Positions 1 to 56,214 of a stretch of DNA of 56,214 nt are shown piece by piece. Source of the stretch: an uncultured Clostridia bacterium (GTDB taxonomy: Bacteria > Bacillota > Clostridia > Christensenellales > Borkfalkiaceae); contig CALVWX010000011.1 in NCBI GenBank assembly GCA_944368215.1, positions 1 through 56,214 of the forward strand, in the 5' to 3' direction. How positions within the stretch are numbered: position 1 is the stretch's first letter; every line of letters begins with the position of its first letter. The notes beneath the pieces are model-generated. The model saw nothing but the letters and a program-made list of their open reading frames with translations, did no database searches and had not been told where the DNA came from. The position numbers and the translations under genes are program-made.

Positions 1-167
1 CGCCAGCCAATTAAACCCCACCGGATGCAAGATTGGGGCGACGGCTGATTTCAATATCGGGGCTGCCCGTCCGCCGCCGTCCGTTAACATCGCTTGAGCC
101 TGCGGGCGACCGCAGACGTAGATAGATAACCGCACTCGACAGAACTCGGCTTACAGATCAATCTCGG
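1..167 (+). ncRNA. rnpB: RNase P RNA, 3' portion (cut by window edge)
   Basis: Catalytic RNA that removes 5' leaders from tRNA precursors. The stretch contains the conserved 3' half of a type A bacterial RNase P RNA: an AAACCCCACC...GATGCAAG block near 13-31, GCTTGAGCC at 92-100, a GATAGATAAC block at 121-130, and the signature GACAGAACTCGGCTTACAGA at 139-158. These occur in the order and spacing expected from known RNAs. The 5' half lies outside the window. It is followed by a strong intrinsic terminator. The 3' end is estimated from homology. Confidence 0.93.
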
Positions 168-179
168 ATTTTATATTTT

Positions 180-221
180 ACAAGCCGCGCATTGCCAGCA
201 ATGCGCGGCTTGTAATATTTT
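180..221 (+). terminator. Intrinsic terminator of rnpB
   Basis: Perfect 14-bp stem, ACAAGCCGCGCATT (180-193) with AATGCGCGGCTTGT (200-213), followed by a U-rich tail AATATTTT. It ends the RNase P RNA transcript. Confidence 0.9.
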
Positions 222-253
222 GTCAATATTTGTCATAACCGTGCATAATTTAT

Positions 254-282
254 TTGCGGTTTTAGCCGCATTCGTTTATAAT
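254..282 (+). promoter_or_regulatory. SigA-type promoter of degV-acyltransferase operon
   Basis: TTGCGG (254-259), 17-nt spacer, TATAAT (277-282). The predicted start near 289 gives a leader of about 94 nt before degV, with no obvious riboswitch fold. Confidence 0.65.
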
Positions 283-382
283 ATTATTGTCGCCTGTGTC
301 TTCAGACCCGCAGTGTAAAGATTGCGCATAATCCTTAATAAAATGTGTGCAATCCTCATTTAAAATTATAGAGGGAGAACTG

Positions 383-1276
383 ATGAAAAAATATGTAATA
401 GTAACCGATTCCTGTGCCGACCTCAACGCCGACCTGCGCAAAAAATACGATATCGAATATCTCTGCATGCGCGTTATCGAAGGAATCGTAGATAAACCTG
501 CAGACCTCGACTGGCAGTTTTTGTCCGCAAAAACCTTTTACGACAAAATGCGTCAGGGGGTGCGCTTCACCACGTCGCAGATAACGGCATCCGATTATGC
601 CGAAGCTTTCAAAAAATATGTCGAAGACGGGTGCGATGTCCTGTCAATCTCATGCTCGTCGGCGCTTTCAGGCTCATATAAGGCCAGCCTTGTCGCCCGC
701 GATGAAGTTCTCGCTTCCCATGACGGCGCAAAAATAATATGCATAGACCCTCTCAACGCCTGCATAGGCCTGGGACTGCTGTGCATCACCGCTTCAAAAC
801 TACGCGCGGAAGGCAAGAGTATTGAGGAGACTGCACAGTTTATAGAAAGCAACAAGCTGAAGATGAATCAGTTTGCCACGGCGGATGACCTTGTCTATCT
901 TAAGCGCGCCGGCAGAGTCGCGCCCACGAGCGCGTTTTTCGGCGGACTGTTAAAAATTAAACCCATAATCATATCCGACGCGCTCGGACAGAACGTCGCC
1001 GTTGAAAAAGTCAAGGGCAGGGGCCCGGCGATAAACAGACTTTTACAGCTCTTCAAGGAGCATTATAAGCCTTTTCCCTATCAGGCGATAGCCGTCGCCC
1101 ACGCCGATTGCCCCGCCGAAGCCGAAGAGCTCAGGGAAAAGATAATCGGGCTTCTGCCCGACAAAGATGTGGAAGTTTTCATCGACTACATAGGCCCGAT
1201 AGTTGGCGCAACCGTCGGTCCCGGCACGCTTGCCGTTTATTTTTACGGCGACGAAGTAACGTATAAGGCCTTATAA
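383..1276 (+). CDS. degV: DegV family fatty-acid-binding protein (FakB-like)
   Basis: DegV/FakB proteins bind one long-chain fatty acid and present it to the kinase FakA for phosphorylation, feeding phospholipid synthesis. The 297-residue product has the family N-terminus with TDSCADL at residues 7-13, the TTSQ stretch near 63, the SCSSALSGSY ligand-loop segment near 92, GLLKIKPII near 190 and a conserved C-terminal lobe; length is normal. I chose ATG 383 rather than ATG 347 because GAGGG at 371-375 sits at the right distance and the family starts with this KKYVIVTDS strand. Eleven bases downstream lies a PlsC-like acyltransferase, so the two probably act in acyl-chain activation and transfer. 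Which DegV paralogue or fatty-acid preference this is cannot be told. Confidence 0.93.
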   Translation: MKKYVIVTDSCADLNADLRKKYDIEYLCMRVIEGIVDKPADLDWQFLSAKTFYDKMRQGVRFTTSQITASDYAEAFKKYVEDGCDVLSISCSSALSGSYKASLVARDEVLASHDGAKIICIDPLNACIGLGLLCITASKLRAEGKSIEETAQFIESNKLKMNQFATADDLVYLKRAGRVAPTSAFFGGLLKIKPIIISDALGQNVAVEKVKGRGPAINRLLQLFKEHYKPFPYQAIAVAHADCPAEAEELREKIIGLLPDKDVEVFIDYIGPIVGATVGPGTLAVYFYGDEVTYKAL

Positions 1277-1287
1277 GGAGTTTTTCT

Positions 1288-2001
1288 TTGACACAGCCAA
1301 AACCATTTAAACTCAAGCGGCGCCCTGTATTTGCAATTTTCAGGGCGGTTATCATGCGTACGTTTTATCGCAAGCCCGAAATCAGATATCTGTGCAAAAT
1401 AGAAGAGCCATGCATTTTCGTCAGCAATCACGACGCAAAGCGCGGCCCCGTCATTGCCGAATTGTACCTTCCTTTCCGCACGGCCAAGTGGGGCGCCTAT
1501 CAGATGCTCTGCGATTATAACACACGCCGCCTGTACCTGCGCGATATATTCTATATGAAAAAGCAGGGCATGGGTCGCAGGCTCGCCTCCTTCAAAGCCT
1601 TTTTCGAAGCCTTCTTTTCGCTGTTTATCTACCGCGGCATGAACTTTTTGCCCACCTATCCGGACGCGCGCCTTAAAAAGACCATAGACGAGAGCGTCGG
1701 CATTCTGGCCGGCGGCATGTCCGTGTATATCTTTCCCGAAGACTCCGACGGCGGGTATAAGGAGGTCATAGATAAGTTTTTTCCGGGTTTCGTCATGCTC
1801 GCCGAAAGCTGCTTCCGCAAAACGGGCAGGGACGTTCCGATTTATCCCGTCTATTACCACGCAAAACTCAAAAAAATGGTAGTGGGCAACCCGCGCTATG
1901 CGCACGCCATGAAGTGCGAAGGTTTGGACAGAAACGCCATAGCCGACGTGCTTCGCAACGACGTAAACGACCTGTATTTCAATTACATAAAACAAAGCTG
2001 A
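1288..2001 (+). CDS. Divergent PlsC-like acyltransferase
   Basis: Probable glycerolipid acyltransferase of the LPLAT superfamily, 237 residues. Visible features are a basic N-terminus, the block CIFVSNHDAKRGP (42-54) corresponding to catalytic motif I (NHxxxxD), and YIFPEDSDGG (about 147-156) corresponding to motif III (FPEG). Motif I keeps the His (H48), but the Asp expected five residues later is a Gly, and motif III has D instead of G after FPE, so the enzyme is atypical. The start is TTG 1288 with AAGGAG at 1275-1280; no better ATG exists. Overlap of function with the upstream degV (fatty-acid phosphate donor chain) is an inference from neighbourhood. It could be an acyltransferase for another acceptor. 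Confidence 0.72.
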   Translation: MTQPKPFKLKRRPVFAIFRAVIMRTFYRKPEIRYLCKIEEPCIFVSNHDAKRGPVIAELYLPFRTAKWGAYQMLCDYNTRRLYLRDIFYMKKQGMGRRLASFKAFFEAFFSLFIYRGMNFLPTYPDARLKKTIDESVGILAGGMSVYIFPEDSDGGYKEVIDKFFPGFVMLAESCFRKTGRDVPIYPVYYHAKLKKMVVGNPRYAHAMKCEGLDRNAIADVLRNDVNDLYFNYIKQS

Positions 2002-2006
2002 TTATA

Positions 2007-2050
2007 AGCGCGCCGCGCGGCAATCTGCCGCGCGGCGCGCTGTATTTTTT
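2007..2050 (+). terminator. Intrinsic terminator after acyltransferase gene
   Basis: 16-bp GC-rich stem (2007-2022 with 2026-2041) with a 3-nt loop, followed by GTATTTTTT. Confidence 0.9.
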
Positions 2051-2093
2051 GCCCTTTTACACAGCAATTTCACCGCATATTTTTATAACGCTA

Positions 2094-2122
2094 TTGATTT
2101 TGCCCCGCGCTTGTTGTATAAT
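2094..2122 (+). promoter_or_regulatory. SigA-type promoter of tldD-tldE
   Basis: TTGATT (2094-2099), 17-nt spacer, TATAAT (2117-2122). It gives a leader of about 44 nt to tldD. The leader contains AATAAAATCAAC (2132-2143), repeated exactly in the leader of the activase gene at 4935-4946. Confidence 0.7.
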
Positions 2123-2172
2123 ATTATAAAGAATAAAATCAACGGCGCCGCTCAATGCGGATAAGGAGAATT

Positions 2173-3510
2173 ATGCTGAGATTCAGACAAGGTTATTATG
2201 CCGACGTAAGGGTGGAGGACAGGTACACAACCTCCGTCCGCTACCGCAACGGCGTTGCGGAAGAGAATAAATCGTCTTGCGTCAAAAAGGCGTTTATCCG
2301 CGTTTTTGACGGTAAAATGTGGTACTATGCGTCCACCTATAAACTGGACGATTTGCAGAGCGAGCTCGAAGCCCTCTACGCCGCGGCCACGCCCGATTAT
2401 TTTGTGCACGACCACCCCGCAATCAAAAAGTTGCAGGTTCATACCAAAAAGAAATTGCGCTTTGCGGGCGATTGCGTAAAGGACGTCCCCGCAGAGAATA
2501 AGCAGGCCGTGCTCACGCAGCGCTTTGCCGCCCTTTCGGACAGCCCGTATGTCAAAATGTCCACCGCGCTCTATGCCGACAGGTACAGCGTATATCACTT
2601 CATGTCGTCCAAGGGCGCCGACCTCGAATACGACTACCAGCTCTGCGGTGCGGCGTTTACCGTGTCGCTCTCCGACGGCAAAAATACCTTCGATAACCGC
2701 TGCCAGTTCACCGCAAGCGCTTTTTCCGCCCTCGACGTGACGGATGAAAGGGTAAAAGCCATGGTGGATGAGGGCGTAAACTATCTCCTCCATGCAAAGC
2801 CCGTCGCCCCCGGTGTATATCCCGTCATTCTCTCGCCCGAAGTAGCCGGCGTGTTCGCCCACGAATCCTTCGGCCATAAGTCCGAAGCCGACTTCATGAT
2901 AGGCGACGAAACCATGCGCAAGGAATGGGAGCTCGGCAAAAAGGTCGGGTCGGATATTCTTTCCATTTACGACAGCGGAAAAATCTCAGGCTCGGGCTAT
3001 GTCCCTTACGACGACGAGGGCACAAAGGCCGGCAAAACTTACCTTATAAAAAACGGCGTGCTCTCCGGCAGGCTCCACAGCGCCGAAACGGCCTGCGACC
3101 TCGGAGAAGAGGTAACAGGCAACGCCCGCGCGATGAATTGCGACTTCGAGCCCATCGTCCGCATGACGACTACCGTGATCGAGACGGGCGGCAAGACCAA
3201 AGAGGAGCTCTTTGCAAACGTTTCCCACGGTTATTATATCAAAACTTACAAGCACGGCTCGGGCATGAGCACGTTTACCATCGCTCCTTCGCTCGCGTAT
3301 GAAATTGTCGACGGCAAGATAACAGTCCCCGTAAAAATAGCCGTTATAACGGGCAACGTGTTCGAAACGCTCAACTTAATCGACGGCCTTTCCGACGAAG
3401 TCGAAATCACCTCGTCAATAACCGGCGGTTGCGGCAAAATGGAACAATGGCCTTTAAACGTCGCTTTCGGCGGTCCGTATGTAAGCATTTCAAAGATGAA
3501 TATCGCATAA
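2173..3510 (+). CDS. tldD: TldD metalloprotease subunit
   Basis: Catalytic half of the TldD-TldE zinc protease, which degrades or matures unfolded peptides (microcin B17 leader and CcdA in E. coli). The 445-residue product carries the HExxxH zinc motif as HESFGH (H230, E231, H235) and a conserved C-terminal GGCGK with Cys at 420, matching the His/His/Cys zinc site known for the family. ATG 2173 has AAGGAG at 2163-2168; the upstream in-frame ATG 2155 has no ribosome site and is rejected. tldE follows 12 bp downstream with its own Shine-Dalgarno. No precursor peptide gene was found nearby, so the substrate is unknown. Confidence 0.95.
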   Translation: MLRFRQGYYADVRVEDRYTTSVRYRNGVAEENKSSCVKKAFIRVFDGKMWYYASTYKLDDLQSELEALYAAATPDYFVHDHPAIKKLQVHTKKKLRFAGDCVKDVPAENKQAVLTQRFAALSDSPYVKMSTALYADRYSVYHFMSSKGADLEYDYQLCGAAFTVSLSDGKNTFDNRCQFTASAFSALDVTDERVKAMVDEGVNYLLHAKPVAPGVYPVILSPEVAGVFAHESFGHKSEADFMIGDETMRKEWELGKKVGSDILSIYDSGKISGSGYVPYDDEGTKAGKTYLIKNGVLSGRLHSAETACDLGEEVTGNARAMNCDFEPIVRMTTTVIETGGKTKEELFANVSHGYYIKTYKHGSGMSTFTIAPSLAYEIVDGKITVPVKIAVITGNVFETLNLIDGLSDEVEITSSITGGCGKMEQWPLNVAFGGPYVSISKMNIA

Positions 3511-3522
3511 AGGAGAACGGCA

Positions 3523-4737
3523 ATGAATTACGAAAAATCAGTCAAAAACATAACGTCGTACAGCGTCAGCGTCACAAACAATGCGGTAACATCTTTGCGC
3601 GTGTCCGAAGATTTAAAAACATCCGTCAGGGTGTACGAGGACGGCAAGATAGGCGTCGCGGGCGCCATAGGCGAATGCAGCGAAAGCTCCTTACTTGAAG
3701 AAGCCAGGCAGAAATTAAATCAAGGAATTCCTTACCCGTATTGTCCCGCCCCCGCAATCCGCAGGTCGGAGAGAGGGAGCGATGAGATAATTTCGTATAA
3801 CGATTTTGTCCCCGCATGCAAGTCACTTGTAAAAAGACTTTCGGAAAGCTTCCCCGATTTTATCTTTTCAAACAAGATAAACGAGGAAAAATATTGGCAG
3901 TCATATTCATCAAGTTCGGGCGCAGCCTTGAATTATAAAAGCAACAACATAACCATGGCCCTCACCATCAAAGCCAAAGACTCGGCAAATATAATGGATC
4001 TTATGTATTCTGCCGTGCAGAACAGGTACAGCGAGGACGAAATAGTCGCCGACGCGGGCGCTCTGCTCGGCGTATATAAAAACAGACTGCAAATTCCCGA
4101 AGGCGTTCTCGTCCTCATTCCCGCGGACATCGTCGAATTTTTGGTTCCCCATCTCGTAGCCGAAAAATATATGGCGGGCTCGGGCATATTCAACGGCAGA
4201 CTCGGCCAGAAGATTTTCGACGGCAAAGTCAGCATAAGCCTGTCCCGCAAATCCGACAACAAGGAAAATCTTCCCTTCTTCGACTGCGAGGGCACGGTTT
4301 TGAAGGGGGACGAGTACCCCCTGATAAACGGCGGCGTTTTGAGCGGACTGTTGACCTGCAAGCGTTCGGCTTCGCGGTATAATCTGCCCCTGTCGGGCGG
4401 AGCCGAGGCCGATTTTGACGGCGTTCCTTCATGCGGCACGGACGGCGTCAGAATTCTTCCCACGTCCAACAGCCTTAAAAATCTCGTGCAGGGCAAAGCA
4501 ATCTATATCGCCGTCACGTCCGGCGGCGACATGACCACGAGCGGCGAAGTCGGCCTGCCCGTTCTCCTTGCATACGTATACGAGGACGGCAAACTCCTCG
4601 GCACGCTTCCCGAATTTTCGCTTTCGGGCAACATTTTCGATATGCTCGGCCGCGATTTTATAGGCGCGGCCAAAAACGACGCGTTCTCGTTTGCAGACGA
4701 AACGCTCATAGTTACCCGCATGAAAATAAACGCATAA
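3523..4737 (+). CDS. pmbA: TldE/PmbA non-catalytic protease subunit
   Basis: 404-residue partner of TldD in the TldD-TldE heterodimer. It aligns in architecture with TldD (N-terminal NxxTxYSVSVTNNAVTSLRV strand, C-terminal beta-rich domain with GGDMTTSGEVGLP) but lacks the HExxxH motif, as expected for TldE, which contributes to the substrate channel. Start ATG 3523 has AAAGGAG just upstream, overlapping the tldD stop region. The pair is transcribed from the promoter at 2094 and ended by the terminator at 4752. Confidence is high for the family; the substrate cannot be inferred. Confidence 0.92.
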   Translation: MNYEKSVKNITSYSVSVTNNAVTSLRVSEDLKTSVRVYEDGKIGVAGAIGECSESSLLEEARQKLNQGIPYPYCPAPAIRRSERGSDEIISYNDFVPACKSLVKRLSESFPDFIFSNKINEEKYWQSYSSSSGAALNYKSNNITMALTIKAKDSANIMDLMYSAVQNRYSEDEIVADAGALLGVYKNRLQIPEGVLVLIPADIVEFLVPHLVAEKYMAGSGIFNGRLGQKIFDGKVSISLSRKSDNKENLPFFDCEGTVLKGDEYPLINGGVLSGLLTCKRSASRYNLPLSGGAEADFDGVPSCGTDGVRILPTSNSLKNLVQGKAIYIAVTSGGDMTTSGEVGLPVLLAYVYEDGKLLGTLPEFSLSGNIFDMLGRDFIGAAKNDAFSFADETLIVTRMKINA

Positions 4738-4751
4738 TTTATTTGTGCAGC

Positions 4752-4782
4752 GGCGGGCGCGCATTAAGCGCGCCCGCCTTTT
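4752..4782 (+). terminator. Intrinsic terminator after tldE
   Basis: 11-bp stem GGCGGGCGCGC (4752-4762) with GCGCGCCCGCC (4768-4778), loop ATTAA, tail TTTTA. Confidence 0.85.
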
Positions 4783-4878
4783 ATAATGTCTTTTTAAAGC
4801 CCGTGTCCCGCGCCCGAATGCATGTGTGCACTTCACCAACATTTCATAATTTTTACAGTTTCACACCGCGTAAAAAAT

Positions 4879-4908
4879 TTGTAAAACGACGCCGAAATAT
4901 GTTATAAT
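4879..4908 (+). promoter_or_regulatory. SigA-type promoter of activase operon
   Basis: TTGTAA (4879-4884), 18-nt spacer, TATAAT (4903-4908). The leader of about 35 nt before ATG 4950 has no Shine-Dalgarno. Confidence 0.55.
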
Positions 4909-4949
4909 CCATACTGATATAAACTACATCAAGAAATAAAATCAACAGC

Positions 4950-7892
4950 ATGTCTAAATTATTGGGTATCGACGTCGGATCTACGACCGTCAAGGTCGTC
5001 GCCATCGACGAAAATTTCAACATTCTTTATAAATCGTACGTCCGCCATTTCGCAAGGGTAAAGGAGACGGTGCTCTCCGAGCTCGAAAAAGTGCGCGCAA
5101 GCTTTCCCGGCGATTACAGCGTGTCCATAACGGGCAGCGCCGGCCTCGGACTTTCACAGCGCAGCGGCGTCAACTTCGTGCAGGAAGTACAGGCGGCATT
5201 TATCGCCATCCGCCGCTATTACCCCGATGCCGACGCGGCAATCGAACTCGGCGGCGAGGATGCCAAAATCATCTTTATCACGGGCGGCACCGAACAACGC
5301 ATGAACGGCAGCTGTGCGGGAGGCACGGGCGCGTTCATCGACCAGATGGCCACCCTTCTGAACGTCACGGTAGAGCAGATGGACGAGCTGGCTTTAAACG
5401 CCCGAAAAATTTATCCAATCGCCTCACGCTGCGGCGTGTTCGCCAAGTCCGATATTCAGCCGCTCATCAATCAGGGCGCCAGGAAGGAGGATATCTCTGC
5501 CTCAATCTTTCAGGCCGTCGTCGACCAGACGGTCTCAGGCCTCGCTCAGGGCAGGAGGATAAAGGGCAAAGTGCTCTTCCTCGGCGGGCCGCTGTACTTT
5601 TTAAAGGCGCTGCGCAAGGCCTTCCGCGATACTCTAAAGCTGGGCGACAACGCCATTTTCCCCGAAGACGCGCCCTGCTTCATGGCTATAGGCGCCGCGC
5701 TCAATTCCCAGTCCAACAAGCCCGAAAGTCTGTCGTCTGTCATTCAGAAGCTTTCAAACGTGCGCGACAGCGACGATATCGCCACTTCCGACCCGCTCTT
5801 TTCAAGCAAGGAGGAGTACGCTCAGTTCGTCGCGCGCCACCGCGCCACCGACCTCAAATTCTGCGATATCGCAACCTATTCGGGCGACGCCTACCTCGGC
5901 ATAGATTCGGGCTCCACCACAACAAAACTCATCTTAATCACGCCCGACTGCCGCATACTCTATTCGCACTACCAGTCCAACAACGGTCAGCCGCTCGATA
6001 TCGTAATAGATAAGCTCAAAGAAATTTATGTCCTCACGCAGGGCAGGGTAAAGATATGCGGCAGCGCCGTAACTGGCTACGGCGAAGACCTCATAAAGGC
6101 CGCCATAAAGGCCGATTTCGGCATTGTCGAAACGGTTGCGCACTTCAAGGCCGCCCTGCATTTCAATCCAAAGGTCGATTTCATAATCGATATCGGCGGG
6201 CAGGACATAAAGTGCTTCAAAATCAAAAACGGCGCCATCGATTCAATCATGCTCAACGAAGCTTGCTCCTCGGGCTGCGGCTCGTTCATTCAGACCTTCG
6301 CCCGCGCCATGGGAATGGAGATAGACAAATTCTCGCAGGAAGGTCTGTTCGCCAAACACCCCGTAGAGCTCGGTTCGCGCTGCACCGTCTTTATGAACAG
6401 CGCCGTAAAACAGGCGCAGAAGGAGGGAGCCGGCGTCCCCGATATCTCCGCAGGCCTTTCTTCGTCCATTGTCAAAAACGCCATTTACAAGGTCATCCGC
6501 GCGTCGTCTGCTGATGAACTCGGCGACAACATAGTCGTTCAGGGCGGCACGTTTTTAAACGACGCCGTCCTGCGCTCCTTCGAGAAGGAAGCGGGCAAAA
6601 ACGTCATTCGTCCCGGCATCGCGGGGCTGATGGGCGCCTTCGGCGCGGCTCTGTACGCCAAGGAAAATATTCAGGGGCAGAGCACTACGCTCGGCGAAGA
6701 GGAGCTTAAAGACTTTGCGTATAAGTCTATGTCCACCAACTGCCGCGGCTGTACCTCCAACTGCAATATCAACGTAATAACCTTCGGCGACGGAAGAAAA
6801 TACATATCGGGCAATAAGTGCGAACGCGGCGCAGGTTTAAAACCCGCCTCGACCGACCTCGACATCTACGCCTACAAACAGGAGCGCCTTTTAAAGTGCG
6901 TCTACGGGCAAAACGTCGGCAAGGGCAAGGCAAAAGTGGGGCTGCCCCTTCAGCTCGGTATGTACGAACAGCTTCCCGTCTGGGCGGGATTTTTCGAAAA
7001 ACTCGGCTTCGAAGTCGTCCTTTCGGAAAAATCTTCCCGTCAGCTCTATTTCAAGGGTCAGCATACAATTCCTTCGGATACGGCATGTTATCCCGCAAAA
7101 CTCATTCACGGCCATATCGAAAGCCTTCTGGACGATGGCGCGGACTTCATCTTCATGCCCTGCGAAAGTTACAACCTCGACGAGCACGATTCCGCAAATC
7201 ACTATAACTGCCCCGTCGTCGCATATTATCCCGAGCTTTTAAAGGCCAACAACGAGCGGCTCAACGATAAAAATTTCATCATGCCCTACCTCGATTTAAA
7301 CGAGGAGGACAACACCGTCAAAAAGCTTTACGCCCTCTTCAAAAAGTACGGCGTCTCCAAAAAACAGGTGCGCGCCGCCCTCAGCGAAGGCTTCTCCCGC
7401 CTCGAAAGCTACCAGACCGACGTCAGGAACAAGGGGGATGAGATACTCGAAAAGGCCACAAAGGCCGGCAAGCAGATAATCATTCTCGCGGGCAGGCCCT
7501 ACCACCTCGACAACGAAATCAACCACGGCATAAACAAGCTTTTAACCTCCCTCGGCATGGCTGTCCTCTCGGAAGACAGCGTCTTCGACAAGGGCAACTA
7601 CGTCAAAGTCAACGTGCTCAACCAGTGGACGTACCACGCGCGCCTCTATCGCGCGGCAGAGTTCGCCACACGCCACGACAACGTAAATTTAGTCCAGCTT
7701 GTGTCCTTCGGCTGCGGCATAGACGCAATCACAACCGACCAGCTCCGCGCCATTTTAGAAAAGGGAGGCAAGCTCTACACTCAGATTAAAATAGACGAAA
7801 TCAACAACCTCGGCGTAGTAAAAATACGCCTGCGCAGCATGCTCGCCGCCATTGAGGAAGGCAAGCGCAAAAAGGTGTCAGATGCAAGATAA
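4950..7892 (+). CDS. Acyl-CoA dehydratase activase-like protein, two tandem BcrA/BadF/HgdC ATPase domains plus DUF2229-type region
   Basis: Members of this family use ATP hydrolysis and a shared [4Fe-4S] cluster to drive low-potential electron transfer. In this large form the physiological acceptor is not established. The 980 residues hold domain 1 (about 4-250: GIDVGSTTVK, cluster cysteines C122 in GSCAGGTG and C161 in SRCGVF), domain 2 (about 317-565: GIDSGSTTTK, C439 and C478 in SRCTVF), a CxxCxxxC motif (C598, C601, C605) that may bind another cluster, then a DUF2229/HgdB-like region to the end. In many Clostridia one polypeptide of about 1,400 residues also includes the downstream gene; here it is split, with an 11-bp overlap. 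The start ATG 4950 lacks a Shine-Dalgarno, but GIDVGS must lie at the N-terminus. Confidence 0.9.
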   Translation: MSKLLGIDVGSTTVKVVAIDENFNILYKSYVRHFARVKETVLSELEKVRASFPGDYSVSITGSAGLGLSQRSGVNFVQEVQAAFIAIRRYYPDADAAIELGGEDAKIIFITGGTEQRMNGSCAGGTGAFIDQMATLLNVTVEQMDELALNARKIYPIASRCGVFAKSDIQPLINQGARKEDISASIFQAVVDQTVSGLAQGRRIKGKVLFLGGPLYFLKALRKAFRDTLKLGDNAIFPEDAPCFMAIGAALNSQSNKPESLSSVIQKLSNVRDSDDIATSDPLFSSKEEYAQFVARHRATDLKFCDIATYSGDAYLGIDSGSTTTKLILITPDCRILYSHYQSNNGQPLDIVIDKLKEIYVLTQGRVKICGSAVTGYGEDLIKAAIKADFGIVETVAHFKAALHFNPKVDFIIDIGGQDIKCFKIKNGAIDSIMLNEACSSGCGSFIQTFARAMGMEIDKFSQEGLFAKHPVELGSRCTVFMNSAVKQAQKEGAGVPDISAGLSSSIVKNAIYKVIRASSADELGDNIVVQGGTFLNDAVLRSFEKEAGKNVIRPGIAGLMGAFGAALYAKENIQGQSTTLGEEELKDFAYKSMSTNCRGCTSNCNINVITFGDGRKYISGNKCERGAGLKPASTDLDIYAYKQERLLKCVYGQNVGKGKAKVGLPLQLGMYEQLPVWAGFFEKLGFEVVLSEKSSRQLYFKGQHTIPSDTACYPAKLIHGHIESLLDDGADFIFMPCESYNLDEHDSANHYNCPVVAYYPELLKANNERLNDKNFIMPYLDLNEEDNTVKKLYALFKKYGVSKKQVRAALSEGFSRLESYQTDVRNKGDEILEKATKAGKQIIILAGRPYHLDNEINHGINKLLTSLGMAVLSEDSVFDKGNYVKVNVLNQWTYHARLYRAAEFATRHDNVNLVQLVSFGCGIDAITTDQLRAILEKGGKLYTQIKIDEINNLGVVKIRLRSMLAAIEEGKRKKVSDAR

Positions 7893-9156
7893 AATTACCG
7901 TAGATTACACCGACGATTACCCCCGCTGGAAGGATGAGTACAAAAGCACTTATAAAATACTCATCCCCGATATGCTCCCGTGGCATTTCGCCATAATAGA
8001 GCAGCTTTTAAAGATGGAGGGGTACGACGTCGAAGTATTAAAGAACGATTCCCGCGCCGTCATAGACGAAGGCTTGAAGCGCGTGCACAATGACACGTGC
8101 TATCCCTGCCTGTGCGTCGTCGGCCAGTATATCGACGCGTTGAAGAGCGGCAAGTACGACGTAAACCACACCGCCGTGCTCATTTCCCAGTCGGGCGGCG
8201 GTTGCCGCGCCTCCAACTATATCCCCTTAATCCGCAAGGCGTTAAAGGCGCAGTTTCCCAACGTGCCCGTTATTTCTTTAAACTTTTCGGGGCTCGAAAA
8301 AGACTCGTCCTTCAAAATAGGTTTAAAGCTTTTGTTAAAGCTCGCCTTCGCAATTTTCTATGGCGACAGCATCATGTGGTGCTATAACCAGACCCGTCCT
8401 TACGAGGAGCAGGCGGGTGCGGCGGATAAAGCCCGCAAGGAGGCCATGGATGCGGTAATCGGGGCATATAAGGCGGGCAATTACTATAAGTATAAAAAAA
8501 TCAACGCAAAAATAATATCCATTTTTGCCTCCGTAAAGCGCAAAAACGTAAAAAAAGTAAAGGTCGGCATCGTCGGCGAAATTTACGTAAAGTACGCCTA
8601 CCTCGGCAACAACCACCTCGAAGATTTTCTTCTCTCCGAGGACTGCGAACCCGTCGTCCCCGCCCTCATGGACTTCGTGCTGTATTGCATAGTCAATAAC
8701 ATCAACGATTCCGATTTTTACGGCAAAAAGGGCATTTTCTACACCGCCAACCGCATACTCTACCGCGTGCTTTACCGCATGCAGAAAAATATCATCAAAC
8801 AGTATAAAAAGGAGGGCACCTTCGAACCCATTCACGATTTCGAACACCTCCGCAAATGCGCCGATAAGGTCATAAATCAGGGCGTAAAGATGGGCGAAGG
8901 CTGGCTCATTCCCGCCGAAATGGCCGCCCTTGCGGAGACGGGGACCGAAAATATCGTCTGTGCCCAGCCCTTCGGCTGCCTGCCCAACCACATTGCGGGC
9001 AAGGGCGCAATCCGTACACTCAAGAATATGTACGAGCACGAAAATATCGTCGCCGTCGACTACGACCCTTCGGCTACAAAGGTCAATCAGGAAAACCGCA
9101 TAAAGCTCATGCTCGCCACCGCGAGAGAAAATTTAGCACAAACAAAAGACAACTGA
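7882..9156 (+). CDS. HgdB-like C-terminal partner of the split activase protein
   Basis: 424-residue protein corresponding to the C-terminal part of the large activase/2-hydroxyacyl-CoA dehydratase-like proteins. Likely cluster or substrate cysteines are C73, C76 and C78 in NDTCYPCLC and C108 in SGGGCRASNY. ATG 7882 is used rather than the earlier in-frame codon at 7852, because it opens the conserved region directly after the upstream gene's AAAAAGGTG and produces an 11-bp overlap with the upstream stop, a typical translational-coupling arrangement. It presumably forms a stable complex with the 980-residue protein. Function in this organism is unknown; a role in a radical dehydration or low-potential reduction is an inference from family. 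Confidence 0.85.
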   Translation: MQDKITVDYTDDYPRWKDEYKSTYKILIPDMLPWHFAIIEQLLKMEGYDVEVLKNDSRAVIDEGLKRVHNDTCYPCLCVVGQYIDALKSGKYDVNHTAVLISQSGGGCRASNYIPLIRKALKAQFPNVPVISLNFSGLEKDSSFKIGLKLLLKLAFAIFYGDSIMWCYNQTRPYEEQAGAADKARKEAMDAVIGAYKAGNYYKYKKINAKIISIFASVKRKNVKKVKVGIVGEIYVKYAYLGNNHLEDFLLSEDCEPVVPALMDFVLYCIVNNINDSDFYGKKGIFYTANRILYRVLYRMQKNIIKQYKKEGTFEPIHDFEHLRKCADKVINQGVKMGEGWLIPAEMAALAETGTENIVCAQPFGCLPNHIAGKGAIRTLKNMYEHENIVAVDYDPSATKVNQENRIKLMLATARENLAQTKDN

Positions 9157-9189
9157 TTGCATATGTTACTGATTTTATAAACGGTTCCC

Positions 9190-9226
9190 AAAAAATATCC
9201 CCCGCCGAGGCGGGGGATATTTTTTG
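9190..9226 (+). terminator. Intrinsic terminator of activase operon
   Basis: Long stem AAAAAATATCCCCCGC (9190-9205) with GCGGGGGATATTTTTT (9210-9225), then GTCTTT. The symmetric A/T flanks would let it work in both directions. Confidence 0.9.
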
Positions 9227-9290
9227 TCTTTAGAAACAAAATAAAATGTTGAGGAGTACCTTAACGGTGCTTAATTTTATCCCGATTAGT

Positions 9291-9399
9291 GTCATCTTGA
9301 GCGCAGCCGCAGGCGAAGCCGAAAGATCCGGTCTGACTCACGGCCCGGCCGGATACGTTCGACTGCGCAGGGTTTCACCCTGCTCCGCTCAGAATGACA
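9291..9399. repeat. REP-like imperfect palindrome (GTCATCTTGAGCG...CGCTCAGAATGAC)
   Basis: The ends GTCATCTTGAGCG (9291-9303) and CCGCTCAGAATGAC (9386-9399) are imperfect inverted repeats enclosing shorter self-complementary arms. This resembles the intergenic GTCAT-CTGAGCG family seen widely in bacterial genomes. A partial relative is at 50656. It fills most of the 374-bp gap between the activase operon and umuC. It has no ORF of its own worth calling. Confidence 0.75.
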
Positions 9400-9463
9400 G
9401 CTGGGTATCGCCAAGGCTGAAGAAAGAATACCTCATCGCAAACAAAATAAAGAATAGCGGCGG

Positions 9464-9492
9464 TTGACAATAAAAAAATGCCGTGCTAAAAT
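9464..9492 (+). promoter_or_regulatory. Strong SigA promoter of the Y-family polymerase gene
   Basis: Consensus TTGACA (9464-9469), 17-nt spacer, TAAAAT (9487-9492). The SOS-box-like palindrome starts 6 nt downstream, covering the transcription start. Confidence 0.85.
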
Positions 9493-9497
9493 ATTAT

Positions 9498-9511
9498 CAA
9501 ACATATGTTTC
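9498..9511. promoter_or_regulatory. Probable LexA operator (SOS box)
   Basis: CAAACATATGTTTC contains the perfect 12-bp palindrome AAACATATGTTT and matches the Firmicutes LexA pattern GAAC-N4-GTTC with one change per arm. It lies on the transcription start of the polymerase gene, where a repressor would block initiation. SOS control is the usual regulation of this polymerase class, which supports the call. No lexA is in the window. Confidence 0.72.
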
Positions 9512-9530
9512 ATATTAAAGGAGGCAAAAA

Positions 9531-11024
9531 ATGAAAGAGCGCACATATATTGCAATCGATTTAAAATCATTTTATGCCTCCGTGGAGTGCGTAGACAGAA
9601 ATCTCGATCCCATGAATACCAATCTCGTCGTGGCGGACAAGAGCAGGACGGAAAAGACCATCTGCCTCGCAGTGTCGCCGTCGCTTAAATCATACGGCAT
9701 ACCAGGCCGCGCCCGCCTTTTCGAGGTTGTGCAGAAGGTAAGGGAGGTCAACCGCGAACGCCGCAGGAATGTCCCCGGCGGAAAGTTTACTGGTAAATCG
9801 CATTTTGACAGCGAGCTTAAAGCCGACCCTTCTCTCGAGCTTGGGTTTATCGTCGCCCCGCCGCGCATGGCGCACTACATTGAACACAGCGTAAAGATTT
9901 ATCAGATATATTTGCAATACGCCGCGCCCGACGATATTCACGTCTATTCTATAGACGAGGTTTTTATCGACGCAACCGATTACATTCAGGCGGCAAAATG
10001 CACCGCGCGCGAATATGCCATGCGCATTATTAAGCAAGTGCTGAAAGAAACGGGAATAACCGCCACGGCGGGCATAGGCTCAAATTTATACCTCTGCAAG
10101 GTCGCAATGGACATTGTCGCCAAGCATGTCCCCGCCGATAAAGACGGCGTGCGCATCGCCGAACTCGACGAAACGACTTACCGCAAAACGCTGTGGAATC
10201 ACCGCCCGCTGACCGACTTCTGGCGCGTGGGGAGGGGGTATTGCGAAAAGTTGGAAAAGCACGGGCTGTATACCATGGGCGACATTGCCCGTTGTTCAAT
10301 AGGCACGGGCCCCATTTATAACGAAGAATTGCTCTACAGAATGTTCGGTATCAATGCAGAACTTCTCATCGACCACGCGTGGGGTTGGGAGCCGTGCACC
10401 ATTGCGGATATAAAGGCATACAAGCCGCAGGCAAACAGCCTCGGCTCGGGTCAGGTGTTGCAGGAGCCTTACCCCTATGAAAAGGCAAAGCTCGTCGCAA
10501 CCGAAATGGCCGATTCTCTCGCCCTCGACCTCGTGGCAAAGGGACTCGTCACAAATCAGATTGTCATGACGGTCGGCTACGATACAGAAAACAAGAATTG
10601 CGTCGAATGTTCAATCGACCGTTACGGCAGAAAAATCCCCAAGCACGCCCACGGCACTTATAATCTCGACGGTTACACTTCGTCTGGCAAGCTCATCCGC
10701 TACGCCGCAACTGAGCTCTTCGACAGAATAATCAATAAAAAGTTTACCGTCCGCCGCCTGTATATCACGGCGACAAAGGTAATTTCAGAAGAGGACGCTG
10801 CCGACCCGCCCGTCGAACAGCTCAACCTGTTCAAGGATTACGAAGAGGAGCAGGCCCGAAAAAATCTTTTCGACGCACAGACTCAAAAGGAGAAAAAGCG
10901 GCAGCAGGCTGTGCTTGAAATACGGCAAAAGTACGGCAAAAACGCCGTGCTCAAAGCCAACAGTCTGGAAGAGGGCGCCACGGCCAAGAACCGAAACGAA
11001 CAGATAGGGGGACATAAAGCCTGA
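9531..11024 (+). CDS. Y-family translesion DNA polymerase (UmuC/UvrX-like)
   Basis: Error-prone polymerase that copies past DNA lesions. The 497-residue product has the palm Asp D10 in IAIDLKSFYAS, the catalytic SIDE block at 140-143 (D142, E143), the finger/thumb segment GIGSNLYLCKVAMDIVAKH, and a C-terminal little-finger domain followed by a charged tail rich in K, Q and E (about 430-497). Such a tail often ends in a beta-clamp-binding peptide; QLNLF near 430 fits that motif. ATG 9531 has the perfect AAAGGAGG. Transcription starts over an SOS box. The next gene is a YolD-like protein, the usual partner of UvrX/UmuC-type polymerases in Firmicutes and their plasmids or phages. Confidence 0.93.
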   Translation: MKERTYIAIDLKSFYASVECVDRNLDPMNTNLVVADKSRTEKTICLAVSPSLKSYGIPGRARLFEVVQKVREVNRERRRNVPGGKFTGKSHFDSELKADPSLELGFIVAPPRMAHYIEHSVKIYQIYLQYAAPDDIHVYSIDEVFIDATDYIQAAKCTAREYAMRIIKQVLKETGITATAGIGSNLYLCKVAMDIVAKHVPADKDGVRIAELDETTYRKTLWNHRPLTDFWRVGRGYCEKLEKHGLYTMGDIARCSIGTGPIYNEELLYRMFGINAELLIDHAWGWEPCTIADIKAYKPQANSLGSGQVLQEPYPYEKAKLVATEMADSLALDLVAKGLVTNQIVMTVGYDTENKNCVECSIDRYGRKIPKHAHGTYNLDGYTSSGKLIRYAATELFDRIINKKFTVRRLYITATKVISEEDAADPPVEQLNLFKDYEEEQARKNLFDAQTQKEKKRQQAVLEIRQKYGKNAVLKANSLEEGATAKNRNEQIGGHKA

Positions 11025-11071
11025 ATAAACTAATGTGTCGCGTGCGACTGTTTATTTAGCAAGAAAAAGCC

Positions 11072-11467
11072 ATGAATAATTATGACGATATAATAAATCT
11101 GCCCCATCACCAATCAAAAACGCATCCGCATATGTCCCTGCACGACCGCGCAGCGCAGTTTGCGCCGTTTGCCGCGCTCACAGGTTATGACGACGCCGTA
11201 AAGGAGGCGGGACGGCTGACCGACAGCCGTCCCGAGCCGGATGAAAATGAGCTTTACGAACTCGATTTAAAGCTTTCAGAATTCGCCGCGCGCATTTCGC
11301 AGCAGCCCGAAGTTACCATAACTTATTTCGAACCCGACGCCGTAAAGGAAGGCGGAGCCTTCGTCACATTTACGGGCAGGCTCAAAAAAATAAGCGGCCC
11401 GCAAAAGCGGGTTGTCTTTACGGACGGCCGGGCAATCAACATTGCAGATATAATTTCAATCACATAG
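11072..11467 (+). CDS. YolD-like protein, partner of Y-family polymerase
   Basis: 131-residue protein with the YolD-like signature MSLHDRAAQFAPFAALTGYD (24-43) followed by a helical EAGRLTD segment and a C-terminal beta region ending in a 'FTDGRAINIADIISI' strand. YolD-like proteins are consistently encoded beside UvrX/UmuC polymerases, and their exact biochemical role is not settled. It begins 47 bp after the polymerase stop in the same direction and shares its SOS-controlled promoter. The Shine-Dalgarno is weak (AAGAAAAAG). A terminator follows 16 bp after the stop. Confidence 0.87.
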   Translation: MNNYDDIINLPHHQSKTHPHMSLHDRAAQFAPFAALTGYDDAVKEAGRLTDSRPEPDENELYELDLKLSEFAARISQQPEVTITYFEPDAVKEGGAFVTFTGRLKKISGPQKRVVFTDGRAINIADIISIT

Positions 11468-11483
11468 TACAAATATGCAAAGT

Positions 11484-11521
11484 GCGGACGGCAAAGAAAT
11501 TGCCGTCCGCCTTTTAATTTT
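11484..11521 (+). terminator. Intrinsic terminator after yolD-like gene
   Basis: 11-bp stem GCGGACGGCAA (11484-11494) with TTGCCGTCCGC (11500-11510), loop AGAAA, tail CTTTTAATTTT. It lies between convergent genes. Confidence 0.88.
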
Positions 11522-11540
11522 CAGCTTTTATATGTATTGA

Positions 11541-12476
11541 TTATTTTATAGTGGTGGGGCGCTTTATGCTCTTTATAATGGTAAAAATCATAAATGCCGC
11601 GCCGAGTACGGTGAACACAATCAGCCAGGTAAGGTCGGAGTAGAAGGCCTCCCGCAGCTCATCGTTGTAGGTCATTTCGTAGCTGAACGCCTCGATGTAA
11701 TTTACCTCTCTGTATCCCGCATCAATATACGCATTGCCCACCTGTATTATGGCCGCTCCGTAAAGGGCGGCTATCATGGCGATGAGGGTAAGCACGCTTA
11801 TCATCACAACCATTACCCAGTTCTGTTTGCCGCCGAACTTCCTGTACAAAAACCACCCTATCGCGATGGAAATAAACGCCGATATGGTCGAAAGATACCC
11901 GCCCATATATATCAGAATACACAGCGCCGCACCCACGACCGCGCCTATCAGCGCGCCCGCAAAACCTTTAAGGTAGTTGTTTGGCGCATTTATAAAGTCG
12001 GCGTTTTCGGCCTCGATCAGCCTGTTTATGTCGCCTATGCAAGCCGTATGTACTGTAATCTGCGCGCCGTCTATGGCGTATTTTCTGTTCTCGCCCTCTT
12101 CAAAGCCTTTGCCGCACACGGGGCAGTATCCCGAACCGAGCGCTCCGCAATTTTTAAGCGTCTGCACTGCAAATTCAAATATCTGTCCCATTCGCCCGGC
12201 CAGCCTCTTTATCGTAAAATCGTTGAGGCCCAACAACAGTCCGTATGAGGTGAACGAGTATTTTGTGTACTTGGTCGCGGCCGCCCTGAATGCTTCTTCT
12301 ACTGTACGTTTCTGTTCGTCGGTGGTGTAGCATGAAAAATGCACTTTTACGGGGGCTACGTTGTCCATAAGCGTATACGAAACGCTCACTTCAAAGCCGC
12401 CGCATTGCCCGTAAGCGGAATTGCCCTCTACTGTCAACCCCGCCTGACTGAATACTTCGGCAAGATATTTATTCAT
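11541..12476 (-). CDS. Membrane protein of unknown function with a CPVC zinc-ribbon-like site
   Basis: 311 residues, family not recognised. The first about 160 residues are soluble and include CPVCGKGF near 118 and a HTAC segment about 25 residues later, possibly a zinc site. Then come three closely spaced hydrophobic helices (about 168-240), an extracytoplasmic or loop segment with many Tyr/Glu residues, and a final helix (about 285-305) ending in a basic tail SIKRP. It is the last gene of the pgm-tkt-methyltransferase operon, 29 bp behind the methyltransferase, with AAAGAGAG before ATG. Codon use and composition match the neighbours, so it is a resident gene. No function can be assigned. 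Confidence 0.75.
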   Translation of the reverse strand: MNKYLAEVFSQAGLTVEGNSAYGQCGGFEVSVSYTLMDNVAPVKVHFSCYTTDEQKRTVEEAFRAAATKYTKYSFTSYGLLLGLNDFTIKRLAGRMGQIFEFAVQTLKNCGALGSGYCPVCGKGFEEGENRKYAIDGAQITVHTACIGDINRLIEAENADFINAPNNYLKGFAGALIGAVVGAALCILIYMGGYLSTISAFISIAIGWFLYRKFGGKQNWVMVVMISVLTLIAMIAALYGAAIIQVGNAYIDAGYREVNYIEAFSYEMTYNDELREAFYSDLTWLIVFTVLGAAFMIFTIIKSIKRPTTIK

Positions 12477-12505
12477 TTTTTATATTCTCTCTTTTAATAA
12501 ATTTA

Positions 12506-13270
12506 CTATATTTTAATTGCCTTCATTCTCAGGCGCACGTAATCGGCATACCATTTCCCGTCGCGGAAAAGCTTGTCTTTAAGCGTCTCTGCGGCGTCGC
12601 GGCGTATTTTGTCGCCCGTGCTTTCGTCAATGCCTTCAAACGGTTTGCGCACGAACATCTTCATCCATTGCACCAGCCCGTCGTCGCCATCTAAAAGAGT
12701 GGGGCGGGAGAATAGATGCGCATATATCGCCATCAGCCCCGTGCCCTCCAGTAGGGAGGAATACTGTCCTATGGTCGGAAAGTAGAAGGGCATTTCGTAG
12801 TTGAACCCGCGCTTTTTAAACTGCCTTTCAAGCTCTGCATGAATGAGCCGGTTGTTCGAATACCCGCCCATTTCAAAGACGAATTGTCCGCCTTTTTTAA
12901 GGCAATCGCGCACGCACAGCATCATGTCGGGCTGACTGTCCTCGTCTATCCAGTGCAGAACGGCGTTGGAAAAAACAACGTCAAACTGCTCATCGGGGTG
13001 AAAGTCGGTCGCGTCCGCCTTAATAAATTTTATGCCGGGGCACGTCCTGCGCGCCAGAGCGAGCTGGCTGTCCGAACTGTCCATGCCCTGAACGTCGTGG
13101 CCGAGTTCCGCCAGAACTTTTGTCAGGGCTCCGTTGCCGCAGCCCAGATCGAGCACGCGCAGATTTTCGCCGCTTATGAGCTTTATAACGTCCCTGCCGT
13201 AATCGGGCACGAACGAAAAGTGCTCGGCGTAATCTTCGGCGTTCCAGTCGTTAACCGTATTTTGTATCAA
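12506..13270 (-). CDS. SAM-dependent methyltransferase (trans-aconitate methyltransferase-like)
   Basis: Class I methyltransferase, 254 residues. Motif I is VLDLGCGNGALTKVL (about 39-53), the acidic ribose-binding residue lies in GMDSSDSQL, and the later motifs are KADATDF and FDVVFSNAVLHWI. The overall shape (HWI, then GGQFVFEMGG) resembles Tam, which methylates trans-aconitate, but the substrate is not provable. The start codon is TTG at 13268-13270, overlapping the transketolase stop (TTGA), so translation is probably coupled. An alternative downstream start would remove the conserved WNAEDYAEHFSFV segment. It is third in the pgm-tkt operon. Confidence 0.85.
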   Translation of the reverse strand: MIQNTVNDWNAEDYAEHFSFVPDYGRDVIKLISGENLRVLDLGCGNGALTKVLAELGHDVQGMDSSDSQLALARRTCPGIKFIKADATDFHPDEQFDVVFSNAVLHWIDEDSQPDMMLCVRDCLKKGGQFVFEMGGYSNNRLIHAELERQFKKRGFNYEMPFYFPTIGQYSSLLEGTGLMAIYAHLFSRPTLLDGDDGLVQWMKMFVRKPFEGIDESTGDKIRRDAAETLKDKLFRDGKWYADYVRLRMKAIKI

Positions 13271-15264
13271 TGGCTGAACCTGCCTTGTTTAACGTTTTCA
13301 ATCGAGCGCTTTGCTGCTTTCACTACGTTCTGCCTCGTGAAGCCGAAATATTCGAACAGTTTCTTTGCAGGCCCGGATACGCCGAAGGACTTCATCGCTA
13401 TAACTTCGCCGTAGTCGCGGCTGTAGCGGTACCAGCTGTAGTGCGAAGCCGCTTCTACGCATACCCTCGCCATTACGTCCATATTGATTACCGAATTGCG
13501 GTACTCAATGCTCTGCTGTTCAAACTTTTCAATGCTTACCATAGAGACGACTTTGGCTTTGATTCCCTCTGCGGCGAGGTCATCTTTCGCCTGCATGCAC
13601 AGCTCTACTTCCGAACCGCTGGCAATCAGCAGCACGTCGGGTCTGCCTTCGCAGTCGGCAAGCACGTAGGCGCCCTTTTCAGCGCCCTCGTGGCCGTGTT
13701 CGTAAGCGGGCAGATTCTGCCTTGTTTCAACTATTACGGTAGGGCATTTGTCGGTGAATGCCGCCCTGAACGCCGCATACGTTTCCGTACCGTCGCAGGG
13801 GCGGAATACGTTGATGTTGGGTATGGAGCGGAGGGATATCAGTTGTTCCATGGGCTGGTGTGTGGGGCCGTCCTCGCCCACGCCTATGGAATCATGCGTC
13901 ATTACGTAAAGAACGGGTATATTCATGAGTGCGGTCATTCTTATGCCCGCTTTCATGTAATCGGTGAAGGAGAAGAAGGTGGAGCATACCGCTTTAAGTC
14001 CGCCGTGCAGCTGAATGCCGTTGCATATGGCCGCCATGGCGTGCTCGCGTATGCCGAAGTGTATGTTGCAACCCTCTCTGTGCTCGGGCGAGAAGTATTC
14101 CGCGCCCTTGATTTCCGTCTTGGTGGAAGGGGAAAGGTCAGCCGAACCGCTCATTATGTTGGGCAGTGTCTTTGCAATGGCGTTGAGCACCTTTCCACCG
14201 CACGAACGCGTCGCTTCGGGTTTGTCGAATGCGGGCAACTGCTTTTCAACTTCTGCCCAGTCGGGCGTAATGCCGTCCATAAATCTATTGTATTCGGCGG
14301 CGAGTTCGGGATAAGTCTGCTCATAGCGCGCAAACAGCTCGTTCCATTCTTCTTCGTTTTTGGCGCGCTCTTCGGCTATGGCAAGGCAATGTTCTTTCAC
14401 GTCGGCGGGCACTTCGAAAGGCGCGCAGGTCCAGCCGAGATTTTCCTTTAAGGCCTGCAGGTTTGCCTCGCCCAAAGGCGCGCCGTGGCAGTCGGCCGTT
14501 CCGGCAAGGGGGGAACCGTAGCCTATGACCGATTTGCATATGATAATAGTAGGCCTCGTCTTTTCTGCTTTAGCCTTTTTGATGGCGTCGTTGAGCGAAT
14601 ACAGGCTGTTCGCGTTGTGTACGCGCAGAACCTGCCAGCCCTGAGCTATAAATCTCGTCGCAACGTCCTCGGAGAAGGTGTTTTTCATGTTGCCTTCTAT
14701 TGTCGTGTCGTTGCAGTCGTACAAAAGAATAAGCTTGCCGAGCTTCTGCGTGCCGGCAAAGGAACAGGCTTCGTAACCTATACCCTCTTCAAGGCAGCCG
14801 TCGCCCGTAAGCACGTATGTGTAGTGGTCGACTATGGGGAATTCGGGCCTGTTGAACAGAGCGGCGAGGTGCGCTTCGGCAACGGCAAAACCTACGGCGT
14901 TTGCGAGACCTTGGCCGAGAGGGCCCGTAGAAGTTTCAACGCCCGCCGTTCTGCCGTATTCGGGGTGACCGGGCGTGCGCGAACCGAGCTGGCGGAAATT
15001 GATTAAGTCCTCTTTGGTCACGTCGTAACCGAAGAGGTGCAAAAGCGAATATAAAAGCATCGAACCGTGTCCGGCCGAAAGAACAAACCTGTCCCTGTTC
15101 TGCCACTGCGGGTTGCGGCAGCTGAATGAAAGGTGCTCGGCAAAGAGCTCATACCCGATGGGCGCCGCACCCAGACATATGCCGGGGTGGCCTGATTTTG
15201 CTCTTTCAATGGCTTCCGCCGAAAGGATTCTGATGGTGTCTACGCTTTTCTGCTCAACTGACAT
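13267..15264 (-). CDS. tkt: Transketolase
   Basis: Thiamine-diphosphate enzyme of the non-oxidative pentose phosphate pathway, moving two-carbon units between sugar phosphates. The full-length 665-residue protein contains the N-terminal IRILSAEAI...AKSGHPG block, the ThDP motif GDGCLEEGI...NDTTIEG, the pyrimidine-domain HDSIGVGEDGPTHQP, and a C-terminal regulatory-like domain. ATG 15264 has AAGGAG. It lies 34 bp downstream of the phosphohexomutase and overlaps the methyltransferase start. The combination links hexose-phosphate interconversion to pentose and erythrose phosphate supply. Confidence 0.97.
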   Translation of the reverse strand: MSVEQKSVDTIRILSAEAIERAKSGHPGICLGAAPIGYELFAEHLSFSCRNPQWQNRDRFVLSAGHGSMLLYSLLHLFGYDVTKEDLINFRQLGSRTPGHPEYGRTAGVETSTGPLGQGLANAVGFAVAEAHLAALFNRPEFPIVDHYTYVLTGDGCLEEGIGYEACSFAGTQKLGKLILLYDCNDTTIEGNMKNTFSEDVATRFIAQGWQVLRVHNANSLYSLNDAIKKAKAEKTRPTIIICKSVIGYGSPLAGTADCHGAPLGEANLQALKENLGWTCAPFEVPADVKEHCLAIAEERAKNEEEWNELFARYEQTYPELAAEYNRFMDGITPDWAEVEKQLPAFDKPEATRSCGGKVLNAIAKTLPNIMSGSADLSPSTKTEIKGAEYFSPEHREGCNIHFGIREHAMAAICNGIQLHGGLKAVCSTFFSFTDYMKAGIRMTALMNIPVLYVMTHDSIGVGEDGPTHQPMEQLISLRSIPNINVFRPCDGTETYAAFRAAFTDKCPTVIVETRQNLPAYEHGHEGAEKGAYVLADCEGRPDVLLIASGSEVELCMQAKDDLAAEGIKAKVVSMVSIEKFEQQSIEYRNSVINMDVMARVCVEAASHYSWYRYSRDYGEVIAMKSFGVSGPAKKLFEYFGFTRQNVVKAAKRSIENVKQGRFSH

Positions 15265-15298
15265 GTTTTAATCTCCTTAATAAAATTCCTTACTAACC

Positions 15299-16828
15299 TT
15301 ACTTAATTGGGCTTTCAGTCGTCTGTATAAATTTTTCAAGGCTCTCCGCATTCAGGAAGGGATAGCTCTTTATAAGTTCATATAGTTTTGCGGCAATAAT
15401 CTTGTCGCCGCCTTTTGCATTGCTTTCAAAATTGATGGGCATTACGGGGTCGTGAACGCTCATGCGTACCAAAAACCAACCGTCGCCGTCATCTTTTTTA
15501 AAGCTTACTTTTACGCCCTCGTAATTGTCGGGCGCAAGGCGCATAGTTTCATCTTTTTCAGCTCTCTTTTTTATATCCTCAATAACACGCGCGCCTTCGG
15601 CTTTAAAGTCTTTTGAAGAGGAGTTAAAGGAAATCCTTACTTCGTCTTCTTCTGCGGGGTGCTTAAGCGTTTTTATAAGGTCGCCAAGCTTTCCGCCATT
15701 CTTAGTTTGCTTCGCAAGCGCTGTGAGTATGCGGGTGATAAGGTACGCGCCGTCGTCTAAAAAGTAATTGTCTTCAAAGGCGGCATGGCCGCTCGTCTCA
15801 ATCGCAAGGGGGCAGTGTTCGCCCGAGGCGTTGCGCCTTATCGCCTCGTCAATGACGTTTTTATAGCCGCGCTTAAAGCGCACGTGCTTTCCGCCGAGGC
15901 TTTCGATAAACTCCGTCAGTCCGTCGCTCGTCACACTGTCGGTGACTATGGTTCCGCCTTTGCCCTCGAGGGCGATGACAGAGGCCAAAGCGATGAGGTC
16001 GTTTCTGTTGATTTCGCGGCCGTCGCAGTCCACGGCGCCCGCTCTGTCTACGTCCGTGTCAAAAATTACGCCAAGATCCGCGCCGCTCGATAAAACGGCG
16101 CGCTTTATGTGTTCCATGGCCGTCTTGTCCTCAGGGTTGGGAATGTGGTTGGGGAATGTTCCGTCGGGCTCGAGGTAAATGCTGCCGTCCGTGTCCGCGC
16201 CGAGCGGCTTCAAAACCATGTCGCAGAAGAATCCGCCCGCGCCGTTGCCGGCGTCTACAATAATTTTTTTTCCTTCAAGCGGCCTCTCTTCGCCGCATGC
16301 CGAGCGCACTTTTTCCACCAGCGACCGGCAGTAATAGGGCAAATACGAACGGTATGAAACCGTGCCGAGTTTTTCCGCCGCGGGGAAATTGCCCTCGGCC
16401 GCAAGCTTTAAAATTGCGTCGATGTCCTCGCCGTTCAGGCCGCCTTCGGGCGTAAAGAACTTCAGCCCGTTTCTGTCGCTGGGCAGGTGCGAAGCCGTTA
16501 TCATTACGGACGCCTCGCAGCCGAACGGCACCTTCAGGAGCATGAACATGGAGGGGGTGGAGCACAGCCCGCAGTTTACCGCGTCGCAGCCGCAGTCGGT
16601 CGCGGCGTTTAAAACCTGCTTTAAAATTCTGTCTCCCGAAATGCGTACGTCGTGTCCCACGGCAACGGCCTCAGGATTTTTCCCGTACTTGATGCTATAC
16701 CATTGTATAAAGGCGCGCACTATCGCGTTAACGGCCTCGTCCGTCAGCGTCACCGGCGAAGTTATTTCGCTGGCAATGCCCCTTACGTCGCTGCCGCTCT
16801 TCAATTTTTTCAGTAATTCGTAGTTCAT
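15299..16828 (-). CDS. Phosphoglucomutase/phosphomannomutase family protein
   Basis: Alpha-D-phosphohexomutase interconverting sugar 1- and 6-phosphates. About 509 residues, with all four site loops: the phosphoserine loop TASHLPSDRNG (S113), the Mg loop DTDVDR (variant of DGDADR), the sugar loop ETSGHAAF, and a C-terminal phosphate-binding region. TASHLP instead of TASHNP is a known subgroup variant. I chose ATG 16828 because the ATG at 16846 is part of the -10 hexamer of the promoter. No Shine-Dalgarno precedes 16828, and the predicted transcription start is only about 3 nt upstream, so the mRNA is probably leaderless. It heads the operon with tkt. Specificity for glucose or mannose is not resolvable. 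Confidence 0.9.
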   Translation of the reverse strand: MNYELLKKLKSGSDVRGIASEITSPVTLTDEAVNAIVRAFIQWYSIKYGKNPEAVAVGHDVRISGDRILKQVLNAATDCGCDAVNCGLCSTPSMFMLLKVPFGCEASVMITASHLPSDRNGLKFFTPEGGLNGEDIDAILKLAAEGNFPAAEKLGTVSYRSYLPYYCRSLVEKVRSACGEERPLEGKKIIVDAGNGAGGFFCDMVLKPLGADTDGSIYLEPDGTFPNHIPNPEDKTAMEHIKRAVLSSGADLGVIFDTDVDRAGAVDCDGREINRNDLIALASVIALEGKGGTIVTDSVTSDGLTEFIESLGGKHVRFKRGYKNVIDEAIRRNASGEHCPLAIETSGHAAFEDNYFLDDGAYLITRILTALAKQTKNGGKLGDLIKTLKHPAEEDEVRISFNSSSKDFKAEGARVIEDIKKRAEKDETMRLAPDNYEGVKVSFKKDDGDGWFLVRMSVHDPVMPINFESNAKGGDKIIAAKLYELIKSYPFLNAESLEKFIQTTESPIK

Positions 16829-16837
16829 ACAATTTAA

Positions 16838-16866
16838 ATTATACATTATTTACCGCCCGTTGACAA
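16838..16866 (-). promoter_or_regulatory. Promoter of pgm-tkt operon, leaderless type
   Basis: On the minus strand TTGTCA (16866-16861), 17-nt spacer, TATAAT (16843-16838). Only 9 nt separate the -10 box from ATG 16828. It is divergent from the proS promoter. Confidence 0.75.
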
Positions 16867-16931
16867 CTATATCGCGGCATTTTGCCGCAATTTTTAAGTG
16901 TTCAAAGTTTGCAAAACCCCCTTTAAATACT

Positions 16932-16960
16932 TTGAATTTGTCAAAGCGTTATGTTATAAT
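16932..16960 (+). promoter_or_regulatory. SigA-type promoter of proS
   Basis: TTGAAT (16932-16937), 17-nt spacer, TATAAT (16955-16960). The leader of about 25 nt contains CGGAGAG. There is no T-box in front of this synthetase gene. Confidence 0.7.
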
Positions 16961-16991
16961 ATTACGGTAAATAAATTTTACGGAGAGATTT

Positions 16992-18428
16992 ATGTCTAAA
17001 AGCGACAACCGCAATTTCGTTGAACAGATTGCAGATATCAACACCAATTTTCCTCAATGGTATACCGATGTGGTAGTCAAAACACAGCTCGTCGATTACG
17101 GCCCCGTAAAGGGCACCATGGTAATACGCCCTTACGGTTACGCCATCTGGGAAAATATCCAGAAGGAGCTCGATAAGCGCTTCAAGGCCACCGGCCACCA
17201 GAATGCTTATTTCCCCCTTTTGATTCCCATGTCCTTCTTCACCAAAGAGGCAGAGCACGTCGAAGGTTTCGCGCCCGAAGTGGCCGTCGTAACCCATGCC
17301 GGCGGCAGTGAACTGGCTGAACCCCTCGCCGTTCGTCCCACGTCGGAGACTATGTTCGGAACGATGTATTCAAAGTGGATACAGTCCTACCGCGATTTGC
17401 CCGTTCTCATCAACCAGTGGGCAAACGTTATGCGCTGGGAAAAGACCACCCGTCCTTTCCTCCGCACTTCCGAATTTTTATGGCAGGAAGGCCACACCGC
17501 CCACGCCACGGAGGAGGAGGCTCTCGCCGAAACCATGAAGATGCTCGGCGTGTATAAGGAATTTGCCGAAAACTGCCTCGCAATCCCCGTAATCACGGGC
17601 AGAAAGACAGAAAAAGAAAAGTTCGCCGGCGCCGTTGCAACCTTCGGCATGGAAGCCATGATGAAGGACGGCAAGTCCCTTCAGGCTGGCACGTCGCATT
17701 ATTTCGGGCAAAATTTCGCCAAAGCCTTCGATATCAAATATCTCGATAAAGACGGTTCGCAAAAATATGTCTATACCTCAAGCTGGGGCGTTTCAACCCG
17801 CTTAATCGGCGCAATCATAATGGCTCACGGCGACCAGCGCGGCCTCGTTCTGCCCCCCGTCGTCGCCCCCGTTCAGGTAGTAATCGTGCCCATCGCCGCC
17901 AAGAAGGGCGGAGTTATGGAAGCTTGCGGCGAGCTTCGCGAAAAACTCGAAGCCGCCGGCATAAGGGTCAAACTCGACGACGGCGACAACTCGCCCGGCT
18001 GGAAGTTCAACGAATGGGAAATGCGCGGCGTGCCCGTCAGAATCGAAGTCGGCCCCCGCGACCTCGAAGAAGGCAAAGTCGTCCTCTTCCGCAGGGATAC
18101 CTGCACAAAGGACTTTTATTCTCTCGAAAACACCGTTACGGAAGTTGAAAATCTGCTTAAAACCATTCAGAAAGACATGCTCGAAGCCGCCCGCGTCCGC
18201 CGCGACGGCCGCATAATCGACGCCGACGATATCGCCGGAATATTGAAGGGAGTGGAGACGGGCAACTTTGTCAAAGCAGGCTGGTGCGGCTGCCGCGAAT
18301 GCGAGGACGAAATCAAGGCCCAAACAGCCGCAACCGCCCGCGTTTTCGCCGAAGAGAACACGCACGAAAAATGTGCCGTCTGCGGCAAAAAGGCTGCACA
18401 CACCGTAATTTTTGCCCGCGCGTACTGA
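16992..18428 (+). CDS. proS: Prolyl-tRNA synthetase, short type without editing domain
   Basis: Class II synthetase charging tRNA-Pro. At 478 residues it is the eukaryote/archaeon-like form rather than the longer bacterial form with an INS editing domain. Visible are motif 1 in GTMVIRPYGYAIWENI, motif 2 in the block RPTSETMFGTMYSKW to TTRPFLRTSEFLWQEGHTAH, motif 3 near TSHYFGQNFAKAF, the anticodon-binding domain from about 285, and the C-terminal zinc-type domain with WCGCREC...CAVCGKKA ending in the usual ARAY. ATG 16992 follows GGAGAG. The gene is monocistronic between its own promoter and a hairpin at 18500. Confidence 0.96.
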   Translation: MSKSDNRNFVEQIADINTNFPQWYTDVVVKTQLVDYGPVKGTMVIRPYGYAIWENIQKELDKRFKATGHQNAYFPLLIPMSFFTKEAEHVEGFAPEVAVVTHAGGSELAEPLAVRPTSETMFGTMYSKWIQSYRDLPVLINQWANVMRWEKTTRPFLRTSEFLWQEGHTAHATEEEALAETMKMLGVYKEFAENCLAIPVITGRKTEKEKFAGAVATFGMEAMMKDGKSLQAGTSHYFGQNFAKAFDIKYLDKDGSQKYVYTSSWGVSTRLIGAIIMAHGDQRGLVLPPVVAPVQVVIVPIAAKKGGVMEACGELREKLEAAGIRVKLDDGDNSPGWKFNEWEMRGVPVRIEVGPRDLEEGKVVLFRRDTCTKDFYSLENTVTEVENLLKTIQKDMLEAARVRRDGRIIDADDIAGILKGVETGNFVKAGWCGCRECEDEIKAQTAATARVFAEENTHEKCAVCGKKAAHTVIFARAY

Positions 18429-18499
18429 TAAATGCCGCGTTTTGCGGTATTCAACCAAGGGTGTAAAACCAGTCGGTTATCTTGTAAAAAGTAAATATC

Positions 18500-18530
18500 G
18501 GCCCGCCGCGCGCAATACGCACGGCGGGCC
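18500..18530 (+). terminator. Probable terminator of proS
   Basis: 9-bp stem GGCCCGCCG (18500-18508) with CGGCGGGCC (18522-18530), then the weak tail ATTTATAT. Confidence 0.6.
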
Positions 18531-18633
18531 ATTTATATGGAAATTTTTCAAAACACCCCGTACTATGCTTTAATCAATGCACTTTAACGGCGCGACCTTT
18601 AGGCCGTGCCGTTTCGTTATCTCAATATTTATT

Positions 18634-18647
18634 GTTGATTAATCAAC
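18634..18647. promoter_or_regulatory. Palindromic operator, upstream copy
   Basis: GTTGATTAATCAAC is a perfect 14-bp palindrome 8 nt upstream of the -35 box of the amidase promoter. An identical second copy lies at 18693. The size and symmetry suit a dimeric MarR/TetR-like regulator; no such regulator gene is in the window. Confidence 0.75.
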
Positions 18648-18655
18648 AGATTTAG

Positions 18656-18684
18656 TTGACAAATTTCTCTCGTGCGTATATAAT
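18656..18684 (+). promoter_or_regulatory. Consensus SigA promoter of amidase gene
   Basis: TTGACA (18656-18661), 17-nt spacer, TATAAT (18679-18684), a full consensus match. It is flanked on both sides by the same palindrome, so a strong promoter appears to be held under repression. The leader is about 78 nt. Confidence 0.88.
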
Positions 18685-18692
18685 CACACGAG

Positions 18693-18706
18693 GTTGATTA
18701 ATCAAC
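18693..18706. promoter_or_regulatory. Palindromic operator, start-site copy
   Basis: Second exact copy of GTTGATTAATCAAC, 8 nt after the -10 box and covering the probable transcription start. Its centre is 59 bp from the first copy. Confidence 0.78.
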
Positions 18707-18768
18707 TATGCCCGTGCTCAGAAATGTGCGGATTAAACAGTTTAAAATTTTTATTAAAAGGAGAATAT

Positions 18769-20019
18769 ATGGTTAAAGCTCAAACCAAAAAGCGCATATG
18801 GTTGCGCGTGCTATGCATAGTGCTCGCCGCAATCGTGCTTATCGCCGCAGCGCTCGGCATCACCGTATGCTGCATCTGGGGCAACGAAATTTCTACAGTC
18901 GCAAGCTTCACCCACCTGCGCGGCCGCAACGACGAAAATGAAGAAGGTTCCGTATACCGCATGGACGTAAAGGGAGGGTTCTATTTCGACGATTACCTCG
19001 CCTCCGGCGGCGCGTCCGGCGATTCCGAACTCATCAGCTTCATCACCGACCACATTACCCGCGGCCTCATCGACATGACCATAAAGGAAACGGATATCGG
19101 CTGTTCGGCCTTTATCGCAAAGACGCCTTCGGGCGATGTGCTCTTCGGCCGCAATTACGATTTCGATAAAACCAACGTCTGCCTCACTCTCTGCAACCCC
19201 GGCGACGGCCGCCATGCGTCCTTCTCCACGGTAGACCTCAACTACGTCGGCATGGATATAAATAAGGATGTAGAGGGCCTCATGAACAAAATAACCTGCC
19301 TCGCCGCGCCCTATGCGCCCCTCGACGGCATAAACGACGCGGGCGTAAGCTGCGGCATATTCATGTCTTATCAGGGCAACGAAACGGTAGCAACCAACCA
19401 GCAGGACGCCGAAAAGGATAACATTACCTCTACGACAATGCTCCGCATGATACTCGACTACGCCGACGACGTGGACGAAGCCGTAGAGCTCGTCCGCAAT
19501 TACAATCTTCACGACTCGGCCAATACGTCTTTCCACTATATGATAGCCGACGCATCGGGCCGCAGCGCGATTTTGGAGTGGGTGCCCGCCTCGGGCGTGA
19601 CCGACACGACAGATAACGACGGCACTGCCCGTACGCTCAACGTCATCTACAACGACGACCCCATATACGACGAAGTCCGCGCTCAGTCTGCCTTTAAATA
19701 TCAGGCCATAACCAATTTCATAATTACCCCCGGTTATTATGAAGATGCTGAAGCGGAAGGCCCCGGCTACGACCGCTATACGTATATCAACTCGGAGCTC
19801 GCCAAAGTTGACGGCGTCGTCGCTGACGAAGAGGCAGCAATGGATATTTTGCAGGCAGTCGGCAGAAGAACGTGGAACGGTGGAGGGGGCGTGACCGTCC
19901 ACAGCGCCGTTTACAATCTCACACAAAAGACGGTCTACTGGGTCGCCAATGAAAACTACGGCGATTCCACGGCCACATGGCACTATTCGTTCGGAACGGG
20001 CGAACTCACCCAAGGTTAA
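18769..20019 (+). CDS. Membrane-anchored Ntn-type amidase (choloylglycine hydrolase / acyl-CoA:6-APA acyltransferase-like)
   Basis: 416 residues. An N-terminal basic stretch and hydrophobic helix (about 10-36) anchor the protein outside the membrane. The conserved segment GCSAFIAKTPSGDVLFGRNYDFD (about 111-133) is the Ntn nucleophile region of linear-amide C-N hydrolases: candidate nucleophile C112 and the RNYD motif. Family members cut amide bonds of bile-acid conjugates, penicillin V, N-acyl homoserine lactones or N-acyl amino acids; this one could act on any N-acyl amide. Unlike classic enzymes, the Cys is far inside, so cleavage before C112 or a non-autoprocessed form is possible. ATG 18769 has AAAAGGAG; the TTG at 18694 lies inside the operator and is rejected. 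The gene precedes the lysoplasmalogenase module in the same direction. Confidence 0.82.
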   Translation: MVKAQTKKRIWLRVLCIVLAAIVLIAAALGITVCCIWGNEISTVASFTHLRGRNDENEEGSVYRMDVKGGFYFDDYLASGGASGDSELISFITDHITRGLIDMTIKETDIGCSAFIAKTPSGDVLFGRNYDFDKTNVCLTLCNPGDGRHASFSTVDLNYVGMDINKDVEGLMNKITCLAAPYAPLDGINDAGVSCGIFMSYQGNETVATNQQDAEKDNITSTTMLRMILDYADDVDEAVELVRNYNLHDSANTSFHYMIADASGRSAILEWVPASGVTDTTDNDGTARTLNVIYNDDPIYDEVRAQSAFKYQAITNFIITPGYYEDAEAEGPGYDRYTYINSELAKVDGVVADEEAAMDILQAVGRRTWNGGGGVTVHSAVYNLTQKTVYWVANENYGDSTATWHYSFGTGELTQG

Positions 20020-20033
20020 ACAAATGTAATTTT

Positions 20034-20059
20034 GCGGCGGCGTATTGACGCGCCGCCGC
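20034..20059 (+). terminator. Possible terminator or attenuator hairpin between amidase and lysoplasmalogenase-ADH genes
   Basis: GCGGCGGCG (20034-20042) pairs with CGCCGCCGC (20051-20059), followed by TTTGCGTTT. The U tract is short, so readthrough into the next genes is possible. A TATAAT at 20073-20078 without a well-spaced -35 may be an additional promoter. Confidence 0.55.
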
Positions 20060-20115
20060 TTTGCGTTTACAATATAATTACAAAACTGCCTTAAATATCC
20101 GGCTAAGGAGGTAAC

Positions 20116-22005
20116 ATGAACAAAAAAACAGCTGTCTGGTCGGGCGTATATTTCATATTGCTCGCCGCCGCGGCCGCAGTATACATTGTCGTCAACACCG
20201 ACGCATTGAAAGCCGTGGCAAGCTCGGTCTTTGCCGTAGGCGGAATAATCAATCTCGTCATAGCCCTGCGCTGTAAAGCAAAAGGCTATCCCGCAAGCAA
20301 ATATCTTCTGGTCGTCGCGGCTATTTTTTGCCTCGCGGGGGATATCGGCCTGTGCTATAATTTCATAGCCGGAATGGCGCTGTTCGCTGTGGGACACATA
20401 GCTTATATCGCCGCCTTCCGCACGATAAACATGGTCGGCTGGCGCACCGTCGGCACTTCCGCATTGCTCATCGTCGGCGCGCTTTTGTGGCTTTTATTGT
20501 GGCCCGCATACGACTTCGGCGACCTCACCCCCGCAATAATAATCTACGCCGTCGTCATCTGTTGCATGCTCGGCAGCGCGATAGGCGTCGCGCTCGACGG
20601 CGCGGTCAATAAAAAACTGCGCTTTTGCATATACCTCGGCGCAAGCCTGTTCTATATCTCCGATCTCTTCCTCACCATAAGAATGTTTGCGGGCGGAGGA
20701 AGGGGTTATTCGGTTGCCTGTCTCGTCACCTATTACCTCGCGCAATACCTGCTCACAATGTGCGTGCTTCTCTCCGCGCAGAGCGGCGAAAGCAGGGTAA
20801 AACCCCGCATGAATGTATTCAAACGCCTCTTCTGCCGAGCATATCAGGCAGTTTTCTATCTCGCCCTGCCTCTTTTGCCCTATCGCCAGCCCAAACCCCT
20901 CGGCGGCAGCGGCGAGGCGGCCGAACTGCTCTCGTCAAAGGGCAAGCGCAAGGCGCTTATCGTAACCGACTCCACCGTCTATAAGCTCGGATTATGCGAC
21001 AATCTCGTCTCCACGCTCAGGAATCAAGGTATAGATTGCGCAATTTATTCGGATACCGTCGCCAATCCCACTGTCTCCAACGTTACGGCGGCGGCAGATT
21101 TGTTCAGAAAAGAGGGGTGCGATTGTTTAATCGCCGTCGGCGGCGGCTCCGCCATGGACTGCGCCAAGGCGGCGGGCGCGCTCATAATCAAACCCAAAAA
21201 ATCCATATATAAAATGCGCGGCGTATTAAAGGTCTTCGGCAAGCTTCCGCTGTTCATAGCAGTGCCCACAACGGCTGGAACGGGCAGCGAAACGACTATC
21301 GCCGCCGTTATCACAGACGACAAAACGCGCGATAAATTTACAATAATTTCCTTCTGTCTCGCGCCGCACTATGCCATACTCGACCCTGCAATGACAATCG
21401 GCCTGCCGCCCTCGGTCACGGCCACCACGGGTATGGACGCATTGACCCACGCCGTCGAAGCTTACATAGGCAGGTCAACCACACGTATGACGCGCCGCCT
21501 CGCGGTGGAGGCGGTCAGTATAATACGCGCCAACCTGTTGACGGCCTATACCGACGGCAAAAATCAATATGCCCGCCGCCGCATGCAGTACGCCGCATAT
21601 TGCGCGGGACTGGCTTTCACCATTTCATACGTCGGTTACGTTCATGCCGTCGCCCACTCGCTGGGCGGAAAATACAACACTCCCCACGGCCTTGCGAACG
21701 CCGTAATTCTTCCATACGTATTAAAGCGCTACGGCGTGTCCGCGCGCAAGCGCCTCGCAATGCTTTCCCGCAAAAGCGGTGTGTCCGACGCAATGACCGA
21801 CGACCAAACTGCCGCAGAACAGTTCATCGCTTTCGTCGAAGAACTCAATGCAAAGATGAACATTCCTGCAAAACTGCGCGTAGAGGAGGGCGACATTGCC
21901 GAACTTTCCCGCCACGCAGATAAGGAGGCAAATCCTCTTTATCCCGTGCCCGCGCTAATGGACGCCAAGCACATTCAGGCAATCTATAACGATATAAAGG
22001 AGTGA
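20116..22005 (+). CDS. Lysoplasmalogenase (YhhN/TMEM86) - iron-containing alcohol dehydrogenase fusion
   Basis: 629 residues in two parts. Residues 1-230 are a polytopic YhhN/TMEM86 domain: LAGD (D76) followed by the GMALFAVGHIAYIAAF segment, GASLFYISD (D183) and a final YYLAQYLL helix. The 107-residue spacing of D76 and D183 fits the two Asp residues reported essential in lysoplasmalogenases, which split the vinyl-ether bond of lysoplasmalogen to a fatty aldehyde. Residues about 255-629 are a full Fe-dependent alcohol dehydrogenase: GGGSAMDCAK (340-349), PTTAGTGSE, and metal ligands D441, H445, H510 and H524. ATG 20116 has AAGGAGGTAAC. The ALDH gene starts 4 nt after the stop. The reading frame is continuous with no frameshift sign. 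Coupling of aldehyde release to reduction is inferred. Confidence 0.88.
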   Translation: MNKKTAVWSGVYFILLAAAAAVYIVVNTDALKAVASSVFAVGGIINLVIALRCKAKGYPASKYLLVVAAIFCLAGDIGLCYNFIAGMALFAVGHIAYIAAFRTINMVGWRTVGTSALLIVGALLWLLLWPAYDFGDLTPAIIIYAVVICCMLGSAIGVALDGAVNKKLRFCIYLGASLFYISDLFLTIRMFAGGGRGYSVACLVTYYLAQYLLTMCVLLSAQSGESRVKPRMNVFKRLFCRAYQAVFYLALPLLPYRQPKPLGGSGEAAELLSSKGKRKALIVTDSTVYKLGLCDNLVSTLRNQGIDCAIYSDTVANPTVSNVTAAADLFRKEGCDCLIAVGGGSAMDCAKAAGALIIKPKKSIYKMRGVLKVFGKLPLFIAVPTTAGTGSETTIAAVITDDKTRDKFTIISFCLAPHYAILDPAMTIGLPPSVTATTGMDALTHAVEAYIGRSTTRMTRRLAVEAVSIIRANLLTAYTDGKNQYARRRMQYAAYCAGLAFTISYVGYVHAVAHSLGGKYNTPHGLANAVILPYVLKRYGVSARKRLAMLSRKSGVSDAMTDDQTAAEQFIAFVEELNAKMNIPAKLRVEEGDIAELSRHADKEANPLYPVPALMDAKHIQAIYNDIKE

Positions 22006-22009
22006 CAAA

Positions 22010-23371
22010 ATGCAACAGCTATTAGATAAACAAAGGGCTTATTTTTCAACTGGCGAAACGCTCGGCATAAGGGGCAGAATAGCCGCATTAAAGAGGCTTC
22101 GTTCAAGCATATATGCGCACGAACAGCAAATTTATGAAGCGCTCAAAAGCGATCTGGGTAAGAGCTGTACCGAAAGTTATATGAGCGAAGTGGGCATGAC
22201 TTTGTCGGAAATTAATTTTATGATAAAGCACATTAAAAACTATGCGCGCGACAGGCGCGTAAAAACGCCCCTCGCCCAGTATATCGCCAAAAGCTACGTC
22301 AAAAGTTCGCCCTACGGCTGTGTGCTCGTCATGAGTCCGTGGAACTATCCCTTCATGCTCTCATTGGAGCCGCTCGTAGACGCAATCGCCGCAGGCAACA
22401 CGGTAATTTTAAAGCCTTCTGCTTACTCGCCCGCGACTAGCGAAGTGCTCGCCGCGGTAGTTAAGGAAGCTTTTCCGCCCGAGCTTGCAACCACCGTCCT
22501 CGGCGGCAGAGCGGAAAATTCCGCCCTCCTTGACATGCCGTTCGATAAAATTTTCTTCACGGGTTCTGTCGCCGTCGGCAAGGAAGTAATGCGCCATGCG
22601 GCAGAAAAACTCATCCCCATAACATTAGAACTTGGCGGCAAAAGCCCCTGTATAGTCGATAAATCCGCCAATATTCCAGTTGCGGCAAAGCGCATCGTCT
22701 TCGGGAAGTTTTTGAACTGCGGCCAGACCTGCGTCGCGCCCGATTATATCCTCGTCCACTCCTCGGTAAAGGGTAAGCTGATTTCCTGTATAAAGTCAGA
22801 AATTTCCAAACAGTTCGGCGAGTACCCCCTCGAAAATGCGGCTTACGGAAAAATTATTTCCAAAAAACATTACGAAAGAATATGTTCTTTAATCGACGAT
22901 AAAAAAGTTGTAGTCGGCGGACAGAGGGATGACAATACTCTCCGCATTGCACCCACTGTGATGGACGGAGTGACGCGCGACGACGCCGTCATGGGCGAAG
23001 AAATTTTCGGCCCCGTTCTTCCAGTAATGACTTACGATAAAATCGCGGACGTGATAGACGATGTCAACGCCCATCCGCACCCCCTCGCGCTGTATGTTTT
23101 TGCAGATAAAAAAACGGCGGAGGAGGTTACAACCCGTTGTCTGTTCGGCGGCGGTTGCGTAAACGATACCATCATTCACCTCGCCACTTCGGCAATGGGT
23201 TTCGGCGGCGTCGGTGCAAGCGGTATGGGTGCCTATCACGGCAAGGCCGGATTCGATTGCTTCACCCATAAAAAATCCATAGTCGACAAAGCGACATTCT
23301 TCGATATGCCCGTGCGCTATCAGCCTTATACGTCGTTCAAATCAAAACTCATTAAATTTTTTATGAAATAA
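22010..23371 (+). CDS. Class-3-type fatty aldehyde dehydrogenase
   Basis: NAD(P)-dependent oxidation of aldehydes to carboxylic acids; 453 residues, the length of ALDH3 enzymes. The catalytic Cys is C241 in NCGQTCVAPDY and the general base is E207 in LELGGKSP, spaced as in ALDH3A1 (34 residues). MSPWNYPFMLSLEPL, the NTVILKPSAYSPATS cofactor segment and GSVAVGKEV are all present. The C-terminus ends in a hydrophobic-basic helix (SKLIKFFMK) that could help membrane association, as in fatty aldehyde dehydrogenases. Start ATG 22010 is 4 nt after the fusion gene stop, with AAAGGAG lying across that stop, so translation is coupled. It probably removes the long-chain aldehyde made by the upstream domain. 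Confidence 0.92.
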   Translation: MQQLLDKQRAYFSTGETLGIRGRIAALKRLRSSIYAHEQQIYEALKSDLGKSCTESYMSEVGMTLSEINFMIKHIKNYARDRRVKTPLAQYIAKSYVKSSPYGCVLVMSPWNYPFMLSLEPLVDAIAAGNTVILKPSAYSPATSEVLAAVVKEAFPPELATTVLGGRAENSALLDMPFDKIFFTGSVAVGKEVMRHAAEKLIPITLELGGKSPCIVDKSANIPVAAKRIVFGKFLNCGQTCVAPDYILVHSSVKGKLISCIKSEISKQFGEYPLENAAYGKIISKKHYERICSLIDDKKVVVGGQRDDNTLRIAPTVMDGVTRDDAVMGEEIFGPVLPVMTYDKIADVIDDVNAHPHPLALYVFADKKTAEEVTTRCLFGGGCVNDTIIHLATSAMGFGGVGASGMGAYHGKAGFDCFTHKKSIVDKATFFDMPVRYQPYTSFKSKLIKFFMK

Positions 23372-23398
23372 ACGTTGTCGCGGTGTAAAGTTAATGTT

Positions 23399-23447
23399 AA
23401 AAATGCGCGACGCGCCCATAAAAGGGGCGCGGCGTGCATTTTTTTCC
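23399..23447 (+). terminator. Intrinsic terminator of the lysoplasmalogenase-ADH/ALDH operon
   Basis: Imperfect GC-rich stem AAATGCGCGACGCGCCC with GGGGCGCGGCGTGCATTT, loop ATAAAA, then TTTTTT. Confidence 0.85.
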
Positions 23448-23487
23448 AAATTTATGCAAAAAATCTTAGTTAATTTTATCTTTGATA

Positions 23488-23516
23488 TTGACCTTTTAAT
23501 AATTTAATGCTAAAAT
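23488..23516 (+). promoter_or_regulatory. Promoter of candidate small RNA
   Basis: TTGACC (23488-23493), 17-nt spacer, TAAAAT (23511-23516). It lies in an intergenic region and leads to a terminator about 105 bp downstream without an ORF. Confidence 0.65.
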
Positions 23517-23522
23517 AAAAGT

Positions 23523-23623
23523 ACGAAATCATTTTTCTCCATGCATATACCGTTTACGCCACCGTAAATCGTATAGTAGCCCATCAGGTATGCGCCCCGC
23601 TCAGGCGGGGCGCATATATTTTT
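23523..23623 (+). ncRNA. Candidate structured small RNA of about 100 nt
   Basis: Between a promoter (23488-23516) and an intrinsic terminator there is no ORF but two hairpins. Hairpin 1 is a 13-position stem (23546-23558 with 23563-23575) closed by a CCAC loop, with one mismatch and one G-U pair. Hairpin 2 is the terminator, ATGCGCCCCGC (23590-23600) with GCGGGGCGCAT (23605-23615), loop TCAG, tail ATATTTTTA. It does not match an RNA family I can name. It could be a free sRNA, or an attenuated leader, since the MocR gene begins 78 nt after the terminator; but mocR has its own promoter. Confidence 0.5.
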
Positions 23624-23665
23624 ACCCGGCTGGTATTATAAAAGATTGATTTTCGTCAATATCAG

Positions 23666-23694
23666 TTGCTATTGCAATGTTGCCGTGGTAAACT
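23666..23694 (+). promoter_or_regulatory. Promoter of mocR gene, leaderless type
   Basis: TTGCTA (23666-23671), 17-nt spacer, TAAACT (23689-23694). ATG 23701 begins 6 nt after the -10 box, and no Shine-Dalgarno is present. Confidence 0.6.
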
Positions 23695-23700
23695 TAATTT

Positions 23701-25059
23701 ATGCTTACTTACGATCTCGGCTCCAAAAACAAATATTACTCGCTCTATTGCTGCATCCGCGACGACATTCTGCGCGGCAATTTAAAGTGCGGAGACAAAC
23801 TTCCCTCGAAGCGCGCTTTAGCTTTCAATCTCTCCGTCAGCGTAATAACCGTGCAGACGGCATATGAACAGCTTCTCGCCGAAGGCTACATAATTTCAAG
23901 GGAACGCAGCGGCTACTTTGTCGCAGACGTTCAGGGGGCAATGGGTGAAGGCCGTCCTGCGCAAGTACCCCAAAGGAAAGAGAGTAAAAATTTTGCCGCT
24001 GACCTCGTTTCAGGCTCGCCACCGGCAGAACTTTTCCCTTTTTCCGTGTGGGCGCGCCTTATGCGCACCGTCCTCTCTGATGAAGGCGAACACCTTCTCG
24101 AGCGCGTGCCCTGCAGGGGCGATATAACTTTGCGCCGCGAAATTTCGGCCTGCCTCTACCGCATGCGCGGCGTATCTGTCGATCCCGAATGCATAGTTGT
24201 CGGCGCGGGCGCGGAATACCTCTACGGCATAATCGTACAGCTCGTAGGTCGCGACAAACTCTTCGCCGTCGAAAATCCCGGTTACGGCAAAATTTATTCA
24301 ACCTACAGTCTGTACGGGGCGAAGTGCGTCCCCGTCTCCGTGCGCAATATCGGCGCGGATCCCGTCGAAGTTGAGCGTTCAGATGCGCATATCCTGCATA
24401 TTTCGCCATCCCACCAGTTCCCCACGGGCGCAGTAATGCCCGCTGCGAACAGGGCGCGCATCATAAGATGGGCGCGCGCGACAAACGCATACATAGTTGA
24501 GGACGATTACGACAGCGAATTCCGTCTCGTCGGCAAACCCCTCCAGTCTATGCTCGGGCTGTGCCCCGACAGAGTAATATATATAAATACTTTTTCAAAG
24601 TCGCTCGCTCCGTCAATGCGCATGGGCTACATGGTGCTTCCGTCCGAGCTCTGCGCGCGCTTTTTAAAGCTTTTTTCCGCAAGCGCCAACGTCGTGCCGC
24701 TCTTCGAGCAAAAGGCTCTCGCCTTAATGATAGGGGGAGGGTACTTCGAACGCCACATAAACCGCCTCAAAAATTATTTCCGCACCGTCCGTCAGGAAGT
24801 GATTCAGGCAATTTCCGCCCTGCCGTTTGCCTCGCGCATAAACGATACGGGCAGCGGTCTGCACATGACCGTCAGGTTTCCCGACGCTCTATCCGATGAG
24901 CAGATTAAAAAAATTGCGCGGGAGCGCGGGTTAAACGTCCGCTGTTTGAGCGATTATTTAATAGCGCCTCTTTCTGACTACGAAAAAGTGGCCGTAATCA
25001 ATTACGGCGGCTTAAAAAAGGGTGTTGCCGAGAATATTGCCTCCTTGTTCCATAAATGA
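23701..25059 (+). CDS. MocR-family transcription regulator (GntR wHTH + aminotransferase fold)
   Basis: 452 residues. The N-terminal GntR winged helix (about 10-78: GDKLPSKRALAFNLSVSVITVQTAYEQLLAEGYI) binds DNA. After a linker, an aminotransferase class I domain (about 110-450) binds PLP as effector: the EDDYDSEFR block, and the Schiff-base Lys in NTFSKSLAPSMRMGY. MocR proteins such as PdxR and GabR usually control PLP synthesis or amine metabolism genes next to them. Here the neighbours are the lysoplasmalogenase-ADH/ALDH operon upstream and an XRE membrane regulator downstream, so the target is uncertain. The -10 box is 6 nt from ATG, implying a leaderless, probably autoregulated mRNA. Confidence 0.92.
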   Translation: MLTYDLGSKNKYYSLYCCIRDDILRGNLKCGDKLPSKRALAFNLSVSVITVQTAYEQLLAEGYIISRERSGYFVADVQGAMGEGRPAQVPQRKESKNFAADLVSGSPPAELFPFSVWARLMRTVLSDEGEHLLERVPCRGDITLRREISACLYRMRGVSVDPECIVVGAGAEYLYGIIVQLVGRDKLFAVENPGYGKIYSTYSLYGAKCVPVSVRNIGADPVEVERSDAHILHISPSHQFPTGAVMPAANRARIIRWARATNAYIVEDDYDSEFRLVGKPLQSMLGLCPDRVIYINTFSKSLAPSMRMGYMVLPSELCARFLKLFSASANVVPLFEQKALALMIGGGYFERHINRLKNYFRTVRQEVIQAISALPFASRINDTGSGLHMTVRFPDALSDEQIKKIARERGLNVRCLSDYLIAPLSDYEKVAVINYGGLKKGVAENIASLFHK

Positions 25060-25139
25060 CAGACAAATTCCATATCTGCCGTATTGCTTTCTCCCTCTTC
25101 AAACAGTAGAATTAAAGAAAAAACATAAGGAGATATCAC

Positions 25140-26480
25140 ATGGCAAAACAATCAATCGGCGAATTTCTGGCAACGCTTCGCCGCGCCAACGGCTTCACCC
25201 AGCAGGAGGTGGCCGATAAACTGGGCATATCCAACCGCACGCTTTCCGCGTGGGAGAGGGGCACGGCCATGCCCGATATTTTGCTGCTGCCCGCCCTCGC
25301 CGACCTCTACGGCGTGACCGCCGACGAAATCCTCCGCGGCGAACGCAGTCAATCGCCCCGTCCCGATTTGTCGCAAAAATCAGAACAGAATATTTACAAA
25401 AGCAAATTTGCCCGCTTTTCAATCTGGGCGTATATCCTCACGGGCGCAATCGGCCTCGGCCTGCTGTTGTTTTATATAGGTTATCATGCCAACGTAACCA
25501 CAATAGCGTGGGTGGGCTGGCGCTGGTGGCTGTTTTTGCTGTATTTTGGCCTTATAATCTTTGTCGCCTCGTCCGTAGTGCTCTTTGCCCTCTGGCGCGG
25601 CGCCGAAAATTCCGTCGCAGGGGAGGAGAGCGCTGGCAGTTATATTTTAAGTCTCCGCAAGTGCGTAAGCGTCTGCGCATATGTCGCCGCACTTGTTTCG
25701 CTCGCTCTGACATTTGCAAGCATGTTTATAACCGTCGTCGATTTAGCGCTCTTTATAATCTTCATTATATTAACTTTCGCATTTTTTGTCTTTGCAACCA
25801 TATTGCGCCGCGGCGCATATAAAAAACTCGTCAGCGATGCCGAGCGCGCTTCCCTCGCAAAAAATGACAAAATTTTTAAAAAATGCTGTCTATTTGCGCT
25901 CATTCCGCTCTGCCTCGCCGCCGTGGTAATGATAACATTCACCTACTGGAGTCCATATACTTACAGAGATTTTTACCACAATTCCGACGCTGAAGCGTTT
26001 CGCGCCCGCCTTGAATCTGTAGATGCGCTCGTGCCCGTCGGCGACTCGGGCGAGACGGAGTTTGAAACAGTCCATTTCGACCTGTCGTCTATCGCGCAGA
26101 ACGTTCAGGCCGACGGCGAACGTGTCGAACTCGAAAACGGTTTCTATGTCAGTTTCTCCGACGATAAAAGCGTTTGCCGCCTGCACAACACTGTCACCAA
26201 TCAGGATTTCCGCGGAAGTCTTCTCACTTCCGACGACGGCAGCCTGTCCGCTTATAACATGCGCTATGCCGTAGACGATTCAGTTTATTATGGAGATGGC
26301 TTCGGCGGCTACAAAATATTAAAGGCAGACGAAGGCTATGATCTTGTCAGCGTATTTTACAACGACCTTTCGGACGATATGTATACAACCGGCACGGCAA
26401 TAATAATTGCAACGTTAGTCTTATTGTTAATAATCTTCGCCGTCTGCCAGTTAAAAGTAAAGGGAGAGGAGAAAAAATAA
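25140..26480 (+). CDS. Membrane-spanning XRE-type transcription regulator
   Basis: 446 residues. The N-terminal XRE helix-turn-helix (about 5-65: RANGFTQQEVADKLGISNRTLSAWERG) is followed by five hydrophobic helices (about 95-116, 126-150, 172-195, 197-224, 252-274). A soluble segment of about 145 residues (275-418) rich in D, S and Y comes next, then a last helix (420-438) and a basic tail KVKGEEKK. The predicted topology places DNA-binding and tail inside and the 145-residue domain outside, as expected for a one-component sensor acting from the membrane. ATG 25140 has AAGGAGATATCAC. It is 80 bp behind mocR in the same direction. Signal and targets are unknown. Confidence 0.82.
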   Translation: MAKQSIGEFLATLRRANGFTQQEVADKLGISNRTLSAWERGTAMPDILLLPALADLYGVTADEILRGERSQSPRPDLSQKSEQNIYKSKFARFSIWAYILTGAIGLGLLLFYIGYHANVTTIAWVGWRWWLFLLYFGLIIFVASSVVLFALWRGAENSVAGEESAGSYILSLRKCVSVCAYVAALVSLALTFASMFITVVDLALFIIFIILTFAFFVFATILRRGAYKKLVSDAERASLAKNDKIFKKCCLFALIPLCLAAVVMITFTYWSPYTYRDFYHNSDAEAFRARLESVDALVPVGDSGETEFETVHFDLSSIAQNVQADGERVELENGFYVSFSDDKSVCRLHNTVTNQDFRGSLLTSDDGSLSAYNMRYAVDDSVYYGDGFGGYKILKADEGYDLVSVFYNDLSDDMYTTGTAIIIATLVLLLIIFAVCQLKVKGEEKK

Positions 26481-26498
26481 TTTTTCCTGAAAACAACG

Positions 26499-26531
26499 GC
26501 CGCGCGCCGCGAATAATTCGCGGCGCGCGGC
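26499..26531. terminator. Bidirectional terminator hairpin between convergent genes
   Basis: Perfect 15-bp stem GCCGCGCGCCGCGAA (26499-26513) with TTCGCGGCGCGCGGC (26517-26531). U-rich tracts lie on the minus-strand side (GTTGTTTTC), with a weaker one on the plus side. Confidence 0.75.
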
Positions 26532-26548
26532 TGACCTTTCCGGATAAA

Positions 26549-26914
26549 TTATTTATTGAGCAACTCGTCCGAAAGGTTTATCACCTGCTTTGCATATTTT
26601 GCCTTGCGTCTCTTTAAAATTGCCTTGTAAATAAAGTAGTTTGCGGCCACCGCGGCGATGCCGACGACGCCTACCACAACTCCAACTGGCATAGCCCAGC
26701 CTGCGCCCGCGCCGATTACGCCCATCGCAAGGCACATTCCCGCGCCCAGCACAAGGCTGCCTGCGCAACCGAAGGTATAAGCAAATATTTCCGCGGGTCT
26801 GCGCACGTTTCTGTCGAGCGCGGTCAGCTGTTCAAACTTGCTCTGCTCGGGCGTCTTTTCCGCATAGCTTTCAGCTATGTCCCTTACCATGTCCATTTGT
26901 CTGATATTATCCAT
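26549..26914 (-). CDS. Small membrane protein, two transmembrane segments
   Basis: 121 residues, unknown family. The cytoplasmic N-terminus has about 40 charged residues (AESYAEKTPEQSKFEQLTALDRN). Two glycine- and alanine-rich helices follow (about 45-68 and 72-97), separated by a short turn, then a basic C-terminus KAILKRRKAKYAKQ. AAAGGAG lies 9 nt before the start ATG at 26914, which argues for a real gene. It is monocistronic with a hairpin terminator behind it. It resembles small hypothetical proteins common in gut Clostridia; no function can be given. Confidence 0.72.
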   Translation of the reverse strand: MDNIRQMDMVRDIAESYAEKTPEQSKFEQLTALDRNVRRPAEIFAYTFGCAGSLVLGAGMCLAMGVIGAGAGWAMPVGVVVGVVGIAAVAANYFIYKAILKRRKAKYAKQVINLSDELLNK

Positions 26915-27111
26915 AATTGTCTTCTCCTTTAACCGGGGTGTTCCCCTTTGTTTTGTGCTTAAAGTATAACCGCCCCGTGTTAAATTTTTTATAAAGGGCG
27001 GTAAGTGTTTTGTAAATTAATTGTTAATATATTGTAAAAGGTGCCGTTTTCACATTTTTGCGGCAAAAATTTTCGCTCAATAAATTAGTCGGTGCAATTT
27101 GCGTCGATTGC

Positions 27112-27140
27112 TTGTCTTTTGCAAACATATATGTTATAAT
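27112..27140 (+). promoter_or_regulatory. SigA-type promoter of guaB
   Basis: TTGTCT (27112-27117), 17-nt spacer, TATAAT (27135-27140). The 77-nt A/U-rich leader shows no purine riboswitch. The palindrome AACATATATGTT (27123-27134) overlaps the spacer. The rest of the 303-bp gap shows nothing further. Confidence 0.7.
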
Positions 27141-27217
27141 TCATAATTAATAAATATATTACAATTAAAAGCAACAAGAAATCTATTTACAAACGCAGTG
27201 GTCAAGGAGAGGAACAC

Positions 27218-28723
27218 ATGGCAACTTACATCAATGAACCTTCACACACCTTCAACGAATATCTCCTCATCCCGGGATATTCCTCAAGCGAACACATTCC
27301 TTCAAACGTTTCGCTCAAAACTCCCCTCGTAAAATTCAAAAAGGGCGAAAAACCAGCAATCGAAATGAACATCCCCATGATATCGGCTATAATGCAGTCG
27401 GTATCGGGCCCCGACCTCGCCCTCGCGCTCGCGCGCTGCGGCGGCGTGTCTTTCATTTACGGCTCGCAGTCTGTCGAGGACGAAGCGGCCATGGTCGCCA
27501 AGGTCAAGGCTTACAAGGCCGGCTTTGTCGTCAGCGATTCCAACATTGCGCCCACGGCAACGCTTGCAGATATCCTTGCTCTCAAGGCTAAAACAGGTCA
27601 TTCAACCGTCGCCGTAACAGAGGACGGCAAGGCAAACGGCAAACTCGTCGGCATCGTAACCAGCCGCGACTACCGCGTCAGCCGCATGTCCAGGGACACC
27701 AAGGTCAATGACTTCATGACTCCGCTGTCGGAACTCATAACCGCCCCCGCAAATACAACTCTCTCCGAAGCAAACGATATTATCTGGGACAATAAGCTCA
27801 ACGCTCTTCCTTTGGTCGACGAAAAGGGCAACATGCAGTATTTCGTCTTCCGCAAGGACTACGACGACCATAAGGGCAACCCCGACGAACTTCTCGATTC
27901 CAAAAAGAGATACGTTGTCGGCGCCGGCATAAATACCCGCGACTATGAAGAGCGCGTTCCCGCCCTCGTAGAGGCAGGCGCGGACGTATTATGCATAGAC
28001 TCGTCCGAAGGTTTCTCCGAATGGCAGAAGAGGACTCTCGCTTTCATCCGCAAAAAATACGGCGATACCGTAAAGGTCGGCGCGGGCAACGTAGTCGATA
28101 AGGACGGCTTTTTATTCCTCGCGGAGTGCGGCGCAGACTTTGTAAAAGTCGGCATCGGCGGCGGTTCCATCTGCATCACGCGCGAAACAAAGGGTATAGG
28201 CAGGGGGCAGGCCACTGCGCTCATCGAAGTGTGCGCCGCCCGCGACGAATACTATAAAAAGACGGGTATATACATCCCCGTATGCTCCGACGGCGGCATC
28301 GTTCACGACCATCACATAACCCTCGCCCTCGCCATGGGTGCAGATTTTGTGATGCTCGGCCGTTATTTCGCCCGCTTCGACGAAAGCCCCACGCAAAAGC
28401 TTTTTGTCGGCGGCACATATGTCAAGGAATACTGGGGCGAAGGCAGCAACCGCGCCCGCAACTGGCAGCGTTACGACCTCGGCGGCGCGTCCAAACTCTC
28501 CTTTGAAGAAGGCGTCGATTCCTATGTACCTTATGCAGGTCCCTTAAAGGATAATGTCGATATGACTACCAGCAAAATCAAATCCACAATGTGCAACTGC
28601 GGTGCCCTTACTATCAAGGAATTACAGGAAAAGGCTAAAATCACGCTCGTTTCGGCTACCAGCATAGTCGAAGGCGGTGCGCACGACGTCATCCGCAAGG
28701 ACGCCTCGGCCGACAGAAAATAA
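27218..28723 (+). CDS. guaB: IMP dehydrogenase, protist-like (Tritrichomonas-type) subgroup
   Basis: Converts IMP to XMP with NAD, the first committed step to GMP. 501 residues: TIM barrel interrupted by two CBS domains (about 105-225). The catalytic Cys is C319 in GGGSICITR and the flap dyad is Arg418-Tyr419 in NWQRYD. The segments IPGYSS...[16 protein letters not shown]-like, [31 protein letters not shown] (with N for S) and [10 protein letters not shown] closely resemble Tritrichomonas foetus IMPDH, from memory, including identical residue numbers for Cys319 and Arg418. That parasite enzyme is thought to be of bacterial origin and is unusually resistant to mycophenolic acid. ATG 27218 has AAGGAGAGG. 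The gene is monocistronic. Confidence 0.96.
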
Positions 28724-28751
28724 TTTTATAAAAAACATATAAATACATGCA

Positions 28752-28790
28752 AAAATTCGCGTGCAACGCCTGCTGTTGCGCGCGAATTTT
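28752..28790 (+). terminator. Intrinsic terminator of guaB
   Basis: 16-bp stem AAAATTCGCGTGCAAC (28752-28767) with GTTGCGCGCGAATTTT (28775-28790), one G-U pair. The U tract is formed by the end of the stem. Confidence 0.75.
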
Positions 28791-28824
28791 GCGTGTTGAG
28801 AAAATAGTTTAAAAGGTACATATT

Positions 28825-29856
28825 ATGTTAGATATGTTCATAAAGGTAATTCTGGCGATAGCCGTGCTTCTTTTGTTTATCGTGCCGGGCTATGTTCTTA
28901 AAAAGGTAAAGCTGGTCGACGGCAGTTCCAAGCGCGCTTTAAGCAGCATACTTCTCTATGTCTGCCAGCCCGCGCTCATAATTAATTCCTTCTGCGTCTT
29001 TTCCGATGAAGAGTGGGCTGTCATCTCCGAACTAGGCAGCGTTGCGCTGTTAAAGAATTTTTTCATCGCCGCCGTCATCTCTCTCGCGGCAATGCTGGCC
29101 ATATTTGCCGTGTGCAAGCTCGTGTTTATAAAGTATAAGGACAGGGACAAGGCAAATATTTATTCCTATATCGCAATCTTTTCCAACTGCGGCTTCCTCG
29201 GAGTGCCCTTTATCGAAATACTCACCGACGGAAGTATACTCGCCGTCATGTATCTCATGATTTTCAACCTCGTGTTTGCGCTCGTCGTGTGGACGCTCGG
29301 CGTCTGGCTGTTGACGGGCGATGCGCGCAACATAAGCCTTAAAAAGGTTCTCTTAAATCCTTCCATAATCTCCATGGTAATAGCGCTCCTGCTGTTTTTC
29401 GTGCCGCAGATAAACTTTTTCATGTTCGACGGCATTTCCGAAATTCGCATTTTGCCCGAATATCTCTCCACCATGACGTCGCCGCTGTCAATGATAATTG
29501 TCGGCATCTCCATGGCCGAACTGCCGCTTAAGAGCCTGTTTACCGACGCGGGTACATATATCGCAGGCGCTCTCCGCCTGATAGTTGCGCCCGTCGTAAC
29601 GTTCGCCCTGGCCGCACTGTTCTGTGTAATGTGTTCGGGCTTTCTCGGCCAGACGCCGCAGGGCGAATATGTCTACCTCGCGCCCGTCATCGCCATGTGC
29701 ATGTCGCCCGCCGCAACGGTGGTGGCCATGGCCGAACAGTATCAGAAGGGTGAACATACCGCAACGGTTGCCTTTATAACCAACACTTTGCTGTCGATTA
29801 TAACTGTGCCGCTCGTCCTGATGGCGGTGCTGCAGCTCTGGGGACTGATTGCTTAA
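28825..29856 (+). CDS. AEC family transporter (auxin efflux carrier-like)
   Basis: 343-residue inner-membrane carrier with about ten hydrophobic helices arranged as two five-helix halves (cytoplasmic linker near 160-180). Family features: N-terminal LFIVPGYVLKKVKLV, SSILLYVCQPALIINSF, SNCGFLGVPFIEIL in helix 4, and the C-terminal MCMSPAATVVAMAEQY. Bacterial AEC members carry small organic acids such as malate or malonate; the substrate here is unknown. A weak ribosome site AAAAGG precedes ATG 28825. It follows the guaB terminator and ends at its own hairpin, so it is probably monocistronic. Confidence 0.88.
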   Translation: MLDMFIKVILAIAVLLLFIVPGYVLKKVKLVDGSSKRALSSILLYVCQPALIINSFCVFSDEEWAVISELGSVALLKNFFIAAVISLAAMLAIFAVCKLVFIKYKDRDKANIYSYIAIFSNCGFLGVPFIEILTDGSILAVMYLMIFNLVFALVVWTLGVWLLTGDARNISLKKVLLNPSIISMVIALLLFFVPQINFFMFDGISEIRILPEYLSTMTSPLSMIIVGISMAELPLKSLFTDAGTYIAGALRLIVAPVVTFALAALFCVMCSGFLGQTPQGEYVYLAPVIAMCMSPAATVVAMAEQYQKGEHTATVAFITNTLLSIITVPLVLMAVLQLWGLIA

Positions 29857-29878
29857 AATTTGATATGTCCTATAAAGA

Positions 29879-29910
29879 GGGGCGGCGCGGAAAAACTTCC
29901 GCGCCGCCCC
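29879..29910 (+). terminator. Terminator after AEC carrier gene
   Basis: 14-bp stem GGGGCGGCGCGGAA (29879-29892) with TTCCGCGCCGCCCC (29897-29910), loop AAAC, tail GAATTCTT. Confidence 0.8.
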
Positions 29911-30044
29911 GAATTCTTATGCTCAGGCTAACGGCAAATCGCAGCCGTCAATAACTTTTCCGCAAGATGAGCCCGGTAAAGTGCGCCGCCCTGATTGCGG
30001 AGTATGACAGCGGCGGCACGCCGCCAAGATTTGCGTTAAACTTT

Positions 30045-30428
30045 TCAGTTTGGTTTCGTATGCGCTTTGAATAACAGCGCGGCGAGGAATGAGAACACCA
30101 CCGCCGCGGTGACGCCCGCGCTCGCGGCCGAAAGTGCCCCTGTAACCGCATAAAAGAAACCCCGCTCCGCGCCTTTAATGGCGCCGTTTGCGAGGAGATA
30201 TCCGAATCCGCTTATCGGCACCGTCGCCCCCGCGCCCGCAAAATCAACCAGCGGCTGGTACGCGCCAAAGGCCGTCAGCACAACGCCCGCCAGCATAAAG
30301 TATACTAAAATTTTACCTGCCGTCAGGTCGGTTATATTTATAATAATCTGCGCTATCAGGCATATAGTCCCGCCCACGGCGAATGCCTTTATAAACATAA
30401 AAACAATTTCCCATATCTCAGCCGCCAT
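30045..30428 (-). CDS. spoVAE: Stage V sporulation protein AE (SpoVAE)
   Basis: 127-residue membrane protein of the SpoVA channel, which moves Ca-dipicolinate into the forespore and releases it at germination. It has AFAVGGTICLIAQIIINIT in helix 1, the conserved YQPLVDFAGAGATVPISGFGY loop, and a C-terminal SFLAALLFKAH helix. The AGAGATVPISGFG loop followed by GAIKGAERG and the short C-terminus fit the AE (AEb) type better than the longer SpoVAC. GGAGGTG lies before ATG 30428, which is 3 nt after the spoVAD stop. Expression in the forespore is expected from the family. Confidence 0.9.
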   Translation of the reverse strand: MAAEIWEIVFMFIKAFAVGGTICLIAQIIINITDLTAGKILVYFMLAGVVLTAFGAYQPLVDFAGAGATVPISGFGYLLANGAIKGAERGFFYAVTGALSAASAGVTAAVVFSFLAALLFKAHTKPN

Positions 30429-30431
30429 AAT

Positions 30432-31442
30432 TTACACCTCCAGCTGTACCGCATGGCTTATGCACGGTATCGATTCGCCCTGTCCCGACGACACCGTCGA
30501 AAGCAGCGCGCCCGTCGCCGCAAACAACACGCGCTTGAATAGTTTTCCCTTAAGTTTGGAAAGAACGTAAGAATTGAATACCACCGCGCTGCACCCCGCG
30601 CCGCTGCCGCCCTGAAATTCATCTTCAATGACTTTGTAAACAATTTCGCCGCAGTCTACGTGGTTGTTCGATATATCAAAGCCCTTTTCCCAGCACAGGT
30701 CCTTTAAAATTCTGCTCCCCAGCGCGCCGAGGTCGCCCGAAAGTATCAGATCGTAATCTTCGGGCTGAGTATCAGTGTCCCTGAAGTGCTGAATGAGCGT
30801 ATGTGCACAGGCGGGGGCCATCGCCGCGCCCATGTTGTTTACGTCGGTAACCCCGTAGTCAACTACCTTTCCCATCGTGGCATTGATAATTTTTACTCCT
30901 TCGCCTTTGCCGGAAATGACGCACGCCCCCGCGCCCGTAACCGTCCATTGCGACTGCGGCGGCCTTGTCGTGCCCTGCTCGAGGGGGTAGCGGTATTGCC
31001 GCTCGGCCGAGGCAAAGTGACTGCCCGTCGCCGCCACAGCCGTGTTTACATATCCCGCATCAACCATGGCCGAAGCCAGCATTATGCTCTCCGACATGGT
31101 AGAGCACGCGCTGTATACCCCCAAGAATGGTATGGCAAAATCCCTCGCCGCAAACGAAGCTGAAATTATCTGGTTCAGAAGGTCGCCCGAAAATAAAACG
31201 TCTATCTGTTCGCGGTTGAGGCCTGCGTTTGAAATAGCCTGGTCTATGGCGTAGGAAAGCATTTTACACTCGGCTTTTTCAAAGGTGTTTTCGCCGAACA
31301 TGTCGTCGCTAAGCGCCTTGTCAACGTAATTGCCTACAATGCCGGCGCTCTCCTTGGGCCCCGCAATCGTGCCCGATGAAATTATTTTGGGTTGTTTTTT
31401 AAAAAAAATGGTGTGTCCCCGTAAAGTCTGCTGTATCTGCAT
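30432..31442 (-). CDS. spoVAD: Stage V sporulation protein AD (SpoVAD)
   Basis: 336-residue thiolase-fold protein that binds dipicolinic acid in the spore inner membrane. The conserved N-terminus SSGTIAGPKESAG, DVLFSGDLLNQI, GVYSACSTMSES, RPPQSQWTVTGAG, and the C-terminal GGSGAGCSA...VLFAATGALLS are all typical. The family's usual operon order is spoVAC-AD-AE; here no spoVAC precedes it, because only 58 bp separate the start from divergent yunB. The ATG has no strong Shine-Dalgarno. A CATACT on the minus strand (31456-31451) just upstream might be part of a sporulation-sigma promoter, with low confidence. Confidence 0.95.
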   Translation of the reverse strand: MQIQQTLRGHTIFFKKQPKIISSGTIAGPKESAGIVGNYVDKALSDDMFGENTFEKAECKMLSYAIDQAISNAGLNREQIDVLFSGDLLNQIISASFAARDFAIPFLGVYSACSTMSESIMLASAMVDAGYVNTAVAATGSHFASAERQYRYPLEQGTTRPPQSQWTVTGAGACVISGKGEGVKIINATMGKVVDYGVTDVNNMGAAMAPACAHTLIQHFRDTDTQPEDYDLILSGDLGALGSRILKDLCWEKGFDISNNHVDCGEIVYKVIEDEFQGGSGAGCSAVVFNSYVLSKLKGKLFKRVLFAATGALLSTVSSGQGESIPCISHAVQLEV

Positions 31443-31467
31443 ACGTAATCAGTATGTCCGCCGCCTT

Positions 31468-31495
31468 AATATTTATGCGCGCGCAATCATATAAT
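31468..31495 (+). promoter_or_regulatory. Sigma-E-like promoter of yunB
   Basis: AATATT (31468-31473), 14-nt spacer, CATATAAT (31488-31495), close to the Bacillus sigma-E pattern (ATATT, 14 nt, CATACAAT). yunB is a sigma-E gene in B. subtilis. ATG 31501 follows by 5 nt, so the mRNA may be leaderless. Confidence 0.55.
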
Positions 31496-31500
31496 GGGGT

Positions 31501-32148
31501 ATGAAAAAACGCCGCCTGAAATTCAAGACCAAGGTAATAATCTGCATCGTCGTCGCCGCAATCATAACTATAATCGCTGTGTTCTTCAACAACGCCACGG
31601 CGGTCATTCTGTCTGTCGGCTCGGCAAGGCTGCGCGCGCTCAATACGCAGGCAGTAACGCAGGCGGCGGCGGAGGCCTTCGGCGATACTTCTTACGAAGA
31701 TATCGTCGCCATAACTTACGACGATAATGGCGACGTGGCCGCCATAACAGCCAAAAGTTCGCGCATAAACGCCATAGCTCGCAACACCGCCTATCTCACG
31801 CAGACGATACTTGGCGATTTAAGCAGCGGAGGCATAGAAATTCCCGTCGGTGCATTCACGGGCATAGAGGCGCTCGCGGGCTACGGCGCAACCGTAAACG
31901 TAAAAATAATTCCCGTCGCCTCGGCGGAATGCAGTTTTGTATCGCGTTTCACCCACGCCGGCATAAACCAGACAATACACTCAATCTATATCGAAGTCGT
32001 AACTCAAATAACTATAGTTCTTGCTGCCCGCGCGGAGAGCGTGCTCGCCTCTGCGGAAGTGCTCGTCTGCGAAAGCATCATAAACGGCGAAGTGCCGCAG
32101 ATTTATCTTCAGGGCGGACTTTTGGGCTCGGGTTCGCTCGTTCCGTAG
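31501..32148 (+). CDS. yunB: Sporulation protein YunB
   Basis: 215-residue protein with an N-terminal membrane anchor (about 8-29) and an extracytoplasmic domain. Family signatures are IPVGAFTGIEALAGYGATVN (about 116-135), VKIIPVASAECSFVSRFTHAGINQTIHSIYIEV, and the C-terminal VCESIINGEVPQIYL. YunB is made in the mother cell under sigma-E and is needed for full spore yield or germination in B. subtilis; its molecular action is unknown. It is divergent from spoVAD, clustering two sporulation functions. No Shine-Dalgarno precedes ATG 31501. Confidence 0.92.
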   Translation: MKKRRLKFKTKVIICIVVAAIITIIAVFFNNATAVILSVGSARLRALNTQAVTQAAAEAFGDTSYEDIVAITYDDNGDVAAITAKSSRINAIARNTAYLTQTILGDLSSGGIEIPVGAFTGIEALAGYGATVNVKIIPVASAECSFVSRFTHAGINQTIHSIYIEVVTQITIVLAARAESVLASAEVLVCESIINGEVPQIYLQGGLLGSGSLVP

Positions 32149-32221
32149 CCGCTCTGCGCCGCACCGCGCCCCAAAAACGCGTTAATCGGGGCATATATGC
32201 GGGTAAATTAAAAAATAAAAT

Positions 32222-32253
32222 GGCGGCGGAAGCTTTTAAAAGCTTCCGCCGCC
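32222..32253. terminator. Bidirectional terminator between yunB and pheT
   Basis: GGCGGCGGAAGC (32222-32233) pairs with GCTTCCGCCGCC (32242-32253) around a TTTTAAAA centre. A/T-rich tracts on both sides serve both strands. Confidence 0.85.
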
Positions 32254-32272
32254 CGCAAATTTTTATTTAAAA

Positions 32273-34684
32273 TTATCTGAGTACTACGTTTAAATTGTGC
32301 GAAAGATTGCCGAGAATTTTCTTTACATACCCGTCGCACTTTTCGGGCGTGATGGCCTCGTCGGCGGGCGTAAATGTCACGGTGAACGCCATGCTCTTTT
32401 TGTTTTCGCCTATCTGCTTGCCGACGTAAATGTCGAAAAGTCTTACGTCCGTCACATATTTGCATGCCGCGCGTATCGCCTTTTCAATCTGCGCGCAGGT
32501 AATGTCTGCGTCGGCAACGAGGGCAAGGTCGCGCGTAACTTCGGGGAACTTGGGCAGGGGCTTGTATCTGAAAGGCTGTGCGCAGCTCATAACCGCTTCA
32601 TAGTCGAGCTCGGCAATAAATGCCTTTCTCTCGAGGGACAGCTCCTCCGAAATTGCGGGGTCGAGCATTCCGGCATATCCCAGCACTTTGTCGCCGCAGG
32701 TAATTTTTGCGCACACGCCGGGGTGCAGGTAGGAAATGTGCGCGCTTTCGTACTCAAACCTGCAGTTCAGACTGTCTGCAACGGCCTCAACGGCGCCCTT
32801 CAGGTCAAAGAAGTCGTAGTTGCCGAACATGCCAATGCAGATATGTTTTTTCTCTTCGGGGAAGTCCTTTAAGGGCAGGTCCTTGGGAATGTAAACCTTT
32901 GCAATCTCATAAAGCTTGCCTTCCATGTTGCCCCTGCGCAGGTTGCGGACGATGGTATTGAGCATGGAGGGCGCAAGCGTCGTGCGCATGACCGAAAGGT
33001 CCTCGCCTATGGGATTCTTTATCTTTATAAATTTCCTCTCGGGTGCGTCGGCGGGGATTTTTAAAAGGTCGAGGTCTTTTTCGGAGTAGAAGGAGTAAGT
33101 GGAAATTTCGTACAATCCCTGCTCGGTAAGAGTGCGCTTCAACGCATATTCGGCCTTCTGTTCGTCGTTGAAGCCGCCGTTTGTAACTGCCGCCGTCGGC
33201 ATGAACGTGCCGTGAATGTGGTCGTAGCCGTACATTCTTATAATTTCTTCGGCAATGTCTGGGTAGCCGTCTATGTCCTCGCGGTAGGGGGGTACATTGA
33301 GCGTCATATTATCGCCGTCAACTTCCGCGCCGAAATCAAGTTTCTTCAGGATATCGCACATAACCTCCGTGGGCACGGTTATGCCGAGCAGAGCATTGAT
33401 TTTGGAAATGCTTACGGTAATAGTTTTGGCGCCGTCGTGCGAGTAAGGCGTTTTTACGTCACAGCGCACGTCAGTGATTGTGCCGCAGCCCAGCTCTTCA
33501 ATGAGGTGCAGCGCCCTGTTCATGGCAAGCTCGGTGGTGTATTCGTTGACGCCCTTTTCGAACATTGCGGACGAATCGGAATGCTGTCCAAGCGCGCGCG
33601 AAGTCTTTCTCACGCTGTCGCGCGCAAACTTGGCCGCTTCGAACAGCAACTCCTTAGTGTCGTTTTCAATTTCACTGTTGAGTCCGCCCATAATTCCCGC
33701 AAGCGCGGCAGGCTTGTCGCCGTCGCATATTACAAGGTTGTCACGGCTCAGTTCGAACGTCTTGTCGTCGAGCGTCGTAATGCTCTCTCCGTTCCTGGCG
33801 CGGCGCACCACTATTTCCCTGCCCGAAAGGGTGGAAAGATCGAACGCGTGCATGGGCTGACCCATCTCAAGGAGCACAAAGTTTGTTATATCTACCACGT
33901 TGTTTATCGAACGCAGTCCGCAAAGCGCAAGCCTCTTTCTCATCCACAGCGGGGAGGGGGCAATTTTAATGTCCTTTACGTAGTGCGCAATATACCTCGG
34001 GCAAAGGTCGGGCGCAAGGTCTGTAACTTTCACGCTGTTGTCCGAATGCACGCAGTCGTATGTCAGCGCGGGCATTTTCAAAGGCTTGCCGAGTACGGCC
34101 GCAACTTCGCGCGCCATGCCTAAAATGCTCTGGCAGTCGGGTCTGTTGGCTGTAACGCCTATGTCGAAGATATAGTCGTCGAGGCCTAAAAGGGGCTTTA
34201 CGTCCGCGCCGTTTTCCCAGTCGGAGGGGAGCAGGAGCAGTCCGTTGTAATCGGCTCCGTCAAACATGTCGCCGCTGACGCCTATCTCCACGCCCGAGCA
34301 CAGCATGCCGTAAGATTCAATGCCGCGCAGCTTGCCTTTCTTTATGGTAACTACGCCCTCTATCGTCACGTGATCCTTTGCGGTGGCGTAAACGGTCGCG
34401 CCGATTAAAGCCACGGGCGCCTTTATCCCTGCGGCAACGTTGTCCGCGCCGCAGCAAATCTGCAAAACGCCGTGCTCGCCGCAGTCCACTTTGCAAACGT
34501 GCAGGTGTGTGCCTTCAACGGGCTCGCATTCTTTGACTTCGCCGACGACCACGCCCGAAATATCCTTTCCGACTTCCGTCAGTTCTTCAACTTCAAAACC
34601 GCAGCCGAACAGCTTCGCGCTCAGTTCCTGCGCGGTAACGTCAATGTCAACATAATCTTTCAACCAGCTTAAAGGTGCTTTCAT
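32273..34684 (-). CDS. pheT: Phenylalanyl-tRNA synthetase beta subunit
   Basis: 803-residue beta chain of the (alpha-beta)2 enzyme. Domains in order: N-terminal B1 region MKAPLSWLKDYVDI, EMAP/tRBD-like B2 (about 40-150, CKVDCGEHGVLQICCGADNV), B3/B4 (PDCQSILGMAREVAAVLGKP, the editing region), B5 DNA-binding-like fold (about 400-475), catalytic-like B6/B7, and C-terminal anticodon-binding FDX-ACB (about 710-803, PLPKFPEVTRDLALV). It begins 10 nt after the pheS stop, with AAGGAGTG before the ATG. It is controlled by the T-box upstream of pheS. Confidence 0.97.
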   Translation of the reverse strand: MKAPLSWLKDYVDIDVTAQELSAKLFGCGFEVEELTEVGKDISGVVVGEVKECEPVEGTHLHVCKVDCGEHGVLQICCGADNVAAGIKAPVALIGATVYATAKDHVTIEGVVTIKKGKLRGIESYGMLCSGVEIGVSGDMFDGADYNGLLLLPSDWENGADVKPLLGLDDYIFDIGVTANRPDCQSILGMAREVAAVLGKPLKMPALTYDCVHSDNSVKVTDLAPDLCPRYIAHYVKDIKIAPSPLWMRKRLALCGLRSINNVVDITNFVLLEMGQPMHAFDLSTLSGREIVVRRARNGESITTLDDKTFELSRDNLVICDGDKPAALAGIMGGLNSEIENDTKELLFEAAKFARDSVRKTSRALGQHSDSSAMFEKGVNEYTTELAMNRALHLIEELGCGTITDVRCDVKTPYSHDGAKTITVSISKINALLGITVPTEVMCDILKKLDFGAEVDGDNMTLNVPPYREDIDGYPDIAEEIIRMYGYDHIHGTFMPTAAVTNGGFNDEQKAEYALKRTLTEQGLYEISTYSFYSEKDLDLLKIPADAPERKFIKIKNPIGEDLSVMRTTLAPSMLNTIVRNLRRGNMEGKLYEIAKVYIPKDLPLKDFPEEKKHICIGMFGNYDFFDLKGAVEAVADSLNCRFEYESAHISYLHPGVCAKITCGDKVLGYAGMLDPAISEELSLERKAFIAELDYEAVMSCAQPFRYKPLPKFPEVTRDLALVADADITCAQIEKAIRAACKYVTDVRLFDIYVGKQIGENKKSMAFTVTFTPADEAITPEKCDGYVKKILGNLSHNLNVVLR

Positions 34685-34694
34685 AATTCACTCC

Positions 34695-35720
34695 TTAATC
34701 CTTGAACTGTTTCAAAAATCTCACGTCGCCTTCGAACAACATCTTCATGTTGTTTATGCCGTATTTAAGCATGGCAATCCTCTCTATGCCCATGCCGAAG
34801 GCAAAACCCGTGTATTCGTCAGGGTCAATTCCGCAACCCTCAAGCACGCGCCTGTTTACCATGCCCGCGCCCAGAACTTCTATCCAGCCCGTGCCCTTGC
34901 ACAGCCTGCAGCCCTTTCCGCCGCATTCAAAACAGCTTACGTCAACTTCAACCGAAGGCTCGGTGAAGGGGAAGTAGGAGGGGCGGAGCCTCGTTTTGAC
35001 GGAGCTGCCGAAAATCTTTCTCGCAAACTCGTCAAGCATGCCTTTAAGGTCGCAAAGAGTAATGCCCTTGTCCACGACCAGTCCTTCCATCTGCCCGAAC
35101 ATGGGCGAGTGCGTAGCGTCGTCGTCGCTGCGGTATACCTTACCGGGCGAAAGAATTTTGATGGGGGGCTTTTTTTTCTCCATTACCCTTATCTGCCCCG
35201 CCGAAGTCTGCGTGCGCAAAAGCAGGTCTTCGGTTATATAAAAGGTATCCTGCATGTCGCGCGCGGGGTGGTCCTTGGGGGTATTCAAGGCCGTAAAGTT
35301 ATAATAATCGTTTTCAATTTCGGGGCCTTCGAAAACCTCGAATCCCATGCCCGAAAATATATCCACAAGCTCGCGTATTACAAGCGTGTTGGGATGGTAT
35401 GCTCCCAAAGGCTGTTTGCGCCCGGGCATGGTCACATCGATTTTCTGCGCCTTGTAAAGCTCTTCAAGCTCAATTTTTTTAACGTTCTCTTCAAGCTCGT
35501 CAAACCTCTGGTTTGCCCAGTCGCGCAGCGCGTTTATAATTTTTCCGACTTCGGGCCTCTTTTCCTTGGGAACGTCGCGCATGCCCTTCATCAGTTCGGA
35601 AATTTCTCCCTGCTTGCCGAAGAACGCCGTCTTGAGTTCTGCCAAAGATTTGCTGCTTTTTATATCTTTGGCCATGTCGTCGATTTTGCGCTTCAGCTCT
35701 TCAATTCTTTCTTCAATCAT
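34695..35720 (-). CDS. pheS: Phenylalanyl-tRNA synthetase alpha subunit
   Basis: 341-residue catalytic subunit. It has an N-terminal coiled coil (about 1-85), motif 1 near [19 protein letters not shown], motif 2 in [26 protein letters not shown] through [15 protein letters not shown], and motif 3 in [19 protein letters not shown] four-cysteine zinc-like segment [17 protein letters not shown] (about 256-272) matches a common Firmicutes insertion. GACGAGG precedes the ATG at 35720. It is the first gene of the operon downstream of a Phe-responsive T-box. Confidence 0.97.
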
Positions 35721-35749
35721 ATTAAAACCTCGTCAAATCTCGCTTTTGG

Positions 35750-36010
35750 CATAAAAAAATCCCCGCGTCGTCCGACACGGGGAGCAAGTTTATCTTTCTT
35801 GCTCGGTACCACCCGATTTCACGGTAAGGCGCTCCTTACCGCCTTGTTTAAACCCGTTTACGCAGGGTCGCGGGGCGCGCTACTTTTTTCATTTCGCACG
35901 ACCGGCTCGCGGGTGAATACCGCACACATCCTTTTAAGCAACCTTTCAGCCCGTGGGTCGCTCTCTCTTTCAAAGAATTTTTTTGCGCGTCTGTCCCGGT
36001 CACAGCCGTT
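35750..36010 (-). promoter_or_regulatory. T-box leader of pheST
   Basis: Transcription-attenuation riboswitch on the minus strand that senses uncharged tRNA-Phe. The T-box sequence (plus-strand GGTACCACCC at 35805-35814, i.e. GGGTGGTACC on the RNA) is followed by the terminator stem CCCCGTGTC...GACGCGGGG (35782-35761) with a long U run (35759-35752). An alternative antiterminator would use the T-box bulge. AGAGAG and GAAAGGTTGC of Stem I are seen near 35970-35935. A UUC triplet in GGTATTCACC (plus 35917-35915) is the best candidate Phe specifier. Confidence 0.9.
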
Positions 36011-36016
36011 ATTTTG

Positions 36017-36045
36017 ATTATACAATTAAAAAATTTGCTTGTCAA
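36017..36045 (-). promoter_or_regulatory. Consensus SigA promoter of T-box-pheST
   Basis: Minus strand TTGACA (36045-36040), 17-nt spacer, TATAAT (36022-36017), a perfect consensus. The start near 36010 opens the T-box leader. Confidence 0.9.
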
Positions 36046-36102
36046 CTCAATTTCCGGCAGTTATATTAGAAATGCTCTGAGGCCTGCCGGGATTTGCGTT
36101 AA

Positions 36103-36624
36103 TTAATCGTATATCGAATTTCCGTAACTGTCAAAGGACACCACGGCGGGGAAGTTTTCCACCTCCAGCCTGTAAACAGCTTCCGAAAGCAAATCGGGGA
36201 AGGCTATGCATTCACTCTTTTTTATGGCCTCGGCATACAGCGCGCCCGCGCCGCCTATGGCCGCAAAGTATACGCGCTCATTTCTTACAACCGCGCGCCT
36301 CACTTCGTCGCTCATCTCGCCCTTGCCAATCATGCCGCCGAGGCCGGCGTCCAAAAGTGCGGGGGCAAACGAATCCATTCTCGCCGAAGTCGTCGGCCCG
36401 CAGCTACCCGAAGCCATGCCGGGCTTTGCAGGGCAGGGGCCCGCATAATATATGTATGCGCCTTTAAGCTCAAAAGGGAGGGGCTCGCCCTTTTCCATAA
36501 TTTCTTTAATGCGCTTGTGCGCGCAGTCGCGCGCGGTGAGTATGACGCCAGTAAGCTGTATGCTGTCGCCCGCATGCAGTTCCTTAATATCCTTACTTGT
36601 AAGGGGAAGGGTAAGCTTTTTCAT
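36103..36624 (-). CDS. fumB: Fumarate hydratase class I, beta subunit
   Basis: 173-residue C-terminal half of the iron-sulphur fumarase (or tartrate dehydratase-like) enzyme interconverting fumarate and malate. Segments LHAGDSIQLTGVILTARDCAHKRI, YYAGPCPAKPGMASGSCGPTTSARMDSF and AIGGAGALYAEAIKKSECIAFPDLLSEAVYRLEVENFPA are typical. AGGAGGTG precedes ATG 36624, which overlaps the alpha stop by one base (TAATG), so translation is coupled. A longer in-frame extension upstream lacks any homology and is rejected. The product is oxygen-sensitive through its partner's cluster. Confidence 0.94.
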   Translation of the reverse strand: MKKLTLPLTSKDIKELHAGDSIQLTGVILTARDCAHKRIKEIMEKGEPLPFELKGAYIYYAGPCPAKPGMASGSCGPTTSARMDSFAPALLDAGLGGMIGKGEMSDEVRRAVVRNERVYFAAIGGAGALYAEAIKKSECIAFPDLLSEAVYRLEVENFPAVVSFDSYGNSIYD

Positions 36625-37463
36625 TAAAGCACCTCCTTGCGGCAGCGCATGCAGTGGCACTGAATATTTATCGCCACGGGCAGGCCTGCAATGTGCGTGG
36701 GCGCCCATTCGCAATTTACGCCCAGCGCCGTTATATTGCCGTGAAATCCCTGACAGCCGATATTCAGGGCGTTTATTTTTTCATATGCGCGCCTTTCTAT
36801 TTTGGCTATATCGTCGCGCGCGTTGTGCGTTCCCAAATCGCGCGCAAGCGCTTTTTTTGCAAGATAGGTGCACGTATCGAAACTTCCGCCTATGCCGACG
36901 CCTGCAATAACGGGAGGGCAGGGGCGCGAACCTGCAATCTTTACCGTCTCGACTATGGCGTCCACAATGCCGTCCACGCCCTGTGCGGGCTTAAGCATGT
37001 AAATGCGGCTCATGTTTTCGCTGCCGAATCCCTTGGGCATGTAGGTAATATGTATCTTGTCTCCCGGCACTATAGTGGTGTGCAGAACGGCGGGGGTGTT
37101 GTCGCCCGTGTTTTTTCTCGTCACGGGGTCGCACACCGATTTTCTGAAGTAGCCGTCTTTATAGGCTCTGCGCACGGCGTCGTTTACGGCGTCTCCCAAA
37201 AATTTGCCTTCAAGCACGACTTCCTGACCTATATCCATCATTACGACGGCCATTCCCGTGTCCTGACATACGGGCATCTTTTCCCTTTCGGCCAGTTCAA
37301 AGTTTTCGCACAGCGCGCCCAAAGCGAACTTCGCCGCGCCTTCGCTCTCTTCGTCCCTCGCCGCATACAGCGCCGCCTTGCAGCTGTCTGTAAGGCTGAC
37401 GCCCGCGTCAAGGGCCATTTTATAAATCACGCTTTCAATTTCTTGAGTATCGATCTTTCTCAT
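36624..37463 (-). CDS. fumA: Fumarate hydratase class I, alpha subunit
   Basis: 279-residue [4Fe-4S] subunit. Conserved cysteines for the cluster are in PVCQDTGMAVV (about 65), SRPCPPVIAGVGIGGSFD (about 185) and NIGCQGFHGN (about 240); TTIVPGDKIHITYMPKGFGSENMS and the C-terminal HIAGLPVAINIQCHC also fit. The class I two-chain form is typical of strict anaerobes. The promoter (TTTACA, 17 nt, TAAAAT) ends 7 nt before the ATG and there is no Shine-Dalgarno, suggesting a leaderless mRNA. It could serve a reductive TCA branch toward succinate. Confidence 0.95.
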   Translation of the reverse strand: MRKIDTQEIESVIYKMALDAGVSLTDSCKAALYAARDEESEGAAKFALGALCENFELAEREKMPVCQDTGMAVVMMDIGQEVVLEGKFLGDAVNDAVRRAYKDGYFRKSVCDPVTRKNTGDNTPAVLHTTIVPGDKIHITYMPKGFGSENMSRIYMLKPAQGVDGIVDAIVETVKIAGSRPCPPVIAGVGIGGSFDTCTYLAKKALARDLGTHNARDDIAKIERRAYEKINALNIGCQGFHGNITALGVNCEWAPTHIAGLPVAINIQCHCMRCRKEVL

Positions 37464-37470
37464 AAGCAGA

Positions 37471-37499
37471 ATTTTAGTACATTTTTTATCAAATGTAAA
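37471..37499 (-). promoter_or_regulatory. Promoter of fumAB, leaderless type
   Basis: Minus strand TTTACA (37499-37494), 17-nt spacer, TAAAAT (37476-37471). ATG 37463 begins 7 nt after the -10 box. Confidence 0.65.
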
Positions 37500-37507
37500 T
37501 CAAATAA

Positions 37508-37536
37508 TTTACTAAAATTCCGATTTAGTGTATAAT
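37508..37536 (+). promoter_or_regulatory. Promoter of CPBP protease-rlmH, leaderless type
   Basis: TTTACT (37508-37513), 17-nt spacer, TATAAT (37531-37536). ATG 37544 begins 7 nt later. It is back-to-back with the fumAB promoter in an 80-bp gap. Confidence 0.72.
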
Positions 37537-37543
37537 ACCGCAT

Positions 37544-38446
37544 ATGAACCAGTTATTCGGCGAAAAGACGAGCGGGGCCAGGGCGGGGGCGGTCTATTCA
37601 ACCGCCGTCTGCTTTTATATAGTTGTCAGTCTCATATTTTCGCTCATAATCGGCGGAGCCAATCTTCAGGGCACTCAGGCAGAAAGTTATCTCAACTTTT
37701 TGTGCGCGCCCGTCGCCATAGCCTTTTCGCTCGCCGTCTCTTCAAAACTCTATAAAATTTCTTTCCGCACGTCCGCGCCCGTAAAGTGCAGTCCCAAATA
37801 TTACGCGCTTGCAATCGCCGCCGTTTTCGGGCTGCTGTTTGCGCTGTCGCCCCTCAACGAACTGTTCGTAAGCCTGCTTGAAAAGCTCGGCTATTCCGCT
37901 CCGCAGACAAGCCTTCCGCCGCTCGAAGGCGGAGGAGTGGTCGGTGCGCTGATAGTCGCCGCGCTCCTTCCCGCCGTATGCGAGGAACTGCTCTTCCGCG
38001 GCTACATTTTAACTAACGCCTCCGCGGGCGTCGGCACGGTAAGGGCGGTATTCATAACGGGTTTTCTCTTTTCGCTCTTTCACGGCTCGGCCGCGCAGAC
38101 AATTTATCAGTTCATCTGCGGCTGCGTATTCGCGCTGATAGTTGTCCGTTCGGGCAGCATTCTGCCTGCAATGCTCGCCCACTTTTTAAACAATGCAACA
38201 ATAATAATCCTCGGCGCGCTGTCGCTGATTGATGAAAGCGGCAACGTTTCAATGCCGCAGTCGGCTTTCATAACGGTCACCGTGCTCGCCGCGCTGTCCT
38301 TCGCCGCCGCGCTCGCTTTGCTTATTCTGGATAAAAAACCCGCAGAAAGCTGCAAAAAAGGCGAGGTCAGAAATCTGTTCCTGTGGGGGAGCGTCGGCAT
38401 ATTTATCATGGCGCTGATATGGATTTTGGGGCTGTTTTCGTTATGA
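37544..38446 (+). CDS. CPBP family intramembrane metalloprotease (CAAX-like)
   Basis: 300-residue polytopic membrane protein with about eight helices. Catalytic motif 1 is EELLFR (E147, E148, R152), motif 2 is LFSLFHGSAAQTIYQFICG (His near 184), and motif 3 is MLAHFLNNA, the complete set for Abi/CPBP glutamic-type intramembrane proteases. In Gram-positives these process prenylated peptides, pheromones or bacteriocin-immunity substrates; no small peptide gene is adjacent. ATG 37544 is only 7 nt from the -10 box and lacks a Shine-Dalgarno. It overlaps rlmH by ATGA. Confidence 0.9.
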   Translation: MNQLFGEKTSGARAGAVYSTAVCFYIVVSLIFSLIIGGANLQGTQAESYLNFLCAPVAIAFSLAVSSKLYKISFRTSAPVKCSPKYYALAIAAVFGLLFALSPLNELFVSLLEKLGYSAPQTSLPPLEGGGVVGALIVAALLPAVCEELLFRGYILTNASAGVGTVRAVFITGFLFSLFHGSAAQTIYQFICGCVFALIVVRSGSILPAMLAHFLNNATIIILGALSLIDESGNVSMPQSAFITVTVLAALSFAAALALLILDKKPAESCKKGEVRNLFLWGSVGIFIMALIWILGLFSL

Positions 38447-38880
38447 TACAGGTTAACATAGTCTGCATAGGCAAAATTAAGGAAGATTTTTACCGCGCGG
38501 CAATCGCCGAATATTCCAAACGCCTTTCGCGTTTCTGCAAGCTGACGATATGTGAACTTCCCGAGGGCAAAAACCTCGAAGAGGAGGGCAGGGCTATTTT
38601 AAGGCAGGCGCAGGGCTACAAAATTGCGCTGTGCGTAGAGGGCAAAAAGCTCTCCAGCGAGGGCCTCGCCGCGCAAGTCAAAGCATTGTGCGACAGGGGC
38701 GAAAAAATAACCTTTATAATCGGCTCGTCCGAAGGCCTTTCCGCAGCCGTCAAAGACGCGGCGGATTTCAGATTGTCCTTTTCGGACATGACCTTTCCCC
38801 ACCAGCTCATGCGCGTCATTTTATGCGAGCAGATTTACCGCGCCTTTATGATAAACGGCGGGGGAGAATATCACAAATAG
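38443..38880 (+). CDS. rlmH: 23S rRNA (pseudouridine1915-N3)-methyltransferase RlmH
   Basis: 145-residue SPOUT methyltransferase acting on mature 70S ribosomes at helix 69. It has the N-terminal VNIVCIGKIKEDFY strand, the knot segment FIIGSSEGLS, and the highly conserved C-terminus LSFSDMTFPHQLMRVILCEQ then IYRAFMINGGGEYHK. ATG 38443 overlaps the CPBP stop (ATGA), so translation is coupled. An upstream in-frame start at 38383 inside the protease gene is rejected. Length is slightly below the usual 156-160 residues because the N-terminus is compact. Confidence 0.95.
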   Translation: MIQVNIVCIGKIKEDFYRAAIAEYSKRLSRFCKLTICELPEGKNLEEEGRAILRQAQGYKIALCVEGKKLSSEGLAAQVKALCDRGEKITFIIGSSEGLSAAVKDAADFRLSFSDMTFPHQLMRVILCEQIYRAFMINGGGEYHK

Positions 38881-38901
38881 CCGCATGAATATATTATTTT
38901 T

Positions 38902-39630
38902 GTGATATATAATCAGGTCATCTCTTTTTATAAAAATTACAAAAAACGCAAGTGCGTAATAGGCCATTCCTTTCTCGGCCGCGCCATAGTCGCCTTTCAC
39001 GTCGGCGACGAATTCGGCGGTCAATACATCTCAACGTATGCAATTCACGGCAGGGAATGGATAACCGCCCGTCTTGCGCTGCATCACATAAAAAATCCCA
39101 CGGCCAAAGGCGGCTGGATAATCCCCCTCGTCAATCCCGACGGCGCGGTCATAAGCCAGACTTCAGACCCCATGTGGAAAGCAAACGCCCGCGGGGTGGA
39201 CCTCAACGTCAATTTCGACGCCGACTGGGGTTCGGGCAGGCTGAATACGCGCGTGCGCGGGAGTGAAAACTGCATAGGCGACAGCCCGTTTTCCGAAAGT
39301 GAAAGTTCGGCGCTCGCCCGTTTCACTCAAAAAATTCACCCGTACGTCACCTTCAGCTTTCACACCAAGGGCGAAGAAATTTACTGGCAGTTCGACGGCG
39401 AAGGGGACGAGCGCGGCGCGCATCTCTTAGCGCAGGCTACGGGCTACAGTGTTAAAAAAATTGCCGGCAGCGCGGGCGGCTACAAGGACTGGTGCATTTG
39501 CAAGCTCGGCATTCCCGCCTACACTATAGAATGCGGCTCCGACAGTCTCACCCACCCTATAAAAAACGTGCGCGCGCTAAAAAACTGCCGCGGCGCGCTT
39601 AAGTATTTTACCGAAAATTATGAAAAATAA
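38902..39630 (+). CDS. M14 family zinc carboxypeptidase
   Basis: 242 residues; metallocarboxypeptidase fold, probably a peptidoglycan peptide (gamma-D-Glu-type) or cytoplasmic peptide hydrolase. Zinc ligands are HGRE (H49, E52) and H154 in FSFHTKGE; the catalytic Glu is E210 in YTIECG. The normal Arg of DLNRNF is Val here (DLNVNF, 100-105), a variant I associate with some Firmicutes M14 enzymes. No signal peptide is visible, so a cytoplasmic location is likely. The start is probably GTG 38902 without a Shine-Dalgarno; the ATG at 38886 is blocked by a stop. tadA overlaps its end by 11 bp. Confidence 0.83.
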   Translation: MIYNQVISFYKNYKKRKCVIGHSFLGRAIVAFHVGDEFGGQYISTYAIHGREWITARLALHHIKNPTAKGGWIIPLVNPDGAVISQTSDPMWKANARGVDLNVNFDADWGSGRLNTRVRGSENCIGDSPFSESESSALARFTQKIHPYVTFSFHTKGEEIYWQFDGEGDERGAHLLAQATGYSVKKIAGSAGGYKDWCICKLGIPAYTIECGSDSLTHPIKNVRALKNCRGALKYFTENYEK

Positions 39631-40093
39631 GTTTATGAAAAGCGCGCTCAAGTGCGCGCAGAAAGCCTACGAAGAGGGCGAGGTGCCCATCGGCGCCGTC
39701 GTCGTGCTCGACGGCAAAATAGTCTCGCGCGGACACAACCGCCGCACGGGCAGACAGATAGCTACCGCCCACGCCGAAATTGAAGCGATAGAAAAAGCCT
39801 GCAAAAAGCTCAAAAGCTGGCGCATTCCCGAATGCGAGCTGTACGTCACCCTCGAGCCCTGCCCCATGTGCATGGGCGCGGCGCTCAACGCCCGTATAAA
39901 AAAAATTTACTTCGGCGCATATGAAGACAAGGGCCGCTCGCTGACCAACGAAATTGCAAACGCCAATCTTTTAAACCATAAAATAGAAGTCGAAGGCGGG
40001 GTGATGGAGGAAGAGTGCAGGGGCATTCTGTCCGACTTTTTTTCCTCCATGCGTGCGCGCGAAAAAGCAAAAAAGGAAAAAATTTCACAATAA
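39620..40093 (+). CDS. tadA: tRNA adenosine(34) deaminase TadA
   Basis: 157-residue deaminase making inosine at the wobble base of tRNA-Arg(ACG). Zinc/catalytic motifs are HAEIEA (H51, E53) and PCPMC (C81, C84), with a C-terminal basic helix for tRNA binding (SDFFSSMRAREKAKKEK). ATG 39620 lies within the end of the M14 gene (11-bp overlap). An alternative start at Met6 is possible. No terminator is clear; the prs promoter follows. Confidence 0.96.
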   Translation: MKNKFMKSALKCAQKAYEEGEVPIGAVVVLDGKIVSRGHNRRTGRQIATAHAEIEAIEKACKKLKSWRIPECELYVTLEPCPMCMGAALNARIKKIYFGAYEDKGRSLTNEIANANLLNHKIEVEGGVMEEECRGILSDFFSSMRAREKAKKEKISQ

Positions 40094-40125
40094 AATTTTA
40101 TAATTCAAAAATTAGTTCATTCGTG

Positions 40126-40154
40126 TTGACTTTGTGCGACTTTAATTATACAAT
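40126..40154 (+). promoter_or_regulatory. SigA promoter of prs
   Basis: TTGACT (40126-40131), 17-nt spacer, TACAAT (40149-40154). The leader is about 80 nt; no riboswitch was recognised in it. Confidence 0.72.
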
Positions 40155-40240
40155 TAAATTACAATTACATTACAACCAATCGTGCCGCCTGCGGAAAAGC
40201 GGGCGCAACAAAAGAAGACACTCGGAGGAATAGCACTTCA

Positions 40241-41188
40241 ATGATCAATCACGGCACCGAAATCAAGCTTTTTGCGGGCAATTCCAACAGACCACTTGCC
40301 GAAGCGATTGCTGCAAAGCTCAACACCACGCTCGGCGAAATGGAACTCACCCACTTTTCCGACGGCGAAATTTATGTCCGCTACGACGAATCCATCCGCG
40401 GCAGGGATGTTTTCCTCATCCAGTCCACGTCCGATCCCGTCAACACCAACCTTATGGAACTGCTCATCATGATAGACGCCGCAAAAAGGGCGTCCGCAGG
40501 CAGAATAACGGCCGTCATTCCTTATTTCGGTTATGCCCGCCAGGACAGAAAGGCCCGCTCGCGCGAGCCTATAACCGCAAAGCTCGTTGCAAATCTTCTT
40601 ACCTCCGCAGGGGCGGACAGAGTCCTCACCATGGACCTTCACTGCCTCCAGATACAGGGCTTCTTCGATATCCCGCTCGACAATCTCGTCGGCGGCCCCA
40701 CGCTCTATAATTATTTCAAACCCAAGGTAGACGAAAATTTCGTCGTCGTCTCGCCCGATATCGGTTCGGTTGCAAGGGCGCGTAAAGTCGCCGCCCGCAT
40801 GGACGCCAAAATGGCCATCATTGATAAGCGCCGTCCCAAGGCCAACGTCATGGAAGTCATGAACATCATCGGCGACGTCGAAGGTAAAAACTGCCTCATG
40901 GTCGACGATATGATAGATACCGCCGGCACCATAGTTCAGGGCGCCAAGGCTTTAAAGGAGGCGGGCGCCAAGGAAATTTACGCCTGCTGCTCGCACGGCG
41001 TTCTTTCGGGTCCCGCAGTCGAAAGGCTGGCGGCGTCTCCCATAACCGAGCTCGCCATGCTCGACACCATAAACATTCCCGCCGAAAAGATGCTTCCCAT
41101 CTTCAAGATGATTTCAACGTCAAACATCTTCGCCGCGGCTATCGAAAACGTATACATGGACAAGTCCATGTCCAAAATTTACGACTGA
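40241..41188 (+). CDS. prs: Ribose-phosphate pyrophosphokinase
   Basis: 315-residue PRPP synthase, supplying PRPP to purine, pyrimidine, His, Trp and NAD synthesis from ribose-5-phosphate and ATP. It has [14 protein letters not shown], the flexible-loop [29 protein letters not shown], and the PRPP-binding loop [19 protein letters not shown] lies before ATG 40241. It has its own promoter and the terminator at 41207. It pairs conceptually with transketolase (ribose-5-P supply) and guaB in this window. Confidence 0.97.
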
Positions 41189-41206
41189 TAAGTTTTATGC
41201 CAATGT

Positions 41207-41240
41207 CAAAGCCACAGCGCGTCTGTGGCTTTGTTTTTGA
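41207..41240 (+). terminator. Intrinsic terminator of prs
   Basis: 11-bp stem CAAAGCCACAG (41207-41217) with CTGTGGCTTTG (41223-41233), loop CGCGT, tail TTTTTG. Confidence 0.88.
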
Positions 41241-41283
41241 AATTGAAGGGTGCGTTTGGCGCGCCTTTCGCGCGTTTAAATAT

Positions 41284-41847
41284 ATGAAGATAATAGTTGG
41301 TCTGGGTAATCCCGAAGAAAAATATTTCAAAACCTTCCACAACATGGGCTGGCTGGCCGTAGGCGACCTCGCCGCCAACCTCGGCGTAAAATTCAAAAAG
41401 CGCCAGTGCGAAGCAATCTGCGCCGAAGCAAACGTCGGCGGCGAAAAAATCATAATCGCCCGCCCGCTCACTTATATGAACTGCTCGGGGCGTGCGGTAA
41501 AGCAGCTGCTCGCAAAATATAAGGCGACCCCCGCCGACCTCGTAGTCATCTACGACGATTACGATATCCCCAAAGGCCATGTGCGCATACGCCCCTCGGG
41601 CAGCGCAGGCACTCACAATGGCATGCGCTCGGTAATTGCCGAAATCGGCTCGTCCGACTTCGTCCGCATCCGCATAGGCATACGCGACCCCGAAGTAAAC
41701 GTGCCCATCATAAATTACGTCCTCTCCAACGTCCGCCCCGAAGATTACGACCTCTTTGTGTCGGCCTGCGGCAGGGCGGCGGACGCCGCTTTAGCGCTCG
41801 CCAAAGGGGAGAAGACCGAAGTTGTCATGACCAGATTCAACGGCTGA
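41284..41847 (+). CDS. pth: Peptidyl-tRNA hydrolase
   Basis: 187-residue esterase recycling peptidyl-tRNA. It begins MKIIVGLGNPEEKYF, with catalytic His in FHNMGW (about 21), the RPLTYMNCSGRAV loop, the conserved DDYDIPKG, and the RPSGSAGTHNGMRSV block. ATG 41284 begins the conserved strand; the upstream in-frame start at 41197 passes through the prs terminator and is rejected. There is no Shine-Dalgarno (CGCGTTTAAAT before ATG). mfd follows 35 bp downstream, the usual pth-mfd order of Firmicutes. Confidence 0.96.
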   Translation: MKIIVGLGNPEEKYFKTFHNMGWLAVGDLAANLGVKFKKRQCEAICAEANVGGEKIIIARPLTYMNCSGRAVKQLLAKYKATPADLVVIYDDYDIPKGHVRIRPSGSAGTHNGMRSVIAEIGSSDFVRIRIGIRDPEVNVPIINYVLSNVRPEDYDLFVSACGRAADAALALAKGEKTEVVMTRFNG

Positions 41848-41882
41848 CTTTCACCCGCCGCCAAAAGCGGCAAACCCGTCCG

Positions 41883-44800
41883 ATGAATAAAAACTTTTTT
41901 ACCTGCTACAACTTAAAGGGCGATTATCCCGCCCTGCAAAACGACGTCCGCCTCGGTACTCCGACGGCGGTTTTCGGCGTTTCTGATAGTCAAAAATATC
42001 TAACGGCGTCCCTTTTCGAAGGTATCGCACTGTATATCGCGCCCGACCCCGTCGCCGCAGAAAAGGCATTCGGGGCTATAAAAACCCTTTCGGGCAAAAA
42101 GTGCGCCTATCTTTCGCCAAAGGACGACGTGCTGTTATATAAGGACGCCGTCTCGCGCGATGCGCTCTTCCGTCGCATAACTGCTCTGCATCGCATCTTC
42201 AACGGCGCGGAAATCATAGTCTGCGACGTCGAGTCTGCGCTCCAGCTCGTGCCCTCCTCGCTCCCGTCGGTAACGCTTGTAAAGGGGGAGGAATACGAAT
42301 TCACTTCCCTGCCCGCAAAGCTCGTAAAAATGGGCTATACCCGCGAATATGCCGCCGAGAACGCAGGTTCGTTCGCCGTGCGCGGCGATATTCTCGATAT
42401 TTATCCCGTCGGCGCGGACAACCCCGTGCGCATAGACTTTTTCGGCGACACCGTCGAAAGAATCCGCCCCTACGACCCAGTCGGCGGCGAGCGCCTCAAC
42501 GACATATCTTCGGTCACCATAATTTCCGCAACCGACAGTTTAGTCGACGACGGCGACCTTCCGGCCATAAAAAGGGCCCTTTCGGACGGCCTCAGAGGTT
42601 GCGCCAATCAGAAGGCCTACGACCGTTCGCGCGCCATCGCCGACGAAATCGAAGCCAGGCTTTCTGCCGATGCTCCCTTTGCGGGCGCGTCATTTTTAAT
42701 GCCCCTTCTGTCATCGTCGCGCACTGTGTTCGACATCATTCCTCAGGACAGTCTTGTCATCTTCGACGAGTGCAAAAGCATCTCCGACAGGCTCAAGGCC
42801 GTTTCGGACGAACACCGCGAAAGATTTAAAAGCTTAAAAGAGGGGGGAGAGGTCTTCGATTTCTCCTTTAATCAGTTCATCACTGCCGAAGAGTTCGTCT
42901 CGCGCGTGCAGTCCTTCCGCAATCTCGCCCTTCAGACCTTCACTTCGTCCACGCAGTTTTTCAGGCCGCTTAAAACTTATAACCTGCACTCAACGCCCAC
43001 GCCGTCCTATCTCAACAGCGCGCCCGCCCTTATATCCGATATAAAAAACTGGCGCGCCGGCGGCTACCGCGTGCTCATATTTACGGGCAGCGTCCAGCGC
43101 CTCGAAAAACTTTCAAATTCTTTAAACGACCAATATATCTCCGTCGACCCTCTGCCCGACCGCCTCGATGCGATGGTGGGGGTGTCGCTCAGTTCGGAAG
43201 AACTCTATAAGGGATTTGTGCTCCACGAAGCAAAGCTCGCCGTCGTCGGTAGCGGCGATATTTACACAAAGGCCGTTCAGCGCCGCGTGCGCCGCCGCAG
43301 GGGCGATATGTTCACCGCGCCCGAAATCGGCGATTACGCCGTGCACGAAAAACACGGCATAGGCAAAATCACGGGCACAAAAAAGATTGAAACGACAGAC
43401 GGCATCAAGGAGTATATAGCCATAGAATACCGCGGCGGCGACGTGTTGTACGTCCCCGTCGAGCAGATGGATATCCTCTCCAAATATACGGGCGAAGGCA
43501 ATCCCGCGCTCTCCAAAATAGGCGGCGCCGAGTTCGACAGGGTGAAGGAGCGCGTCCGCCAGTCCATCAAAAAGCTCGCCTTCGATTTGAAGGAGCTGTA
43601 TGCCGAGCGTTCGAAAAAAGTGGGCTTCCGTTTCCCCGAACACGCCGCCATGATGGAGGAGTTCGAAAACGCTTTCGAATACGAGGAAACGCCCGACCAG
43701 CTGGCCAGCATAGAGGAAATCAAGCGCGACATGTGCTCGGATAAGGTTATGGACAGACTTTTATGCGGCGACGTGGGCTACGGCAAAACCGAAGTCGCTC
43801 TGCGCGCAATATATCTGTGCGTGCTCGGCGGCAAGCAGGCCGCGCTCATGTGCCCCAGCACCATACTTTCCGAACAGCATTACCAGACGGCCTTGCGCCG
43901 CTTCAACGACTTCGGCGTGCGCGTCGAAAAGCTCAACCGTTTCCGCACCCCCGCGGAACAGCAAAAAGTTCTCAAAAAACTGGCCGACGGCGATATCGAC
44001 GTCATAATAGGCACTCACCGCCTGCTGTCCGACGACGTAAAATTTTATGACCTCGGCCTCCTCGTTCTCGACGAAGAACAGCGCTTCGGCGTAGAGCACA
44101 AGGAAAAAATCAAACACATAAAAAACGACGTCGACTGCCTCACAATGACGGCCACGCCCATTCCGCGCACGCTGCACATGTCGCTGGCGGGCATAAGGGA
44201 CATAAGCACCATAACCACTCCCCCGCAAAAAAGGCTGCCCGTGCAGACCTACGTTGTGGAGGAAACTCCCGCGCTTATCCGCGATGCGATACTACGCGAA
44301 ATTTCGCGCGGCGGTCAGGTCTTCGTGCTGTACAACAGGGTGGAAACCATCTCCGCCTTTGCGGGCAAACTGTGCGAGCTCGTGCCCGAAGCAAACATAA
44401 CTTACGCCCACGGCCGAATGGATAAAAACACGCTCGAAGGCAACGTGTTTGCCTTTTACCGCGGCGAAAAAAACGTGCTCGTCACCACAACCATAATCGA
44501 AAACGGCATAGACCTGCCAAACGCCAACACTATAATAGTCATAGATTCCGACCGCCTCGGCATATCCCAGCTCTATCAGCTGCGCGGCAGGGTGGGGAGG
44601 GGCTCGCGCCTCGCCTCGGCATATTTCACCTTCCGCCCCGACAAGGTCATGACCAGCGAAGCCACCGAAAGGTTAAAGGCGATAATGCAGTTTACCGAGC
44701 TTGGCTCGGGCTTCAGAATAGCCATGCGCGACCTCGAAATAAGGGGCGCTGGCAACGTGCTCGGCGCCGAACAGCACGGCCACATGGACAAGGTGGGTTA

Positions 44801-45305
44801 CGAGCTCTACTCAAAGCTTTTAAAAGAAGAGCTCACCGGCGAAAACGTCTTCTCGGCCGAACTCGACGTCAAAGCCACGGCTTATATTCCCGAAAGCTAT
44901 ATCGAAAGCAGTGCGGGCAGGCTGGACGCATACAAGCAGATTGCCGAAATCCGCACTGTCGCCGATTACAAGCGCGTGCTCAACTCAGTAGAGGAAAACT
45001 ACGGCCCCATGCCGGACAGCGTTTTCAATCTCCTTATAATCGCTGTGCTCAAGGCTTATGCCTCGGTCTTCAACGTAAAAAAGATAAGCGTAAATTCCAA
45101 TGGCGGCGTCTTAGAGCTCCCCTCGGTAAACTCTTTAAGCGACGGCAGGCTTTCGGGCGCGCTTTCAAAATATTCGGGCAAGGTCACTCTGTCTATGGCG
45201 CGCGTACCGTCCATCGTATTCAAACCGTCGTCAACACCCGTCAAAACCATGCTCGGCATGACAAATTTTTTAAAATTCGCGGCAAGTTTCACGCAAAATC
45301 AATAA
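41883..45305 (+). CDS. mfd: Transcription-repair coupling factor Mfd
   Basis: 1,140-residue translocase that removes stalled RNA polymerase and recruits UvrA. In order: UvrB-like N-terminal domains (about 1-330), the RNA-polymerase-interacting CarD-like domain (about 480-540, [14 protein letters not shown]...[15 protein letters not shown]), RecG-like helicase motifs with Walker A GDVGYGKT (629-636), DEEQ box (730-733), [13 protein letters not shown] and QLRGRVGRG, and a C-terminal TRCF domain. ATG 41883 lacks a Shine-Dalgarno. Its neighbours pth and a PrsA-like lipoprotein repeat the conserved Firmicutes order. Length is normal. Confidence 0.96.
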
Positions 45306-45311
45306 AATTTG

Positions 45312-45341
45312 TTTGCTATAATATTTTAAATATCGTATAAT
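45312..45341 (+). promoter_or_regulatory. Possible promoter of PrsA-like gene
   Basis: TTTGCT (45312-45317), 18-nt spacer, TATAAT (45336-45341), immediately after the mfd stop. Confidence 0.5.
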
Positions 45342-45401
45342 ATTTGCGTATTGTAAAAACGGCGGACTATAAATATCCTTCCGCCGGCGGAGATTTTGTT
45401 A

Positions 45402-47597
45402 ATGAAAAGTAAATTGCTCGTCTGCACAGCGCTTGCTGCTGCGCTCACAATGTCTGTCGTTTTCTCTTCGGGTTGCGCCACGAGAAACGAGGAGGACATG
45501 AATCAGGTAATCGCCACCGTAGATATCACAAAGAGCGAAAATCTCGAAAGCGAGGGCCTTTCCGCATATTCCTCGGCAATCAGCTCGGAAAAGAACATCC
45601 TCAAAAGGGATCTCATGGCTTCCTTCTACAACGTAGGTTATTCCTATGTGCAGAACGGTTCAACCTATTCCGAAGTTTTCAACATGCTCGTCGACGCGCT
45701 GACAAGCACGGCAGTCGTAACGCAGTATGCAACCTTAAGCCTCATAAAGGATAAGAGCGCAGATAACTCGTCATTCCTCGACGAGTACCTTTCAAAGACT
45801 ACCGAAGTAGAAAAATACGAATACCTCCTCGAAGGAGAAACGAGCACCAATGACGACGGAAGCGAGGGTTACAGCCGCATTCTCGCCGCGCGTTATTCTC
45901 TCTATTCGAGCATCAACTCTTCGATAGATTCTCTCGAACAGTCCATTCTCGATGAAAAGGACGACAGCTCGTCGTCCGACGAAACCCGTTCTACCCCGGG
46001 CGGAGCGGGTGAGGAGAAGGAGGATTATATTCCCCTCAACGCCGACGGCACCCTCGATTACGGCATTTACACAGGCTACGAAGGAGACGGGTATTCATAT
46101 CTTATCGAAGACAGCGGCGCCTATGAAGACGACATGCTCGAAGGCTCCACGAGGACGACCCGCCGCAGGGCTTATGCGTCCTTTGTCACCAACCTCCGCG
46201 ACAATTTCCTCATCTCCGATGACGACGACGTCCGCGACGTTCTCTCCGTATCCTACATTCAGGACGAATACCTGTCGCAACTTCAGCAGCAGGTAATAAA
46301 CGAATATTACGAACGCTACCAGGCCGCTCAGGAAGCTCTGATAGAAAATGTCGAAGACGGCGTTTATACCTTCCTCGCCGCAAGATACCAAAGCGATTTC
46401 ACCGACCAGCAACAGTCCAACTCTACGTATACCGCGTTTGAAACTTCCATGAGTTCGCTTTCGGACACATCCTTCATTCTTTATGCGCCCTCAACCGACG
46501 GCACGGACGGCGGAACTTACGGCTATGTTTACAACATTCTGCTTCCCTTCGACGCGGCACAGAACGTAAATATCGATACCTCCGATACTTCCGCGGAATA
46601 CTACTTCATGAGGAAGGACATTCTCGACGATATCACCACTACCGACCAGCGTGCGGCATGGTTCAACGGACAGACCGATTATTCTTTCGACGCGAACGAG
46701 GCCGGTCTCGACTATTACGGCAAAGATAGCGGCAGAAATTATCTTTTCTTCGAAGATAATCTCACGAGAACTGACAGGTATCAGTCTCTCGACAAATATG
46801 ACGGCCGTTATTCCTACAACGGCGCCGTCACCGAAAATGCCGACGGTTCATACAGTCTTTCCCCCAATAAGCTCGATATCGATCAGATGCTCGACGAGTT
46901 TACAAATTATGTAAATTATGTCCTCGGCACAACAGATTCTGTGACCATCACGCATAACGACAGATACGACGTCGAAAAAGCCGAAGATTATTACGAGCTG
47001 GATGAAGACGGCAACGCCGACGAGAGCAAAATCGATTATTCCCGTTTCGTCTATGCCTCGGGCAAAGTCGACCTCGGTTATGATTTCGCTAACGATAATA
47101 CGGCGCTCTCGTCCTACCTTACAAATCTGTTCAATAAGGACAGCGCTGCTTACAAGGCTCTCAGCGCGGTGAACGAACTTCAGTATGCTTACACTACGGA
47201 TACGTCCGTTCTTTCGCAGTATGTCGGTTATTCCGTCTCCGCGTTCGAAACAAGCTACGTTCCCGAATTCGAATACGCTGCCCAGGCTGCCGTAAACGAA
47301 GGCCCCGGCTCCGTATATGTCTGCGCGGCAGACTACGGCTGGCACATTATATACGTAACGGCAACCTTCCCCACCGACGGTTCGCCCGTATACGGCGATA
47401 ATGTGCAGTGGACGGAAGAATATGTCCTCAAGGAAGGCACATTCCAGAATCTTTATTACAACTGGGTGAAAGACAGCACTCTCACTGACATAACGACAAA
47501 CCGCCGTTCGATAATCAACCAGCTCTTCGGCGGAGATGCAACCATAACCAAGTACGAAGATACCTACAGCGATCTCCTCGCTCTCGACGAAGAGTAA
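45402..47597 (+). CDS. Large PrsA/SurA-like lipoprotein with degenerate parvulin region
   Basis: 731 residues. It has a signal peptide with a lipobox-like SSGC (C25), an N-terminal SurA/PrsA-type helical segment (about 50-130: SYVQNGSTYSEVFNMLVDALTS), a long acidic Ser/Asp/Tyr-rich middle, and near the C-terminus YGWHIIYVTATF, which matches the last strand of parvulin PPIases. Extracytoplasmic folding helper is the likely role. PrsA-type lipoproteins of about 300 residues often follow mfd in Firmicutes; this one is more than twice as long and the parvulin core is hard to recognise, so PPIase activity may be lost. GGCGGAG precedes ATG 45402; TTG 45396 is less likely. uppP is 18 bp downstream. 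Confidence 0.75.
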   Translation: MKSKLLVCTALAAALTMSVVFSSGCATRNEEDMNQVIATVDITKSENLESEGLSAYSSAISSEKNILKRDLMASFYNVGYSYVQNGSTYSEVFNMLVDALTSTAVVTQYATLSLIKDKSADNSSFLDEYLSKTTEVEKYEYLLEGETSTNDDGSEGYSRILAARYSLYSSINSSIDSLEQSILDEKDDSSSSDETRSTPGGAGEEKEDYIPLNADGTLDYGIYTGYEGDGYSYLIEDSGAYEDDMLEGSTRTTRRRAYASFVTNLRDNFLISDDDDVRDVLSVSYIQDEYLSQLQQQVINEYYERYQAAQEALIENVEDGVYTFLAARYQSDFTDQQQSNSTYTAFETSMSSLSDTSFILYAPSTDGTDGGTYGYVYNILLPFDAAQNVNIDTSDTSAEYYFMRKDILDDITTTDQRAAWFNGQTDYSFDANEAGLDYYGKDSGRNYLFFEDNLTRTDRYQSLDKYDGRYSYNGAVTENADGSYSLSPNKLDIDQMLDEFTNYVNYVLGTTDSVTITHNDRYDVEKAEDYYELDEDGNADESKIDYSRFVYASGKVDLGYDFANDNTALSSYLTNLFNKDSAAYKALSAVNELQYAYTTDTSVLSQYVGYSVSAFETSYVPEFEYAAQAAVNEGPGSVYVCAADYGWHIIYVTATFPTDGSPVYGDNVQWTEEYVLKEGTFQNLYYNWVKDSTLTDITTNRRSIINQLFGGDATITKYEDTYSDLLALDEE

Positions 47598-47615
47598 GGG
47601 GAAAGGGAGAGCAAT

Positions 47616-48449
47616 ATGGAAATCTGGCAGGCAATAGTGTTGGGCATCGTACAGGGGCTTACAGAATTTCTTCCCGTGTCGTCCAGCGGCCATCTTGTGC
47701 TATTGCAGGGCATCATGGGACTTACGGGCAGCGGAATAAATCTTACCCTGTTCAACATAATACTTCACGTCGGTACTCTGGTGGCCGTCTGCGCAATATT
47801 CTGGCGAGATATAATCGATCTGTTCAAGAAGCCCTTCAAAACTCTGCTTTATCTCATTGTGGCAACAATTCCTGCGGGCGTTGTGGGGCTTGTGCTCGCC
47901 GCACTCAATGCTGAAGACGCAATAAACAACAGCCCCTATATCGGCATACTGCTCGCCGTGTTCTTTACTCTTACGGCAATTTTGTTGCTTGTCACAGAAG
48001 TTTATGCAAAACGCAGAGCAAAGGAAAAGGAGCTGCCTCTCGGCTGGCGTACAACTGTCCCCATGGGTCTGGCACAGGCTGTAGCCGCCATCTTCCCCGG
48101 ACTTTCGCGCAGCGGTTCAACCATTTGCGCGGGCGTGCTCGCGGGAGGCAGGTCTGAAGACCTGTCCAAATTTTCCTTCCTCATGAGCATTCCCGTAATT
48201 CTGGGCAGCTTTGCGGTATCCCTCATAATGGGCGCGGCGGACGGCGAACTTTCGGCCTCGTTTGCGGCCATGGGTACGAACGCCGGCTGGTGCATAGCCC
48301 TCGGCTTCATCGTCTCTGCAATTTCGGGGCTGCTCGCCATAAAGCTTATGCTCGGCGCAATCAGAAAGGCCAATTACAAGTGGTTCAGCTTATATCTCGT
48401 TCTGCTTGCCATCGCCTGCATAGTGCTCTATTGCACGGGCGTAATTTAA
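47616..48449 (+). CDS. uppP: Undecaprenyl-diphosphatase UppP/BacA
   Basis: 277-residue membrane phosphatase recycling undecaprenyl pyrophosphate for cell-wall synthesis and giving bacitracin tolerance. Motif 1 is IVQGLTEFLPVSSSGHLVL (about 11-29) and motif 2 is FPGLSRSGSTI (about 158-168); eight hydrophobic helices. GGGAAAGGGAGAG lies before ATG 47616. It is probably co-transcribed with the upstream lipoprotein gene and ends at a strong terminator. Confidence 0.96.
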   Translation: MEIWQAIVLGIVQGLTEFLPVSSSGHLVLLQGIMGLTGSGINLTLFNIILHVGTLVAVCAIFWRDIIDLFKKPFKTLLYLIVATIPAGVVGLVLAALNAEDAINNSPYIGILLAVFFTLTAILLLVTEVYAKRRAKEKELPLGWRTTVPMGLAQAVAAIFPGLSRSGSTICAGVLAGGRSEDLSKFSFLMSIPVILGSFAVSLIMGAADGELSASFAAMGTNAGWCIALGFIVSAISGLLAIKLMLGAIRKANYKWFSLYLVLLAIACIVLYCTGVI

Positions 48450-48465
48450 ATAAGTATAAAAATTT

Positions 48466-48504
48466 AAACGCGGCGCGCTTATACAAAGCGCGCCGCGTTT
48501 TTGG
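48466..48504 (+). terminator. Intrinsic terminator of uppP
   Basis: 14-bp stem AAACGCGGCGCGCT (48466-48479) with AGCGCGCCGCGTTT (48487-48500), loop TATACAA, tail TTGG after TTT. Confidence 0.85.
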
Positions 48505-48577
48505 TGCCGCTGATTATCCGTCGCCATGGTATAAAAATAATGAAACACGTAGTTGTGTTACGTTTTCAGTCATACCC

Positions 48578-48607
48578 TTTACAAACGGCATGATCGTATA
48601 GTACAAT
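48578..48607 (+). promoter_or_regulatory. Promoter of natAB
   Basis: TTTACA (48578-48583), 18-nt spacer, TACAAT (48602-48607). The leader is about 50 nt. Confidence 0.6.
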
Positions 48608-48664
48608 GTATCCGTAGGCAGATTTATAGTTTCTGCCGGATAACATCGACCAGTAGGAGGGCGC

Positions 48665-49444
48665 ATGCAAGACGACTGCATTTTAAAGGTAGAACACCTT
48701 ACAAAATCCTTTAAGTTGCCTTTGAAACAACAAAAGCTCGAGGGCGGCAACAAAATAAAAGTGGCGGTAAACGATCTTTCGTTCACCGCCTTCAAGGGCG
48801 AAATTTTCGGCTTGCTCGGCCCCAACGGCGCGGGCAAAACGACAACGCTGCGCATACTCGCAACGCTCATAAGGCCTGACGGCGGCGACGCGTTTATCGA
48901 CGGAGTCAGCGTCGTAAGTAATCCTTACGGCGTGCGCGGCAAAATCGGCTTTCTTACGAGCGAACTTAAACTCGAAGACTTCTTTACGCCCAACTATCTC
49001 TTCGACTTTTTTTCCGAATTGCATTCAGTTCCGCATGATGTGCGCGATGAGCGCAAGCGTACGCTTTTTGCCCGCTTCGGCATAGATAAATTTGCCGAAG
49101 TCAAACTTGCAAATCTTTCTACGGGCATGAAACAGAAGGTATCAATAGTTGTCTCCGTCGTGCACGACCCCGGTTTTATAATTTTTGACGAGCCTACAAA
49201 CGGCCTCGACGTTCTCACCGCCAAAACGGTCACCGATTACTTGGCCGAGCTCCGCGCCGCAGGCAAGAGCATAATTCTTTCAACACACATATTTTCGCTC
49301 GCCGAAAAATTGTGCGACAGGGTGGGGGTAATTGTTGACGGCAGGCTCGTCGCCCTCGATACTCTCGCCGCGCTAACGGCTCAAAAAAGTCTCGAAGATA
49401 AATTTTTCGACCTCTATTCCGAGGCAGTTGGAGGCCGCGCATGA
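48665..49444 (+). CDS. natA: ABC exporter ATP-binding protein, NatA-like
   Basis: 259-residue nucleotide-binding subunit. Walker A is GPNGAGKT (52-59), the signature is LSTGMKQK (LSGGQ variant), Walker B is [12 protein letters not shown], and the switch His is in LSTHIFS. The long insertion [15 protein letters not shown] near residues 18-32 and the overall sequence match NatA-type transporters (Na+ or drug export). TAGGAGG precedes ATG 48665. It overlaps natB by 4 bp (ATGA). Confidence 0.92.
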
Positions 49445-50586
49445 AAGCCGTTCTCGCAATCATAAAAAAGGAATTTGCCCGTTTTTTCCGCGACAAGCGG
49501 ATGGTGCTCACTACCATACTTATGCCAGGGCTTCTGATATACGTCGTGTATTCTGCCATCGGCGCTATAACGCAGTCTATGGTTGAAGACTCTGCACAGC
49601 CGGTTGTCTATGTGCAGAATATGCCGCAGAGCCTCGAAACGGTTCTTGAAAGCGTTCTCGAAGTGCGCGAACAGACGGTGTCGGACGAAGAGGCAAAGGA
49701 GCAGATTATAAACGGCGACATCGACGCCCTCGTCATATTCCCTCAGAACTTCGACGGGTTGACCGTAAGCCAGAATGTGCCCGAAGTCAGTATTTACTAC
49801 TATTCGGCCAATACAACTTCGTCTTCCGCGTATTCCGTCGTCGTCTCCGTACTCAATTCTTATGAACAGCAGATAGCCAACATTTTTGATATAAATGCGG
49901 CACAGGACGTGCAGTACGACCTTGCCGACAGCCGCTCGGTTTCGGCCTATGTGTTGTCCATGGTGGTTCCCATGGTGCTGATCATGCTCATGCTTTCGGG
50001 CTGTATTTCCGTAGTGCTCGAATCGATAGCGGGCGAAAAGGAGAGAGGGACTATTGCGACTTTGCTTGTAACTCCCGTAAAGCGCAGCCACCTCGCCGTC
50101 GGCAAAATTCTTTCGCTTTCCGCCATAGCCGTTTTAAGCGGCGTTTCAAGCTTTGTAGGCCTGATATTGTCCCTGCCCGCCCTCATGAGCGGCTCCGGCG
50201 TGGAATTCACCCTCGCCGCCTACGGTGCGCTCGATTATATCGGCATATTCCTCGTCGTAATCTCTACCGTGCTCATTTTCGTCGGGTTGCTCGCAATAGT
50301 TTCGGCGTACGCAAAATCGACCAAGGAAGCCAACGGCTTAATTGCCCCCGTCATGATTCTCGCCATGGTCTGCGCGCTGTGCTCAATGTTCATAACGTCG
50401 CCGTCCATAGGTCTGTATTTCATTCCTGTTTTAAACAGCACGCTGTGCATTGCCGCGCTCATGGCGGGCACGTTTGCGGTAATGCCGTTCGTCATAACCA
50501 TGTGCGTCAATATAGTCTTTGCGGCACTACTGTCCGTGCTACTCGGCGTTATGTTCAATTCCGAAAAAATCATGTTCAACAAATAA
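49441..50586 (+). CDS. natB: ABC-2 permease, NatB-like
   Basis: 381-residue membrane partner of NatA. One N-terminal helix (about 20-42) is followed by a large extracytoplasmic domain of about 120 residues (45-165), then five or six helices. The conserved segment SGCISVVLESIAGEKERGTIATLLVTPVKRSHLAVGKIL (about 183-221) is the ABC-2 coupling region. The start overlaps natA (ATGA), so the two are translated in a fixed ratio. Known relatives export Na+, antibiotics or lipids; the substrate is not determined here. A hairpin terminator follows. Confidence 0.9.
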   Translation: MKAVLAIIKKEFARFFRDKRMVLTTILMPGLLIYVVYSAIGAITQSMVEDSAQPVVYVQNMPQSLETVLESVLEVREQTVSDEEAKEQIINGDIDALVIFPQNFDGLTVSQNVPEVSIYYYSANTTSSSAYSVVVSVLNSYEQQIANIFDINAAQDVQYDLADSRSVSAYVLSMVVPMVLIMLMLSGCISVVLESIAGEKERGTIATLLVTPVKRSHLAVGKILSLSAIAVLSGVSSFVGLILSLPALMSGSGVEFTLAAYGALDYIGIFLVVISTVLIFVGLLAIVSAYAKSTKEANGLIAPVMILAMVCALCSMFITSPSIGLYFIPVLNSTLCIAALMAGTFAVMPFVITMCVNIVFAALLSVLLGVMFNSEKIMFNK

Positions 50587-50608
50587 TAAAAGTATTTATC
50601 AAAATAGT

Positions 50609-50643
50609 GCGGGGCGCGGCTTTCAGCCGTGCCCCGCATCGTT
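50609..50643 (+). terminator. Intrinsic terminator of natAB
   Basis: Stem GCGGGGCGCGGCT (50609-50621) with AGCCGTGCCCCGC (50625-50637), loop TTC, tail ATCGTTT. Confidence 0.78.
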
Positions 50644-50655
50644 TACATTTCTTGT

Positions 50656-50700
50656 TGTCATTTTGAGCGTAGTCGAAATATCCGGCGCGTTTCCGCGCCG
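50656..50700. repeat. REP-like element fragment
   Basis: TGTCATTTTGAGCGTAGTCGAAA at 50656-50678 matches the left arm type of the palindrome at 9291. A short CGGCGCG/CGCGCCG hairpin (50683-50700) follows. The right arm is missing. Confidence 0.65.
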
Positions 50701-50734
50701 ACAACGGGTGGGGGGAGGAAGTACTAAAATATTT

Positions 50735-50808
50735 TTGCGCAGTAACATGAAAAGCGACAGACAACAAATGTTGTCCGTCGCTGAAAATTCATTTGCATTT
50801 TACTGCGC
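50735..50808. repeat. Palindromic repeat, copy 1
   Basis: A near-perfect palindrome built from the arm TTGCGCAGTAACATGAA and the nested AGCGACAGACAACA / TGTTGTCCGTCGCT stem. It shares about 56 identical bases (one difference) with the copy at 50956. The right arm is disrupted here (TTCATTTGCATTTTACTGCGC). Confidence 0.85.
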
Positions 50809-50955
50809 TTCTCGGCAACTGCAAAGGAAACAGTTGCCTCGGTCACCGCTCGCACGTAATTATGTGCTCGCTCACCTCGCAAGGCAAAAACAGTGGGTGA
50901 CCACTGTTTTTGAAGATACCTTGCTCGCCCTTCTTGCCGACGGGTAAATTCTGTT
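50809..50955. repeat. Spacer with three small inverted repeats between the palindromes
   Basis: No credible ORF. It contains GGCAACTG/CAGTTGCC (50814-50838), an imperfect GCACGTAATTATGTGC (about 50852-50867), and AAAAACAGTGG/CCACTGTTTTT (50886-50911). With the flanking palindromes it forms a composite of about 290 bp of hairpins downstream of the SRP RNA. Confidence 0.6.
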
Positions 50956-51025
50956 TTGCGCAGCAACATGAAAAGCGACAGACAACAAATGTTGTCCGTC
51001 GCTGAAAATTCATGTTACTGCGCAA
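50956..51025. repeat. Palindromic repeat, copy 2 (complete)
   Basis: 70-bp near-perfect palindrome. TTGCGCAGCAACATGAA (50956-50972) pairs with TTCATGTTACTGCGCAA (51009-51025), with the nested 14-bp AGCGACAGACAACA stem inside. It starts directly after the 3' end of the SRP RNA on the minus strand and may contribute to its termination. Confidence 0.87.
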
Positions 51026-51030
51026 CCCTT

Positions 51031-51283
51031 TTTGCCCGCAAAGGCCGAAGCGTAAACCGTACAGGTAGCTCCGACAAAGCAACCTTATGGCACACCGTCG
51101 GGACTGTTTAGTGCTGCTATATCCCTATCCTGACACGGTTCGCAGTTGACGGTTGCATAAGACCTTGTAATCAACACCCCTTATACGGCGCGGCCTTCCA
51201 CCTCGGCGGTCGGGAAGGGTATTCAGTCCTGCTGTAGCGGATTGCAGGTACAGGGCACCGCTATCTCCCCACTTAGCGCAGCT
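51031..51283 (-). ncRNA. ffs: Signal recognition particle RNA, large Firmicutes type
   Basis: Scaffold RNA of SRP. On the minus strand the 5' Alu domain GGTGCCCTGTACCTGCAATCC (plus 51259-51239) and the following CAGGACTGAATACCC are present. The domain IV hairpin is GTCAGG (plus 51134-51129), GGGA, then AGCAGC (plus 51118-51113), the Ffh-binding signature. Length of about 250 nt fits the scRNA type of Bacillus and Clostridia. Ends are estimated: start 7 nt from the -10 box, 3' end in the GGGCAAAAAGG region. Confidence 0.9.
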
Positions 51284-51288
51284 TCTGT

Positions 51289-51317
51289 ATTATACCAAAA
51301 TATCTTTCCGATTGCAA
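51289..51317 (-). promoter_or_regulatory. Promoter of SRP RNA
   Basis: Minus strand TTGCAA (51317-51312), 17-nt spacer, TATAAT (51294-51289). Confidence 0.82.
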
Positions 51318-51344
51318 GTAAATTTAAGCGCGTTTGCAAATAAC

Positions 51345-51373
51345 TTGACTTTTACATTTTAATGCCATAAAAT
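51345..51373 (+). promoter_or_regulatory. Promoter of mrp
   Basis: TTGACT (51345-51350), 17-nt spacer, TAAAAT (51368-51373). The leader is about 22 nt with AAAAGGAG. Confidence 0.8.
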
Positions 51374-51401
51374 GTAGGTGTTTCTAAAAAAGGAGTTTTG
51401 T

Positions 51402-52241
51402 ATGGCAGAAAATTGCAATCACGATTGCTCTTCATGCGGCCAGTCGTGCTCCTCGCGCGACCCCAAAAGCCTTTTAAAGGCTCCGCACAAACTGAGCAAA
51501 ATACGTAAAGTAATCGCCGTTGTTTCCGGCAAAGGAGGCGTGGGCAAGTCCATGACAAGCGCGCTTTTGGCGTGCGCCTCGCAGTCAAAGGGCTACAACA
51601 CCGCCATAATGGACGCCGATATAACCGGCCCGTCCATTCCCAGAATATTCGGTATTCACGAGCGCGCAACCGGCAACGAATCGGGCATTCTCCCCGTCCT
51701 TACCGACGGCGGCATGCAGGTCATGTCCATGAACGTTCTTTTGAATAACGAGGAAGACCCCGTCGTATGGCGCGGCTCGCTCATTTCAGGCACCGTCCTC
51801 CAGTTCTGGACGGACGTTGTGTGGACGGACGTAGACTATATGTTTATCGACATGCCCCCCGGAACGGGAGACGTGCCTTTAACCATCTTCCAGTCCATCC
51901 CGCTTGACGGCATAATCATTGTAACCACGCCTCAGGATCTCGTCAGCATGATAGTCAAAAAGGCCGTGAATATGGCTGGATTGATGAATGTTCCCATCTT
52001 GGGCATCGTCGAAAACATGAGCTATATCACCTGCCCCGACTGCGGCCGCAAAATTTCCGTATTCGGCGAAAGTCAGGTCGATTCAATCGCCCTCGAGCAC
52101 GGCATAACAAATGTTATAAAAGTGCCCGTCGACCGCTCTCTCACCGAGGCCGCCGACAGCGGAAAGATAGAATCTTTCGACCACAACTATTACGAACCGT
52201 TCTTCGAAAAAATCGACGAGCAGTTAAAAAGCAAAAAGTAA
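51402..52241 (+). CDS. apbC: Mrp/ApbC-type Fe-S cluster carrier ATPase
   Basis: 279-residue P-loop NTPase transferring Fe-S clusters to apoproteins. It has an N-terminal Cys cluster CNHDCSSCGQSC (5-16), deviant Walker A KGGVGKS (44-50), DADITGPSIPRIFG, DMPPGTGDVPLTIFQ, and a C-terminal CPDCGRK motif supplying the dimer cluster. ATG 51402 has AAAAGGAG; the upstream in-frame start at 51378 overlaps the promoter -10 zone and is rejected. It likely supports the several Fe-S enzymes seen here (fumarase, activase, radical SAM). It is monocistronic. Confidence 0.95.
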   Translation: MAENCNHDCSSCGQSCSSRDPKSLLKAPHKLSKIRKVIAVVSGKGGVGKSMTSALLACASQSKGYNTAIMDADITGPSIPRIFGIHERATGNESGILPVLTDGGMQVMSMNVLLNNEEDPVVWRGSLISGTVLQFWTDVVWTDVDYMFIDMPPGTGDVPLTIFQSIPLDGIIIVTTPQDLVSMIVKKAVNMAGLMNVPILGIVENMSYITCPDCGRKISVFGESQVDSIALEHGITNVIKVPVDRSLTEAADSGKIESFDHNYYEPFFEKIDEQLKSKK

Positions 52242-52288
52242 ATTAAAAGGCGCCGACCGCATTTTCATGCGGTCGGCGCCTTTTAATT
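52241..52288. terminator. Bidirectional terminator between apbC and the InlB-repeat lipoprotein
   Basis: Perfect 21-bp stem, 52241-52261 with 52268-52288, loop TTTTCA. A/T ends serve both strands. The stem overlaps the stop codons of both convergent genes. Confidence 0.92.
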
Positions 52289-53933
52289 ACAGATAAAGAG
52301 TGGACATATCTGGATATATTAGCTCTACACTCATATCTGCTACTCTACCATAATATCTTGAGCCTAACATAAGATTCCCCGTCATGTCACTTGCTGTTGC
52401 AACATATACCATGTTAGTTTGTAATTGTGCATGTATTTCAATGCTTACATTCGTATAATCGCTGGAATCGACAGTTGTGCTTTTGCTTGCAAGAAGATAT
52501 TGATTTGATAACTGATTCCTAGAATAAAATGAAACTACAGTTGTTTTATCTGCTAAATTAGAATCGTGAGACACTTTCCATTTTATGGTCATATCTACAT
52601 GACCATAAAATTCTTCAGGTAGATAATTTCTTAAATTGATTGTTAGGCTTGTGTTAAATTTGAGGTCGGTGCTGCTACAACTTACAGACTCATCGCTGGC
52701 AAGGATAGTAATATTTGCTTCTTTAGCTTTACACCAGCCTGCTTTTAGTTTCACGCCCACTGCTGGCATTATCGTCGTATAATAAGGTTTATTATCATCA
52801 GTGAACCAGCCTGCAAACATGTACCCAGAACGTGTGGGTTCAGGAAGAGATATTGCAGTTCCTTGTGATTCGCAAATGTCTTCAACACTGCTGCCGCCAT
52901 TTGAATCAAGCTGAATGATAGGAAGCCAGCTTGCTTTTAAACTTAAACTATTTGCCGGCATTTGTGTTATATTTACGTTATTACCGTTTGAAGTATTCCA
53001 GCCTATGAACTTGAAGTTATCACGTATAGGAGTTGGTAACGTTATATTAGTGCCCTCTTTTGCTACTAATGGTGCAATATAATCTCCGCCATTTACATCA
53101 AATTCAATTACGGGTGCCCATTCAACTGCATATAGAGTAATATCGCTTGTTATGTTCGCATTAAATATATTAGACCCATCTTCGCTTGTTGACCATGTTA
53201 AAACCGCATACCCATTTAAATCACGTGTTTCTGGTACGACCTGCGAAATGGGCGTATTATAATCTATATCCATTGTCTCAATAGGAAAATTATTGCCAAA
53301 GTTAAAAGTGACAATGAATTTTTCCAGACTAAATCCTGCATATAGATTAATTGTAGAAGTGTTTAATTCAAAATTGCTAAAATTTACTATGGAGGATAGG
53401 GGGGCAAGTCCGTTTTTATCAGCCACTTTTAAGCCCTGACAATTAGATTCCGTAAACCAGCCCTCAAACTCATAATGATTTAAAGAGAGATCAACGGGTA
53501 ACATTGGTAATTGACTATCATAATATGCCGTAAGTTCGCTCACGCCGCTACTTGTTGCACCTTCGTAGTTTAGCACGACCTTATATTCCTTTGGTGTGAA
53601 TCTGGGATAAAGAGTAATAAAATTGTCTGGTTCGTCTGAAAATGTGATTACAGAGTTGCCGTCGGAAGAAACATATTGTGTGCCGCAGGTTTCAGCATCG
53701 AATAAGCCAACAAAATCGTAACCTTCACGCTGTGGTATTGATTCTATTGAAAATGGCTTTCCGCTTTCAACAGTAAATGAATGGGAGCCCTCGTCATCTC
53801 TATAGCTAATAGTATAGTAAGTATACCCACCAAGCAATTCAACAACATTACAGCCGTTTGCACATGAAGATGTAATAAGTAATGTTGAGGATAAAGTAAT
53901 GGTAAAAAGTAATTTTACGATTGATTTTTTCAT
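52287..53933 (-). CDS. Surface lipoprotein with InlB-type (Listeria-Bacteroides) repeats
   Basis: 548 residues. It has a signal peptide with a lipobox-like ITSSC (C24) followed by about five InlB B-repeats of 65-80 residues. Their hallmarks are GYDFVGLFD, HYEFEGWFTE, NFKFIGWNTS and GYMFAGWFTDD, each ending in an LYA/LKA-type strand. The C-terminal 150 residues form an unrecognised beta-rich domain. A cell-surface adhesin or binding role is likely. The gene is visibly AT-richer than its neighbours, suggesting recent acquisition. GGAGG lies before ATG 53933; an ORF extension to 54095 crosses the promoter/operators and is rejected. A small XRE regulator is divergent. Confidence 0.85.
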   Translation of the reverse strand: MKKSIVKLLFTITLSSTLLITSSCANGCNVVELLGGYTYYTISYRDDEGSHSFTVESGKPFSIESIPQREGYDFVGLFDAETCGTQYVSSDGNSVITFSDEPDNFITLYPRFTPKEYKVVLNYEGATSSGVSELTAYYDSQLPMLPVDLSLNHYEFEGWFTESNCQGLKVADKNGLAPLSSIVNFSNFELNTSTINLYAGFSLEKFIVTFNFGNNFPIETMDIDYNTPISQVVPETRDLNGYAVLTWSTSEDGSNIFNANITSDITLYAVEWAPVIEFDVNGGDYIAPLVAKEGTNITLPTPIRDNFKFIGWNTSNGNNVNITQMPANSLSLKASWLPIIQLDSNGGSSVEDICESQGTAISLPEPTRSGYMFAGWFTDDNKPYYTTIMPAVGVKLKAGWCKAKEANITILASDESVSCSSTDLKFNTSLTINLRNYLPEEFYGHVDMTIKWKVSHDSNLADKTTVVSFYSRNQLSNQYLLASKSTTVDSSDYTNVSIEIHAQLQTNMVYVATASDMTGNLMLGSRYYGRVADMSVELIYPDMSTLYL

Positions 53934-53950
53934 ATTTTTCCTCCGCGATA

Positions 53951-53969
53951 AGTACAAATATCTTGTACT
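53951..53969. promoter_or_regulatory. Dyad operator O1 of lipoprotein/XRE intergenic region
   Basis: AGTACAA-N5-TTGTACT, a perfect inverted repeat lying just downstream of the lipoprotein transcription start. It is paired with O2 at 53981. Confidence 0.78.
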
Positions 53970-53978
53970 TTTTACTAT

Positions 53979-54007
53979 ATTATACAAATACCTTGTACTT
54001 TTGTAAA
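53979..54007 (-). promoter_or_regulatory. Promoter of InlB-repeat lipoprotein
   Basis: Minus strand TTTACA (54007-54002), 17-nt spacer, TATAAT (53984-53979). Operator O2 lies exactly across the spacer, so bound regulator would exclude RNA polymerase. Confidence 0.78.
53981..53999. promoter_or_regulatory. Dyad operator O2 of lipoprotein/XRE intergenic region
   Basis: TATACAA-N5-TTGTACT, the same TACAA-N5-TTGTA dyad as O1. The centres are 30 bp apart, close to three helical turns, placing both on the same face of the DNA. Confidence 0.78.
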
Positions 54008-54011
54008 GTGA

Positions 54012-54224
54012 ATGAAGACAAAAATTGCGGAAAATATCAAATTTTATAGAAAACAAATGGGGCTTACGCAGGGTCAGCTTGCCGAAATGCTGCACGGCAA
54101 AAAGAGCCTTGTATCCAATTACGAAAACGGATACAGCACCCCCGATATCTTTACGCTCTGCAAGCTTGCCGACATATTCGACATAACTTTGGACGAACTT
54201 GTGGAGTGGAAGAGTGACGATTGA
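54012..54224 (+). CDS. Small XRE-family regulator
   Basis: 70 residues, almost entirely one helix-turn-helix domain: NIKFYRKQMGLTQGQLAEML then KKSLVSNYENGYSTPDIFTLCKLADIFDITLDEL. Such minimal XRE proteins act as dimers on short dyads. The two TACAA-N5-TTGTA operators next to its start and over the divergent lipoprotein promoter are the obvious targets. ATG 54012 has no clear Shine-Dalgarno (AAAGTGA). Its composition is less AT-rich than the lipoprotein gene, so the two may differ in origin. Confidence 0.9.
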   Translation: MKTKIAENIKFYRKQMGLTQGQLAEMLHGKKSLVSNYENGYSTPDIFTLCKLADIFDITLDELVEWKSDD

Positions 54225-54240
54225 CTTATACAGATAAACC

Positions 54241-54275
54241 GACGCGCGGAGCGATTTAAAATCGCTCCGCGCGTC
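54241..54275. terminator. Terminator hairpin after the XRE gene
   Basis: Palindromic GACGCGCGGAGCGAT with ATCGCTCCGCGCGTC around TTAAA, then AGTTTACTATT. Usable from both strands. Confidence 0.75.
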
Positions 54276-54334
54276 AGTTTACTATTCATGAGATAACCAT
54301 AATTAACACAAAGGCGGCATCATAAAGCCGCCTT

Positions 54335-55066
54335 TTATCCGTCATGTTTTTCAGGTAAAAATTTCCAGTACCGCACGGGCATGTAACCCTTCATCTGTCT
54401 TTCGTGCGGGCGTCCCTTAATATTTACCGATTTATAATAAAGTTTCCAAAGTTCCTCAAACGTCTTTTCGTATTCGGACAGATATACGTCGGCGCCGTCG
54501 GCATGGCAGATTACAATTTCGTTGCCGTCATACAGCGCGGCAATTTTTCTTTTTATGTCGTGAATGACAAATTTCTGGTTTTTCAGCCGCTCGGCAAAGT
54601 GCGGGGCGAGCAGGTCGGTTATGTCGTTGTCGGGGGAGTAGGGGGCGTAAAGCACGCCCCTGTCGTTTTCCATAAACCGCAAAAACCCTTTAAGGTTATG
54701 CAGCTCGCCGGTAACTCGGCGGCGGATATCCTCCAATTTCAGCACTTCGGGAATGTTGGCCATCGAACGCACGGGGCGCCGGTGCCTCATTAAAATCCTG
54801 ATATATTCAAGCGCGGCCTGTTCTTTGCCGCCGTTGCACGAGCGCAGCACCAACGATATGTCTTCGGCCGCCCCGCTGTCGTATTGCGCAATTTTTCTTT
54901 TGACCCTCGCGGCCTTTTCGCCGTCGGGCTCAATCTCTTTGACGACGCTGTCGAGCGAAAGCTGCAAGTCTCTGCGGCTCGTGATGATGCCGTTTTTGTC
55001 CGCATAGCAATCAAAAACGGCGGTGTAAAAACTGTCCTCGCCGCCGTCGGTCAGATAATACGTCAT
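54335..55066 (-). CDS. Radical-SAM-associated putative DNA metabolism protein (TIGR03915/DUF4130 type)
   Basis: 243-residue protein of the family always found with the putative DNA modification/repair radical SAM protein. It has the N-terminal YYLTDGGEDSFYTAVFDCY, the central RRVTGELHNLKGFLRFMEN, YAPYSPDNDITDLLAPHFAERLKNQKFVIHDIKR, and the C-terminal YYKSVNIKGRPHERQMKGYMPVRYWKFLPE. A nucleic-acid role is presumed for the pair but not proved. ATG 55066 has GGGGGAA and overlaps the radical SAM stop (ATGA); an in-frame extension to 55207 is a shadow inside that gene. Confidence 0.9.
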   Translation of the reverse strand: MTYYLTDGGEDSFYTAVFDCYADKNGIITSRRDLQLSLDSVVKEIEPDGEKAARVKRKIAQYDSGAAEDISLVLRSCNGGKEQAALEYIRILMRHRRPVRSMANIPEVLKLEDIRRRVTGELHNLKGFLRFMENDRGVLYAPYSPDNDITDLLAPHFAERLKNQKFVIHDIKRKIAALYDGNEIVICHADGADVYLSEYEKTFEELWKLYYKSVNIKGRPHERQMKGYMPVRYWKFLPEKHDG

Positions 55067-56214
55067 AATTCCCCCGTCAGGGCCGAAAACCCTTCCTGCG
55101 CGGTAGAAAACATGCTCAGTTGCTCGCCGTCGTCCGAACCGTCGCCCAGCATAAGCGAAGCTTTTATCATTTGTTCTCCGTCCGCGCCGTAAAATTTCCC
55201 GTTGCACGTTATAAAGTGCTTTGCCCTCTTGAGTATTATGCGCATTTTTTTAAGATTATCAAAGTCGAGGCGGGCAAACTTTCTGGCTTCGGTAATGCGG
55301 TAAGCCCCGCGGGCGCCAATCCCCGGCACGCGCAGCAGCATTTCCAGCGGCGCCTTGTTGATTTCTATGGGGAAGAGGTGTAAATTCCTGAGCGCCCACG
55401 CGCACTTGGGGTCGAACTCTGCCGAAAGGTTTTCGCCCTCGCCGCAAATCTCGTCCACGTCAAAGCCGTAAAATCGCAGCAGCCAGTCGGCCTGATACAG
55501 TCTGTGTTCGCGCAAAAGCCCGGCGCCTTTGTCGGGCAGAAGCGAACTTCTCACCACGGGTATATACGAAGAATAGTAAACCCTCTTCAGCCCCATGTTT
55601 CTGTACAGCGCCTGAGTCAGCTTTAATATGTGCCCGTCGCTTTCGGGCGACGCGCCTATTATCATCTGCGTAGTCTGCCCGGCGGGGATTGCCCTTGCGG
55701 CGCGCTTTACCTTATTTTCGCGGTCGTACACCGTTGCGGCGTACAGTTTTTTCATGGGTACAATAAGGCTGTCGCGCGTCTTTTGCGGCGCGAGCAGTTT
55801 AAGCGATTGCTCGCTCGGCAGCTCTATGTTGTAGCTCATTCTGTCCGCAAGGTGCGCCGCGCGCATGCACAGCGCCTCGTCGGCGTGAGGTATGCCCTTT
55901 AAGTGGATATATCCGTTAAAGTTATATTTCCCTCTTAAAAGCTCAACCGTGCGCGTCAGCATCTCCATCGTCTTATTGGGATTGCCGAACACGGCGGAGG
56001 AGAGGAAGAGCCCTTCAATATAGTTTCTCTTATAAAAATTAACCGTCAGCTCGCATATCTCTTCGGGCGTGACGGTCGCGCGCCTTACGTCCGCGCTCGC
56101 CCTGTTGGGGCAGTATTCGCAGTCGTAAATGCAGTCGTTGCTCATTAAAATTTTCAAAAGGGAAATACATCTTCCGTCAGGGGTAAAGGAGTGGCATATT
56201 CCCCCGACGGAAGC
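55063..56214 (-). CDS. Putative DNA modification/repair radical SAM protein (TIGR03916 type), N-terminus beyond window
   Basis: Radical SAM enzyme with CxxxCxxC as CIYDCEYC near the left of the visible part, IEGLFLSSAVFGNP, and a C-terminal helix-hairpin-helix LRVPGIGARGAYRI that suggests DNA binding. The reading frame stays open past the nominal TTG at 56157 to the window edge. The extra 19 codons contain GICHSFTPDGRCISLLKIL, which matches the family's usual N-terminal region, so the true start lies outside. 384 codons, including the stop, are visible here. It overlaps the downstream partner by 4 bp. Substrate and reaction are undetermined. Confidence 0.92.
   Translation of the reverse strand, partial: ASVGGICHSFTPDGRCISLLKILMSNDCIYDCEYCPNRASADVRRATVTPEEICELTVNFYKRNYIEGLFLSSAVFGNPNKTMEMLTRTVELLRGKYNFNGYIHLKGIPHADEALCMRAAHLADRMSYNIELPSEQSLKLLAPQKTRDSLIVPMKKLYAATVYDRENKVKRAARAIPAGQTTQMIIGASPESDGHILKLTQALYRNMGLKRVYYSSYIPVVRSSLLPDKGAGLLREHRLYQADWLLRFYGFDVDEICGEGENLSAEFDPKCAWALRNLHLFPIEINKAPLEMLLRVPGIGARGAYRITEARKFARLDFDNLKKMRIILKRAKHFITCNGKFYGADGEQMIKASLMLGDGSDDGEQLSMFSTAQEGFSALTGEL

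Follow-up and report, generated by a model that had tools for sequence, protein, structure and literature searches.

Why should a membrane domain of the YhhN/TMEM86 (lysoplasmalogenase) family be joined in one open reading frame (ORF) to an iron-containing alcohol dehydrogenase (Fe-ADH), directly ahead of a gene for an aldehyde dehydrogenase (ALDH)? This arrangement lies in a 56,214-nt stretch (hereafter the window) of contig CALVWX010000011.1 from an uncultured Clostridia bacterium (Borkfalkiaceae; assembly GCA_944368215.1). A preliminary description had proposed that the three parts form a self-contained module for vinyl-ether-lipid turnover and aldehyde channelling.

Architecture of the fusion gene and its neighbour

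The ORF pair with its 4-nt gap, the Fe-ADH with four metal ligands and the ALDH residues C241 and E207 were all found as described and are conserved (ORF calls, Pfam and alignments; Table 1). Every domain scored above its curated Pfam cut-off: YhhN (PF07947, residues 47-215, E 1.9e-27, 96.6 bits against a cut-off of 25.6), Fe-ADH (PF00465, residues 267-424, E 5e-45), ADH_Fe_C (PF25137, residues 435-626, E 3e-45) and, in the neighbouring gene, Aldedh (PF00171, E 3e-91). No NCBIfam equivalog was over cut-off for the fusion or the ALDH, the best scores below it being those of lactaldehyde reductase (300.5 of 523 bits) and benzaldehyde dehydrogenase MdlD (431.9 of 550 bits). Promoter-like consensus matches numbered 8 vs 5.8 (sd 2.3) in shuffles, and terminator-like hairpins 8 vs 7.6.

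Table 1 Features in and around the fusion gene (positions in the window)
Feature	Position	Strand	Basis
DegV/FakB-type protein gene	347..1276	+	PF02645, E 4.7e-62
PlsA-like plasmalogen synthase subunit, 980 aa; two BcrAD_BadFG stretches and DUF2229	4950..7892	+	
PlsR-like subunit; mechanical start, ATG 7882 likelier	7852..9156	+	
C45/choloylglycine-hydrolase-like Ntn hydrolase, hydrophobic N-terminus; likely start ATG 18769	18694..20019	+	
Promoter-like site TTGACG-17-TACAAT upstream of fusion	20045..20073	+	Consensus match only
Ribosome-binding site AAGGAGG ahead of fusion	20105-20111		Sequence
YhhN-Fe-ADH fusion protein, 629 aa	20116..22005	+	ORF, Pfam, AlphaFold2 model
YhhN (TMEM86/lysoplasmalogenase) domain	20254..20760	+	PF07947 over cut-off; K32 just upstream of stretch
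Basic amphipathic stretch, residues 229-253, at membrane domain/ADH junction	20800..20874	+	Alignment, model
Fe-ADH domain; ligands D441, H445, H510, H524	20914..21993	+	
Ribosome-binding site AAGGAG for ALDH gene, immediately 5' of fusion stop codon	21997..22002	+	Sequence
Class-3 (ALDH3-type) aldehyde dehydrogenase, 453 aa; C241, E207	22010..23371	+	
Terminator-like hairpin 3' of ALDH, 13-pair stem then T run	23588..23617	+	

The membrane domain carries K32, G75, D76, H94, G175, S182, D183 and Y206, counterparts of eight residues (K, G, D, H, G, S, D and Y) that, in the available sections of PMC11994398, are proposed for TMEM86A/B and mutated there to alanine. We assigned them by order, identity and spacing alone; the spacing of G175, S182, D183 and Y206 is identical to that of the TMEM86A/B counterparts. 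All eight were invariant in 27 aligned sequences and kept together in 60 of 63 members of the fused-type clade. The aspartates D76 and D183, which the preliminary description had noted at the spacing of the reported essential Asp pair, are thus retained along with six further critical residues, and the domain is predicted to be of lysoplasmalogenase type and to hydrolyse lysoplasmalogen.

An AlphaFold2 model of the fusion (mf070c62be581; mean pLDDT 89.8, pTM 0.78) contains eight membrane-type helices and an Fe-ADH fold; re-alignment to PDB structures covered mainly the ADH part. Together with the charge distribution, the model predicts eight transmembrane helices with both termini inside (N-in/C-in), as likewise predicted for MtbYhhN (PMC9052158, available sections). 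Judged by helix order, the outer half of helix 3 would contain D76 and that of helix 7 D183, which would set both apart from the cytosolic ADH and make a direct hand-over less than obvious; channelling of aldehyde between the domains is conceivable. Between membrane domain and ADH lies a basic stretch (mean K+R 3.26 and D+E 0.00 over 27 sequences), within which the model places a helix at residues 234-253. A similar stretch begins the ADH in 40 aligned ADHs without YhhN.

The fold, the D/H/H/H ligands (kept in 70 of 70 aligned sequences) and a GGGS nucleotide motif place the ADH in group III (iron-containing), and its D285 sits at what we take to be the NAD-selecting position of FucO. We presume that it acts on long-chain aldehydes or alcohols, although its closest solved relatives (PDB listing) are active on small ones and no long-chain enzyme was recognised among its PDB matches. 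For the ALDH, C241 and E207 were present in 61 of 61 aligned sequences. Its 11 best PDB sequence matches (E 5e-135 to 5e-93) include 6k0z, 1ad3 ("class 3"), the fatty aldehyde dehydrogenase 4qgk (E 6e-110) and a benzaldehyde dehydrogenase, 5ucd; below them come a steroid aldehyde dehydrogenase (2e-70) and matches of 1e-47 or weaker. This ranking and the catalytic Cys/Glu pair support the earlier assignment to class 3 (ALDH3).

Recurrence of the fusion

Besides the window, we identified 37 distinct YhhN-ADH fusions, several of them clipped by contig ends (37 counts distinct proteins, since the family, second-collection and order sets overlap). In 17 of the 37, the chain continues into the ALDH, giving triple YhhN-ADH-ALDH fusions of ~1,090 aa when complete, which extends the preliminary observation; a structure model of the triple form (pTM 0.45) was too poor to judge geometry. 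Fusions occurred in 22 of 301 family genomes (domains checked, window's genome included) and in two further families of the same order; a search of a second collection with the fused YhhN gave 52 loci, of which 30 hold a fusion. The same families are neighbours elsewhere: an unfused YhhN adjoins the ADH and/or ALDH in 9 of the 52 second-collection loci (at one, L176, the ADH scores more weakly and lies at a distance of about 2 kb). The same holds for 5 of 40 loci of an order sample, among them L220 and L221 with the arrangement [ADH][ALDH][YhhN]. Within that sample, fusion or linkage was seen for 10 of 16 YhhN of the fused type and for 0 of 21 other YhhN, shares that are not random, as 20 of the 40 loci were chosen for long frames or family.

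YhhN has been fused repeatedly, and fused YhhN do not form one clade: a single clade was rejected (AU p 3.4e-23), and the YhhN tree holds 7 changes of the fused state, at least 4 of them forced. Taken together, the repeated fusion, the triple fusions and the neighbouring genes argue for a functional link among YhhN, ADH and ALDH. A YhhN clade repeatedly fused to aldehyde-using enzymes also provides independent support, drawn from evolution, for assigning these proteins as lysoplasmalogenases. The preliminary description knew of no such fusion, and none appeared in the literature searched (open-licence papers, mostly at listing level).

Some frames were set aside. The first part of a 1,210-aa frame at L064 has no YhhN match, and we read it as upstream sequence that happens to stay open before an ADH-ALDH double, not as an extra N-terminal domain; an 882-aa frame in G395 (L219) had no profile match and was left out of the counts, and L094, with a broken ADH frame, was kept out of the classification. 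Among 1,922 matching plasmid records, none covers at least 80% of the fusion; the plasmid ADHs of Photobacterium and Pseudoalteromonas (45% and 39% identity) were found with neither a YhhN nor an ALDH from these families as neighbour.

A candidate relay and its alternatives

Beyond what had been described before, the gene content of the carriers offers context in two respects: fatty-acid supply and plasmalogen synthesis. The hosts appear from their genomes to be fatty-acid auxotrophs that have lost fatty-acid synthesis. In the 59 family genomes that carry this ADH, no beta-ketoacyl synthase was detected, a loss that is nearly family-wide (a match in 36 of 301 genomes, none in 265) and does not single out module carriers. 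In 17 carriers checked, FabF matched in one (G610, below cut-off), FabH in none (as in 2 of 5 comparison genomes) and FakA in all 17, and four further genomes with an unlinked YhhN of the fused-type clade gave FabF 0, FabH 0 and FakA 4; only 10 of 14 controls gave a signal. All 21 genomes checked thus encode a FakA-type kinase, and the window's own genome (91.8% complete) has one outside the window.

Since the hosts seem to lack fatty-acid synthesis and have FakA, the likely purpose of the module would be to unlock vinyl-ether chains. We consider it fairly probable that it is a membrane-bound relay that turns these chains, and perhaps fatty alcohols too, into fatty acids for fatty-acid-auxotrophic bacteria. 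The enzyme activities, cofactor, chain length, ADH direction and salvage role that we infer would combine as follows. YhhN, with its eight transmembrane helices, would bear an NAD-type fatty aldehyde/alcohol dehydrogenase on its cytosolic C-terminus and cleave lysoplasmalogen at its vinyl ether, giving glycerophospho-ethanolamine or -choline and, within the membrane, a toxic long-chain aldehyde. The class-3 ALDH would convert the aldehyde to a fatty acid, forming NADH, and the ADH would turn aldehyde into alcohol or fatty alcohol into aldehyde; NAD could be balanced inside the unit, two aldehydes yielding one acid and one alcohol. The chains would come from the cell's own lipids (through PlsA/R where present) or from those of the host or neighbours, and the freed fatty acids would feed FakA/FakB. 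As many genomes with this ADH lack YhhN (counts below), the ADH/ALDH pair must also draw on some other aldehyde or alcohol.

Other genes in the window may fit in. The DegV/FakB-type protein may accept the fatty acid that the module sets free. The C45 hydrolase, which stands beside the module at 9 of the 59 loci from the family and at 9 of the 52 from the second collection (overlapping sets, some loci clipped by contig ends), might be imagined as a lipid or amide deacylase, e.g., an sn-2 deacylase. No GDPD for the headgroup product was found in the window's own genome.

More tentatively, the three-enzyme tethered relay, fused repeatedly and ~1,090 aa in its full form, might let gut Clostridia without fatty-acid synthesis live on the vinyl-ether chains of host or neighbours, as a dedicated plasmalogen salvage system that is redox-neutral through internal NAD recycling and sets no aldehyde free. 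Bacterial plasmalogen breakdown is little described. The relay would offer a defined path by which vinyl-ether lipid becomes fatty acid, and would tie the cleavage of plasmalogens to the fatty-acid auxotrophy apparent in uncultured Clostridia of the gut. A search of open-licence papers on Coproplasma plasmalogens and on fatty-acid auxotrophy in gut Clostridia returned nothing useful.

The module might instead only degrade plasmalogens made by the cell's own PlsA/R and dispose of the aldehyde. Plasmalogen-synthesis genes, which the preliminary description had proposed looking for, do lie in the window, 11 kb upstream of the fusion: the PlsA-like protein is 49.2% identical over 99% to a Listeria monocytogenes protein, and in those Listeria records a region immediately next to the PlsA match shows 40% identity to the PlsR-like protein. 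The pair is colinear with single-ORF homologues, and its region spans 4,207 bp vs 4,199-4,287 bp for C. perfringens clones (a comparison of length, not sequence); gene layout and colinearity with homologues in named carrier organisms thus agree with a PlsA/PlsR assignment. PlsA/PlsR homologues in some strains yielded no plasmalogen (PMC12838417, available sections). With these genes in the window, endogenous turnover is possible in its organism. Moreover, 54 of the 59 genomes carrying this ADH have PF09989 (vs 117 of the other 242), as do 19 of the 22 family genomes carrying the fusion (vs 152 of the other 279), but this association is clustered by genus and we did not count it as independent evidence. 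No PlsA match was found in any of nine fused or linked f28 genomes (97-100% complete), nor in the fused G242 (72% complete), G255 (92%) and G277 (93%), i.e., 3 of the 22 fused family genomes. A self-contained turnover is therefore possible for the window with its PlsA/R-like genes but does not hold generally, as PlsA-less carriers exist, and purely endogenous turnover is an unlikely account of the module.

We regard as distinctly unlikely a reading in which YhhN is mainly an anchor or a separate lysolipid detoxifier, with ADH and ALDH acting on different aldehydes or alcohols, such as short-chain ones or fatty alcohols from the diet. It would accord with the small substrates of the ADH's solved relatives and with the separate occurrence of the parts: YhhN is missing from 31 of the 59 family genomes that carry this ADH, 8 of 59 loci hold ADH-ALDH double fusions without YhhN, and 33 of 61 family genomes with YhhN lack this ADH. 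However, the critical YhhN residues are retained, the fused-type YhhN clade is repeatedly joined to or beside these enzymes while other YhhN are not (order sample), and the ADH's own amphipathic N-terminal stretch may leave a YhhN anchor unneeded.

A role in ether-lipid synthesis, with ADH and ALDH tuning the fatty aldehyde pool for plasmalogen building, is very improbable: bacteria utilised long-chain aldehydes, not alcohols, for plasmalogens, but the same review, in its available sections, prefers a route in which PlsA/R reduce diacyl lipid directly (Goldfine, PMC9702350), characterised YhhN activity is hydrolytic (PMC9052158, available sections), and f28 carriers lack PlsA. Finally, the chance that a sequencing frameshift or assembly error merged two genes is negligible, since, although carriers include metagenome-assembled genomes and no named isolate, recurrence in independent assemblies from several families rules it out.

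Comparison with known enzymes

In the human pathway, a lysoplasmalogenase is followed by the fatty aldehyde dehydrogenase ALDH3A2. The window thus has the same enzyme classes in the same order as TMEM86A/B and ALDH3A2, but the human enzymes are separate and include no Fe-ADH (for ALDH3A2 and fatty aldehydes, see the abstract of PMC11608845). The membrane domain shares its Pfam family, eight critical residues, eight transmembrane helices and N-in/C-in topology with the lysoplasmalogenases of human (TMEM86A/B), Legionella and M. tuberculosis (YhhN). Members described in the available sections of the sources are single-domain proteins of about 200-260 aa, whereas the window protein adds an Fe-ADH and its relatives also a class-3 ALDH. 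In a published coupled assay for lysoplasmalogenase, yeast ADH is included to use up the aldehyde (PMC9052158), and by analogy the fused ADH may do in nature what yeast ADH does there. The same paper, in its available sections, points out as a puzzle that many YhhN carriers encode no plasmalogen synthesis.

Fusions of Fe-ADH and ALDH are known from AdhE and BdhE, and the window protein is neither. AdhE has the order ALDH-ADH, with an ALDH that lies next to acetylating acetaldehyde dehydrogenases (PMC12454647), whereas here the ADH precedes a class-3 ALDH behind a membrane domain. BdhE, like the window family, is an independent fusion of once-neighbouring ALDH and ADH genes for which substrate channelling was proposed (Konno et al. 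2025, PMC12454647), but it belongs to other subfamilies, with a different ALDH class and the reverse domain order; the window ADH is 28% identical to 9ldl_A by structure alignment. For the ADH-ALDH order, that paper notes only five InterPro proteins, which its available sections leave undescribed; the triple fusions of the window's relatives add this scarcely recorded order beside AdhE and BdhE.

Architecture and catalytic residues of the fusion

The preliminary description had read one open reading frame (ORF) as a YhhN (lysoplasmalogenase) domain joined to a complete iron alcohol dehydrogenase (ADH), with a class-3 aldehyde dehydrogenase (ALDH) directly behind. ORF coordinates and Pfam bear this out: the fusion is real, with YhhN (PF07947) at residues 47–215 and a full Fe-ADH at residues 267–626, and the ALDH ORF starts 4 nt after it. 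Neither protein reached the cut-off of any NCBIfam equivalog. A strong ribosome-binding site lies 5' of the fusion and that of the ALDH just 5' of the fusion's stop codon, the latter suggesting translational coupling. A promoter-like site 5' of the fusion and a terminator-like hairpin 3' of the ALDH came from scans not clearly above shuffled sequences.

Features of the window
Feature	Position	Strand	Remarks
PlsA-like gene	4950-7892		11 kb upstream of fusion
PlsR-like gene	7852-9156		11 kb upstream of fusion
C45/CBAH-like hydrolase	18694-20019		just upstream of module (fusion plus ALDH)
YhhN-ADH fusion	20116-22005	+	629 aa
ALDH	22010-23371	+	
PdxR-type MocR regulator	23701-25059		after ALDH
293-aa ORF	36654-37535		no Pfam match
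733-aa ORF	45396-47597		no Pfam match
Bacterial large SRP RNA	51018-51281	-	180 bits
Low-G+C stretch (38.5%)	52287-54095	-	Listeria-Bacteroides repeat surface-type protein

Kummer et al. mutated eight residues of TMEM86A/B (in TMEM86A K43, G81, D82, H104, G182, S189, D190 and Y213) and describe all except the first glycine as crucial for activity (PMC11994398). Their counterparts in the window are K32, G75, D76, H94, G175, S182, D183 and Y206, the last four at a spacing identical to TMEM86A. All eight are invariant across a 27-sequence YhhN alignment (A2) and occur together in 60/63 proteins of the window's YhhN clade, the exceptions being L043, L161 (truncated) and L171. The four Fe-ADH metal ligands are kept in 70/70 sequences and the ALDH catalytic Cys/Glu in 61/61, so that the catalytic residues first picked out, the YhhN Asp pair included, are conserved. 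Both aspartates are predicted to sit in the outer halves of their respective helices, which makes any direct channelling of aldehyde to the ADH less obvious.

Distribution and evolution

Sought across genomes together with ALDH synteny, the fusion recurs: besides the window we count 37 distinct fusions, 17 of them YhhN-ADH-ALDH triples. Within the window's family (301 genomes), 59 genomes carry its ADH subfamily and 22, the window's included, the fusion. The 59 family loci fetched, from 58 other genomes (one with a second, cut locus), comprise 22 fusions (10 triple), 8 ADH-ALDH doubles without YhhN, 19 with ADH and ALDH as separate neighbours, 9 with ADH but no ALDH within the stretch examined, and 1 broken. 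A second collection, queried with an alignment of 22 fused YhhN proteins (A1) and thus biased toward fusions, gave 52 loci: 30 fusions (16 triple), 9 unfused YhhN adjoining ADH and/or ALDH (one, L176, next to a weaker-scoring ADH) and 13 YhhN alone. ADH, ALDH and YhhN are three overlapping genes at L171; at L163, two YhhN genes, one in line and one divergent, accompany one ADH-ALDH pair. YhhN matches occurred in 202 of 396 Christensenellales genomes, with long frames also outside the family; among 40 loci fetched, half of them chosen for long frames or family, 5 were fused, 5 linked, 6 unlinked but of the same YhhN clade, 21 other YhhN (none linked) and 3 without profile match.

On a 62-sequence YhhN tree, fused and unfused proteins intermix: 7 changes of state are needed, and well-supported branches impose no fewer than 4 of them. 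The ADH tree (70 rows, quick method) needs 14 changes for four architectures; in both, gains are indistinguishable from losses. A single clade of fused YhhN was rejected on the 62-sequence tree (p = 3.4e-23). The window's closest ADHs, L044 and L045, both lack YhhN. In both trees the triple fusion of genome G610 (L145/L218, family f32) falls within the fusions of family f1, a placement suggestive of lateral transfer or of mixed assemblies.

Our search of open-licence papers found no report of a YhhN-ADH fusion, and Konno et al. mention only five reversed-order ADH-ALDH proteins recorded in InterPro (PMC12454647). The component families are known; new to us are the architecture, its recurrence and its proposed salvage setting.

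Proposed aldehyde salvage and fatty acid supply

YhhN would set free a long-chain aldehyde in the bilayer, and ALDH would oxidize it to a fatty acid that the kinase system FakA/FakB could then activate. ADH would work in one of two ways, reducing some of the aldehyde and so recycling NADH, or bringing in fatty alcohols; the latter would explain why 31/59 genomes with the window's ADH subfamily keep ADH without YhhN. By analogy, the fusion may be a natural equivalent of the in vitro YhhN assay in which added yeast ADH consumes the aldehyde and reads out the reaction (PMC9052158).

The window's genome (91.8% complete) has FakA and gave no match to FabF, ketoacyl-synthase N-domain or FabH, searches that matched 13/14, 14/14 and 10/14 control genomes, respectively; FabH matched 3 of five comparison genomes and not the other 2. 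Seventeen carriers examined yielded one FabF match (G610, under the curated cut-off), no FabH and FakA throughout (17/17); four genomes with unlinked YhhN of the window's clade gave FabF 0/4, FabH 0/4 and FakA 4/4. Because ketoacyl-synthase matches are near-absent and FakA is present, carriers look like fatty-acid auxotrophs; because ketoacyl synthase is confined to 36/301 family genomes (35 of genus g10, 1 of g2), and was detected in none with the window's ADH subfamily, this would follow lineage and not module. Across the family, the window's genome (G000) and 265/301 genomes show no detectable ketoacyl synthase while genus g10 keeps one, a sign that most of its members may be fatty-acid auxotrophs.

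Putative plasmalogen synthase genes and neighbours

Plasmalogen synthesis genes, which the preliminary description proposed to look for in the same genome, are represented in the window itself by a PlsA/PlsR-like pair, colinear with single-ORF homologues at 48–50% and 38–44% identity. Adjacent Listeria monocytogenes regions match at 49% (PlsA-like) and 40% (PlsR-like), and Goldfine's review names plsA/plsR orthologues for Listeria (PMC9702350). The window's identities resemble the 48–55% and 41–42% given for enterococcal or streptococcal versus C. perfringens enzymes (PMC12838417). Three further genomes, G122, G134 and G297 (unfused ADH), likewise carry the pair on the contig of the module or of its ADH; elsewhere (e.g., G164, G154, G149) the two lie on separate contigs. 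PF09989 occurs in 54/59 genomes with the window's ADH subfamily versus 117/242 others, and in 19/22 fused genomes versus 152/279 others, clustered by genus in both comparisons. PlsA was found in 0/9 fused or linked genomes of family f28, arguing against a strict PlsA-module link; it is present in G610.

The C45/CBAH-like hydrolase, which might supply lyso-lipid or free amide-bound chains, also lies just upstream of the module in L044, L045, L048, L054, L059, L060, L067, L083 and L093. The PdxR-type regulator is kept adjoining the ADH/ALDH pair in L044, L048 and L049.
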